Positions 1 to 64,000 of a stretch of 64,000 nucleotides of DNA are shown piece after piece. Numbering within the stretch: the first letter of the stretch is position 1; each line of letters starts with the position of its first letter. Source of the stretch: Cinnamomum chago (Eukaryota > Streptophyta > Magnoliopsida > Laurales > Lauraceae). The DNA is taken from assembly GCA_038049695.1 (NCBI GenBank), contig CP142453.1:1071501-1135500 (forward strand), given 5' to 3'. Below the pieces are notes generated by a model. That model saw only the letters and a list, made by a program, of their open reading frames with translations. It was not told the DNA's origin and did no database searches. Both the position numbers and the translations under genes were made by a program.

Positions 1-548
1 AAGGTAGCATTTGGTTCACTGTAATAAAGGTCGGAATGGAATGGTCATTCCAATGGAATGATCATTCATGTGTTTAGTTCGCAAAAAAGTGGCAGAATGA
101 TCATTACCTCCGGAATCACCATTCCTTTATGTAAGGGAATGGTCATTCCACTAAGGAGGGGAAGGAATGGTCATTCCTTCCCTTTGTATTTTATCCTTGA
201 GACCAAAATGCCCCTCGACCTATCTCTCTATTACCAGCCCATCTCACAGCCCCGTCACCACATGACCCTCCCTTTAGATCCTCTTCCCCTGCGCAGAACA
301 GCCACCCCATACCCATCTCAGCCCTCTCATCCTCTCCTAGGCGTAGCAATCCCTCTCTCTCATCTCCATCCTCTCGTCACTCCCTCCCTCGATCATCCTC
401 TCTTCTCCATCTCTGAACTCCCTCATAACAACCCAGCAGCCCCCGATCTTCGTCTCCACGCTTGCCCTCCACTTGCGCAGAATCCACATCATCATCGATC
501 ATCTCCATCCTCGCCTCATCTCTTTGCCAAACCTGCAAAACTCCTACT

Positions 549-1039
549 CAGGGGCGGAGCCAGGATTTCATCTTTGGGGGGGCCAAAACTTGAATAAAAT
601 TTTATTTCACCAATTATTATAACTATCATATTTTAAAGTTTTCTTTTTGACATAGTTATAAGTTCAACCATGATTTTGTTCCTTGAAAATGCTGGACATA
701 GAGAAGACGGCGTGCAAAATTTTAACCACTGAAGATGAGAGATTAATGGAAAAAAAGAGGAGACGAACAAAACAAAGAAGGAAGAGCTGAAGAGGGTTAA
801 GGCTTAAGACTCGAGTCTGGAGAGGTTTTCGAAAGTTAAAAGGGTTGGGAGTGGGGGCCGGGTGGGGTGGGGTTTAACTTAGAAAAAAAAATCCGAAAAC
901 CTTAGGGGGGGGGGGGGCATTTTGGTGTTTTAAAAGACTTTTTCAAAAAAAAAAAAAAAAAAAAAATTCAAAGGCTGGGGGGGGGGGGGGGGGGGGGGGG
1001 GGCAGGGCCCCCCCAGGCCTCAACACAGTTCCGCCCCTG
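549..1039. mobile_element. hAT-type MITE with perfect 8-bp target duplication
   Basis: The element begins CAGGGGCGGAGCC and ends with the inverse, TCCGCCCCTG. It is flanked by identical 8-bp direct repeats CTCCTACT at 541-548 and 1040-1047, as hAT transposition leaves. The interior is non-coding, with long G and A homopolymers near 907-1012. It sits inside the Harbinger-like element, whose flanking sequence resumes on the other side. The GGGGCGGAGCCAGGA end is common in plant hAT-derived MITEs. Confidence 0.85.
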
Positions 1040-1317
1040 CTCCTACTCCATCATCGATCGTCTCCACGCTCACCCTCCACCTACGTAGAATCTAGATGGT
1101 TGGGCAAAATGCCGAATCCGACACCCACTTGACTGACGCTTGCGAATACCTCACCTGGAGAGAAGCAACTTTCTTGGATATTCCTTTGAAACCCAGGAAT
1201 TCGATTTTTGTGGAGATGGGTGTAAGAGATTTTTGTGGTTTTTGGGAGAAATCGATGATGGAGCTAGGAATTCCTCTGTTTCTCCCTTGTTATCCGAGAT
1301 CTAATGGGGATGTGATG

Positions 1318-2919
1318 TGATCGACACTTAGATGTGTAACGTTTAACCGTAAGACTACGGTGTCGTCAAGTTGAAAAGGACTAAAGAGTCCGGATTATCG
1401 ATCCCACGAAGAGAGGATGAAACAAGCAATGAATCCAATTAATGTAGAATTGAACTAAGATATAGCTAATATAGACAAATGAAGCAAATAATTAAAATTA
1501 ATAAACTATGCAATGTAAACAACTAATTAACAATCTAAGGTATGAAATTAACAAAATCTAAGCTAATCTAACAAACTACACTAAACTAGTGGATGGATGA
1601 ATGGTGGTGGAAATTGAAGATTTATATGAAGATGTGGTGTGAAATGTGTAGGGTTTTAAAACAAGTGATTTGAAATGTGGATATAAAAATCTAAAAGTGA
1701 AAATAACAAATTAAACAAGGATTTAAATTAACAACAATAAAAAGAAGAGATTAGGCAATCCAAAATCCACTAAGTATGAAATTAACTCAACCAATGCATG
1801 TTCTAATTCAACTCCCAAATCTACAATCCAATTAGCAATCTCTTGCCCAATTGGGTTGGATGATATAACAATGAAGATCAAAGTAAAGAAAACAAAATGT
1901 CAAGATTCTAAATCATAACCTAATTACCCTAACAATTAATCATCAAAATCAAGCTACAAAAGATCAAAGATAAGGGCTCTAGAGCATGCTATGTGAGAGA
2001 ACTTAATCCAACTACAAAGCATCAATTGAGATTATCCAAGCATCAAGTGTAGAGATAGAGCATAAAAAATGAGAGAGATTAGTGCAATTAGATCTAAGAT
2101 CTATTAATCAATGAAGGCAAAAGTAAGGAATTTGAACTAAAATATGCATATAATTGAACTAATCACATTACTTAGCTTTAAAAGGAGAGCTTAATCCAAG
2201 AGCCTTAGCCACTAAACATCAAGAAAGAGCTCCAAATCTTCATTAATGATGTTTAATTACACACTCTCTCTAGATTACTTACAAAGAAGCTCCTAATTAC
2301 AATCTAAAAGTAAAAACAAAATTGCAAGAAGACTAACTTGTCAAAAGATCTCCCTTCACTCTCCAAAAACATTCTAATTTATAGGAACATTGAAGACATT
2401 TGATTGGCTCATTTCATTTCACATGGATTTGTGCCATGGCAAGCTTTGATTGACTCATATCCTTTCACATGGAGAGGTGAGTTGGATGGAAAAAAAAATA
2501 ATAATATGCAATTGTTAGGATTTAAACCCATAACCTATTCCATATCAACCCAAGCTCCAACCAATACACCAACCAATCCTTTGTGTTAGAAAATGACTTC
2601 TTTTATCCATAAAGTCTTCTCCTCTTATTTTAGAATTCTTCAACACTTCCTAAGATTTCTTCATGTAATTTCTTTATTGAAATCTCTTCTTGATGGCTTG
2701 GGACACTAGCCGGAAGGTTGGGATAGTTGCGGGGCCCACCTACACAAGAGAAATGACATAAAAATGCGCTACAAATAATTGGATTTATACATGATAATCC
2801 GATAATCCGTTAATATGATAGAATGATAAAATCCCTGTGTAAGGCAAATGATATGCATATGAGATGTTGATAAAACTGAACTAATGAGGGGTAAAATATG
2901 CAATATTTAACACTCATCA
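1318..2919 (-). mobile_element. Solo LTR, probably Ty3/gypsy (Tat-like), inside the Harbinger element
   Basis: A 1602-bp block has TG...CA ends (TGATCGACAC and AACACTCATCA) and a perfect 5-bp target duplication TGATG (1313-1317 and 2920-2924). No internal primer site or coding domain is seen. Read on the minus strand it starts TGATGAGTGTTAAATATTGC, which resembles LTR starts of large plant Tat/Ogre-type elements; that lineage call is from memory and tentative. It is a fossil left by LTR-LTR recombination. Confidence 0.72.
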
Positions 2920-3228
2920 TGATGGAGTCTGCTGCCGGGCGTTCGGTAGAATGTTGGGCGGAAATTCAAGATCTAGTTTGGAGTGTTGGGAGGGATGCCT
3001 GGTGGTACCAAGGGTGTTTTGGTCAATTTTATGTAAATTTTATTCCACTCCAGACATCATTCCAACGTACCAAACGCAAGAACAAGAATCCAGAATTCTA
3101 TTACTGTGTTGATTTCTCGGCTGGAATAGAAATGAGTATTCATGCCTCATTCCATTCCAGACTCATTCCACTCTCCATCCCATTCTTGCCTAAAACCATT
3201 TCAGCGAACCAAACTCTACCTAAGAAAG

Positions 3229-3310
3229 TGGTTTCATCTTAGCCAGTATGTCCGCCACTTTGTTGTTCTATCTTCTACAGGAAATTTGACTTTGGTGGTA
3301 GATCATGCTG
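3229..3310 (+). repeat. Direct repeat flanking the Copia element, left copy
   Basis: About 80 bp starting GTTTCATCTTAGCCAG recur at 8539-8622, immediately outside the 3' LTR, with roughly 10-12% mismatch by eye. The left copy is separated from the 5' LTR by about 150 bp of unrelated sequence. It is too long to be a target duplication. Confidence 0.8.
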
Positions 3311-3460
3311 GAAGTCGGAAGTTGCCAACTGGTGAAGATTTGTAGAAGGCAGCAAAAGACAAAAATCTTCTCCATCACCTTTTCTTTCATGATCATATAT
3401 CTGTAGGATATGATGCGGCAGTAAGATTCTAAAATCATCGAAGACAAAGAAGGTGGCTTT

Positions 3461-3648
3461 TGTTAAGGAGAATCTGTCCACAATCTTCTCTATAACATAA
3501 CTATAGGTTATTATCTGTTATTATTTGTTCAACAAGTTGTATCTCATCCTCATCTCTTATAAGAGCTCCTTCCTTATTATATATATCAATAATATCCCAC
3601 AGTTGAATGCTGTGTGAGAAAGACATTTAATAGAATTTCCATGTTTCA
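3461..3648 (+). repeat. 5' LTR of the Copia element
   Basis: It starts TGTTAAGGAGAA and ends TTTCA, followed by ACT and the primer-binding site. About 188 bp, pairing with 8136-8535. Confidence 0.85.
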
Positions 3649-4335
3649 ACTTGGTATCAAAGCCACAAGATCCATCAATTCAACATGGCCGACTCTTACC
3701 TCTTCATCCTCATCAACCAGTATCCCAGCCTCTTCATTACCAACACCCACTGCATTCACCACTTTTGCTCTTAACATCTCCCATGCACTCCCAGTTAAAC
3801 TGGACCGCACAAATTATTTGCTCTGGCGTTCGCAGTTCCTTCCGATTCTGCGCTTTCACAATGCCATGGGATATGTTGATGGATCATTCCCTTGCCCATC
3901 TCAGTTTGTCCTTGATAGACAGGGCAATCCCACAAAAACAATCAATCCAGCCTTTCTAAAATGGCAAACACAAGATGAAACTTTACTCGGTTCATTTCTT
4001 CCCTTACTGAGCCTGTTCTTGCTCAGGTAGTTGGTCTATCTACAGCTGGAGACGTTTGGCAATCCCTTGAGAAGACCTACTCAGCTCAATCACTAGCAAA
4101 AATCATGAAACTAAAGTATCAGCTTCACATCCTCAAGAAGGGGTCTCTCTCCATGTCTGAGTACGTGCAGAAGAAAAAGTCTATTGCTAGTAACCTTGCC
4201 GTTGCCAGTTTCAGATTCAGATCTAGCTTCCAGCCTTCTCAGTGGTCTTGGCTCAGAATATGAAGCCTTCATTACCTCCATGACCACCCGTATGGAGCCT
4301 ATTCCTCTTGATGATTTAACTGGGTTTCTTCTCTC

Positions 4336-4540
4336 CACTACACCAAAAATCGGAAATTGGAACGGAAAAGCGTTCCTAATCCTTCCGTTCCTAATCCGTT
4401 AAAGTGTTCCAATTTCCGTTCCAATTTGGATTAGGAACGGTTGGTACCAAATTGGAACGGAAATTGGAACACTTTAACGGATTAGGAACGGAAGGATTAG
4501 GAACGCTTTTCCGTTCCAATTTCCGATTTTTGGTGTAGTG
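4336..4540. mobile_element. CACTA-like palindromic MITE, copy 1
   Basis: A 205-bp near-perfect palindrome bounded by CACTACACCAAAAATCG and its inverse, with a 3-bp target duplication CTC (4333-4335 and 4541-4543). CACTA ends with 3-bp duplication are CACTA/CMC hallmarks. Almost the whole element folds back on itself around a short centre containing GGTACC. It lies inside the gag region of the Copia element, so it is younger than that insertion. Confidence 0.85.
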
Positions 4541-7500
4541 CTCCCAAGAGGCTCCTCTAGAAGAAACTTCAATCTCAGTTGCTGTTCCCAAAGCAAATGT
4601 TGTGACCCATTCTGCTGGGAACAATTGTGGATGAGGGCGTTCATCTTCTGGCAACAATCGTGGTCGCGGCCGTGGTCGCAATGCCTATGACTACAACAGA
4701 AATTCTGGCTGTCACAACTCCAGTCGACCCACTTGCCCAGTGTGCAATAAACCCGGTCACTATGCTACATATTGTTATCACCGATATGACCCTGACTATC
4801 AAGGAGAAAGACTTACACCTGCTGCAATGATGGCTGGTTCATCTGTTGGTCACGATGGTGCCTGGTATTCGGATTCTGGTGCGACCCATCATCTCACAGC
4901 TAATATGGCCAATCTCTCCACTCACTCTAAGTACCATGGTCCAGACCAAGTCCATGTTGGAAATGGTAATGCCCTTCCTATTACACATGTTGGCTCTTCT
5001 ATTCTCTGCACTCCTTCAAGTTCTTTTTGTTTGACCAATTTACTGCGAGTCCCCAATATTACTAAAAACTTGCTATCTGTTCACCAATTTACCAAAGATA
5101 ATAATGTCATTTTTGAATTCCATCCTTTTTGTTACTATGTCAAGGAATGACTGAGCAGCCGCACTCTTCTTTGCGGGAAAATAAAAGATGGATTATATGT
5201 ACTTGATCTCTTGGATTCAGCTCATCCAACTGCATTAGTCGGTGAACGTACTTCTGCTGATGTCTGGCATGCTCGTCTTGGCCATCATTCTCCTCTGATT
5301 CTTGCCAAGATTCGTCCACAAAATAATCTACCATTTTCTTCTCCCATTCTTTCTTTTTGTGATGCTTGTCATTGAAATAAAAGCAAACGGTTGCCATTTA
5401 ATTCTTCTTTCTCTAAATGCAGTCATCCTCTTTCTTTTTGTGATGCTTGTCATTGAAATAAAAGCAAACGGTTGCCATTTAATTCTTCTTTCTCTAAATG
5501 CAGTCATCCTCTTGAGGTGTTACACTCTGACCTTTGGGGACCTTGTCCAATTAATGCTAATGGAGGTTACTGTTAAAATCTACATTTTACTGACCAATTT
5601 AGTCGTTTCATGTGGATGTTTCCATTACATAGGAAATCTGATGCACTTTCTGTTTTTATGGCTTTTAAACTCAAAATTGAGAAATTACTTGGATTACCCA
5701 TTCCACAAATTCCACTCTGATGGTGGCGGTGAGTACAAAAAGTTCACCCCCTTTCTTGCCTCTCATGGCATTACTCACAGGTTTTCTTGTCCTCACACTC
5801 CTGCTCAAAATGGTCTTGCTGAACACAAGCACCGCCACTTGGTTGAATCAGGTCTCACACTCTTAGCCCGTGCCTCTGTGCCTTTGTCTGACTGGGTGGA
5901 TGCTTTTGCTACTGGTGCTACCTAATTAACCACATGCCAACACCTGTTTTATCCAATTTTTCGCCTTATGAAAGACTTTTTGGTAAGCCACCAGATTATT
6001 CTTTTCTTCGTGTCTTTGGCTGTGCGTGCTATCCAAACCTAAGGCCATATAATTCAAACAAAATATAACCAGACTCAGTTCGTTGTGTTTTTCTTGGCTA
6101 CTCGGATATTCACAAAGGCTACAAATGCCTTCATAAGGTCACATGCCGACTATATATTTCCAGGGATGTGGTCTTCAATGAAGTTAATTACCGATTTTCT
6201 ATACCTCCCATTCCTTCTCCATCTTCATCATGTCCAACTTTTATTTCTCCTTTTAATCATACTAATGAGGGGGCCGATGACTCCGCTATACTTTTATGTA
6301 GGCTCATTGTTTCCTTACAGAATCTAGTAGCTTCTTTGGATGGGGCTGCTTCTAGTTCCCCTTCCGACAATCAATTGTCTCTCACCAGTGAGCATTGTGC
6401 CTTGGACCCATCTATGCCCACTCATCAAACTAACCCACTATTGTCTACTTGCCCTGACTCTGCTACAATTATACCCACCCATCCAATGGTCACTCGCACT
6501 CGTGATAATACCAGAAGACCCAAAACTTATCCGGATTTTGTCACTCGGCACCCCCGTCCACATGGATTGGTAGCTCACTGCCACTTAGATACTTTTGAGC
6601 CTACTTGTTTCACTCAAGCTAATAAGCATCCCAAATGGTGAGCTGCTATGGAAGATGAGTTCAATGCGCTTATTCATAATGGGACATGGCATCTGGTTCC
6701 ATCTCATCCGCGCATGAATTTGATTGGCTGCAAATGGGTTTTTCGCCTTAAAGAGAAAGGCTGATTGTTCGATTGAATGCTATAAGGCTCGCTTGGTGGC
6801 AAAAGGTTTTCATCAGCAACCAGGGATAAACCATCATGAGACCTTTAGCCTTGTGGTCAAGCCCACCACCATTCATCTCGTTTTGTGCCTGTCTTTAACA
6901 TTTAAATAGCCCCTTCGTTAGTTAGATGTACAAAATGCATTTTTACATGGTTTTCTAAAGGAGGAAGCGTATATGGTTCAACCACCAGGCTTCAATGACA
7001 ATCATTTTCCCCACCATGTTTGTAAGTTGCGGAAAGCCTTGTATGGTCTCAAACAGGTCCCCCATGCTTGGTACCATCGTCTAAGCTCATTTCTTCTCTC
7101 CATTGGCTTCTTCAATTCTCGATCTGATACTTCTCTATTCTACAAAAGGACAGAGAGCTCCATTATACTTATTTTAATTTATGTTGATGACATTATTGTC
7201 ACCGGAAACAATGCTCCTCACATTTCTCTACTGCTCCATTCGTAGGGTGCTGAGTTTTCCACTAAAGACCTAGGCTCTCTTCATTTTTTCCTTGGTATTG
7301 AAATTATACCACATGCAACTAGACTCTTGCTGTCTCAATGTAAATATATTCATGATTTGCTAGTTAAGACAAAAATGGATGGTGCAAAGCCTGTCAGCAC
7401 ACCGATGACATCCAACTGCAGTCGCTTCTCTGACCCTGTCTTCTCTGATCCCTATCTTTATCGCAGGACGGTGGGTGCACTCTAATATCTCACTATTACC

Positions 7501-8135
7501 AGACTTGACATTGCTTATGCTGTCAACAAGGTCTCTCAATTTATGCAGTCCCCAACTAATGACCATTGGGCTGCCGTGAAACGCATCTTGCGTTATCTAA
7601 AGCATACTATTGTCTATGGTCTATTTCTTCTACCCACTTGGCAACTACAACTGCATAGTTACACTGATGCTGATTGGGCTGGTTGCCTAGATGATCGCAA
7701 ATCTACTAGTGAGTATGGCATTTTTCTAGGGCCAAATCTTCTCAATTGAAGCTCAAAGAAGCAGGCTCCTGTGGCATGGTCCAGTACAGAAGCTGAATAT
7801 CGTGGTGTAGCTCTTGGTTCTTGCAAGTTACTTTGGGTTCAATCTCTTCTTCGTGAGCTTGGTTTTATGTTGCATGTCCCAGCTATCGTTTGGTGTGACA
7901 ACATTGGCGTAATTTATCTTTCAGCCAATCCTGTCTTACATGGGAGAACCAAACATGCGGAGGTAGATGTCCACTTTGTAAGAGATCTTGTTAAAAAGGG
8001 TCGGATTACAGTTCAGTACTTGTCTACTATGGATCAGATTGCAGACATCTTTACAAAACCTCTCAACTCTGCTCGCTTTTCTACACTACGCAACAAGCTC
8101 ACTGTTCATCCTGATCAGTCTCGCTTGAGGGGGCT

Positions 8136-8535
8136 TGTTAAGGAGAACCTGTTCACAATCTTCTCTACAAAATAACTATTGGTTATTATCTATTCTTATC
8201 TCTTCAGCAAGTTGTATCCCATCCTCATCTCTTATAACAACTCATTCCTTATTTATATATATATATATATAGGCAATATTCAAGTGAGAGATTCCCTCAC
8301 CATGTGTGGTGAGGGACTCTCCTTTTTTTGGGAGGTTTCAAGTACAAAATGGCTTTTGTACTTGAAGGGAGTACACCCTTTTGTACTCGAAACCTCTCTA
8401 AAAAGAGAGTCCCTCATCACACATGGTGAGGGAATCCCTCATTTGAATACCCCCTATATATATATATATATTTCAATACTGTCCCATAGTTGAATGCTGT
8501 GTGAGAAGGATATTTAATGAAATTTCTATATTTCA
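8136..8535 (+). repeat. 3' LTR of the Copia element, interrupted by a MITE
   Basis: It starts TGTTAAGGAGAA directly after the polypurine tract and ends ATTTCA. Its extra length over the 5' LTR is due to a TA tract and a MITE at 8272-8454. The flanking direct repeat at 8539-8622 follows immediately. Confidence 0.85.
8272..8454. mobile_element. MITE inserted in a (TA)n tract within the Copia 3' LTR
   Basis: Inverted ends: the left reads ATTCAAGTGAGAGATTCCC and the right, reverse-complemented, ATTCAAATGAGGGATTCCC. It is bounded by TA repeats on both sides. An inner inverted pair (AAGTACAAAATGG... and the GTACTC side) makes a longer stem. A close relative lies at 59918-60081, also between TA repeats. 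The Micron type of MITE is known to occupy (TA)n tracts; membership is inferred. Confidence 0.75.
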
Positions 8536-8538
8536 ACT

Positions 8539-8622
8539 GTTTCATCTTGGCCAGTATGCCTGCCACTTTGTTGTTCTATCTTCCACAGGAATTTTGACTT
8601 TGGTAGTAGATTATTGGTTGGC
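8539..8622 (+). repeat. Direct repeat flanking the Copia element, right copy
   Basis: It matches 3229-3310 and begins GTTTCATCTTGGCCAG immediately after the 3' LTR. Confidence 0.8.
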
Positions 8623-8663
8623 AGATCTAATTCATGGGAAAGTGTGTTGGCATTTGGAATCCT

Positions 8664-8868
8664 CACTACACCAAAAATCGAAAATTGGAACGGAAAAGCG
8701 TTCCTAATCCTCCCGTTCCTAATTCGTTAAACCGTTCCAATTTCCGTTCCAATTTGGTACCAACCGTTCCTAATCCAAATTGGAACGGAAATTGGAACGG
8801 TTTAACGGATTAGGAACGGGAGGATTAGGAACGCTTTTCCGTTCCAATTTCCGATTTTTGGTGTAGTG
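8664..8868. mobile_element. CACTA-like palindromic MITE, copy 2
   Basis: Same family and same 205-bp length as 4336-4540, with its own 3-bp duplication CCT (8661-8663 and 8869-8871). The asymmetric centre is inverted relative to copy 1: GGATTAGGAACGGTTGG in copy 1 appears here as its reverse complement. The two copies therefore inserted independently in opposite orientation. Confidence 0.85.
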
Positions 8869-9649
8869 CCTACCTACAAATATGAATTTTAGTATTACAG
8901 AGGAAGAAAAAGACCAGTCCCTAAAATAGTGGTGTGGTTGAGCAAACAAACATCAAATTAAGACTCAAAATATTAACTTTTACAGCCCAGTGAGGAGCAT
9001 TCAACCCCACATGTATTAATCAATCTGTAAAACTAAAATGCCATGTGAAATTCTTCACATGGCTTTGGGTATGATTTGATGGTAATTGTTTGCAGATATA
9101 AGTCATAGTGCTTTCGCGCAAGTAACACACACTTTAACGAGCACTTGATTTTAGAGTTCACATCCTCGTAGCCTCTTATTAATGGACACCACTGGGACGA
9201 AGGAAATATTTAGTGAGGGCCACCTATTGAAACCTAAACTGCCCAAAATGAATATCCTTTCTCTTGCATGTCTTCTAACTAAAATTTTACTCCAACGTGA
9301 ATTTTACCGAAGTTTCACCATATCTAAATCCTCTGAGGCTCTAGTTGAGAGAATTGAACTGGAGTAAAACTCCTCAATGGAGCCCACCTATTGAAAATTA
9401 AAGCCGTTTAAATAAACATGTCAGATCATTCATGGGATGTCCCTAAGTCTTAATCTAGTAGACCCACCATAAGATTAATCATGTGATAAATAATGTAATT
9501 AATAAATATGATACATAATGTAGAAGATTTTTTTAATTGTGTTATTCATGTCAATATTATGCATCGGTCAAATCTTATTAGAAAGAGGAAGAAAGATGGG
9601 CTGAGGAATAAGAGAGATTATGATTTATTATGTGAAGGGGAGTTTTGCT
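8869..9649. other. Intergenic stretch, no gene seen
   Basis: AT-rich non-coding sequence. CCACCTATTGAAA recurs about 170 bp apart (near 9219 and 9386); nothing else supports a call. Confidence 0.5.
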
Positions 9650-10058
9650 TAGGGATCCGTAAACAGACTGGTTTTGTGGACCTGGAACCAGAACCGTTAA
9701 GGAGAAGGTGGAACCGGACACGGAACAGAAACCATTTCAGAATCGATTTCTTGGTTCCGAAATCGTTAATGAGAAAATGGAACTGAAACCGTATGGAACG
9801 GGTCTGAGTCTAGGTAGAGAATGATATGGAAAAAAATCTAATTTTTAAGAGATATTTTCGAAAATTGAATTAATATGTTGGGTCCACGGGTCTGAACCAA
9901 GGTGGAACCAGATCCCGGACCCGTTTAGGTCATAAGTCTAATAAAAGGACTTGGACCCAGACCCATTTACTCATTATGATTTAAATAAGGATCCAAACTC
10001 AATTTTAACTGATCAAAACCCCCAGGTAATTGGAGAATCCGGCCGATTTACATCCCTA
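9650..10058. mobile_element. hAT-type MITE
   Basis: Starts TAGGGATCCGTAAACAG and ends ATTTACATCCCTA. It is flanked by 8-bp repeats differing at one position (GTTTTGCT at 9642-9649, GTTTTACT at 10059-10066). The interior is non-coding and rich in GGAACC/GGACCC strings, typical of small plant hAT derivatives. One mismatch in the duplication suggests moderate age. Confidence 0.72.
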
Positions 10059-10307
10059 GTTTTACTCTAGGTAGGGTCGCTTCCAATATAATGGTTGAGG
10101 AAGAAGGGATAAAAATCCTTTCTCTTTGAACCTGTTTCAAACTTTTAAGAAAAGAATTAGGAAACAGTTATCAAAATATCCTTCCTTTACCAAGACGTGT
10201 CTGCTTAGTGACCCTTGCTCAAGGATCAAATGCCACGTACTTGCAGCTTGCATTCAACCCATTTGAGGGGAAGAAGAAAAAATTAAAAAAGAAAAGAACA
10301 GAATACA

Positions 10308-10827
10308 ATGGAGAGAAGCTTCAGAGGCTTCTCCAGAGGACTGGTCATCTTCATCTGCATCCTGTCTCCATTGATTGCTTCAACGGTTGAGAATGGAGGT
10401 GGCTATCATGATGGCGGGGCAGGCAATCATAACGAGCCCAATGCAGCTGAGAGGGCCATTGGTCTAACAACCCCAACTGGACATTGGGCCAAAATCAAGT
10501 CATGGTTGAACATGGTTTTGATCAATCTCAGGCCTCCAGATGCAGAGTATGATCAAAATAAGATTTCTCACAACACTTCATTAATTAATTAACTTTTTTT
10601 TTTTTACCCATATGATAATGGTTGGTAATTTTTTTTCCAGTAAAACAGCTAAATATCCTAGTGGAGCTGGAGAAGTGATGAAAGAGGTTGCTTCCACAAA
10701 CCTTGAAACGACTAAAAAGACAGCTGAAAGGGCTGCTCAAGTGGCAGAAGATGTGGTGCACAAGACGGTAGAGAAGGTGAAGACAGGAGTCTCCCATTCA
10801 GGAGAAGGAACCCATGATGATCTTTGA
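10308..10827 (+). CDS. Small secreted or membrane-anchored LEA-like protein, two exons
   Basis: Exon 1 is 10308-10546 and exon 2 is 10641-10827 (stop TGA). The intron has GT (GTATGA) and AG (TTTTTTCCAG) ends and the junction completes an aspartate codon, giving 141 residues. Residues 11-26 are strongly hydrophobic after a basic start, as in a signal peptide or anchor. Residues 30-45 are Gly/His/Asn-rich. Residues about 90-125 form a charged amphipathic helix (ETTKKTAERAAQVAEDVV) like group-3 LEA or dehydration-associated proteins. I do not recognise a named orthologue. The start is chosen because the hydrophobic segment follows it and an A-rich leader precedes it. A T-rich tract follows the stop. 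Confidence 0.7.
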
Positions 10828-13800
10828 TTTTTAGGGGTTTTTTTTTTTTTTTTTTAATTCCCTGTCTGTATTCTATTCTATTCTATTTCCTTCTGTGTTT
10901 AATTGGATGCATTCACACATGTGAAAATGATTACATAAATGGGTTTGAATTACCTCTTGAAGAGCCAAACTGTTTCCTATACCTCTGAACCTATGTTCAC
11001 CTATGAGTCCCTGATTTGTTGCATTTCACTTAACTGTTTTGTTTAGACTTAGTTTAAAAGAATGTACTTCAATCATAAAAAAAATAAAAAATTGCAAGTG
11101 TAAAGAATCTAGTACAGTCAAATATCAATCTAAGCTTTCATATGCTCAGCCAGTATAATTGAAATCTATCAATTTTATCTTAACTTTATGCATTGATACA
11201 CAATCCAAATTCAAACTCAATTGCCAAAAAAAAAGAAGGGAATTTTGTTTTTTTGCAGATTGGTTATATGCGAAAAGCATGAGTAAATTATATTGGTTCT
11301 ATTCATACAATGCTTATTGGACTAGAAGTTTATGCAACTTTATAGAGAGGACAATTCTAGTTACCAGATTGAGTCATTGTGTTGGGAAAAAAATTCTCAA
11401 CAAATAGTTTTTAATTATATCTTAATCATATTTTCTGCAACAGTTAGTAGGGGTAAGAGCTAAAAAGCCTGTCATAGGTAAATATAGAAGATAAGAGATA
11501 AAGACAGATTTAATTTGATTATGCTTGAAACAAGAGAGGTCTACGTTATGTAATCATTCAAATTATTTTAGACTGATTCCTTTGCACGCAATTGAATGCA
11601 TAGAAATTTATGGTCAAATGGGCTCAACTGAGGGTTTGAGTTAAGAATGTGATCGTTTGGCATTTTCCTTTCACATGTACTTGTTTGATTCTCTATTAAA
11701 GTAGCAATTATTTAGCACTCATTTTTGGATATCCATCTTTATTTTAACCATCTTTAGAAGGGCACCCCTCACCTGAGCTCCCTTGCTCATTGTGTATGAG
11801 GATGCAGGCAAATCATCATTTCAAGTTCTCAACTATCTAATCAATGGCCTCGAGCTTTTCACTTTTCAAAATGAGCACACAGATGGTCCAATAGTTTAGT
11901 CCATTTGGATGGGTACCAAACTCGAGATTGGTGACTTTCTGGAGTCCTTGTTTTATGGTCCACTTGGATGGATCACCTAGTGGGCCTCACTAGGTATTTA
12001 GGAACCTCGTGCTCACTTGAGATTCTTACTCTTTAGAAATACATAAAATTGATGTCATTTTAAAGACAACTCTCTCTTGTGCACTGTGTATTAGTCCCAT
12101 CTGACATGACACGACCCGACGAAATTCAGGGGTCCCACATTTGGTGATTACGAAGGTGCGCTTTTAGGTCTCTGAATTTGTCCTTGAAACAAGGGGGCCC
12201 GCACCACCCTTTAAAAGGTCGTTAAGATGTGGGCTTCTTTGTCTAAGGAAAAGCCCCATAGCTAGGCATAGACATTTTTTAGCAGGCCCTGTGATTTAAG
12301 GGCCGGGTTTGGACAATAGTAGCCCAGCCCGGGCCTTGGCCTTCCCAGTTTTATTTATTTTATATAATATATATTTATGCATGTAAATATATCTTTAAAT
12401 ACCTTTATAACAGTCACTTAACAATAATAAAATGGGAATCTAAAGGCAGTTTCATATCCCCATATCCATTACAAAATGCCCTAAAGATCCATACACACAT
12501 ACTTGGTTCATTTCGTCTCTATTTAATTATTAAGTTATGTATTATAATTAATGCATAGGTAATTAGTGTTGCACAATTGTTTCAAATCCCTTTCTTCAAT
12601 TCTTCTAATTATATTGCTTCTCATTTAGGCATTTTATATTATTTTTATGTATTCTTGCTAGTATAAAAGGGGCGTATTCTTGTAAACAAGGGCACATTTT
12701 TTTCATTTATAGAGTTTGTATATGCATGGAACTTCAAGGATCCTTTTATTTAAATAATTATAAATCCCAATTTAAAACCCTAAACTAATATTGATTTTTC
12801 AAGTGTATTTATTTTTGTAATTGAAACCCAACTATGCTTAATAGTCGGTTCGGTTCAGTGTTAAATTGAAAATAATGTCAATGCATACAAAGGTTAGTGA
12901 ATGTAAATGTTTATTGCTTTGCTTGAATAATTTCGTACGTGGAATTTCATATGAAAAGTGTGAAATTGAAAATACTCTTTAACCATTTTCCTTCTTTGAT
13001 AAAATAAATAAAACAATACAGCTAGCACGCAAGTTAGCAAAATACTTTTTATGATAAAAGAAAGGTTTCAGAGACAACTTAATTATTACATTCTCCAAAT
13101 GTTTTCTTAGTGGTTCATTTGCGATAAAGGATAGATAAAATAATGTTCGATCAACAATCAATGTATAGCAATAATGTGGAAAAAAAAGAAAAGATTTTCT
13201 TATTTTGAGGTCTTGAGCCACTGCCTTGGTTTGGCCTCGCTAGAGCCCCAGGATAAGGGCCCAGATAGTGTTGGCTCTTCAATGGCTTTAGCTCATTCAA
13301 GCATGGCCCTCCATATATTAAAGATCAGGTAAGGATAATCCTACCGACGCCGTCGCCCTATTCACATTCGCACTTTGAGGGTGTGCCAGCGCTTGCAACT
13401 CTCTTGTAATTTGGAGCTGCTTTGGTACGCCGTCCCCATCAAACTGTGTGAAGTTTCCTACATCCTAGACACCACCATCGTAGAAAGTGAGTGCGTTCCT
13501 ATTTTCTCTACTCGGAAAGCATGGCGTTTTTACACGCAAAGTTGCTCGAAACGACTTCACTCACCGACGTTTTTACAAGCGGGTTCTACACGCACGGCAC
13601 GACTGCCTGACCAAGTCACCCTCCAGTTCAGATTCTCCCAGGCCTTGACCCTGTACCTGTACCTGTTGGGTCAAACATGAAAATGGAATAGAAATTCATG
13701 TTGGGCTATAGGAAGTTTTCGAAACGTTCAAAATAAATATATATATATATATATATATATATTTTTATAATATTAAATTTTAAGATTTCATTCTAATATA

Positions 13801-14500
13801 AGTTAAAGTCCCATAAGAAATTAATCATTTGGTTAAAATCTTGATTAATGAACATGATCTCATGCATGTTTATTAATCGTTCATTTATCAAATGGTTTAT
13901 CTATGGTGGGACTGGCTATAATTCTGGGATATACTTTATGTATGGAGGGTATTTGTTTTAACCGACTCTCTCATTTTTAATATATTGACTCCATTGTAAA
14001 GTTCTACTCTCTTGGCTCTAGCTTTAACTTTGGGTTCCAAGTCAAGAGTCTCGTAGGATCTAGACTCGGTCACTCTCTTTTATCTAATAAACATTTGGCA
14101 TCAGTAATAATAATGAGTCGCAGGTGAACAAACATCATCACTTGAAAAGGTCATTCACCGAATGATGCCCCCCAATCATATAATAATAGCTCATTTCATC
14201 ACCATGATCATGTTGATGGTGGGGGGACCCATGTTGAATACTAGGCACATGTGATGTTGGCAATGTTCAATTGTCCAATTATAACAACATCATCATCAAA
14301 AGCCACTTTCCAACTTCACAAAAGTTGCCAATTTCTCATCCACTTCCACAATATTTTTAATTTTCACAGCTAGCTATGATAAATGAATCTAATAATCTTC
14401 CTTAGCCGCGGGGACGTCATCTTCCCACTACCAAGTCCATGGAGAGATTATCTGTCACTCCCAACGGCTCTTTCTACTCCCTCTGAATACTCCAATACGT
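10828..14500. other. Intergenic region, no gene seen
   Basis: Low-complexity, AT-rich DNA with a (TA)n microsatellite at 13737-13761. A block at 12100-12260 with ACACGACCCGACGAAATTC resembles the edge of a plant LTR but lacks ends I can define. The 101-residue frame at 13375-13680 has no recognisable domain and was not called. Confidence 0.5.
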
Positions 14501-14519
14501 TTACTTGTGTGTATTTATT

Positions 14520-14526
14520 TATAAAA
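14520..14526 (+). promoter_or_regulatory. Candidate TATA box of the SAUR-like gene
   Basis: TATAAAA lies about 340 bp upstream of the start at 14863, which would give a leader of about 300 bases. It is followed by the pyrimidine-rich sequence common in plant leaders. Position and match only. Confidence 0.35.
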
Positions 14527-14862
14527 CAAGATCCATCATCCAACAGGAACAAGAACAAGAGCAAGAAGTGCAGGAACAAGGAACAAACTGAAATCACTGA
14601 TTCAAACGCAACGGATCTCCATTTCTTTTATCCTCCTAAATCTATCTACCTACCTTCCTTTTCTCTCTTCTTTCTTCCCCTACCAGGCAAGCAACCCATC
14701 CATCCATTCATCCGTCTACTGCAAGGAATATACCAAACCCAATAACGTCTCAAAAAGCTCTCTCCTTTTCCAGTTTCATATCAAAACCCATCATCCGAGT
14801 TTCTGAAAGCTCTTCAATTCTTGATTTTCCTTGTCTAATTCCAAATTGGAGAAGACCCACGG

Positions 14863-15249
14863 ATGGATTGCTGTGTATTTGTGGGACGGGAATGGCGCCG
14901 GAAATTGTCTCTGTCAAAGCGGCTAAGATACCATCCTTTGTCGGATGACGAAGACGACGACTGCAACAATTCTGAGAATTGGGTAAGGGTGGTGGTTGGG
15001 AAAGAGAAGAGGGTGTTTGTAGTCGACCCTTTTGTTCTAAAGAAAGACCCATTTCGGGTTTTACTAGAGACCATGAGAGAGAAGAGGAGCAAAGGAGAAC
15101 TGGATGAAAGCAAGGAAGAAGGGGTTATTTTCGTCAGTGTAGATGCGATTTTATTTGAACATATGCTTTGGTTGATGCATAATGATTGCTCTTCTTTTTT
15201 TCAGCTCAATCTCATGGAGATTATAGAGTTCTATGCTCAAGATTGTTGA
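14863..15249 (+). CDS. SAUR-like auxin-responsive family protein
   Basis: A single-exon frame of 128 residues. Residues 41-126 show the SAUR fold pattern: a VVVGKEKRVFVV strand, then DPFVLKKDPFRVLLE, an acidic linker, and a C-terminal VSVDAILFEHMLWLM helix. The basic N-terminus (REWRRKLSLSKRLRYHP) and acidic run DDEDDD at 28-33 fit the longer, divergent SAUR-like clade rather than the short canonical SAURs. Lack of introns and small size are typical of the family. SAURs act in auxin-linked cell expansion, often by inhibiting PP2C.D phosphatases at the plasma membrane; whether this divergent member does so is inferred. Confidence 0.75.
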   Translation: MDCCVFVGREWRRKLSLSKRLRYHPLSDDEDDDCNNSENWVRVVVGKEKRVFVVDPFVLKKDPFRVLLETMREKRSKGELDESKEEGVIFVSVDAILFEHMLWLMHNDCSSFFQLNLMEIIEFYAQDC

Positions 15250-16454
15250 GATAAAAGGTAGCCCTTTTAAGGTCTCTATGTAATTTTTCTGCATCTTATA
15301 GTATATGTACTCAAATTCTAATATTGAGTTTAACAAGACTACAAGAGGAGTTTGTTCATTGGAACTTTAGTGGAATGGTGAGATTTATTTTTTTTTATTT
15401 TTTTTTGCTTCCTTTCTCAATTTTCTTTCCCTCTAAAGACTATTCTTCTCTCTAAAGAAGATCCTTTTCTCTTGTTTCATTTTTTTATTTTCTTAGAGGA
15501 AATAAAAAATTCTCTTTATAACTGATTATTGTGAAAAGCAGGAGGCATTGTTTTCTCCACAAATTGGACACCCTTTTCTCCAAAAAAATAATTTAACTAT
15601 TTCACATATTTATCTTTTTTTTCCCTAAATTGTGGTTTAAGATATAATTTCTCCACCATAGTTTCTCCTTGCAAAATCCAAATACAGTAAAGAATGATTA
15701 CACGGGAGAAAGAGGGTGAATGTCACAAAAGGTTTCATTTCCAGTCTTAATTTCTTCATCACCCCACTAAGGCACTACTTACTTTCTGCTCATCCATTGG
15801 AGAGCTCAGAGTCTCAAGAGTCAGGAGGACTTGGAGAGATGTTCAGTTCCTTTCTCTCTCTTACGTGCAAGAGATTAGAAGAGAGATTGTTTATTTTTTA
15901 TGCTTCTGATAAATGAGACCTTTCCCACCAACTCATCAGTTTGCCCCCTGTACTAGTAAACAATTTATCCCTCTGCTGATCAGCTCATACAATTTAGGAA
16001 AGTGAAATTGGCTACAGCACATCAAGAAGCAGTTCAATTCAACACGGATGATCCATTCCTGTTAGCCCTGCCTAATATTAGTCATCAATTTGAAGCAATC
16101 AGAACAAATTCCTGTGCCCGTGATTCAATCAGGGTGAGTTTTTCATCACCTCAACCCTGTACAGAATCATGTCATATGTGCTAACTCAATTCAATGGTGA
16201 AATTCAATTGTTTATAGACGGTGTAATCCAGAGATTTGGGCCTAATCTAACATCCACCAATGGACTTTCATTGGATTTGCTTTTCTTGAATTTGGCCTAA
16301 CCTAGTGCTTTGGAACAGTTATGCTCACATTTGTCTGCCAAAGTGGAGCCACTTTCATTTCTGCGTATAACATGGAACTCATATATCAGCTTCTATATGC
16401 GAAGTAGCAGTGGCAATTCCAACAGAATCACATTTTAAACCTGTGCCTAACATA
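15250..16454. other. Downstream and intergenic sequence, no gene seen
   Basis: T-rich stretches, probably the SAUR-like 3' end and then intergenic DNA. Short frames here have no recognisable content. Confidence 0.5.
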
Positions 16455-16648
16455 GAGCCTAAGTGGTGAGAGGCGTCGGTTCTTACCTGACTGCCTAGAG
16501 TTCGATCCGTGGGCATCCCACCTTTCCTCACCCAAGGGCTATCTTACCTCACCACACCCAATGTCTCCTTTCCCTCACCTGAGGGCTGGGGTCCCAGTCC
16601 CCCTAAGCAGGGTACTGGAAAAAATAAATAAAAAAATAAATAAAAAAA
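16455..16648 (+). mobile_element. tRNA-derived SINE
   Basis: The head has an A-box-like CTAAGTGGTGAGAGG and, about 40 bases on, a B-box-like GAGTTCGATCC, as expected of an internal Pol III promoter. The body is C-rich and unlike the surrounding AT-rich DNA. It ends in an (AAATA)/A-rich tail at 16617-16648. A short imperfect duplication (AACATAG before, AACATGG after) is compatible with target-primed insertion. Confidence 0.58.
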
Positions 16649-17599
16649 CATGGTCTCGTCACTCTAATTGGTCTAGTAAGTTCCAGCATGGGTTAATATC
16701 AACCTGTTGTTTCTCCTCAAGGCAAGACATTGATGAGCACTTCTCAACATAACAAAAATTGGAAGGGTGGAAGTTGATCAAGACAAATTTTAAGAATTAA
16801 TAGCACTAAAAAGATGGTCACAGAGATCGGACAATCAGAAGCTTCAGCAGTACATGTTTTTGGTTGGAGTGTCAACACTTTCAGCAGTGACATATCTAAG
16901 TTCTGTATCATCAACCAAAACCTGCAAAAATTTAGCAGAGACCACATAGTACATAAAAAATAAAAACCTATTAACGGGGGGAGATGCATTTTCTCTGGCA
17001 GCATACCAAAGGCCAAAAACTGCAAAAGAACACACTCAAGCAATAGTAAATAAACATCCTGTACCAATCAGCGCAGCAACCCCAACTGCCACATTAAACA
17101 GCCTAAACTCGCTGCCTGTATTTTCAACATTTCAGTTACACTTGTGTGATTTGGGCTCATGAGAAAGGTTACAAAATCGCCCCTGAAGGATGTAATGATC
17201 AGAGCTGTGAATAGTTGTAATATTTTGTGCCTTGAAGCTGATTGTGGATGTCATCTGTTATAAAATCTAAATACATGAGAATAATACACATATTCTGCTC
17301 AGAAGTTGGTTGGCACAACTCATCTGATACAGGATGAAAAGAGGGAAAGAGTTCTTCCAATGCCTTCGTCAGTGGGCCCCACTTGATGACGGTCGGGATC
17401 TTTTGTATAATGGATTGTCTAATGTCTAGTCTTCTCATGAATGATGCAAGGGAAGGCATATTAGCATGTTGTACACTGACATACAGATATGGGTTCAGAC
17501 CTGAACCGATTACAGGACTTCCCAAAGATGCACAAGACCCGAGAAAATTAAATGGACGATTAAGGCCAGCCAAAGTTTTTGTCGACCTTGTTCTTCACT

Positions 17600-17944
17600 A
17601 AAAAGTCCGGCAGCCAGCTCTACAGGCCAGAATATCTACAATGGATCCTAACCCTGCAAACACGGACCCTCCCTCCCTCCCTCCCTCCTAAAAAAGACAC
17701 CAATATACAAAACTACATAGGATATTATACAACTTTACTTACAAACATCCCAAAAACCTCAGCTTATTGAAGATTTTAGAACACTATACAAGGAAGTCAC
17801 AAACAATCTGAGTCCTACCCCCCAGGACAACAAGAATAACAAATTTACAGCAACAACAAAAGACCAAAACCAACAGAACAGTGCACATACTGATTTACCT
17901 TGTCTCCCACTCAACCGAAATTAAATTCAAATCAGGCCCCAAAC
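17600..17944 (-). other. Probable 3' untranslated region of the Cys/His-repeat gene
   Basis: Non-coding sequence directly downstream of the stop at 17945, A-rich on the plus strand, with a short (CCCT)n tract at about 17668-17690. The extent is a guess, since no unambiguous polyadenylation site is visible. 16649-17600 beyond it shows no gene. Confidence 0.35.
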
Positions 17945-19891
17945 TCAAAGCCCATTATTGATGTTCTTCAGATCTCCCTTAAGAAGAGACATAAGGATCC
18001 CTCCATGCACCCTCCCCTCAGGGAGCGCAAAGCTAAAATTCTTTCTCCCGCTGCCACCTCCACTCCCCTCTTCCTCTCTTTCATCAACCATCAACCTTGA
18101 AGTGGATGAGGATTTCATAGACAGAGGCACCAGTACTTGAGGGGGTATAAGCTGCCTTGTGTGGGTGTTCACTGATGACTCAACACAATTGGAAACAGCA
18201 CTCGCTCCTCCATAAAAATTGTTATCAGAGCTGCTCCCCACGGTCGATTCAGACACAAGTCCGCGAAAGAGGCTGGTGTCAATCATGCCACCCCTCCTCC
18301 CTGCATTCTGTCCTAGGAATATGTTGCCATGGGCTGTACATAACCCACTCCTTCCCCTCGCAAACTTATCACATTTACCCTGGCCCCATGCACACCGTTT
18401 CCCCCCACCATGAGCTTTGCAGAAGTCTGTGCTTCCCTGGGCGCTCTTCTCACAATTCTCATACTGGCACCGCTTGCCTCCACCATGCCTCACACAGCAG
18501 TCTGTACGTCCCCTGGCACTCTTCGTGCAGCCTGGCACAGCACAACGCTTCCCCCCTCCATGAGCAACGCAGTAGTCAGTCCCACCATGCACACTCTTGG
18601 GGCAGATGCCACCACCATCATAGAGGCAACGCTTTCCCCCACCATGCCCCTTGCAGAGTGGCGTGCTCCCTTCGGCACCCTTTGTACACCCTGCAAACAC
18701 ACACCGCCTGCCTCCTCCATGTGCCTTGCAGTGCATAGTGCTTCCCTGGGCTCCCTTGGTGCAACCTGGGTTCTGGCATCGGCGGCCCCCACCATGTGAG
18801 ATGCATAGCCTTGACTGCCCCTCAGCACTACGACTGCATCCTTCTACTTTACACCTCTTCCCTCCGCCATGTCTAATGCAGAGTCCGGACTTCCCACGTG
18901 CAGCCTTTGTACACTCCCGGTGACCACACCGCCTGCCACCGCCGTGTGCAATGCAGAAATCAGTCTTACCCTCAGCGCTCCTGGTGCAGCCTAAGTGCTG
19001 GCACCTCCTCCCTCCACCATGTGCCTTGCAGAAAGCTGTACGGCTCTCAGCACCCTTGGTGCATCCTGTTTTCTGGCACCTTTGCCCACCTCCATGAGCA
19101 ATACAGAGACCTGAAGCCCCTCTCGCTCCCTTTGAACACCCATCAAACCTGCACCTCTTAGGATGGTGACTCCAACCTTCGGAAGATGCTCCCGATGTGA
19201 TAGGGCCAGATATCGCCCCCACCGAGCTATCAGTAGGGGCTGAAGGCTCAGGACTGAACTCAAGATGATAGGCACCAGCACCAGTACCATGTCCTAAAAG
19301 TTCCCGAGTTTCTGGAACATTCCTATTCTCCAAACTTGGAGCCAAGAGAAGAGCAGGCATATACCCACCCGAATTCCTCTTAGCAGAAGTGGATCCTTCA
19401 TCAACAATTGGAATGTGCCCATTGACTAGCCACTGGTTTTGGAGAGACATTGGGTCATATTCACACTGTAGTGACGCAGAACTTTCTTGCAGGCCTGGAA
19501 CTTCAGCAGACCCTCTAGAAAGCCCAAGTTTTAGCATTTCAGAATCACTATCAGAAGGCAACCATTGGCTAAGCACAGGGACAGAACCATTATTTTTAAC
19601 AGTCCCAACTGGGTAATAATCATCAGCATAACAACTCGGAGATGGACCTAACCCAAGAACCAACCTGCAACCATCATCTGAGGCTTGGGAAGAATGAGCA
19701 AGATTACTCTCGTAATTGCCGGATTCTGGAGTCTTGAACCTCTTGATTGCCCCATAGCCAACATAGTCCAGAGTCAATGTTGTATCAGCCATGTTCTCGA
19801 GTTTTCTGTAATCAGAGATGTGTTTGTCTGCATATGGACTGATGAGTTGCACCTTTCTGGCAGACGAGGAATCTGTCGCGTTGAGATCCAT
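17945..19891 (-). CDS. WRKY19-type Cys/His-rich repeat protein (zinc-binding repeat array, no WRKY domain)
   Basis: An uninterrupted 648-residue frame starting MDLNATD. Residues 246-522 hold eleven tandem units of about 24-28 residues of the form RC-x4-C-T/S-K-x-A-x-G-x-T-x2-C-x2-HGGG, each with three Cys and one His able to bind zinc. The same array occurs at the N-terminal side of Arabidopsis WRKY19 and in its stand-alone relatives. The N-terminal part has DTTLTLDYVGYGA and two LxLxL, EAR-like motifs (LVLGL at 77-81, LKLGL at 120-124), hinting at transcriptional repression. The C-terminus ends with the family-typical PEGRVHGG and a short helix. It is probably nuclear; the DNA or protein target is unknown. 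Units 8 and 11 carry small insertions between the first two cysteines. Confidence 0.85.
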   Translation of the reverse strand: MDLNATDSSSARKVQLISPYADKHISDYRKLENMADTTLTLDYVGYGAIKRFKTPESGNYESNLAHSSQASDDGCRLVLGLGPSPSCYADDYYPVGTVKNNGSVPVLSQWLPSDSDSEMLKLGLSRGSAEVPGLQESSASLQCEYDPMSLQNQWLVNGHIPIVDEGSTSAKRNSGGYMPALLLAPSLENRNVPETRELLGHGTGAGAYHLEFSPEPSAPTDSSVGAISGPITSGASSEGWSHHPKRCRFDGCSKGARGASGLCIAHGGGQRCQKTGCTKGAESRTAFCKAHGGGRRCQHLGCTRSAEGKTDFCIAHGGGRRCGHRECTKAARGKSGLCIRHGGGKRCKVEGCSRSAEGQSRLCISHGGGRRCQNPGCTKGAQGSTMHCKAHGGGRRCVFAGCTKGAEGSTPLCKGHGGGKRCLYDGGGICPKSVHGGTDYCVAHGGGKRCAVPGCTKSARGRTDCCVRHGGGKRCQYENCEKSAQGSTDFCKAHGGGKRCAWGQGKCDKFARGRSGLCTAHGNIFLGQNAGRRGGMIDTSLFRGLVSESTVGSSSDNNFYGGASAVSNCVESSVNTHTRQLIPPQVLVPLSMKSSSTSRLMVDEREEEGSGGGSGRKNFSFALPEGRVHGGILMSLLKGDLKNINNGL

Positions 19892-20284
19892 TCTCGGTCT
19901 TCGTAAAAAGAAAAATGCAGATAAAGAACTTGATGCAGAAAAGGTTAGAGAGGACTCAACCCCAAGAATGCAACTGCTTGGACAGAGAGACCTGCTGCTA
20001 CTGCTATGGATGCATGCAGTAGATCAAAGAAAAATTAACAAGCAGTATTAACATGAGACCTCCACCGCTTACAAAACCTGATGTGTCTGACCTGTCCATG
20101 ATGTTAACTTGGTTATCAGGGACTTCCAATCAAAGTGCTACAGAGTTTCATGTTGTGGAGTCGCTTGCATAAGGCTTATGATTGAAGTGGTACAGATTTC
20201 CAAGCGTATTTGATTACGTTTCTAGGATAAAAGCCTTTGAGAAGAACAGTGAATATCAGCAAGCTGAGAAGATTCACAGAGAGC

Positions 20285-21240
20285 CTCTTGCTCCTAGCTA
20301 AAGAACCCTCAAGCATCATTAATCCTACCAGAGAAAAAAACCAATCCCATAGAATAACTTGAAAACAATTTAATCATAGAACAGAACAATTTAGATGTAA
20401 CAATTTGCATAATTCAAAGAAATGGGTCAAAGATAAGTTGTACCGAAAGTTACTTTATGTGAAACGCCTGTTAATTGAACCAGTACCCATCAAAGTCAAA
20501 ATAGTGGTCGATTCAATTTCAACCAGAAAACAGTTTGAAACCATCATGACTCGTACCCTCCAAAAATAATTTCAGAAATGTCATTGCTGTTTGCTTTACA
20601 TGATACATACATGAAATGCATTGAGAACGGGTCTTTTTTGTATCATGTACATGTATGTCTGGGATAACTAAATGCGATAAACAAATCATGGTTACATTCA
20701 TTGTATCAAGGAACAGGTAGGAAATTGTGGTAAGCAGGTAACACTTATGAAGTGATAGTCATGTATTACTGTAGCTAAGGAAATAACATTTATGCATTGC
20801 ATCCATGACATATCTGAACTGATTTATGGAAAGCCCTTTTCTTTTCTCTCAGCTAAAGAACCCTCAAGCATCATTAATCCTACCAAAGATTAACACAAAC
20901 CCATAGAACGAATTGAGTACAATTACTTGTCAAGCAAAACAGTTTAGACGCAACAATTTAAATGATTAAACATACAGGCTTATCAAATGTTATTTCCGTA
21001 TGCTTCTTCAAAAAAAAAAAATGTTATTTCTGTATAATGCCTCTTTATTGTTGAAGTATCCAGAAAAGTCTAAAAACAGTTGGAACTTCAATTACACCCA
21101 GAAACGATTGAGAAATGGTCATGATCCATTCCCCTCAAAAAAGATTTGGAATTGTCCTTTCTGTACATTATAATCTTTCCCTGTGGACGTCCTCTTTGTG
21201 AGGCTCACATGAATACATGAAGAAAATGAGGTGGCGAGGG
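20285..21240. repeat. Diverged direct duplication inside the leader intron
   Basis: AGCTAAAGAACCCTCAAGCA with following ATTAATCCTACC occurs at about 20297 and again at about 20851. Weaker similarity continues for a few hundred bases in the same order (CCCATAGAA, CAATTTA, CCAGAAA). Two copies of roughly 400 bp are offset by about 555 bp. Confidence 0.6.
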
Positions 21241-21384
21241 GTGAAAAGGTTTCATGATGTATTAGAGTTGGGACAAGGCTATGATGATGATGATTCATAC
21301 TTAAGGAATTGAGGAATTTATCATTGAAGATTGCAATATGTAGCAAAATCAAAATATTCAATTATCCGTCTATGAAAAAGTAGT

Positions 21385-21595
21385 GGTGTACCCACCTGGG
21401 AGTTGGTGGAGTGGCATAAAGGCATGTGTTTACTCCCCACATTTTGTGTTCAAAACCCATGCCAAATTTGCCCAGTGTGCATTTGTATGGGTTTAGCAAG
21501 TGCCACCTAGGGAAATTAGTCCTATTGGATCAAAGACCTTAGGGATACCCACATCATAGAAGAAGAAGAAGAAGAAGAAGAAAAGAAAAGAAAAA
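21385..21595 (+). mobile_element. tRNA-derived SINE with GAA-rich tail
   Basis: A-box-like GTTGGTGGAGTGGCATAAAGG and B-box-like TGTTCAAAACCC lie about 40 bases apart near the left end. The right end is a (GAA)n run at about 21560-21583 followed by an A-rich tail. Clean target duplications were not resolved. Confidence 0.5.
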
Positions 21596-22121
21596 CTAAT
21601 GGTGGATTACTCCTCTATAGATGATCTCTATCTTTGCTGCCCATCTGTCCATTCACCTAACTGGCAATTTAACTACAAAAAAGATAGAGAAAAAAAAAAA
21701 AAAAAAGAGGAAATTGTTTCTAGTGGATTTCTTTGCGTTGGAACAGAAGAAGAAACGGTGTATTACATTCCCATGGACATGCATCATAAATACATCTACA
21801 ATTAGACTGCCCAAATTATGTTTTTTTTCTTTTTCCAAGTTGTACGAGTTTTGGCTTGTACCTAAACATCTAGGGCACATTTGGAAAGGAAATGGTTTAA
21901 GGGGAGATATGGGGCAACTTAGGGTTGGACAAATTATTATCAACCACCCAATTCTCCCTTCTTTGCTTGCATTCTTTCTCATCATGCAGAGGATGGAGAA
22001 CAGTTTTGTAAGGAAAATACATCATCCAATTTCTAAATGGTGGGATGCTCCAAATGGTCTAGCTCTTTTTACTGTGCAAAGTTGTCAACTGATTTGAGGG
22101 AAATACTCATCCTAGAACCCT

Positions 22122-22205
22122 TTTTATTTATTTTTTTATTTTTGATTGGTAACATGACTTGAACCCACAACCTCAAGGTTGCAATAGTGACCCACAACCT
22201 TGAGG
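22122..22205 (-). mobile_element. SINE fragment (minus orientation)
   Basis: Read on the minus strand it has a B-box-like GTGGGTTCAAGTC, then CATGTTACCAATC and an A-rich tail. The same order (GGGTTTGAGTCATG, CCAAT, poly-A) occurs at 28888-28952 on the plus strand, so both probably belong to one family. Confidence 0.42.
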
Positions 22206-22869
22206 TATCCATTTTCCTTTTTATTTTTTTCTCAAGAAAAAAACCCAATAAGAATAGACATAGTCACAGATTTATATTCCTTCATCAAGTTTTAAGAATT
22301 AAACTGATAGAGCTAGATCTAATTTCCATGTTCTGGTTGAGTTTCTTTCGTCCAAGCAAATGAAAGTTGGATTTAGAATACAGATTCCTAATGAATTCAT
22401 GAACTTTACAAGTTATAAATAGAGTTTTCTCAGTTTCTAAGAGTACCATGTTCTACCCATGCTGCCTAGTTGAGTCAACTCATCGAGGTTTCCTCAATTG
22501 AGCTTGTAATCATCATCCATGAAACCCCCACAAGCACCATATATCCCTCCAAGAACCATCTCCTAACAAATTCAAGCCACAGAGACTCATCAATTCAAAC
22601 CTAAAGGGATACAGAATCATAAAAAAGTAAACAAAAATCACCAAAATAAAATCATCCATGTCACTTTTAATTACTACTAAATCCAATTAAATCTCAAACA
22701 AACCCTTAAAGATATAAAACCCCACAAAACAGTACTCCCAAATATAACATCAAGATCTTAAAAGTAGAAAAGGCCTAGCAACTGAAAGCCCTACATCACT
22801 ATTGAATCCACAAAGAAACTTCCAACAATCAAAAGTTAGCATCAAATTTGAAGGGGAAAAAAATACTAC

Positions 22870-22965
22870 CTGAGGGATTGTGATGTGATTTAGAAACAGC
22901 CCATCATCAAAGATTTTATCAGGTTCCCAGAGAAATCAAACATCTTTCCAATGCAAAATGGAGAG
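22870..22965 (-). other. Candidate noncoding first exon with a 17-codon upstream ORF
   Basis: It begins about 30 bases below the TATA box in a (CT)n tract and ends at CAG/GTAGTA. It contains an upstream ORF of 17 codons plus stop (22943-22890, starting ATGTTTGAT). Its orientation points to the start codon at 19891. Transcription is inferred from signals only. Confidence 0.5.
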
Positions 22966-22989
22966 AGAGAGAGAGAGAGAGTGCTGGAG

Positions 22990-22999
22990 AATTTATAAA
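22990..22999 (-). promoter_or_regulatory. TATA box of the Cys/His-repeat gene (left arm)
   Basis: TTTATAAATT on the minus strand, followed about 25 bases later by the (CT)n leader. A CACGTG G-box lies at 23064-23069, about 65 bp upstream, a usual distance for a plant bZIP/bHLH site. Confidence 0.6.
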
Positions 23000-23184
23000 C
23001 AGAAATGCAAAAGATACTCGCGCGAAGGGGGTATGAAAAAGGAGGCCAACTTGGTCACACTCACACGTGCCAGGTTGAAGCCATAGAGGAGTGGGCCACA
23101 CCCAATCAGTGATGCCCCACACGGCCCCACATGTGTAATGTGCCCACAAGAGTCCAAGTCTCATAGCACCAATCAGGTGGCACC

Positions 23185-24377
23185 TAACACACTTGGGAAG
23201 ATGACCACACAAGCGCACCCTGCTATTGGTGTGCTACACCTAGCGGCTAAGCCCATGGGTGCCACCGGCTCACCGCACACAAAAGGAGAGTGGCTGGGGG
23301 ATTTTTAGGGGCAAAACCTATTTAACCTAAATATTAAGATTAGTTTTTTTTTTTTTTCCTTCTTTCGTCCACCGGCGAGGATGTCCGGCTTTGCGAGAGC
23401 CGACTAGTTCTTCTAACACCTGAAGCCCCATGGTAACTTAGCCAATTAAGCCTTTTATTATAAGTGGCTCCAAACAGATTTGATGGAGGACGTGGCCTAA
23501 ATAGATTTGATTGGCGTCGTCAAATCCATATAGCCGACCCCACCTAGTGGGAAAATGCTTGATTTGATTTGGTTTGATTTAACTCCAAAAAGAGCACAAG
23601 TTCAAAATTTCAACCTTCAATTTTGGAGCCTTGGTCCTGGCCAACTCGGGACATCGATTTAGTTCTTTTTTTTCACCGACTCACATTACATTATGGTCTC
23701 TCATGAATCAGGGCAGTACCAACGTCTGTAGATTCTAGTACTACGTTAGAGCAAACTAACTATGTTAATATATTTCTTACCTTCTCGAACCATTATCTCT
23801 TGGAAGACGTCCGATAAAATTGGAGTTATACCTTCTTGAACTATTGTACATATGAAAATGAGGTCTATCCTTCACGAAAGATTCTCACCTGCCAGCAGGC
23901 TGCATGCTTGGCCAGCTTGTGGACTGCATTTGGACGATGAATTCCTTTCTTTGGACGTAGGATTGATAGGAGGATCTCTTCATAGTCCTTGATTTGATAA
24001 TTTAAAAGTTTAGCAGCCTTTTAACCATAAACTTTTTTTAGACTCAATTCAACGGCAAAAAAGGTTGATGATGAGGATAAAATCGGGCATGATTGCAAAT
24101 CACAAGGGATAGAGTTCCACTGATCATAAGGTGGGCCCAATAGAGCTCGACTGCACATGCACATGGAGTACTAACTTATGATTCATAAATGTGACAGATG
24201 ATAATATATGTCTGTGAGGAAGGTTAAACGTCACATGCACATATAACGAATTATAGAGCGTGTAGTCACAATATAAATATATGTCTTTGGCGAATATCCC
24301 TACCAGTACAAGTGAAAAAAGGTTATCAACCTGTCTTCACTCGTTTATAAATATAAATGCAAAAAGTCTTCTTGGAT
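23185..24377. other. Spacer between the inverted arms
   Basis: 1193 bp without a gene. It contains a probable LINE tail at about 23475-23580 and otherwise unrecognised sequence. Transcripts from the two arm promoters would diverge away from this spacer. Confidence 0.6.
23475..23580 (+). mobile_element. Fragment of an RTE-type LINE 3' end (or derived SINE)
   Basis: TAGCCGACCCCACCTAGTGG followed by GAAAATGCTTGATTTGATTTGG matches the familiar 3' end of plant RTE LINEs (C-terminus ...ADPT, stop, then short T/G-rich repeats), also carried by some plant SINEs. Only about 100 bp survive. Confidence 0.5.
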
Positions 24378-24976
24378 GGTGCCACCTGATTGGTGCTATG
24401 AGACTTGGACTCTTGTGGGCACATTACACATGTGGGGCCGTGTGGGGCATCACTGATTGGGTGTGGCCCACTCCTCTATGGCTTCAACCTGGCACGTGTG
24501 AGTGTGACCAAGTTGGCCTCCTTTTTCATACCCCCTTCGCGCGAGTATCTTTTGCATTTCTGTTTATAAATTCTCCAGCACTCTCTCTCTCTCTCTCTCT
24601 CCATTTTGCATTGGAAAGATGTTTGATTTCTCTGGGAACCTGATAAAATCTTTGATGATGGGCTGTTTCTAAATCACATCACAATCCCTCAGGTAGTTTT
24701 TTTTTCCCCTTCAAATTTGATGCTAACTTTTGATTGTTGGAAGTTTCTTTGTGGATTCAATAGTGATGTAGGGCTTTCAGTTGCTAGGCCTTTTCTACTT
24801 TTAAGATCTTGATGTTATATTTGGGAGTACTGTTTTGTGGGGTTTTATATCTTTAAGGGTTTGTTTGAGATTTAATTGGATTTAGTAGTAATTAAAAGTG
24901 ACATGGATGATTTTATTTTGGTGATTTTTGTTTACTTTTTTATGATTCTGTATCCCTTTAGGTTTGAATTGATGAG
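24378..24976 (+). repeat. Inverted repeat, right arm: duplicated promoter and first exon
   Basis: Inverted copy of 22586-23184. It holds the same G-box (24493-24498), TATA (24563-24572), CT leader, upstream ORF (24619-24672) and donor (CAG/GTAGT at 24692/24693), now pointing right. I noticed one clear mismatch, in the A/T run beside the donor. No coding exon for it to splice to is visible in the next 1.4 kb before the convergent ABCF5 3' end. Confidence 0.88.
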
Positions 24977-26113
24977 GTTTAAATGGTATGAGATGATAAT
25001 AATTAAAAAAATTGTAATGGTGGCTCTAAGCTGGCATAGAGCTTAGTGGAAGCAAGAAAAGGCCTTTGTTTGCCACGCCAGGCAAGCGTGGTTACCAACT
25101 TTTGTTTTTTAGCAAAATCTTTGGCGCCTATTTGTTGCTTTAGCTAAATATGTTCATATGTATTTTTTCCCAATGGAATTCAAGTAACAGTTACTAATTG
25201 CCATTTTTCATCATGCCTACTTCTAATTATCCTTGTTGTTTTGCGTGTATATATTGCATAAATATTCAAATGTGAATTGTCCACACAGTTGACATGGGTT
25301 CAAGTTATCTTTGTCCTTTACACTACCTCACAAGTCCAAATTTGATACTCATCCAACTTTTACAGTTAAATTATCCATTAAAATGATTACAATAACCGAA
25401 CACCTGAGCGCAAAAAGAAAATCATAAACTAATCAATTTCCATTACCTATAACATAGAAAGTCATAATACAATTTTCCTCCCTTTCACATAGTAACAGTT
25501 TCTTGGCCTATGAGTGAGTAGCTATTATTATATTAGTGGTGTTTGTATTATAAGCATTTTCTTGATAGGTACTAGAACATTTAATTAACTAAAAAGGGTC
25601 ACTTGGAAAAGTATGGAAACCACACACTTGGGGTGCCTTTTCAAGAATCTGAGGAGCTTTTAAGTCCAATGTTTGTGGCTATAGTTTTTCCTTCATTACC
25701 AAAACCATATGATTACAATATTCCCAATCTTCTCTTTGGTTCCTCTTCCTTTTGTCTTTTGCCAATATAATATGCCCCGGAGAAAACTAAGCTGAATGAT
25801 TGTATCTGTTACGGTGGAAAGAGACAGTTCTTGTCCATTTTAGTTATTTTGTTGGATTGTGTAGCGTCCAAGGCGGGGCTCCACACTCCAAATCAATTGA
25901 AGGGCCTATAGCTATTCTCCCATGGTTGCTTCCATAGTGAATGAGACCTTTCCTCTCTTTATTTCACACCTCTGTGAACATGCTACTTTCTACATCCAAT
26001 TGAACATGCTACTTTTCTCAGAATCTGAATTGCCAAGTTTTTTTTTATAGGCCACCAATCTGATACAAACCCAAACCCCCTCCTTTTTTTCTTTTTTTTT
26101 CTTTTTTATCTAG
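24977..26113. other. Intergenic region, no gene seen
   Basis: AT-rich, with T-rich tracts near 26041-26107. No protein-like frame was seen. A transcript from the right-arm promoter would cross this stretch. Confidence 0.5.
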
Positions 26114-26307
26114 ACTTGAAATTGGCGCACATAAAACAAATTAACAATAGCGCATGACAGGTAAGACACTCCTGATTTCATATCAAATCTTGCTACAAAA
26201 TGCTGAATGGACTTGAAATTGGCGCACATATAACAAATTAACAATAGCACATGACAGGTAAGACACTCCTGATTTCATATCAAATCTTGCTACAAAATGC
26301 TGAATGG
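26114..26307. repeat. 97-bp perfect-length tandem duplication
   Basis: Copy 1 is 26114-26210 and copy 2 is 26211-26307, each starting ACTTGAAATTGGCGCACAT and ending TGCTGAATGG, with only about two mismatches. It lies 115-308 bp past the ABCF5 stop codon, so it may be in that gene's 3' UTR or polyadenylation region. Confidence 0.9.
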
Positions 26308-26421
26308 TAAATCTAAAAGATTTGACTCAGAATATGTATGTACATTATAAGAGGACCTGCCTGATGCTTGGCTTCTAAGTTATTAATTACAATAATGTTT
26401 TTTGGTCAGTCATCAAAAAGA

Positions 26422-29400
26422 TCAGTTCCATCGTTTGGCATTTTTCAGTCCTTTTGATTTCGCTTTTGCATGTTGGAATGCCATCATTTTCTGTTTCTTC
26501 CTTGCTTCTTTCTCTGCCTGTGTAATTTTAGAAATGCAGCAGGCAATTAAACGGCCACCCACTAAGATCAACTTAGATAAGACTACACTACTCAAAAAGA
26601 ACAAAAGCTGAGATTGCATACCTTTGACATCTTTGATTTGGCCTTCACTTTTGGGGCCTTCGCCTCTAGATCTGCATCACGTTGGAGTTCTCTTTCTCGA
26701 GCAGCAAGGTTTTTCTCTAGATAATACTGTAGATGAAAAATACATCTAATTAAATGATCCAAAACCCTGGATATAATCAGTAAACCATATATAGATTGGC
26801 ATAATTCAAACAAAGCCCTTGTCAAATCTTAATTGCATAGGAAAAAAGAACACTGCCAAAAACCATTACATGATCATGAGAACAATAAACAGATAGCCAT
26901 GCCCATCAGTTTCCAATATTTTCTTCCTAATGTTTTCAGATATGCACAAATTTAAACACTGGTGCCGGGTTGTACAATAAGTCCATGCAAATAATAAATC
27001 CATTCTTTCTGTTTTCCCTTTGAGTTTATCAGAAATGAGGAATTTAACAAATTGGGCCACGGTAAAGACATACTCCATTTTGACTTGAAAACAACAGTCT
27101 CGGCTCCCTAAGCAAAAGGGCAATCCATGTTTGATCAGTGTGTGTGTGTTCCTGTAAGGACTGTCCTTATGCTCTTATGCTGAGGACCACCAAGTGGGGC
27201 CCACCTTGGAACCCCATATATCATGGGAAAAGGGGAAAATGGGGTGGATCAAAGGACCCACGTGGGGCCAACCTAGGTATCAAATTTGAAATCAATCGAA
27301 TACCTCTAATCCCTTCATCCGTGGTCCACAAGTTTAACAACTTTATATAAAACCACAAAAATTGACCCTCAATCCAACGGTCTATTCCATTCGGATCGAT
27401 GCAAATCCATGGGATCGGTGACTATAGGGGGTTGTGTATGTGTGGTGCATTTGGATGGGTCATAAGGTGGGGCCCCACTCAGTGGTCCTCACTGTAAAAT
27501 GGCAAGGACCATCCTAACACGACCAATACTCAATCAAATCAATAAAGTGACGGCTACCAGCAAAGCCTCATTTATGCATTTTGAGATGCTTTTATATGTT
27601 ACCCGGTTTTTTTTTTTGTTGTTGTTGTTGTTGTAAGAAAGGAAGAAATCTAACTTCTTTTATAGTGCACTTACATTGTAATCTCCTCCATAGTCTTGAA
27701 GTTTTCTGTGATCAATAAAGTGACGGCTACCAGCAAAGCCTCATTTACGCATTTTGAGATGCTTTTACATGTTACCCTTTCTTTCTTTCTTTTTTTTTTT
27801 TTATTGAAAGAAATGAACAAATCTAACTTCTTTTATAGTGCACTTACATTGTAATCTCCTCCATAGTCTTGAAGTTTTCTGTTCTTCACCTCCACCACTC
27901 TATTAACTATCTGCTTTACGAAGTATCGATCGTGAGAAACAGTAATGACTGTACCCTGGTACTCCATTATTGCCTCCTTCAAATATCAAAGATGACAAAA
28001 GGATATGAAACTTCAATAATTGTGATTTCCTTGATGCTTTAAGCACAGAAATAAACAGAACTGCATTGCAATGTAAATGAACATGAAACTGTACCTCAAG
28101 CATCTCTTTTGATGGAATGTCCAAGTGGTTAGTTGGTTCATCCAAAACTAGCAGAGTTGATGGTTTGACCATGAACTTGCAGAAAGCAAGTCGTGCCTAC
28201 ACCAACAACAGGACAATAATTGCAATAATCACCATACTGCTATCATCATAACTGTAGCCTTATTCTTATCTAAGGTTGGCTAAAATAAAGAACACATAAT
28301 TAACTAAGGAAGTGACAAAAACTAAACGAACACAAAATGTATGAGGGATCAATCATTAGCCCCGCTGGTTCCAGGGTTTAGGCTTTCTATGTAAGCTTCT
28401 TTTACAAATTACAAGCGAATACCAAATTTAGGGCTCTATTGAGACTGCTTGGGTTAATTGCTGGTCTCATGAAACTATGGAGTATACTAAGACTAACTGA
28501 TAATAATAATAAAAAATCAAATGGTACTGATAAAGGGAATATTCCCAATGCAAGAAAACCTGCAACTTTCAGTAACTAGGAAAGGAAGCAATTGGAAATA
28601 AGAATATTTTTTCTTTAACGATAGTAAGAGAACATGTCCGAGACTTATTCCATATACCTTCTCACCACCACTTAAAAGTGAGACATTTCTGTCAAGCATG
28701 TCTGCTTTAAAATTACAGCGACCAAGGAGTCCCTTAATATCATCAATTCTCCAGTCCTCTGCAGCTTCTTCTACTGTCTGAATCACAGTTTTCTCCAGAT
28801 CAAGTGCCTCTGCCTGATAGAGAGACACAGTTATCTCAATAGAATCACAAGACTCTCAGAGGTAATTCTAATAATAAAATGCTACAATTGGAAGGTGCTC
28901 ATTGTCACAACCAAGAAGATACGGGTTTGAGTCATGTTTCCAATAAAAAAAATTAATGCAAATAAAAAGCTATAGAACAATTAATTCAGCAATGGCTTCC
29001 CAACTGAAGGTTGGAAGTGAAAAATCAAGATGATTGATGACTTTGCCAAAGTTAGGCGATAGCGTGCAGATTGGATTAATGTTTAGATGAACAATGTAAT
29101 CAATCTTTTTTTTTTTTTTAATTTTCTGGATTGAAAAGACAACCGATGCTTTTTTTTCTTTTTTTTTCTTTGTCGAAGTCATGTGTTCTAGACATATGTA
29201 CAGTTAAAAATTCCTCATGACAGATGAATGTATACTAATGTGTTGCTGTGGTGAATGCAATGCTCCACAAAAACTAGGAATAGGATAAATTCAGATATTT
29301 TTACAGTTAAAAGAAAGAGTGGGGACCTCTGAAAAAGTGAGAGAAGGTATGAACAGATATAAAGCATGGATAGGCAAGGACGTGCCATAAACCTGGCAGT

Positions 29401-32400
29401 GACACGGATTTTACACATAAAAATGAAATATTAGATATGAAATGATGCAGAAACATTGTCCATCCAGAAGAATCTAGGTATCATGTCTAAGAAAAATATT
29501 TAACAAAAAAATGGGTTTGAATATTTCACAAAAATTTGAGAACGTCGTCAATTGGTTTGGGGATTTTGGAAAATATCTTTCTTCATAATTTTTACATTTA
29601 AAAAAGTGGCCAAAAGTCTGCAACAGTAGATTCCATCTAGACAAATGCTTTACAACTTGACATTACCATTCGGACAAATAGAGCACAACAAGACATTAGA
29701 ACCCAGATATGTATATATCCAGTTTATGACATACACCTAAGCATCAGTAACATTAAAATATCCAGTTTAACAGTAAAACAAAGTAAACTAATGCTAAAAC
29801 ATACCTGGTTTTGCTCAAAATAATTTGGCAGAACATTATGCTCCCCAATCAAAACTTCACCTCCTCTAGGCTTCTCGGAACCCATAATCAATTTAAGCAA
29901 AGTACTCTTCCCACATCCATTTGGACCAATAAGAGCAATTTTCTCCCCTTTCTCAATCATAAGATTCGCCTTATCGAACAGCACCTGGAATGAAAACGCA
30001 CACAATGATTACAAAAATGTAAAAAATATTAAATGTCTGATGCAGACCTTTTCTTCTGTACCATCGAGCAGATTCTACACACCTTATCACCATATCCAAA
30101 TTCTAGATTCTTAATCATCACTACAGATCTTCCACTTCTGCCTCGCTCGGGAAATCTAAACTTTATTTGTTTCCGTTGAAAAGGCTTTTCAACTTGGTCC
30201 TCAACTTGAAGTTTTTCCAGCTTCTGTAAATAACAAAGGCATCCCCAGAGACAAACAGTTAGTTCAAAGCAATTAAAAACTGCTAACTCTTCATATTTGA
30301 CATTCTCTCTACAGGGGAAATTAAATATCCTGCATTCTACTAGCATTCAAGGAGATATATTCTGGAAGCCCAAAAAATTTAGAGCTGCTTTCTTAATTGC
30401 CATGTCAGTAGTCCAGGGCATATTTGTTTCTTCTCAAGGAAATAATATACATATACTTCTTTCATAAAACTTAAGGAAATCATGTTCTATGAGTTCCACG
30501 GGCATGGAAAACATAAAGGAGTCAATTTCTGTTCAATTCAGTTACGCTGAAAACCTAATACAGAATCTCGGTACAAAACTCAAACATATCCAGCCTTGTT
30601 TGGCTGAGTAAATCGAGGCTAAAATCTGTCAGACTTCTCGTATGCACAGTGATAAGAGTGCATATATATACAGCGCTGATCACTTGCACACCTTGATTTT
30701 GAGTGCCCTGCATGCCACATGCTAGGGGCCCACAGGGGACCCCACCTAGGTTTCTTTTTTTTTTTTTTTGTGTGTGTGTGTGTGCGTGTTTTTTTTTTTT
30801 AATAAAATTTCAAGCCCATCGGAACACCCTAAAACCAATTTTTAGTGGTTGGAATGGGTAAAAAATAAAAATAAAAAAAACTCTGAGAAGCCCCATTAAC
30901 TTCAACTACCAATGAAAAATAATACAAATAAATAAAAAATACATTGGTCTCCTTGAATGTCGATTTCACTCAGGCCAAACTCTATTATTAAAAAAAAAAA
31001 AAAAAACATTGTTAGATGTTCCATTTTGGCTTCTTGTTTCAGTCAAAATGAATGAAAATGACAATTTATGTCAGCGCACCTCTGGAATAATAATAGAAGA
31101 TATTTTTAGAATCCTATTATTTCTAACTTGCTTGACCAATACTCCAACTAATAAATTTGATCCATGAATTTAGCCATTACATGTGATATAGAGATAAATA
31201 AGCTTAATGGAAGTGACACATAATTGGTGGCCATTGCCCACGAACTTTTCTACTTAAAGTAATTCTAGCACAATGATGTAATTCAAGAGATGAACAAAGG
31301 GAGACACAAGGAGTCAATATCTAGTTACAAAGGTTCTTTCATGAGCATGATAAACAAGAAGCAGAAACAGCTCAAGCGTCAATGTTCACCGGAAATCTTT
31401 TCCATTAGAGTGACTGACAAGCGAATCAAATCTGAAGTACCTTTTCTGCACTGGATGCACGACCTGCATTAGCTCCAGCACCCAACCTATTTATTATGTC
31501 TTTTGTCTGCTCAATTTGCTTCTGTTGCTTCTCCCATGCTGCATATTGAGATTCAATCCATGCTGCTTTTGCTAAAACATACTCAGAATAATTCCCTTCA
31601 AATGTCCTGGATACTCCCATATCAGTTTCCACGATTTTTGTACACAGCTGATCAAGGAAGGCTCTGTCATGAGATATTATGACCATCGGCACATCTTGCT
31701 TCTTAAGGTAACCTTCAAGCCACTCAATGGTATCAAGATCAAGATGGTTTGTGGGTTCATCCAGAAGTAGCAAATCAGGTTCCTGCAAATGAATGAATAT
31801 CTTAGTGCTCACCCCCGGACCAAAGGCAATAACAATGATTAAAGGCCAATCATAGATTCATATGGGACAAGAAAAATGGAATTAAGGGCCAATCCAAAGT
31901 ACTTCTTGTCATTGGCAATATCAATCACGAGGTTTGAGTCTATAATGTGCTACAATTAGATCCATGGCATTTAAAGTTCAAAACTATGAATTGAGATCCA
32001 CAGCTTCAAGATCTAAAAAAATAAATAAATCAAACAATAACATATTCTTAACCTAGGAGCATTGCACTTAGTTACTAAGCTCTGGTTTGGTCTCTTCTTT
32101 TTTTTTTTTAAATGGTTTGGTCAAAAAAATTAAAAAATTAAATAAACATTTTATAAAACTTAAGATCCTCTCTCTCTCTCTCTCTGAATCTTTTTTCTTC
32201 ATCTCTTAAAAGGTAAGGTTTCTTAGGGACTTTGTTTGATTTCATTTCCTGTTCTTTGCATCACAGTGCTTCGTTTGGGCTAATTCAGATCTGGGATACA
32301 CCAAATCCAATTGAACCCAACCTAGACCCGGCCTTATTCCTGTTTACAAATGCAATTGTTGGATCTGGGTGCTCCTGGAGTCCAAGACCGAACCCGCACC

Positions 32401-34370
32401 TCAATTGTCTCAGTCACACTCTGGCCATTTGTGCCCGAGAAGAATACAGAGGAGGGGATTAGATCTCAACTTGCCTAGGGGACCCACCTTATATGTGCAA
32501 AAACATGCTAACACAAAACTCAAGCACCTAAACAGGAGAACTCATAATGCCTGTGTCCTAATCCCCAAAATATGCTGGTAAGTCTGGTCCGTTCATTAGA
32601 TGGTCTACAATTGAACGAAAGCAATGGACAGGTAAAATTAGCACCCAACATCAGTACATCATTATTGTTGTTGAAGCATTGTTCCATCAATAATAGTATA
32701 AATTCCTGTGGCCCACCTGATGAGCAGATTTACCCTAATGGAACATATAGAAGGTGGGACCCATATTTTGAATGGCTTGGGTCCTGTACATATGCTTCTC
32801 TGGAGAGTAAACATGCACAAGTGTGTCACTGTACCATACTCAAGTACCAAGTCTAAAATTGTGTACACACATTCCTCTTAAGATTAAGGTACACGAAAAG
32901 GAAGTGAACTAAAAAGATGTTATACACTTTCCTTTGTTTAACAAATCAGTGACTTCTAAAGGACACAACCATGGATAACCAATACTCCTAAGTTGCACTC
33001 GGGCACCATAAAATTTTTTATCGGAAATGAGCATCACCTTTCACTATCTCAGTCTCATGCAAATAAAAAGAAAAAGAGGAGAGCTTTGACCGGATGGTAC
33101 CGACAATTTAGAGGCCTGGACCAATTGCAGGGTTCATAATTTACATAGCACAAATCAACTGAGGCATGAGCCCAGTATAATGTAAAAGAACTAGTTTAGA
33201 CTACTATATCAAAACCCGGATAAAAAAATCAAGCATTACAAACGAGGAACATCAATTCAGAGATGAAGAACAAATTTGTAAATACATCTTTAGTCCAAAA
33301 AAGTCTGCCACAATTCGAAATAACCATGTCATATAATTCCAACTGACTAACTTAAATGAAGAGATGGAAGCAGTCAACTGGAAATTACTGCTAAACAAAG
33401 CTTTTTCCAATCAACAATTCAGTATTACAACAATCTGTACAGCATTATAATTTTTTTTTTAAAATAAAGTTTTTGAGGGGAAGAGAATCACCTGAAGCAG
33501 AATCTTGCCCAAAGAAATTCTCATCTGCCACCCACTACTGTAGGATGCCACTAACCGCTCAGAATCCTCTGGACCAAATCCAAGTTCTGGCATCATCTTA
33601 CTTATCTTCACATCCACCACATCAAGATCAACAGCCTGTGCCTTCCTCTGCAGCAAGTCCAACTCATCCAAAAGCCTCCCCATCAGCCCCAAATCATCCA
33701 CCGCGCTCTCCAGCGCCTTCTGCACCCTCTCCAACCTCGCTGCAATCTCCATTTCCTCTTTAAACGCGCTCACAAACTCTTCCTTCACCGTCCTGCTGGG
33801 GCACACCTCAAATTCCTGGCTCAAAAAGGCAATCTTCATATTCGCTTTGGCCTTAATTACATTCCCCGAATCAGGCTCATCCTCCCCTGCAATAATCCGC
33901 ATTTGGGTCGTCTTCCCCGCGCCATTAACACCCACCAACCCCACTTTCTGCCCTTTCTTTACTTCCCAGCTCACATCCTTCAAAACAGTAACCCCTTTAA
34001 AGCTCTTGCTGATGTTTTCTAACCTAACGCCTGAGGAAACGCCCGACGCGCCGCTGTTCGACGGCTTATTACTCTTCTTTTGATGAGCATCGGTATCGGA
34101 AAACAGGGATTCTAAGTCATCTACGCCTGCAGATTTCTCCGCTACGGAGGTTTCCGCGGAAACCGCCGAAATTCTTGGGAAAGTTCTAGGGTTTTTCCAC
34201 TTACGATTCAAAAAACTGAACTTTTTGTTGAAACTGATACCGATTCTGATGGATTGAGTTGGAGAAGTGGAAATCGATCGGAGACTTGTTCTCGGAGCGT
34301 GTAAAGCCGCCGAACCAGTGAAGAAGGCGGATCGAAGATCAATGGATTGGATTTTGCTTGAGACGTCCAT
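26422..34370 (-). CDS. ABCF5: ABC-F ATPase ABCF5 (GCN5-like), complete, nine exons
   Basis: Exons in gene order: 34370-33492, 31782-31441, 30223-30083, 29984-29805, 28813-28658, 28196-28095, 27976-27848, 26726-26622, 26517-26422. All introns are GT-AG and phase 0, giving 709 residues (Arabidopsis ABCF5 is about 690). I chose the Met at 34370, three codons inside the longest frame, because [14 protein letters not shown] aligns with the family start. An N-terminal region of about 75 residues rich in Ser/Arg could be a plastid transit peptide. NBD1: Walker A GVNGAGKT (147-154), Walker B LLLLDE (297-302). NBD2: Walker A GPNGCGKS (474-481), signature LSGGE (561-565), Walker B LLVLDE (581-586). The C-terminus is Lys-rich, ending NAKRWN. 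There are no membrane segments; ABC-F proteins act on ribosomes or translation. The NBD1 signature reads SSGW instead of SGGW (278-281). Some introns hold MITE and SINE insertions. Confidence 0.95.
27154..27518. mobile_element. Candidate MITE in the last-but-one ABCF5 intron
   Basis: Ends form an imperfect inverted pair: GTAAGGACTGTCCTTATG on the left, and GTTAGGATGGTCCTTGCC as the reverse complement of the right. The interior is rich in GTGGGGCCCAC-type strings, unlike the flanking AT-rich intron. No target duplication was resolved. Confidence 0.45.
27538..27882. repeat. 172-bp tandem duplication copying the end of ABCF5 exon 7 into the next intron
   Basis: Copy A is 27538-27709 and copy B is 27711-27882, both running from ATCAATAAAGTGACGGC to GAAGTTTTCTGT. 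Copy B contains the real 3' end of exon 7 and its GTAAGT donor. Copy A carries a second version of the last 31 exon bases (27675-27705) with the same donor, preceded on the minus strand by GATCACAG, a possible acceptor. Internal T-rich and (GTT)n tracts differ between the copies. Confidence 0.88.
28888..28952 (+). mobile_element. SINE fragment in an ABCF5 intron
   Basis: B-box-like GGGTTTGAGTCATG is followed by TTTCCAAT and an A-rich tail, matching the order seen in the minus-strand fragment at 22122-22205. A fragment only. Confidence 0.4.
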
Positions 34371-34566
34371 CTGCAGCATCTGGGAGAAGAGGATTTCGAA
34401 AAATGAATGTAGAGGGAATGGATGAAGTTAGGGTTTTGAATTGGGCATCAGTGTTGGGATTTTGGGAAGGGTAATCTCTGGAAACTCAAATGAATTGAGT
34501 TGAGACTTGAGAGAGTGTGTTTCAGAGAGAAACCCTCGGTCCTATGAAAATGGCGGAAATGAGAGG

Positions 34567-34574
34567 TATTTATA
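34567..34574 (-). promoter_or_regulatory. TATA box of ABCF5
   Basis: TATAAATA on the minus strand, about 197 bp upstream of the start codon. It would place the transcription start near 34540, ahead of an AG-rich leader. Confidence 0.6.
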
Positions 34575-34646
34575 GGTGCGGAGGGATTTTGTCTTTTATT
34601 TTCAAAATGCCCCTCGTTCTGTTTATAATTACGGATGGGGGGTAAT

Positions 34647-34853
34647 GAAATAAATAAATAAATAAATAAAAACTTTTTTTGGTCTTTTATTTATATTCAA
34701 AGTATACTAGGCTTTTTATGGGGACGACCTTTTTCTAATATGGTTTGGTATAGAAATAAATAAATAAATAAAAACATTTTTTTCTTTTATTTATATTGAA
34801 AGTATATTTGGGATTTTATGGGGACGACCTTTCTCTAATATGGTTTGGAATAG
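34647..34853. repeat. Two-copy tandem repeat of about 105 bp upstream of ABCF5
   Basis: Copies at 34647-34752 and 34753-34853 share (AAAT)n, TTTTATTTATATT, GGGGACGACCTTT and CTAATATGGTTTGG in the same order, with scattered differences. It lies just upstream of the ABCF5 TATA box. Confidence 0.8.
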
Positions 34854-35261
34854 AATGGATTTTCTTAGATATACAAATAGTATTTCTAAGAATTTGTGGT
34901 AAGATAAATTTATAAGGCTGAGGGCTCAAATAATCTCTTTTTCCATTTCTCCTTCGTTCACTTTGATATAAATAGAGACATTATTTTTTGGTCATTTTGT
35001 GAATTTTTGGATTAGCTTTTGCAAGTTCGTTCATATTTTTTTAACTAGTTTTGTTTCATCTAATTGAATTTTTATGAGTTTTGACACTTTCATTTCCAAA
35101 AAGTAGTTTAAAATGAAGTGACTATAGTAGATATTAAAAAATGATGATCAAATAACCTCCTAACACAAGTAAATATCCAAAAATTCTACCTTATATTATT
35201 TATTGGAATTTTGATTTTTATTTTATCATTAAAGTCATTTTCATCATGACTTCATATGTAT

Positions 35262-35640
35262 TTTTTTCTTATTGGTAACAAAGGAGTTTTATTAAAGAAG
35301 AGACATTTTCCATGGCCCCCTCATTGTTCTCACCCAAGATATAGCATTAAATGAGTCACTCTCTACAATAAAATAATGATGGAATGAAGTGTGATAAATG
35401 CATAGAACTTTCAATATTGCCATAACTTCAGCTTCATTAGTCTTTGATCCCTATATATTTAAAGAAGATATACAAAACTCCCCCCTTATGATTTCTTAGA
35501 ACACCTCCTATGTCGGCTAGCCTTGGTTTTCTTTTCATCGCTCCATCCACATTAAATTTTAAAACTCCACGTGGTGGAAAACACCAAGATAGAACATTTT
35601 TCTTCTTCATTGCACCTGTCTTCAAACAAGCACCTCAATT
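35262..35640 (-). mobile_element. LINE 3'-end fragment with RNase H-like sequence
   Basis: On the minus strand, 35625-35437 encodes WCFPPRGVLKFNVDGA, then GGVLRNHKGGVL, the start of the RNase H domain at the C-terminus of many plant L1-type LINEs. It continues on the minus strand to a terminal A-rich run near 35262 (CCAATAAGAAAAAAA). The 5' part is missing, as is usual for truncated LINE copies, and the reading frame is interrupted after the GG-VL block. Confidence 0.6.
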
Positions 35641-38290
35641 ATGCATGATATAGTCTATTTTAAGATTTGAAAATTCTTCTCTAGCTTAAGCCCACTTAGC
35701 AATCTTATAAGGGAGTAGCTAAATTTAAATCCTTCCAAGATGATTTTTTACTATTAAATATTCTGTCATTCGTTTGAACTCTCAGAGGCTCTGAACTCTA
35801 TTAAACCGTACACCATAGCTGTATTTTCTAAATTCAAATTGCTTAAAATCATAATATTAATGTAGTCATCATAACTAAAGTCTTATCTCCATCTTGTTGT
35901 TAGATTAATTATATTTATCGTACAATCAAGTAAGAAAAGAAAAGTCAAATACATATTTTATCTGTTATTAATTTAGAGTGACTGTTAATTTAGTTAGAGT
36001 AAAATTTACCTTAGTGGCCAAGGAAAAAAAAAAAGAAGGTTCATATAGAGTCATTTGAGATGATTGGATGTGAAAGACACGCTCCGCTATGATTTTTTTT
36101 TTACTCCTAGAGGTTGAGGTACTAGGAATGAGAATGGTGGCAAGCTTGTGAATTCATGTGGACATGGGGGTTATTTTATAAAACATTAGGGGTTATAATT
36201 TATAAGAAGTTTGTGGAGGAAAAATGAGATAAAATCTCAACGGAGATAATGCCGTGACCAGCAGCATATGTTTTGTGGTCGTAACGAAACGAAGCGAATT
36301 TGATGTGTGTCACTTGCTCCTCCACCACGTGTCTCATTTGCTGCTTCGGATATGCATGTCCACGAACTCCTAGAGAAGACAAAGAAAGGTTGGAAGGAAA
36401 CGAATCCTTTTCTTGCACATAGTCCGAAAGTCAGCAGTAATGTTAAAAGGGCCGCATAAAATGCACAGGAATTGAATGCACACATGAATTCATTCCATAT
36501 CTCCAAATGGTTAAAAATAAATATCAAGGTAACAACAAACATAATCTATCCCATTGTTTGAACAAATACTTTTTTTATATAAAAAAAAACAAGAAAAGGA
36601 TGGAAAATAACGATACCACTACCCTAATAATTCAAATATTTAGAAAGTCGAGTCCATCTATATATATATATATCATACTCCATTCCTCACCTGATATATC
36701 CATCACCCCTTAACTTTAATTTTAAAGATGGAGTTAATTTAAATACAAATTCCTATGTATTCAAGTTTTATTTATTCTAGGTACAATACAGGCCAGAACT
36801 ATCATTATCAGGATAATATAGCAAGAGATAACACTGGGATAAATTTGAAATTATGTTTTTATAGAGAAAATATTTTTCAAAAATAAAAATGAATTTTAAA
36901 TAACAGATGAAAATATTATGCAAGTAATATGAGCACAAAGAAAATAAAGGGGCCACAAGGGAGGCTTAATGAAAATCTAAAAATGAAAGAACTTAATCTT
37001 TTGGTCATCTTGGGATTAAACTCACCAAAAAATAATTGAGGCTCCTCAAAGGGGCCCACTTCATGGGCCTCCATTTAATCTCCTCCAATTTTCTCATTGT
37101 TTGGCCACAATGGACGGGTTGATCAATGCCAAATCAGTTTGGTAGGGACCCGGGCCCACTATCTATATGATATTTGATGCTTTATACGATTCACGGTTTT
37201 AAAAGGAATGCCTTACATGGGGTTAAGATCAGGCCACACTTATATGCCCAGGATCATGGCTTGCATGTTTTCTTGACTTATGCACCGCTGCATATGCAAT
37301 CCTTGAGTTTCTCCCACCCTCTCTAAAGGCATATGCTCCCCGGACCAAACGCCATTCTACAGAGCGACGGGCGTGAAAGCATGATACTCAAAAACCACTA
37401 GAAGGTAAAGTGAAAGTTCTCTTATTGAAACATTCGAAAACATGAAATCTATTTCCTTTTGCAAATGTGAAACTGCAGCAGAAGTCACCACCAATCACAG
37501 AAACACTTGCTTGGAGCTAACACAGTTAAGGTGTCAGTAATATATTTTCGCCTTTCTTTACATTCTCTTAGTCTTCTGCAGAGGAACAGAAGAATGCTGG
37601 CTAAATGAAGAAAGCTTGGGCGCGCCCAGTTCGCTTTTACCCCTACTTGATATCTGGCGCAATGTCGCCATCTTCGTCAATAATGCCTAGGTGCAACAAT
37701 TAAATCTCTCCTCCACACGCTTTCTGCTCCAGTTTGCTCCCGTGATAACCTTAAAGATTCCTCTACTGACCAGTGTGGGTGGCCTTGAAGAGAAGCCTCC
37801 CCCTTTACCTGTCAAATTTGTGTATCCATTGGATGAGTTCTGCAAGATTCTCTTTTAAACACATGAGCCATGATATTTTTAATTTTTCATCTTTCTGTTA
37901 TGATACAATAACAAGTCACCTTCTACCAATCTCCCTTCTGGCTCTATGGTTGCTTGATTAGAAGCACACAAAGGAGGTCAAGGGTTCAAGGATTGACACA
38001 CCCTCTTCATAAAAAAAACAAGTCACCTTCTGAAGAATTTCATGACTGCAGTTATCTTCTTTTGAAGGCCGCCACACTGGCTGGCATGGCTGATTTCTGA
38101 CGGGTTTGAGCCCTGGTACTCCTTATGGAAGTGGCTATCCATCCCCACCAAGCTATGCTTGTGGGAACCATCACTGTAGTAATTTGTTCACTTGAATTGG
38201 TATTTGACCATTCAATTTTGGTTTCAGACAATCTCAAAACTGACTTCTTCCTGTTTCTAGTATCTTGAATCTTATGTAGCTATTTTTCAA
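35641..38290. other. Intergenic region, no gene seen
   Basis: AT-rich, with a (TA)n run at about 36659-36673. Short frames near 36237-36542 and 38052-38237 have no recognisable domain. 37930-38010 has a GGGTTCAA box and A-rich tail that might be a SINE scrap. Confidence 0.45.
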
Positions 38291-38293
38291 TTT

Positions 38294-40879
38294 TCACTCA
38301 TTCACCAAAAGAATAGTAGTGTCAGGCACATAACCGACACCACTAATCTGTTGTGTCAACTGGTCCAATACAGTGTATATCAAATCAGCCTGGCGATGCA
38401 ACCGGTCTCTCACAGTAAACACATGGACCTGATTCTTCACTTCAACCCAGCTATGTCCCGGTTCCTTCACCACTCCACTGCAATTCATTCCCTTCCTCAC
38501 CTTCTCCACATCTGCCCACATGCCCTTAGCAGCAAAAATATTAGACAAAAGAACATATGATCCACTATCGCCTGGATCAGTTTTTATTGCCATTTCAGCT
38601 GCATATTTCCCCAACTCAACATCACCAACAATTTGGCAAGAACTTAGCAAGCTTCTCCACACAATTGCAGCTGGTTCAATTGGCATCCGCTGTATAAACT
38701 CCTTTGCTTCTTGCAGTTTCCCAAACCGACCCAATAGAGCAACTATGCAGGCGTAATGCTCTGTACCCGGTTCAATGCCATAATCATACTTCATTGAATT
38801 GAAGTGGTATAGTCCTTGTTCAACAAGCCCCACATGGCTACAGGCAGAGAGCACACCAACAAACGTGACATAGTTGGGTTCTATTTCCTCTTTTTCCATC
38901 CACTCAAAGATTCTAAGAGCTTCTTCAGCATGCCCATGCTGCGCATATCTTGAGATCATGGAGTTCCAGCACACAACATCCCTTCCATGCATTGTGTCAA
39001 ACAGTCTTCGAGCCTCATCAATGCTTCCACACTTCGCATACATATCTATAAGTGCATTTGAAACATAAGGATCTGAGTCAAGACACCTTTTTATAATCTG
39101 ATCATGGAACTGCAGACCATGGGATAGACTTGCAAGATTACTAGCCGATGCAACCAGTGCAACAAAAGTAAATTCATTGGGTTTTATTCTTGTAGGCAGC
39201 ATTTCTAGGAAGAGCTTGAGGGCATCTTCACATTGGCTATTTAGGGTGTACCCAAAAATTATAGCATTCCATACAACTACATCTCTCTCCGCCATCTCCT
39301 CAAATACTACCCTCGCATCATTGACACATGAACACTTTGAATAAACATCGACTAGAGCACTACCAGCATAAAGATCCAAGGCAACTCCAACTTTGATGAT
39401 GAGACCATGTATCTGCTTGCTCAAATCCATGGCCGATAGTGTTGTTGACAGCCCAAGAAGGCTAATGAAAGTCAAAGGGCTAGGAGGCAATGATCTGAAC
39501 CTCATCCTACTGAATAGGTTCAATGCTTCTAAGAGCTCACCATTACTTGCATATCCTTCTATCATGGCATTGTAAGACACTACATTGTGTTCAACCACAG
39601 CATCAAAAGCAGTTCTTGCCTCCGCCAAAGAATCACATTTGGCATACATGTCAATTAGACCATTCTTCACAAACTCATCGCATGCCAGATTGGTTTTTAT
39701 AGTGTAAGAATGCACCTGTTTTCCCTTTTCTAATGCCCCTAAAGAGCCACATGAAGTCAGAATAGTTGTACAAGTAAACCCATCTGGGCACCACCCAAGT
39801 CGGCTCATTTCTGAAAACAGCTCCATCGCATCAGAATCATATGCATTTTGCATGTACCCAGCAATCATCGTCGTCCAAGATACAGTGTTCTTAATAACCA
39901 TGTTATCAAAAACTTTACGTGCATATCTGACTCTATGACACTTTGAATATAAATCTATAAGCACATTATTAACTGAGACATCCATGTCCACTCCATTTCT
40001 CAATACATAACCATGAATTTGCTTACCACCTTCAAGATACTGTAGCATTGAACAAGCACTCGTCACGCTCGAAAGAACATACCTATCAGGTAGAGTACCA
40101 GTCTGCCTCATTTGATTAAACAGCTGCAAGGAAACTTCACTTCTTCCAGCTTGTGAATAACAGGTAATAATGGTGGTCCATGTAACGGCATTTCTCACGG
40201 GCAGTACATCAAAAACCATCCTCGCTCCCTCAATGTCTCCATTCTTTGAATAGAAGTCGATTAAAGCGGTCCCTACATAGACATCTGAACTAGAACCCGC
40301 CTTGATAGAAAAATCATGAACTTGGGTAGCACAATCAACAGCCCTTAATTGCGTGCATGCGCGAAGAACACTAGCTAAAATGAACTCATTTGGGCTATCA
40401 ATAAAAGAGCTCCGAAAGCGAGAGAAGAGAATCAATGCTTCGCCCCCATGACCATGTTGCGTATACATTGAAATGATAGAAGACCAAGTGATCATATTTC
40501 TTTGAGGCATTACATCGAACAGTTTCCGTGCATTGTGAATAGAGCAAGTTTTCGAATACCCATGGATAAGAAGGTTGTTTAGGAAAGTGTCTGACTGAAA
40601 TCCGGATGCAATGGCCTGTGCATGGATTTTCTTGTAATCGAGATGGGCATTGTTTGAAATGCGGGATTGCAAGAGATGGGCTAATTCCCTGCTTTTAGAG
40701 CGGAGTTCTTCGATTGGGGAATTTTGGTTTTGTGATGAAGATATGGAGGGGGAGACCAAGGTTGAAAGAGTGGGGGTTAGTTTTTCAGAAATGATGGTGT
40801 GATTTTCTCTGTGAAATCTAAGGAAAAGGCTAAGTGGAATTTGATTTCGCATCCTATTGCAAGCGGCTCTGCATTTCAA
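38294..40879 (-). CDS. Pentatricopeptide repeat protein, PLS class with E-type C-terminus (At4g39530-like)
   Basis: An intronless 861-residue frame. From about residue 80 to the C-terminal E region it is a continuous array of PPR units, with hallmarks such as NALIDMYAKCGSIDEARRLFD, VVCWNSMISRYAQHG and PNYVTFVGVLSACSHVGLVEQG. The C-terminus (EPAAIVWRSLLSSCQ ... GHSWVEVKNQVHVF ... GYVPDTTIL) is an E/E+ domain; no DYW deaminase follows. The whole length resembles Arabidopsis At4g39530 as I recall it. Such proteins bind organellar RNA base by base and usually recruit a DYW partner for C-to-U editing. A basic N-terminus (MKCRAACNRMRNQIPLSLFL) suggests import into mitochondria or plastids; the Met at residue 10 is an alternative start. 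Confidence 0.92.
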   Translation of the reverse strand: MKCRAACNRMRNQIPLSLFLRFHRENHTIISEKLTPTLSTLVSPSISSSQNQNSPIEELRSKSRELAHLLQSRISNNAHLDYKKIHAQAIASGFQSDTFLNNLLIHGYSKTCSIHNARKLFDVMPQRNMITWSSIISMYTQHGHGGEALILFSRFRSSFIDSPNEFILASVLRACTQLRAVDCATQVHDFSIKAGSSSDVYVGTALIDFYSKNGDIEGARMVFDVLPVRNAVTWTTIITCYSQAGRSEVSLQLFNQMRQTGTLPDRYVLSSVTSACSMLQYLEGGKQIHGYVLRNGVDMDVSVNNVLIDLYSKCHRVRYARKVFDNMVIKNTVSWTTMIAGYMQNAYDSDAMELFSEMSRLGWCPDGFTCTTILTSCGSLGALEKGKQVHSYTIKTNLACDEFVKNGLIDMYAKCDSLAEARTAFDAVVEHNVVSYNAMIEGYASNGELLEALNLFSRMRFRSLPPSPLTFISLLGLSTTLSAMDLSKQIHGLIIKVGVALDLYAGSALVDVYSKCSCVNDARVVFEEMAERDVVVWNAIIFGYTLNSQCEDALKLFLEMLPTRIKPNEFTFVALVASASNLASLSHGLQFHDQIIKRCLDSDPYVSNALIDMYAKCGSIDEARRLFDTMHGRDVVCWNSMISRYAQHGHAEEALRIFEWMEKEEIEPNYVTFVGVLSACSHVGLVEQGLYHFNSMKYDYGIEPGTEHYACIVALLGRFGKLQEAKEFIQRMPIEPAAIVWRSLLSSCQIVGDVELGKYAAEMAIKTDPGDSGSYVLLSNIFAAKGMWADVEKVRKGMNCSGVVKEPGHSWVEVKNQVHVFTVRDRLHRQADLIYTVLDQLTQQISGVGYVPDTTILLVNE

Positions 40880-43767
40880 ACTATGAACATAGCAGTTACT
40901 TTTGGCGGGAGCAATTTAAAAGACGACCAGATACACGTGGCATGTTAGTGGGGACCACTGGCCCCACTGACTGATGAAGTGAGCGATCACTGAATAAGTT
41001 CTGACTTGTGAATTGTGATGATCAGTTTGGCTGTTGCCCTTCTTCTTCTTTTTTTTTTTTTCCGTGGTGAAGACTAAAGTAAGGTAGAGAAAGATCAATT
41101 AGGTGATTAGTTGGTGTACGCCTTTAATTCAGACGATCTTTCCTTTTGTGGATGAGTGTAGGTAAATTAGGTTGAAGGTAGAGACCAATGGGCAATGCCG
41201 AATGGGGCGATTCTTTAGCGGACGCCTTTAATTCAAAAGATCTCCCCATTTAGTAGACATGTGCGGATCAAAATTCTCACATTGGTCACAGACAATACAG
41301 GACCCTATGGTAGGTGGGGAAAAAAACACACCATACCAGTAAGCTTGTGGTTGGGTATTAGTTGCTCAAGCTGCGGGACAGCTGGGTCTTAACTAAGGCC
41401 CATTTCGTCTAATTCTAACTTGCTTCTAAATTCAGCTTACAGGTTTTATGCGTTGCTCAAGGCCAAGGGGTGTTCATGGGCCAGCCCCATATTGAGCTAG
41501 ACCCAGGCTTAATTTTTCATCTAACAGCCAAACACGCCAGACCTTGACCATCATATGCTTGAGACCTGGCCCAGGGTTATATGGGATTCTTTGGAGGAAG
41601 CCGTGCTTGATAATTGGGTAGGTACTGTAGGACTCATTGGTGTTCATGGCCCGGGCTGGGCCGCTGGGCTCGTCCAAGCTAGGTTTCTTGTCCATTGTGT
41701 AAGCCCATGTTCAACACATTAGCCCAGTCAATTTGGAAAAGAGTTAACAGTTGAGGAAATGGTTCTAGTTCAAAATTTATACTGCATACAGAATTCCCCA
41801 CCCCCTTTGCAAACCCATTTGAATGATGGCCTCTTTTTGGAACACTTGGGCCCATCTCCTTTATGATTCATTTTGCTTTCCATGATTGTTGCTGTAGGTA
41901 GCCCAGTAGCTCATGAAACTCGTGACCCATCTCTTACCCTCTTTGTGACAAAAAAATAAAAATAAAAAATTATATATATATATATATATATATATCTCTT
42001 AAGGCATGTTTGTGGCCACATTGATCTCACCAAATAGAAGAAGAATCTGTCTATTAATATTTAGAGGACATTGCAAGGCACCATATAAGACCAACAAATG
42101 GAATGTTAAATAGAAATCCATCCCTTCATCTACTTAGCAATGTCTAATCAGTCTGATCTTTGACAGATAAGTTGACTTTAAGAAGACCCTCTTGTTAAAA
42201 AATGCAACATTATCAAAATTTTCATTCGGCTCTATTCATAGACAGGTCTAAGAAGGCGGATTAAGTTGAATTATTGAACAATTAGGTTTCGACATCTTTC
42301 ACTTACTGCTAATGTTCCCATGACAATGTGATATATTTCTAAGATTGGCAATAATAATTTACAAGAAAAATGAACCTTTTTTTTTATGCATAAATGGAAT
42401 TGCATACTGGCCCATACCTCTTGGCACCTAATCATTTGCATACTGGCCCATGCATCTACTTCTCATTTTTATTTGGTGGTTTATCCAACTCATCACACAC
42501 CAAAGATAGTTGGCAAAATTTATTTGGCAGGTTTACATTAATTTAAATTGGTAGGACAACCCCAGCTTAATCACCAACAAATTCATATTATAAACTTAAT
42601 ATAATTGGTTGGTATGTTTGTCATTTTATCTAGAAGACCTTCCAGGGCCCCCAAATTGTCTAAATTAGACAAAATACTGGCCTTCTCCTATGATCTATTA
42701 TAGTTCTTTAACTTTAATTAGGTGAGGTGTTGATACTAACTTCAACTGCTACAAGATGCAATGCAATCAACATTACCCCATTGGGCTTTGCTTTTGAAAA
42801 GTCGGGGATTACATTTACAGCACATGCTCATGTGTATCTTGATTTTTCAAAGGCCTTTCCATTCACATCTCTTGTGGGTACTCTAGTTGCGATATTAAAG
42901 TTAGGGTTGGTCAAAAGCTCATTAGTTGGTTACTTTTATTACAATGCCATATCTACCAAACTCTGAAAACTGCATACTTCAATGCAACAATTGTCTCCTA
43001 TCCAAGAAATGCCTTGCATGATGATTGATTGCTGAAAGGAAATCCGCCCCATGTGCTCTGATGACAGGCATGAACAACTAACAGCTAATTTCCAAAAGGG
43101 GTCACACCAATCTCTCTTTCAATCACAGGGCCACAACTAAGAAAAATTCTAAGAGTACGATTCAAGCAATGTATTCAGCTGGGAGAGATTTCCATCAAGA
43201 TTTACCTTCCGTGGGTGGATATGTTTCAGCACTCTTCATGGTAATGGTGCCAAAGGTGTGTGTGCCCACTTGCTTCCTTTTGTTCTAATTAATCCTCCTT
43301 TTTGTAAAGATATGGTAGAAAAGCATATAGGGATGATATGATGGAATCTAGTTCTTTTTATCTCACATGAGGTTAACACATGATAATAGCTAGCCTAGTT
43401 GGAGAACACCACTAGATGGATATTTGGCTCAATGGGAGCCAATGAAAGGGTTAAAGCTTCCATAGTCAGTCCTGCCGTATACGCAGGTCCTGGAAAGTAA
43501 TGACCTCCATTTGTCCCCTTCCTCATGACCCATTAGATGAGATGGAAAGTTCTCTGAATCCACCCATGTCATGTTACAACCGAAAAGGAGCCAAGGAGTA
43601 GGCCAAATTAGCAATGATTCTTTTGATTAAAGATTGTAGATCACTTTAAGAAGAAGATAAGTTTTGAATCAGATCGAATCTTCTGCCGCTTTAGCGGCAA
43701 ATTGTTTTTATTACCTTAGAAGAGTACAGTTTGTGAGGTCCATTGGTCCTTTACATACTAGGGATCT
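40880..43767. other. Intergenic region, no gene seen
   Basis: Includes a GGGCC/GGGCT-rich block at 41460-41700 that may be a worn hAT derivative without clear ends, and a (TA)n microsatellite at 41970-41995. The 79-residue frame at 42727-42966 has no recognisable domain. Confidence 0.5.
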
Positions 43768-43780
43768 TCCAGTCCTAGCT

Positions 43781-43958
43781 TTTTTTCTTTTTTTTTTGCT
43801 ATCGGAGGGTTCCCAACCCTTTGGGCTGAACTAATCCCTCCGGGCCCAGAGGGAAGCCGGGTAAATCCCCTGTAGCCCTAGTGTGATAGCGGAGTTTCGA
43901 ACCCACAACCTCCGGGAGCAAACCGTGGTCCTAGGCCAACTAAGCTACCCCTTGGGGC
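43781..43958 (-). mobile_element. tRNA-derived SINE with 13-bp target duplication
   Basis: On the minus strand it begins GCCCCAAGGGGTAGCTTAGTTGG, a tRNA-like head cut here by the duplication boundary, with A box TAGCTTAGTTGG. The B box GGTTCGAAACTCC follows about 40 bases later, then an unrelated body and a mixed A/G-rich tail at the left end. It is flanked by perfect 13-bp repeats TCCAGTCCTAGCT (43768-43780 and 43959-43971). The intact duplication and promoter boxes suggest a fairly recent insertion. Confidence 0.88.
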
Positions 43959-43971
43959 TCCAGTCCTAGCT

Positions 43972-46235
43972 CATCATCATGGAATATAGTGTCTTAGAAT
44001 TCATGTTGTCATGAAAATTTTATGACAACCATTAACCTGAACAACCATCCTCCTTCATCCGGAATTGAGACCAATAGTATATTGGCAAAGTTCTTCAAGT
44101 GCTAGCTAACTTTTAAGTGAAAAAAAAAAAAAAATCAAATCCCATGGGTGTTGATAATAGTTTATTTAGGGCTATGAAAAGGACAGTTAAAATAGAGAAC
44201 TTTGCCTTTCTTGTGTTCAAAATTCATTTTGATGGTCATCAAGAACCAATGGATCTGATATTTTAGATTTGACTAAAGTTCTAAGGCTCACTATATTTGG
44301 TTGGACTAATAAAACCCACGAACTCTTCAGCTGCTCTATTTTGAAAAAAAACCAGCAGAAAGCTTCTTATTGATCAGATCCAGATCCTTAGATCCAAGGA
44401 GTCAATGTCATCATGGACTGATCAAGCATCCCTGTTTTCCTGCAAACAATCCCTTGTGCTTGTCAGTTTCTTACTTGGCTACATCACCCACAAAAAAATT
44501 AATGATGGTTCACTTAATTGCACACCCTTGGATAGAATGATTTTGCTTTTTCCTACATTTCTTCAACATTCCTTTTTGCTTTATGATGTTCTTCTTCCCT
44601 TTGGTGGGATGGAGACTTCTGTCAGCATACCATTATCAAATTTCGGAAATCAATGCCAGAGTATAAAAACTCATGATTACTGCAATTATAACATGACGAA
44701 GCTGGGTGCTTCACTTTAGCACCTAAAATGATGATCCAAAGCCTCTGTTTGCCATCACATAACTTGTGCATTATGGATCGAGTCCAATGGGTCACCAATG
44801 TGACTGTATTATGGACAGAAAACTAGAGTTTTTGCTGGGTGGATGGGAACCTATTGACAGTTTGATTTGTTCTTACTTTTGATAAGCACATAAGCAAAGT
44901 GTGGCAGGTGGCCCACTAACTGAAAGGTTTATCACTGTAAGGAAAATGTTCTCCTGCGAGCGGATTGCATATGCAATCAAGCTTTTATGGGTTTACTTGG
45001 GTCCACCTTTTAATCAAAACAACCCCTCTAATACTCTGGCTGAACTTTACACTCATTGAACCTTCATTACTCATCATTGGATGGAATACAAAATAATTTA
45101 AGTTAAGACGCCACTAGTCTTTAGGGTTAATCAAAGACTAGGATAATTTGGTGGGGCTAAGTTTTTTGCTCCCCCTCGTTCATAAGGAGACTTTTCAATG
45201 TTCCTTTCTCTCATTGATAAACATGCATCCAAGCAGTACTCGTGAATTGGACTGCATATTTGTAATATACAATTGACTTGGAGGAAAACATTCTCTAATG
45301 ATTATGTAGATAAGTATGTGTCTTATTAAGAACTTGTTTTTTTTTATTATAATAAAATAGGAATTAAATACATAAAAATTCTATGTTAAAAGATTATTAA
45401 AACAAGTGAGTGTAAAAAATATAAGACGTTGACTTTCCAAAATGTTAAATAATTACCAAGTGAAAGCAAGGTATTTATTTATCATCGTCCACTTATTCAA
45501 TTTCCATTCAAGATGAGGTTATTTGATGGTCGTTATTGAATATTTACCTTTTCTTTTCGGTTATGTAGCGCCACTTGTTACGTGGTAATACTTTAAATTT
45601 GAAGAAGGTTATCTAGAGAGGGATCAATCTCCTCCAAACATTTGTGTGAAAGAAAGGTGTCAACACCACTCAATGCAGCATGAAAGCCAGGCTCTGCTCA
45701 TGCAGCATTCCAGGCATTACAAATAGCCTCAAACCAAGTTGAGGGGAGGTACTGGCACTGGTGTGCATGGTGGTACAAGGGGCAGGGCCCACCTACTGCT
45801 GCCAGAATCTCATAATGCTATTGGTTGACAGTTGTGTTTGGTTGTATTCGTAATGGGAGTGGAATGCTGAGAAGGATAATAAGTAGAGAAGGAGTGGGGA
45901 AAACAGCAGGCCAGGTGGGGCCCAGCATACAGAACGGTGGTGATATGGACTTATCCATGGACTTATGTATCACATGTTGATGTAGGCAAAAAGAAACAGG
46001 TCTCCAGCCAGCACTAGCAGAGGCTGCACAATCACCAATCACGGGCAGGGCAGGGCAGGGGCAGGGCAGGAGACTCCTCGCCTTTTAGTCTTTTATCGAC
46101 GCGTTCTGTCGTTTTTACTCGCTTTATTTATATATATATATATCTATCCCAGCAATCTTCAGAGCTCAAGCCGGCTCAGCTTACCAGCTCATTTTGGCTG
46201 GCCTGTTTCATTGTATGCAGTGGTACTGTTTGCAA

Positions 46236-46290
<55 letters not shown>

Positions 46291-47735
46291 TTGTGGATCA
46301 AATCTGCTGTATGATTTAATCATGCAGAGGATCTCTTGAAATGAAATGTATGTATAATTGAGCATGGCCTAGCTAGTCCCTAGTGCTAGTGTTTGACATG
46401 CCTTTTTAATTTTTAATTTTTAATTTTTAATTTTTATGGATTGATCATGGGCGAAGGATAGGACTCTGAACGTGATCAGGAAATGTATTCTTAAAAAAAA
46501 AAAGATTTATTATTATTTTTTTTTTTATGGATTGATCTTGATTTGTCATTGTAAGATTGAAGCGCATTGCCACTCTAATATTGTGTATTTGAGATTTTAC
46601 CAATGATCAACTACAAAGGGAATTGACGGGTTCCTCTTCATAAGAAAAAATAAATAAATTATAGTGGAGCTGACTTGTTGAAGATTTGAACTATTCAAAA
46701 TAAATGCACTCTTAGTTTATGAATTATCCTCAAATTTTACCCTAATAGAAATTGGTCCCACTAATGTGATTCATGAATACCATTAGATTGTGTAAATCAC
46801 AATTTTAATGAGACTATAAATCTTTTAATTTTTAAGACCAACATCTATTAAAGTAAAATTTCGATATATCTCATACCGTAATTCTTTTCTAGAATTTAAG
46901 AAATTCATGTCTTAAGGGAAACATGAGATTTGCAAATACTAGGGAACATGATATTTTTAAAACCCCAACATCTAGAATTTCCATGAGGAATTGTAATAAA
47001 AAAAAACAGACTATATATTGAGCATTGGATTTTCAATTGGTGAGAGTTTAAAGTACGTGGCAAGTCAAACCCTATCCCGAGTCAGCAGGGGCCCACATGT
47101 AGAAGTTGTCATTGCCTCTTGCTCAAAAGTGAGAACCAATCAAGTGGTAGACCCACCGTCCATAATCTAGTGGCAAAACACGTCTCATTATACAATCTTC
47201 ACCATTGGAAATTGAACTCGAATTGAGTGTGCTTGCATATGAAGCAACTTGAGAAAACGATCATTATGTTGTTGAATTATTATACACCAGGCCATAATTT
47301 AGACTTTCTCCAATAGTTTTTGGTTGCTTCAAGTTCAAGCCTAAGCAGAATGTAGAGGGTCCCTCTAATTATTCTGTGAATTAACCGAGGCTGTAAAACT
47401 CTTCAAAATGATTTGCTACTGGGCTGAGTCAAACCTGTCCTTGTAGAGGGCGAGTCAAAATTTTGGTAACTCATAAGGCTAAAAATGACAATAACTCACT
47501 TAACTGGTCCCAGTTTTCAAATGATGTTAACTCGGCCTAGTCACACAAATCAGGCCTGTTTTGTACAATTTTAGGTCTCAAAAAAAACCGACAAGAATCA
47601 TCTAAATCATGATTCAGTCATGCATAACCCTGGCTGAATGGTTTTTGAGTCAACCTTTTATGTGTATCAGTTCATTGTTGGTTCCTATTTTGATGCATTT
47701 TTATATTTTTATAGATTCATATATTTTTTTTATAT
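43972..47735. other. Intergenic region with simple repeats, no gene seen
   Basis: Holds a GGGCA minisatellite at 46043-46070, a 51-bp (TA)n run at 46238-46288 and a (TTTTTAA)n run at 46405-46437. The 104-residue frame at 44405-44719 has no recognisable domain. Confidence 0.5.
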
Positions 47736-47739
47736 TCTT

Positions 47740-48120
47740 AACTCCACTGATGTGAAAGTTAAGAATTCAAATGAGGCGGAAGCTTTGGATATTTTGGAGG
47801 CTCTTCAGATTTATTCTCAATAACTTGATAAATAGTTTGATTGTGGAAAGTGATTCTTTCAATGGTCATCTTATAGGTGAATTCGAAATGGGATCCTTAA
47901 AAGGTGCATTTTCTTCTCATAGAAATTAAGCATTTATTTTCAAAATGTTAGGCATTGTTCAGCATGTTGGTAGGTCTACTAATGAGAGACGGCGGATGCT
48001 CTTGCCAAGAAAGGGGTGAATCCTCTTTTATTCTGCCTTTACTTATAGTTTTGTTGGCGTTTGATATTTTGCTCTTATTCGAGCGCTCTTTTGCTGTCTT
48101 TGGTTGGTAGTGTTGGCCAG
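47740..48120 (+). mobile_element. Worn LINE RNase H fragment
   Basis: NSNEAEALDILEALQIYSQ (plus strand, about 47764-47820) followed in another frame by VESDSFNG is the mid-part of the same LINE RNase H domain seen at 51190-51804. Stops and frame changes are frequent. No ends were defined. Confidence 0.5.
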
Positions 48121-48210
48121 GACACTTATGAAATTGTGATACATTCCATCCAAGGTGCATGTGTCCTGAACCTAACAGTGAGGTAATCGACACTAATGAC
48201 ATATATGGTT

Positions 48211-48735
48211 GGCCCCATAATTGATGGCTTTGCCTGCATCCAAATGCTTTTTTTTTTTTTGTATCTTAGGCCATTATTCTGTTGTGATAGCTCACCTATA
48301 GATGGGAGCTTGGGGATCACATCAACTGTCTGTCTCACATAAACATGGATCCAAACTGGGAAGTTGGATGCCTCAACAAACTATAAAATGTATAGGCCTT
48401 ACAAATAACAGATTTCTTATCTTTGCCAACATGAAATTGAGTGAATCTTCTTCACGAGAAATCCCTACAGAAGATAGCATCGTATAAAAAGAATAAAAAA
48501 ATCATCTAGCTAGAGGATTCCTCTCAAGTTGCCAAATGTGCCCTAGATTGGCCCCACAGCTGATGGCTTTGCCCCCGTCCAAATGCCTTTTTCTTGTTGT
48601 ATCTTAGGCCATTATTCTTTTGTGATAGCTCACCTATGGTGAGCTTAGGGATTAGATCAACGATCTCTATCACCTAATCATGAATCCAGACGTGGGAAGT
48701 TGGATGCCTCACCAAACTATAAAACATAAGCCCCA
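48211..48735 (+). repeat. Diverged direct repeat, two copies of about 185 bp
   Basis: Copies at 48211-48395 and 48550-48735 share GGCCCCA, GATGGCTTTGCC, TATCTTAGGCCATTATTCT, GTGATAGCTCACCTAT, GGGAAGTTGGATGCCTCA and AACTATAAAA in order. They are separated by about 155 bp of unrelated sequence. Non-coding, function unknown. Confidence 0.8.
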
Positions 48736-49071
48736 CACTTTTTATTTATTCCTCTTTCCATGTGAATGACAATTAAGCAAATGGACCACAAATGATTACT
48801 ACAGTACTAATGCAAGGCTCATGGATTAGATAGAAGGATTGGCCCATTCCATCACGTATGATATGAGATGAAAATGCTTGCTGTCCCTGTGGGCCACACA
48901 ACTTGCCATATTATCTTGATTTTAGTGGGCACATGCATTGTCCTGTAGCAGGCTGCAAATGTGTTGGGAATTTTAAAAACATTGGGATAAGGTCAGCTGA
49001 TGATGAAAAGGATTTGGAGATTCATCCCAATGTTATAAAATAATACAGTTTCATTAAATATCATGATCTTA

Positions 49072-49268
49072 TGTTTGGAAGTCCCACATCCCACATCGCC
49101 TAAGTAATAAGCTTGATATATTTTAATATACATGTATGAGTCTTCCATCTATAAGCTTAAGCTTTTGGGTTGATATATGGTTTCTTACATGGTATCAGAA
49201 CGGGTTTTGATCCTAATAGGCTTGACATATCTTAATATACCTGTATGGGCCTTATGAGCTTTCTTACA
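49072..49268 (+). mobile_element. TRIM/Copia-type LTR remnant with primer-binding site
   Basis: A short LTR-like block (49072-49189) starts TGTTTGGAAGTCCCACATC and ends TTCTTACA. It is directly followed by a tRNA-Met-type primer site TGGTATCAGAA (49190-49200). A second piece at about 49221-49268 repeats the second half of the LTR, ending TTCTTACA. This is the layout of a TRIM (tiny non-coding LTR element). It is a worn fossil. Confidence 0.6.
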
Positions 49269-49299
49269 ATTAAAACGTTTCGGTGTAGAGTGAATATCA

Positions 49300-51185
49300 C
49301 AACAAATCCAGAACGTGAGTAGTGTGGGTGTATTGTATAATGTATATCGGATTTCTAGGGATGCTTACCACTGTATGGTGATTAATAAAGTTTCCTGGTT
49401 TGATGGAAACATTTCCATGTGTTGCACTTGAATTTAAGTTGTTCATATTTGAATATTTTAAACATGAAGGTTGGAGAGACATGACTTAGAGAAACAGCCT
49501 TAATTTGGAGTATGTGGGCTACCAGTGGGGTGGCTGGAGCACGTGGGACAGCAGTGGATGATGACGGAAGTAGAATTTCTATAGTTATGATGCCATTTTC
49601 AAAATGCGCCCAATTTGTGATATGGCCCAAAGAGTTGACTATCCTCAGCGTACGGTTGTCTACGCACCCTTTCCATCAACAAATTCTATAGAATTGGAAA
49701 TCTTAGAAAATGATTTTTCTAGAATTTAGAAATTTATATTTGGTGTGAATTTTTTTTCCTTGTTAAATTGGTGCTAATGTTTTTTTGTGCGGCTGTGGAT
49801 TTCTGATAGAAAATTAAGTTTTTTTATTTGGTGGAACAATTTTTTGAAGAAAAATAGCATAACATGTATATTATTTATTCAACATCAAATAATAATTTAT
49901 TTAAAAAAATAAAAAATGAAAAAGTTGTAGGGTTTTGGGTTGAAATGGACAAGAGTGAGGAAAAGACGGAGAAGTTTTTCGAGGAAATCAATTTCCCATA
50001 GCACCCTATAGGAAACTCATTTCCACCATTATTAAGGAAATTACTGACGATGCTGGAAAAACGTTTCTGTGAAATTATTCCGCACCAAACGCTTGAAAAA
50101 TAAATTTTTCACGAAAAATCATTCACTTTTCCGCGGAAAAGTATTACACAAACATGCCCTTAGACTCGCAAATTTTCCACAACACCAATAGCATGTTTGT
50201 GTAATGTCTATGGAAACAGAAGTACGCTCGCACATAACACTCTGCCTTTCCTAACTTTCCCTCATCAGACAAGCTTTTTGATGAATTCACAAATAACCGA
50301 ACCACTTTTAATGTTTTTCCTTAAGAAAAGTTACCTGCACGTCCGCACCAAACATCGAAAAATAAGGTGAGAAATTTATCATTTTTCCTTTCAGAGAAAA
50401 CACAAGACACAGATGTTCCCCTAAAAGTCCTTTATTTGTTTTGCACAGAGAATGCATGCCTCTGATCAGCTAAATTTATCTGCAAACATTCTCATAAATT
50501 TAAGATTGAACCCAACTCAATATTATGTTTATTATTAAGTTTTAATCACAAAAAACTTACACTATAAAAGTAAGTGAATTTTGATGCCCTTCAATTAAGG
50601 AATATGATCATTTGATCAGATCTATATTAAGCCTACCCCTTGCTTACATGAAATCTATTCCTCTATCATATGAGGTGTCTTTTTAAGAAAGAACACCCGG
50701 GCATTCTGTGGTTGTCACTGTTATTTATAATTATATGCAAAAATTCACGTGCACTAAATAAAAGCCATAGGATCAGACGAAACTGCCTTCCCATTTACTT
50801 GATCATGCATTTTAATATGTTTGGCAAATGAGCCATTGGACCAATCGTCTCTGCCACTTGCAGGCATTTAAGTTTTTGGTCCTGTATTAGAGCTGAGGCC
50901 AAGCCTGCCAATGACCCATCCTCCTTAAATACCAAAAAGGAGCTCTGCAAGTGGCTCAAGTAATGAAGAGCATTCAAGTACTTGCGGATGTCGCAGAGTT
51001 TTGGTGGGGTGGGTATTTTGTTGTGTGTAGCCAAATTTTATGGAGCATGATACCATTTGCTATCTTATGGTTAATTTAAAAGAAAATGAATGATAAGATC
51101 TTTAGGGTTTCTTCATCATCAACAACAGATTTGATATCCAAAATGGAGTTTAGTTAGAAAAAAATTCTCTAATTTTACTTTTAAT
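49300..51185. other. Intergenic region, no gene seen
   Basis: AT-rich. Around 50090-50200 the motif ACACAAACATGCCC and its inverse GCATGTTTGTGT lie close together and may be abutting MITE ends, but boundaries and duplications could not be set. Confidence 0.4.
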
Positions 51186-51189
51186 GTTA

Positions 51190-51804
51190 TTATTTCTAGT
51201 TAGGTAGCTTGCATGGGGTGTGACTCTTTTAAAGAGAGGAGAACAATCCCTTATTATCCTCCTCCTTTAGGGATATTTAAGTTTAATGTGGATGACGCTT
51301 TAAGAGATAAGCCAGGTCTGGTTGGGATTGGAGGGGTGCTTCGCAATTGTAAAGGGGAGGTGTTAATTATGTTTTCCAAGTATGTGGGTGTGTGCGATTC
51401 CAATGAAGCGGAGGTGCTAGCCATTCTTGATGGTCTTCATTTGTTTTCTAGTAAATATGACAGTACCCTTATTATGGAAAGTAATTCCTCTAATGTGATC
51501 GCATGAGAGTCTAAGCGGAAGACTAATCATTGGAAGTTTCATTTCCACCTAAATGAACTTAGAAAGTTATCCGTTGGATTCAATGTTTCCTTCCGTCAAG
51601 AGATTAGATCGGCTAACTCCATGACAGATGTGTTAGCCAAGCAAGAGGTTGATAGGTTACTTCCTTGGGTGGGTGTGATTATGTTAATGGTTAATAGGTT
51701 GCTTCTTTGGGTGTGTGTGATTTTATTAGTAGGGTTGGACGTGGTGCATTTCTCCTGCACATCCCCTTTCTCAATTGCTTTGGTTTTTTGTTAAAAAAAA
51801 AAAA
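51190..51804 (+). mobile_element. 5'-truncated L1-type LINE tail with RNase H domain and poly-A
   Basis: Frame 51213-51506 encodes PPPLGIFKFNVDDAL, GGVLRNCKGEVL and DSNEAEVLAILDGLHLF, the plant LINE RNase H signature with the catalytic D and E positions. It then reads MESNSSNVIA and stops. Later sequence resembles the end of the domain (HWKFHFHLNE, VLAKQEVDRL) in shifted frames. It ends GGTTTTTTGTT plus poly-A at 51793-51804. The domain is interrupted, so this copy is dead. Confidence 0.75.
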
Positions 51805-52114
51805 GTACTCTGCATCCAAAACTTGGTCACCCCTCTTTTTAGAAAGAGCTCAACAGAATCTTTAAAAGTTTAAATTATAATACAGAGCGTTTTTTAGGGT
51901 GTCCAACCTCTTTCACAACTAGTTTCTTGAGCATGGGAATTACCCTAAGGGTGGACCAAGTACATGCCACCCACCCAACCCTAAAAAAGTATGAAGTTCT
52001 ATAGAGCCTAAGATATTTTTTACATAGCCACAAAAAGGAAAATTTCCCTGCATCCAACCACACTGGGTAAGTCAGACTTTAACTCCGTCAACGGGCCATG
52101 TCCACACAATTCAC

Positions 52115-53117
52115 TAGGGTCGCACATGGGCGGTTCGGATTGGTTTAACACTAAAACCAACAATTAAACCGAACCTATCGGTTTTTTAATTAACCGATCC
52201 GATCCGACCGATGGAGAGGGCTTAAACCGAACCGAACCAAACCAAACGGTACGGTTTGGTTTGGTCGGTTAAACCATTATTTTTTTTTTTTTAATCAAAC
52301 ATTGAAAATTTCAAAATGATGATACCTCGTCCTTTGCATTTATTACAATGTTTAGTGCAAACATAAAAATCCAACATTCCATACTAGACTAAACGCATGT
52401 AAAAAACAATTCTACTCCAGAAAGAGAGTTTGGACTAAACACAAGCTCAAAAAAAAAAAAAAAAAAAAAAAAAACCAACTTGCAGTGAAACATTCATTCC
52501 ACCTAATACCATTTGAAATTACAATAAAATAATAGTTCATGTCAAGAAAAGTTACACACAAACGTAATCTGTATCAGAACCCACAATATTTTTCAGAAAT
52601 GAAGGCTTCTTAACATATTGGTTAGGTGAGACCAAAACCAACCATCAAAAGGCTAGGCTCTATTGGCTTTTCTAGCATTCTCAAGAGTGCAACCTTGTGA
52701 TAAAAACTTCATTGAAACGAGGTAGGAATTATGATGGAAGGAAAACACCATGTATAGTAATCCTTCCATTTGCAATAAAGTATCAAAAAGCATTTAAAAT
52801 ATTAGAAGAGATGCACTGAGGCGGTGTTGGCGGTTGAGTTCATGTGAGAATTGAGCTGTGGAATGTAATTTTGAAAGTAGTAAAAAACGAAACCTTAAGG
52901 CTAAAATAGTAAAAAAAACAATACTTAAGTTACTACATATGGTCGGTTCAATTTAAGCGGTTAACCATGGGCTCAAACCGATAACCGACCGATGTAAGCG
53001 GGTTTTATGATTTTCAAACAATTAATCAAACCGATCTACTATAAACCGATCCGAACCGCTCGGTTCGGTCGGTTTAGTTCGGTTTTGCGGTGATACTGGA
53101 TTTTTTGTGTAGCCCTA
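52115..53117. mobile_element. hAT-type non-autonomous element with CCGAACCG-rich ends
   Basis: Starts TAGGGTCGCACATGGGCGG and ends TTTTTTGTGTAGCCCTA. Flanking 8-bp repeats CAATTCAC (52107-52114) and CAATTTAC (53118-53125) differ at one base. Subterminal regions on both sides are dense in AACCGAACCG/CGGTTCGGTT, a pattern common in plant hAT derivatives. The middle is AT-rich and non-coding with a long poly-A at 52450-52474. Confidence 0.82.
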
Positions 53118-53125
53118 CAATTTAC

Positions 53126-55024
53126 ATTACCAACAAAAGCATACCTACATTTCCCTTTTTGAAGTTTGATTTGGCCTCGCCTTCATTCTAACTAGCACTG
53201 TAGCCCGTGTTCAGCAGGGTCGCTTAATTTTTTATTTTTTACAGTAATAAGAAATTTACATAGTAACATAATTAGACAGTGAATACAATTAAATTAAACA
53301 TTCAACCAATAAATAAGTTTTAAAAAAAATACTTTAGTTAACCACATGCAATCTAGCTGTCCATCCAATAGATATAAGTAATATACTTAAAATGTGTACC
53401 AAAACAACAACTAATAAAACGATATCATTATGAATTTATAATGTTGTAAAGTTTGATGTTGAAAGTTTATTGTATAACTTGAGCAAAAGTAATTAATGAT
53501 AACAGACGTTTTGATTCAATGATATAGTCAATTTAGCTAATCTTTGAAACATGATATCATTTGTTTCTAGTCTATTTTTGGAGGAGATTTGAAATGAAAA
53601 ATGAACATGTTCCGGTGCAAATGTTGAGTCTTTGTGTCATCTCCAGCATCCTGTTTAGAAACTCTATCCAAACTAATCAACCTTATGTTTCCATTAAAAA
53701 TTTTCATAATTGAATCCCCAAAATTTATAAGATCCATTTCTAAGTGATAAATGCTATCATAGGATCCTATTAAATTTGTTGCCCCCACATAGCAGCCCTC
53801 TCCATAAATGACTTTACAAATTTAACCAATGACAAAATCTTAAATGAAAGGTTGATAATAGAGGTGGTCATGGCGTAGGTTGGGGTGGGTTGTGCAATAC
53901 TCAAGCCCAGCCCTAGCCCGACTCATGACACAAGTGCTTGGCCAAAACTCAGCCCGCCTAAAAAAGGTTAAGCCCGGGCGTAGGTGAATCATGTTATTAT
54001 TATAAAAAAAAAAATTTGTCTTTTACCCTAACATCCAAAGATGAAGCTTAGCTGATTAGGTTTTGTGTTCGTGTCCAAAAGAGTTTAATTTTTTATTAAA
54101 TTGTGTATCTTATTCGAACTGGACCGGTGATTCAGGCTCTCAACTACTAAATCTAAGCCCCACCCACATGCCAAAATCTAAGGTTGAAGCTCAGCCCAAA
54201 GTGGGATCGCCTTGGTTAAACTCAGCCCGATTTGGGCTCACCTTCATTCTAATTGCAATCGTATCCCAATCCTTACTAATTGAATTTTATCATCAAATAT
54301 GATGGTAAATTGAAAAAGATTCGCAGTGAACAAAACATACAACAGCCGGCATTTTGGGTGGAAAGCGCCCTTTGAAAACTATGTACAGCACCTGCCGATT
54401 TGATTTATTAATTTGCAATAAGGTGGGCCAACCTTCAACTATTTTTACTTATTTGATTACAGTCTCTACTGCCTTAAATCAAAGGAGCATGAGTCGGTGC
54501 ACCTTGAAAACTAGTTCATATATATAGATAGACACACACACTAATAGTCCTGCACGTGCATTGGACATGCGCCGGACACACAGTTTTACTAAGAAAATTT
54601 TAAAAAAATAAACTTATTAAAAAATTCACTAGATGCTTCAAATTTAATAATGAAATTTCAACAAAAAATGAGTGATTGTAAATTGCAAGGCACGTGCAAT
54701 ATCCAAATATAGCTGACACTACTCTTTTCCTATATGTTTGAAAATAATAAAATAATGATATAGTGAGAAAAATGAGATCTCAAAAGACAATCGATATAGA
54801 ATTTATATAACTTTTTGAGAATATAAATCACATATTTCTAGATATTTTATCATGAATGTGTATAAAAAAATTTAAATTTACTTTATTTAACCTGTCAGGT
54901 CGACTTATCAGTTTCATGGTAAAATTGACTTGCTAAAGTTGGAGTTCAATCGAAAGCATAGTTAAATTGACAATCTACAGTTTTATAAAAAATAAAAATA
55001 AAAACTAAGAGTCAAATTACCATG
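53126..55024. other. Intergenic region, no gene seen
   Basis: AT-rich. A block at 53860-54250 is rich in GCCCAGCCC/AGCCCG words like an old hAT derivative, but no ends were found. Confidence 0.4.
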
Positions 55025-55029
55025 AACAT

Positions 55030-55210
55030 TGTAACGCCCCACCCTTCACGCATGCATGATATTGTCCGCTTTGGCCCACGGGCCTCACGGTTTTGCTTCT
55101 GATGAGCCTCAACCCATCAAAAGGCCTCATGTAAGGTAAGGGTGTAAGCTCTACATATAACCCCATTCACTTTCCTCTCTATAGTCGATGTGGGACTCTG
55201 GGGCATCACA
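55030..55210 (+). mobile_element. Small solo LTR (TRIM-sized) with 5-bp target duplication
   Basis: A 181-bp block starts TGTAACGCCCCACCC and ends TGGGGCATCACA, flanked by perfect AACAT repeats (55025-55029 and 55211-55215). The TG...CA ends, the duplication and the GATGTGGGACTCTGGGGCAT motif common in plant LTRs support a solo LTR. No primer site or internal region remains. Confidence 0.78.
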
Positions 55211-58200
55211 AACATTATATGTTCACTAAAAAATCAGATTCTATTAAAAAAAATTAATTATATCTTACCTAAGGACATCTATATAACAAAACTGAGATGA
55301 TGATTTTAGTCTTAACTTACAAAGAAGAATAACATCTCACACCGACCGTTAAGAATAGTGAAGTAATCCGGCTTGTTCTCAAGCGACAAGAATCAACAAT
55401 GGTGGAACTATGATATGAAGTCTAACGAGTAAGATTTACAGAGCACTTGTTGATCATGCTTTGTTTTATTTTAGAAGATGGACCACTATCAGGTATAAAG
55501 AGATAATACCTCTCTAAGAGTCAGCATTTTCTTTTGCTTGATACAAAGTGCTATATTTTATATCCCGTAAGAAAAGGATAATAAAAAGTAATCATAGAAG
55601 TTCAGTTAAATGGAAGCTTACAAATAGAAATATCCATAGGAAAAAAATACCAAAAAAATAAAAAACTACAAATACAAATTTGCCAAAAGAATTGGACATT
55701 CTTCTTAAGAAATACATAAGAATGTAACTCAAGTATTCTAGATCAATCATTCTGCTCAGTTCTGCATAGAGGATTTGAGTGTTGATCAAAGTGAGAAAAA
55801 TTCGAAACGAACAAAGACAAACTGAATTTATTGCAGCTCAACATCAAATACTCATTTTAGCTGTTTACACTTAAAATGATCACTTCATTCACTGACTCTG
55901 AAGTTAATAGTAACACTAGCATAACAAGCATTTTTTATGAGATTCTCGTTTTCCCTTTAAGGAAAGGCATGGCGTTTCATTGAAATATATGAAAAGAAGA
56001 AGAAGAAGAAGCTTGCAATGATGAAAGAAATAAATGTAAATGATTAAAGTTTTTCAATTTAAACCTCATGAGTAAGAGCAACATTAAATAAATATATTCA
56101 TGCCCTTGAATGCCTTTTTGTATTTTACAAAAGTTATATATTAAGAAACTAAAATTTATACTGAACAACAACAATTTTACGATAGCAATCTATAAGATTT
56201 ACCACTAAATTGCATTTATAGAATTATCTTTAGCAATCACTAATATCAAAAGAGAACCAATATTTAGTAGTAGTTATCATATCATCCAACTTGTGATTAT
56301 TCTTCCAACAGGGGTATAAATCAAGATCAATACAACTATTATGTCATATTGAAAATTCAATTATTCTAACTAAATAAAATACAAACACATGAAACAAAAG
56401 GGTAAAGAATATTTAATTTTTTTAATGGTAACTTTCATTAAAAGAGAGAAAAAAACAAGGCGGACATAAAATGAGTTTAAGTTTGTACATTTCACTTTCT
56501 TATTTATGATATTTTGTTAGTTGCTACTTTTTTTCTAAAAAAGAAAAATAAAAAACTAAACATAAAACAATAATGAAACGAAGTACCTGTATATATGGAA
56601 CGTGTTTATAAGTTGGAGGTCCCTATACCTTTTTCAAAGACCATAATAAATAATATACAACTGAATGAACATCAAATTACAAATATTTGAGGTTAGTGTA
56701 CAAAAGATTAAAGGGTTAATATTTAAAAAATAATAACAAAGGGTTACATCCATACAAAGAAAATAATCTCATATCTTCTGAAAACCTTCCGAAGTTCTCT
56801 GATGTTCTTAACTCTCAAATTTCAAATACAAATACCACTTAAGTATCTTTTTGTTCCAACAAAAAAAAAAAAAAAAAAAAATAGAAATTATTTGCACAAT
56901 TAGCATTGTTTCAGGTAAAAAAAAAAAAGAGAATGTTAATTCTCTCGTGTGTAGTCAATTTGGTATTTGAATTATAATACAACCACCAATTGGCCACCAG
57001 CAACAATAACACAAGTAGCAAGCTAATTAATACCTTTTGTCGTGACTTTTAAACTGACGTCGAAGTATTTAAAGTGTCCACAAAATTGGAAGTATTGAAC
57101 ACCAAAAGGTAGTAAGTAAAATACACTTGATTCATTTTCTTTTGATCCATTATAAAATACACTATTCATTTTCTTTTTTAATTTCATCACATCTTAATTC
57201 AAGGTTTATTATTGAAAAAGCACATGGCATTTAAGTTTTCAAAGTTAAAAGGCAGTTAGTACACCATGAACCACATAATAGAGTAAATAGTGCATGGTTA
57301 AAATATTTTTTTCCCACCTTTGCTAAATTTATTAACCGGGGTGGACAAAATAGTGCCAAGAAAGACTAAAAAAACTTTTCGAATGATAAAATCTAAAATA
57401 ATTTTCCTTTGAAATGATTCTTTAATTGTACCATATCTCACAATTAATTTTACAAAAGACAAAAAAAAAAAAAAAAAAAAAAACCTAAGTAAAAATTTAG
57501 AAATTAGTGAACAAAATGGCTCAATGAGAACCGTGAATGAGTGCTTATTGGTCTCCCACTTTTGAGGGGTTTGGAGGGTGACGATTGAAGAGGCATTGGT
57601 CTAAAGCGTAAGAATTTAACTAAAATAAACTAAAACAAGAAAAAAAAAAGTCAAATTCTTATGCAAATATGGATTATATTTTTGGCATTTTGAATATTAG
57701 CACCTGTACTGCTTTAAAAAAAGTCTCTCCCCTTCGACTCTTTGGAGAAGGAAAACAGATTCTAACAGATAATGGAAAGCTTTTCTATGCCTCATAGCAT
57801 CGTCCTTTTAGTTATTGTCTACTTTGCTTTTCTCAACCAGGATGCTCTCTTTTTGAGTTTTCCATTTTCCTACCTCACATAACAAAACAGTATCAATTTT
57901 ACATTTTAAATGCTATGTACAAATTCATATTCCAAACATAGAGTGAGAACTAAATACAAAGTTCGACCATATTGAAACACGAAACACACATAATTTGGAA
58001 GCCTGCAATTAAGATCCAGTAAATAAAACAGACAGATAATTAAAATTATCAGTGCATGAAGGCTATCAATTGGCCTAACTTTGGTCAAAACAGGAATGAG
58101 AAAGAAAAAACCAACTCTTCATCATCATTTTCGTAACTTTGGTTGCACCCATTTTTCTTAGAATGAAATGAAGATTTTATTGCAACATTAAAAAAAATTG

Positions 58201-58930
58201 AAGAAGAAGACACAATCAAACAATAATAATTTCAGTAGATAGTGCTCACTTACATCTATGAAAACTCCATCCATTTCAAAAGAAGCTAAGAGTCAATGAA
58301 GAATCTGTTAAAATATCATGCTCTTCCTTACACAATTACTCACAGAGGAAAAACCTCATACCCACAAAATTCCTTGTAATTAAAAATCTTGTAGTATCTG
58401 AATAAAAAGAATGTTAAAAGAAAATTGAAAAAAGAAGAGGAAAAAAAATAACATTTGAGATATTGATTTGAGATAGATTCCAATCTTATCCACATTTTCC
58501 TTTTCTTTCCTCCACCACCTTAAAAAAAAAAAAACAAAGAAATCGAAAAAGAAATTACTCGATTTATTGGAATGTATTAAAATGAAATTTTATTACGTTT
58601 AAAATATCAGCATCTACTCCATAGAAGAGATTATAAAAAAAATTATTAGGATCGTGTGTGCCATGTTTGGTCTGGATCCGGGTTCATTTGGGTATAGTAT
58701 GGGTGTAGTTAGCAATTTTCTAGAGAATTTAGGGGGCTTTTTTGTAATTTTAGATTTTTGAGATTATGGTACTGTTGGGTAGATATTTTTAATTTCTAAA
58801 CTTTAGTTTCTAAATAATCTTGATCTGGATCCTTAAAACCCCTCTAAATTCAAGCATGACCCAAAGTCTATTTTAGACAAATTGAGAAATTTTCATTATA
58901 TCCCCATCTTTACCCATATATAAAATACAT
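55211..58930. other. AT-rich intergenic region, no gene seen
   Basis: Long A- and T-rich stretches with several poly-A runs (near 56859, 57461, 58519). No protein-like frame over 70 residues and no recognisable repeat ends. Confidence 0.5.
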
Positions 58931-59023
58931 ATACATAATAAATATATATAAGGGTGGGCCCCACAACTTGCATTTTATTGGGCATGCGTGTAGTGAAAAA
59001 AATATATCATCTTTCTCTCTTTT

Positions 59024-59027
<4 letters not shown>

Positions 59028-59066
<39 letters not shown>

Positions 59067-59079
59067 TGTGTGTGTGTGT
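59028..59079 (+). repeat. Compound (GA)n(GT)n microsatellite
   Basis: A GA run of about 36 bp passes directly into a GT run of about 15 bp, followed by TA-rich sequence that borders the first of three adjacent MITEs. Confidence 0.9.
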
Positions 59080-59095
59080 ATGTGTGTATATAAAT

Positions 59096-59481
59096 GGCAA
59101 GACTCTTCTAAGCTAAAGCATAGGATAAAATCCCTTAAGCTCATGCTTGTGGGGCTGACCCTTGGTTCATCCAAATAGACCAATCACACAACCCCTGAAT
59201 TATACATGTTCACCAACTTTCGGTCAAATCCAAATTTACTGGACTGTTGAATCGACTATATACAGATCCGAATGGACTGTTGACAAATAAATTTTTAAGA
59301 CCCAGATGGAGATGATAGAAATCACAGTTGACGCATATTTTTTTACAAAGAAGGTCGTAGGGAGTCCTTGAAATCCCCTCGTCCCCATCTTTATCCCCAT
59401 GTGGGTCTCCATGTGGGCCCCACTACATGCTTGAACTTATTTAGCTTACCTTAGCCTAAACGTTAGATTAGGAAAGCCCCC

Positions 59482-59483
<2 letters not shown>
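59096..59483 (+). mobile_element. TA-bordered MITE, unit 1
   Basis: Starts GGCAAGACTCTTCTAAGC and ends TTAGGAAAGCCCCCAT, with TA repeats on both sides. It is related along its whole length to 59516-59887 (shared TAAGCTCATGCTTGTGGGGC, CCAACTTTCGGTCAAATCC, GATGATAGAAAT), roughly 20% diverged by eye. Confidence 0.68.
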
Positions 59484-59515
<32 letters not shown>

Positions 59516-59518
<3 letters not shown>

Positions 59519-59883
59519 CAAGGCTCTTTTAAGCTCAAGTCTAGGATAAAATATCGTAAGCTCATGCTTGTGGGGCCCACCTTTGGTCCATCCAAATGGA
59601 TCACAAATGACCCATCTAAATTGCACATGTCTACCAACTTTCGGTCAAATCCGAATTTACTTGACTATTGGATCGACCATGTATCGATCTGAATGGACTA
59701 TTGAGCATTAAACTTTTGGGCCCATATGAAGATGATAGAAATTACGGTTGTGACTGATTTTTTTACAGAAAGGAAGATCACATGGAGTCTTTGAGATCCC
59801 CCCACTCCATCCCCACGTGAGTCCCCAGGTGGACCCCACCACACACTTGAGCTTACCTTATCATAAGCTTAAGCTTATGAGAG

Positions 59884-59887
<4 letters not shown>
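59516..59887 (+). mobile_element. TA-bordered MITE, unit 2 of the same family
   Basis: Inverted ends AAGGCTCTTTTAAGCTC and, on the right, GCTTATGAGAGCCTT. (TA)n at about 59486-59514 lies on the left and at 59888-59917 on the right. It has the same orientation as unit 1. Confidence 0.72.
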
Positions 59888-59917
<30 letters not shown>

Positions 59918-59921
<4 letters not shown>

Positions 59922-60079
59922 AATATTCAAGTGAGAGATTCCCTCACCATGTGTGGTGAGGGACTCCCCTTTTTAGGGAGGTTTTAAGTACAAAATGGCT
60001 TTTGTACTTTTTGAGAGTACACCATTTTGTACTTGAAACTTCCTCGAAAGGAAAGGGAATCCCTCACCTGAATACCCCA

Positions 60080-60081
<2 letters not shown>
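59918..60081. mobile_element. TA-bordered MITE, same family as the one in the Copia 3' LTR
   Basis: Shares AATATTCAAGTGAGAGATTCC, CACCATGTGTGGTGAGGGACTC, AAGTACAAAATGGCTTTTGTAC and GAATACCCC with 8272-8454. It lies between TA tracts (59888-59917 and 60082-60129). The stem-loop is slightly shorter than in the other copy. Confidence 0.78.
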
Positions 60082-60129
<48 letters not shown>

Positions 60130-60138
<9 letters not shown>

Positions 60139-60662
60139 GGGTAATAGTCCGGTGAGAACTAGACTCCAAATTTTTTTCCGTGTCAAGTGTATGAATCAAT
60201 AGATCTGGATCGTCCCATCAGTGAGTGATTACTAGTGGGGTGAGGGTGACCTATCGCCGCATAATTGTAAGTGATTAGAAATCCCAAACTACCAAATTAT
60301 AGGTGGCCTGTCATTCGTTGATAGTGGGGTCCATCACTTTCTATAAAAGCTGTCTAGCCCACTAAAAAAAGTGCCTGTTTCCACCCATTGGGCATCATCA
60401 ATTGGGTCACTTTCATCAACCAATCCTTATCTATCTTCTTGTAACTAAACGGGAGTCACACCCCTCGTACATTTCACTGAGTCCGATCCTCCGAGGCTTT
60501 AACATAGAGAAATCCTAAGTAAAAAAAATAAAAAATAAAAAAGGAGTTGAACTCCATAGCGGGGGCCCACCAATTGGAATTGGAACTGTCTGTAGCACAC
60601 AGGGTACCCTCAAATTTTCTGTCAATCCAATAAGTAGATTGAATGTTTGATGAAAACTATGA
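60130..60662. other. Intergenic, possible further TA-adjacent repeat
   Basis: Directly after the TA run comes GACACACACGGGTAATAGTCC; a similar ACACACACACTAATAGTCC follows a TA run at about 54530. No inverted end was found, so no element was called. Confidence 0.35.
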
Positions 60663-60665
60663 TAA

Positions 60666-61005
60666 GGGCGTGTTTGGATGTGTGGTGAAGTAAAGTGAGG
60701 TGAGTTAAAACCTCCATTATCCAGACAAGAAAATACAATATGGATCATATCAAAAGTACATAATTTCAAAACTCCCACCATCTTTTCCAAAAAAAAAGTA
60801 AAAAAACATCATTTCTCCACTAAAAGTAAAAAAACTCCACTTTTCTAGACAAAAAGTTAAAAAGATTCCATACCAAACTTCTTTTTTATATTCCATACCA
60901 AACAACTAAAAACAAAATACCATCATAACATCTTATATTTTATTTTCTCTTGATTTGATGTTTCACCTCACCATACTTCAATTCACCATACATCCAAATA
61001 TGTCC
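60666..61005. mobile_element. Tourist-like (PIF/Harbinger) MITE
   Basis: Left end GGGCGTGTTTGGATGTGTGG; right end, reverse-complemented, GGACATATTTGGATGTATGG. It has TAA target duplications at 60663-60665 and 61006-61008. 340 bp, non-coding and AT-rich, with GTGAGGTGA-type subterminal repeats. All features fit the Tourist group. Confidence 0.85.
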
Positions 61006-61174
61006 TAAGGAAATTGCTTAAGACTGTTGATCATGTTTGTTTTTTTCATCAAACAGTGAAACAAATTTGAATTGATTGGCGCTAAACTTGAGGACACCTT
61101 ATATATTTGGCAGTATTTATTTTAAATGTTTCAGATGTCAATAAGTAAGCCCCACTTTGGAGTGGTTTCTTTTA

Positions 61175-61482
61175 TTGGGGGCTGTTTGGTTGAGAAGATT
61201 TAAGAGGATTTCTTTATAGGAGCCTATATACGGTTGAGAGAATTTATGACATGAATTCTTGACATAGTGGGTGGCTGTTTTGGGAATTCTAAATTTCTTG
61301 GTCGATTGAGACTTTAAGGTGAGAATTAGCAGGTCATGTAAAAAGTCACTTTTGGCCGACGAAATTATTGGAATTTTTTAATTCAGAATGCTTATTGACA
61401 TGAGCTTTCTTAGAATTTTGCTTATGGGGGACTGCAATTGGGATCCAAAAATTTCGAAATGTTTGCAACCAAATCAGCCCAA
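61175..61482. mobile_element. Candidate MITE with TTGGG...TTTGGTTG ends
   Basis: Left TTGGGGGCTGTTTGGTTG; right, reverse-complemented, TTGGGCTGATTTGGTTG. The ends pair well apart from a 1-bp length difference, but no target duplication could be matched, so the superfamily is open. Confidence 0.5.
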
Positions 61483-61958
61483 GAGCCTCGTTGGATCCGG
61501 ATTCCATTGCACATTTTTGTTTAAGTGGTTAGAACATACGATCTTGGTGCTCGACAATACAAAGCGTTGCGTATTTTAGCAACAAAACCATAACCTGGAA
61601 GACTCCCCAAGCCAAGCCGAAGAAGAAGCCGACCCCACCACCGACTCTTTAAAAACATTCAATTTCAACCCGACCAATCATCTACATCTCAGACAACAAG
61701 GCCTATGAACCGTCCGATCCTTCACGTGATCGCGTTCCAGTCTCGATAAACAGAAACACATAGATACAAACAACAGTCTTTACGGTCCCAAGATACCTTC
61801 GTCTTCTGTGTGATTTCTAAAACAACCTTAATCACGGGCTCTCCAATCAGCCCACGAAATTTCAACTTCCCCAATCAACAAGATTCCCCTCCCTCTCTCT
61901 CCCTCCCTCTCTATCTGTTTCAATTTGTCACGGGTTGGATAAAAAGTCTTTATAGCAC

Positions 61959-61966
61959 TATAAATA
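61959..61966 (+). promoter_or_regulatory. TATA box of the beta-xylosidase gene
   Basis: TATAAATA stands 62 bp upstream of the start codon. A purine-rich leader (AGTAGAGAGAACAGAG) lies between, giving a short leader of about 30 bases. Confidence 0.65.
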
Positions 61967-62020
61967 AATAGACAAACCACACCCACGCCCAAAGTAGAGA
62001 GAACAGAGCCTCTACAAGTC

Positions 62021-62422
62021 ATGGGGTGCTCTGTTTTCACTCCATTTATAGTCCTGCTCATTTGCTTGGGTTGCAGAGGGGTCTTTTGCCAATCTCCTGT
62101 GTTTGCCTGTGACGTGGTGAAAAATCCGGACGTGGGGGGCTTTGGGTTTTGCAATACATCATTGGAGACTGGAGCTAGAGTGGAGGATTTGGTGAAGAGG
62201 CTGACATTGCAGGAGAAAATTGGGTTCGTGGTGAATAAGGCAGGAGCTGTTGGGAGGCTTGGGATTCCAAGCTATGAGTGGTGGTCTGAGGCATTGCATG
62301 GAGTTTCATATGTGGGGCCTGGGACTCATTTCTCTAGTGTAGTTCCTGGTGCTACGAGCTTTCCTCAAGTTATTTTGACTGCAGCTTCTTTCAATGCGTC
62401 TCTGTTTGAAGCAATTGGCAAG
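62021..62422 (+). CDS. GH3 beta-D-xylosidase (BXL3/BXL4-like), first exon only
   Basis: Exon 1 encodes 134 residues and ends at AAG/GTGAGC; the gene continues past the window. Residues 1-23 are a signal peptide (hydrophobic core [10 protein letters not shown]). FACD (28-31), the LTLQEKIGF helix (61-69), [21 protein letters not shown] (79-99) and [17 protein letters not shown] (109-125) are signatures of the plant GH3 beta-xylosidase/alpha-arabinofuranosidase family. FACDVVKNP and [14 protein letters not shown] favour the BXL3/BXL4 side. The enzyme is secreted to the wall and trims xylan or arabinan side chains. The catalytic Asp and the GH3 C-terminal domain are outside the window. Confidence 0.9.
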
Positions 62423-64000
62423 GTGAGCTTTCCTCTCCCTTTTTTTTTTTTCTCTCTCTCTCTCCTCCTATGAGCATTTTTCTGGATATGTTTCTTCTGT
62501 TTGATGAAGAATGATGATGTCTTGTTATTGGCATTGGTCGATATGTTTGATTCTGATTGGATTTTCATTGAGTAATGAAGTTCTTCTTTGAGATGATATA
62601 TATGCAGGTGTAGTTGGTCAAATGTTGTACATTGGTAGAAACCGAGTTTGTTTTCTATAAATATATTTTCTGAATGAAAGTACTGATTGATTTTTTTGTT
62701 CTGGTATGAACTTTAGAGACTGCTTTGGAGACGCGGAGTAGAAAATTTATGATTAAAAGATGAGAAATGTCTTTTTTTTTTTTTTTTTTGTTTTCTTTGT
62801 GCTAGTTTAGATTTGGTTTATTGTGGTTGATAGCTAATGGGTTTGCTTAAGACTTTCGTTTGTGAATGAGTTTAATTAGAATAGAAAGTTTAAGATTGTT
62901 GCTTGATTAAATTAAAAGCTAATCGCTTCGATAAGTTGAATAACAAGGTGATTGTTGTTTTGTTTTAGTTGGTTCTTCTTTTTCTTGGTTTTAGATGATT
63001 TTAGTTTGTCTAATTCCTTTAGTATGAATGCCTGCTCTGTTTACACCCTTAACATAGGAAAGCCTGCTAAAAATATGATGAAAATGGTCATTCATCTATA
63101 CAGAAGTTATTAATGAATCAACCCCTGGTTCTGATTGGGGTTTCAAGGAATCCAAATGCTTTCAATAATGGGTTTTGGGTTTCTGATTGTGATGCCGGTT
63201 CAATCAATCCTTTTATGGATTTCTAGTATAGGTTTGAAACTTTGACAGCTGGATGTGAAATAGATTGCTGGTTTTCATTAGCATTGCTGCCATTTGCACT
63301 TCAAAAAATGATCAAGATTTACCTGTTAAAACTTAGAACATGTGAATTTAAAGTCTTGTTGATGATAATAAAATGGATGAAGATGGATAAAATGTGTTTG
63401 GGGTTTTCAAAGATTTCTAAAGATTTGAGTCATGTTAACCTCCATCTCTTGATGATTATATGATAAATGCAGCCGTTGGTTTTAATTGGTATATTGAAGT
63501 CTCATTTGCTATATGCATTAATTAAAAAATAAATGAGCTTTTAAGTTCCATTGTTACATCTCCAGAGGAAGTCTTAAATGTGGTTTCGAAGGCAGCCATT
63601 GATGGTAGAGACCTATGACATCTTAATGATGATTAGATTCAGCAAATAGAATTTTGGATATACAAAGAGACAGATTAAGAGCCAACATGGCTTGTATGTG
63701 TACTTTTAGTGGTATTCATCAGCAGGCCCACTTGAACATGCACGATGTGGAATCGGGCCCGGTCACTCATCATCAAGTGGGTCACGGGTATCAGATGGAT
63801 AGACAGTGACAAAGGCAATGATCAATTGTCCTTACTGGACGCAAAATGCAGCACACCTGATGAGGGGACCGTTTTGATTTTTGGACAACAGTATGAAAAA
63901 TATAGATCCCATTTGATGAATGTGTTGGATTTTTGCAAATGCATGACCCATTGAGGCATGTGTTTTCATGAATCTCTTCAATCTGTCTTTGTAAATATGG
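62423..64000 (+). other. First intron of the beta-xylosidase gene, running past the window end
   Basis: Starts GTGAGC with a T-rich stretch at 62440-62455. The expected next exon (family sequence VVS-EARAMYN) was not found in any frame up to 64000, so intron 1 is at least 1.58 kb. This is long for the family, which often has intron 1 of a few hundred bases. Confidence 0.6.

Follow-up and report, generated by a model that had tools for sequence, protein, structure and literature searches.

Two nearly identical copies of what appears to be the start of one gene lie in opposite orientations close to each other in the genome of Cinnamomum chago, which raises the question of how the second copy arose and whether the pair could influence the genes on either side. 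The window, i.e., the whole stretch of 64,000 bp that was analysed (C3:1071501-1135500), belongs to an assembly of 1.06 Gb in 14 contigs.

Geometry and identity of the inverted repeat

A repeat finder returned one inverted pair in 21000-27000, consisting of two arms of 599 bp with 1,193 bp between them (Table 1). Direct base-by-base comparison showed the arms to be identical at 598/599 positions without gaps, the 100% given by the finder being a rounded value, and the sole mismatch was found between 22864 and 24698. The longest exact runs within the pair were 320 and 278 nt, and the runner-up among the exact inverted pairs of the whole window, very-low-complexity runs excluded, had 94 nt; a match by chance is excluded. 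The preliminary description, which had claimed inverted arms of equal length and near identity, was exact in its coordinates. The assembly letters over 18500-28499, taken from the window's own assembly and not from independent reads, were the same as those of the window and contained zero N.

Beyond the outer arm ends, the best similarity score was 27 against a shuffle maximum of 31 (1,000 bp per outer side, 50 shuffles), and beyond the inner ends it was 18 against a maximum of 29 (approximately 597 bp per inner side, 50 shuffles). An older, longer repeat with decayed edges was rejected, since nothing outside the arms rose above the shuffles. The spacer had no match within the window better than E 0.005, itself excepted. 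Its CpG observed/expected ratio was 0.68 vs. a median of 0.40 over the window, a value equalled or exceeded by 24 of 315 segments. A 21-bp likeness between 24344-24364 and 22992-23012 (E 0.03-0.06) was put down to chance. A known RNA family as the identity of the repeat was also rejected, because no Rfam family reached its threshold in 20000-28000. A scan for bacterial promoters and terminators was set aside as not applicable to plant DNA.

Content of the arms and neighboring genes

In gene orientation, each arm contained CACGTG, TTTATAAA, a (CT)10.5 run, an upstream ORF of 17 codons (MFDFSGNLIKSLMMGCF), and a CAG/GTAG donor-like site, in this order and at mirrored positions in the two arms, in agreement with the earlier assignment of promoter and first-exon content to both. 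Judged by these motifs, the elements would act as promoter, leader, and splice donor, with the transcription start and the splicing being likewise putative. The sole difference between the arms fell on intron position +6 of the predicted donor, which is A in the left arm and T in the right arm. The plant donor consensus prefers T at this position, so the donor of the right arm, the presumed copy, is if anything closer to consensus. The outermost 100 bp of each arm was T-rich in the gene direction, and plant introns are T-rich.

Table 1. Positions in the window of the inverted repeat, its elements, and the neighboring genes (a slash marks the predicted exon/intron border).
Feature	Position	Strand	Remark
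Coding exon of Zf_WRKY19-type (Cys/His repeat) gene	17945..19891	-	648 aa; 9 Zf_WRKY19 domain stretches
Left arm	22586..23184	-	Zf_WRKY19-type gene: promoter-like region, exon 1, and beginning of intron 1; judged native
Predicted splice donor CAG/GTAGTA, left arm	22864..22872	-	Last exon base 22870
Upstream ORF, left arm	22890..22943	-	17 codons
(CT)10.5 run, left arm	22961..22981	-	
TATA-box-like TTTATAAA, left arm	22992..22999	-	
G-box CACGTG, left arm	23064..23069	.	
Spacer	23185..24377	.	1193 bp
Right arm	24378..24976	+	Promoter-like elements facing right; judged inverted copy
G-box CACGTG, right arm	24493..24498	.	
TATA-box-like TTTATAAA, right arm	24563..24570	+	
(CT)10.5 run, right arm	24581..24601	+	Length equal to left-arm run
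Upstream ORF, right arm	24619..24672	+	17 codons
Predicted splice donor CAG/GTAGTT, right arm	24690..24698	+	Last exon base 24692
ABC gene	26422..34427	-	ABCF5 in the preliminary description; domains found in two exons

The gene on the left, encoded on the minus strand, matched the Pfam family Zf_WRKY19 (PF24906, E 4.5e-75), and its coding exon begins at 19891, 3 kb from the left arm; the left arm is placed upstream of the Cys/His-repeat gene, as had been proposed. In the apparent 5' region of this gene, an exact direct repeat of 35 bp was observed (20296-20330 and 20851-20885), which overlaps an acceptor-like site near 20324 and is perhaps a duplicated leader exon. A highly repeated element of about 200 bp (21390-21595), which we take to be a SINE from its appearance, was located in the apparent first intron; at least 39 other places were 79-85% alike among the best 40 scored of 1,805 first-look candidates.

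On the right, the ABC gene contained ABC_tran at 33462-34427 and ABC_tran_Xtn at 31429-31857. Its last exon, with the stop codon at 26422-26424, was assigned from our reading of the translation, this part having no family match. No ORF of at least 100 aa, counted from stop to stop, was listed on either strand between 24977 and 26422, and the stop lies 1.45 kb from the right arm on the minus strand, consistent with the gene-free stretch followed by an antisense ABC 3' end that had been described. Tandem duplications were found around this 3' end at 26113-26307 (period 97 bp, 97% matches) and 27538-27882 (173 bp, 91%).

Copy number and relation to transposons

A search of the assembly, which passes over simple repeats and words of very high frequency, gave three arm matches, namely both arms and a 44-bp stretch around a GA run on C1, and all 3/3 candidates were scored. 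No third full copy of the arm was found in the 1.06-Gb, 14-contig assembly. At the exact boundaries, neither the whole element, nor either arm, nor the spacer showed a target-site duplication, so nothing indicates a transposon. When the boundaries were shifted by up to 6 bases, no target-site duplication of at least 4 bp was found for the whole element, and the longest matches of this type were 5 bp for the right arm and 4 bp for the left arm.

A spacer flanked by inverted arms is the arrangement expected if the arms were the long terminal inverted repeats of a MULE or foldback DNA transposon that had captured a promoter. Such elements are recognized by a target-site duplication and by terminal repeats present in many genomic copies. 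The whole element lacked the former, the three genome matches included no further full copy of the arm, and the arm contains a gene's own apparent promoter. A transposon origin was accordingly rejected, with a probability we consider close to negligible.

Origin of the repeat

The reading that we favor, at slightly better than an even chance, is a recent local inverted duplication of a gene start, unrelated to transposons, with the left arm as the original and the right arm as its copy. The 598/599 identity, the sharp edges, the lack of a third full copy, and the equal lengths of the CT runs argue for copying. In this process, the Zf_WRKY19-type gene would have donated 599 bp, made up of its apparent promoter, its non-coding exon 1, and the beginning of its intron 1; the copy, probably generated by template switching during replication or when a break was repaired from a template, would have entered the DNA about 1.2 kb upstream in the opposite orientation. 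Either mechanism would fit the insertion of an inverted copy with the spacer left unchanged. The left arm would still serve the Zf_WRKY19-type gene, and the right arm would be an orphan promoter, probably giving at most a short non-coding RNA in the rightward direction. Junction microhomology was also considered; GGTGCCACC, directly or as its complement, is present at 23176, 23258, and 24378, of which the first and the last are arm ends, and the middle one gave no mechanism.

The divergence between the arms was 1/599, or 0.0017 (95% interval, 0.00004-0.0093), supporting the earlier suggestion of recent origin or homogenization. At substitution rates of 6.5e-9 to 1.5e-9 per site per year, and assuming no gene conversion, this corresponds to an age of about 0.13-0.56 My, with an upper bound of 3.1 My at the slowest rate. 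An old duplication could appear young through gene conversion. Close inverted repeats can convert each other, and an older repeat kept identical in this way, its spacer perhaps flipping through recombination between the arms, would account for the single difference in 599 sites. However, an old converted repeat would usually be expected to have diverged edges; here, both ends are sharp with nothing alike outside, and we regard this history as very unlikely.

To assign the original arm, base composition was compared across the four junctions and at about 1,200 positions of the window, in segments of seven sizes between 50 and 300 bp. At the left inner junction (23184/23185), the distance at 100 bp was 0.02, and none of 1,204 sampled positions was smoother; the two sides were nearly alike up to 150 bp and only average at 200-300 bp (25-37% of positions). 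At the right inner junction (24377/24378), the distance at 100 bp was 0.48, reached by 5.7% of positions; 3.5-8.6% of positions were as different at 75-300 bp, and the junction was unremarkable at 50 bp (26.4%). The GC difference was 0.01 at the left inner junction vs. 0.24 at the right inner junction, a step that 0.9% of 650 pairs of adjacent segments equalled or exceeded. Taken together, the smooth left inner junction and the step at the right one are a weak hint of a native left arm and of a right arm that is a recent inverted copy; the simplest reading is that the left arm and the spacer are long-standing neighbors next to which the right arm was inserted. Composition steps of this kind can arise from ordinary sequence features.

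The outer junctions were about equally stepped. Over all sizes, 8.7-54.1% of positions had a step at least as large as the left one, and 7.7-23.5% had a step at least as large as the right one; at 150-250 bp, the values were 8.7-10.6% vs. 7.7-20.7%. On its outer side, the left arm therefore does not fit in clearly better than the right arm, and the observed step counts against a native left arm, which predicts a smooth left outer junction.

The same junctions bear on a small inversion by staggered breaks or chromatid exchange, in which the arms would represent a filled-in overhang or an exchanged overlap and the spacer would be inverted relative to the ancestor. Staggered breaks are described in part of PMC7584159 as leaving inverted duplications around an inverted segment, and the present locus shares this layout, a 1,193-bp segment being flanked by an inverted duplication of 599 bp. 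The inversion predicts, however, that 24377/24378 is the ancestral contact and 23184/23185 the new junction, and composition weakly indicates the opposite. Moreover, the junction of the supposed empty site was smoother than that of the inversion model at 4/4 sizes, the margin being small at 200 and 300 bp. We consider such an inversion unlikely, though deserving of more weight than the other alternatives. The same portion of PMC7584159 allows that these footprints could come instead from replication-based repair. PMC10766186, in which one model for human inverted copy-number variants is proposed, names the mechanisms based on replication; according to its argument, palindromes are unstable and the spacer is lengthened by secondary rearrangement.

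An assembly artifact, e.g., a chimeric or haplotype join, would also give near-perfect arm identity, and the locus is known from a single assembly. Of the five contigs seen (C3, C1, C2, C5, and C6), four had sizes that are exact multiples of 12,500 (134337500, 130050000, 110475000, and 92087500), the size of C6 (84375921) being the exception. Multiples of 12.5 kb suggest scaffold edits at bin borders, and were taken as a sign of bin-based scaffold editing. A read with a missed adapter produces a palindrome whose spacer is very short or absent; here, by contrast, 1,193 bp separates sharply bounded arms, the flanks are unrelated, the arms differ by one substitution, and no N is present. An artifact thus appears improbable.

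Transcription and potential for silencing

The predicted promoters are divergent, with RNA from the left arm directed to the Zf_WRKY19-type gene and RNA from the right arm directed to the ABC gene. Because both putative starts point away from the spacer, their transcripts would leave it behind and neither would contain both arms; the proposal that read-through from either arm across the spacer would yield hairpin RNA was therefore not borne out. Double-stranded RNA would be possible only with a transcript entering from outside, such as leftward read-through from the ABC gene. In the predicted fold of a minus-strand RNA over 22586-24976, 598/599 arm positions paired with their mirror partner, and an RNA spanning both arms would form a long hairpin.

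Hexamers resembling poly(A) signals (ATTAAA or AATAAT, none of them AATAAA) were found on the rightward path at 24891, 24998, 25002, 25377, and 26391, and antisense RNA may accordingly stop short of the ABC gene. Signal-like hexamers also occurred on the read-through path of the ABC gene (25958, 25692, 25580, and 25524), which such a transcript would need to pass. AT-rich DNA contains many hexamers of this type.

If a transcript from outside crosses both arms, low-level siRNAs and DNA methylation over the promoter of the Zf_WRKY19-type gene may follow. Among inverted repeats within 3 kb of genes in Arabidopsis Col-0, about 486 of 634 give 24-nt siRNAs (Arce et al., 2023, as described in part of PMC12595863), and some siRNA production from the present locus is on this basis plausible, with a guessed chance of about one half. 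Regulation of the Zf_WRKY19-type gene is less likely than siRNA production. A cis-silencing switch, in which siRNAs from an ABC read-through hairpin would methylate the Zf_WRKY19-type promoter while the right arm fires antisense towards the ABC gene, is highly doubtful. Such a switch, if true, would be newborn: one duplication would couple two neighboring genes, with the right arm governed by the same transcription factors.

Comparison with known inverted repeats

Nearest in shape was the aquaporin inverted repeat on soybean Gm14, which has nearly the same geometry (621 bp with approximately 1,000 nt between), is gene-related, and was observed to give small RNAs, according to the portion of PMC3534067 considered. 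The soybean repeat is similar to exons 2-4 of a gene located on a different chromosome, the silencing of which was proposed, whereas the present repeat contains an apparent promoter and exon 1 beside the parent gene.

The VIM4-VIM2 and PAI4-PAI1 loci of Arabidopsis Cvi, as presented in part of PMC13213937, also consist of near-identical inverted copies. VIM4-VIM2 was nearest in layout: its copies are head-to-head and do not differ in the first exon or the first intron, and both siRNAs and read-through transcription have been reported for it. Divergent genes thus do not preclude read-through, though the nonpalindromic middle of VIM4-VIM2 is only 50 bp. Its repeat of approximately 6.4 kb covers whole genes, in contrast to the 599-bp gene start and 1,193-bp spacer found here. 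PAI4-PAI1 is tail-to-tail, unlike the present locus.

The present repeat is also gene-proximal, since the left arm is an apparent gene start and the ABC stop is within 3 kb. About 68% of the Arabidopsis gene-proximal repeats are probably derived from transposable elements, as stated in part of PMC12595863, whereas the present repeat had no transposon mark. Like the PAI, VIM, and aquaporin repeats, it pairs two long stretches of gene sequence that are inverted and almost identical, and at the DNA level it is apparently a further, very young member of this gene-derived kind. For precedents in plants with a promoter and first exon duplicated in inverted orientation, the literature search listed PMC3534067 and a review on MITEs (PMC10004981).

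Plant siRNA loci and epialleles can be seeded by inverted duplications. In the parts of PMC13213937, PMC3534067, and PMC12595863 referred to above, the cases compared are mostly transposon-derived or duplicates of coding sequence. A copy limited to the promoter, leader, and donor and differing at 1/599 sites would offer a chance to watch the first step, i.e., whether silencing sets in at a new promoter repeat, nothing happens to it, or it comes to serve as a divergent promoter.

Other features of the window

Fragments of a copia-like retrotransposon, with Pol_BBD and RVT_2 domains, were identified at 4635-8175, with a direct duplication of 85 bp among them (5348-5513). A near-perfect 205-bp hairpin with the ends CACTACACC...GGTGTAGTG and CTC on both flanks, presumably a CACTA-type MITE, was located at 4336-4540 inside the copia-like polyprotein region, and pieces related to it were found at 8682-8869. 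In addition, an exon-like ORF at 61964-62470 resembled beta-xylosidase (NCBIfam NF041776, E 6.2e-21), with a score of 74 bits vs. a full-length cut-off of 1250.
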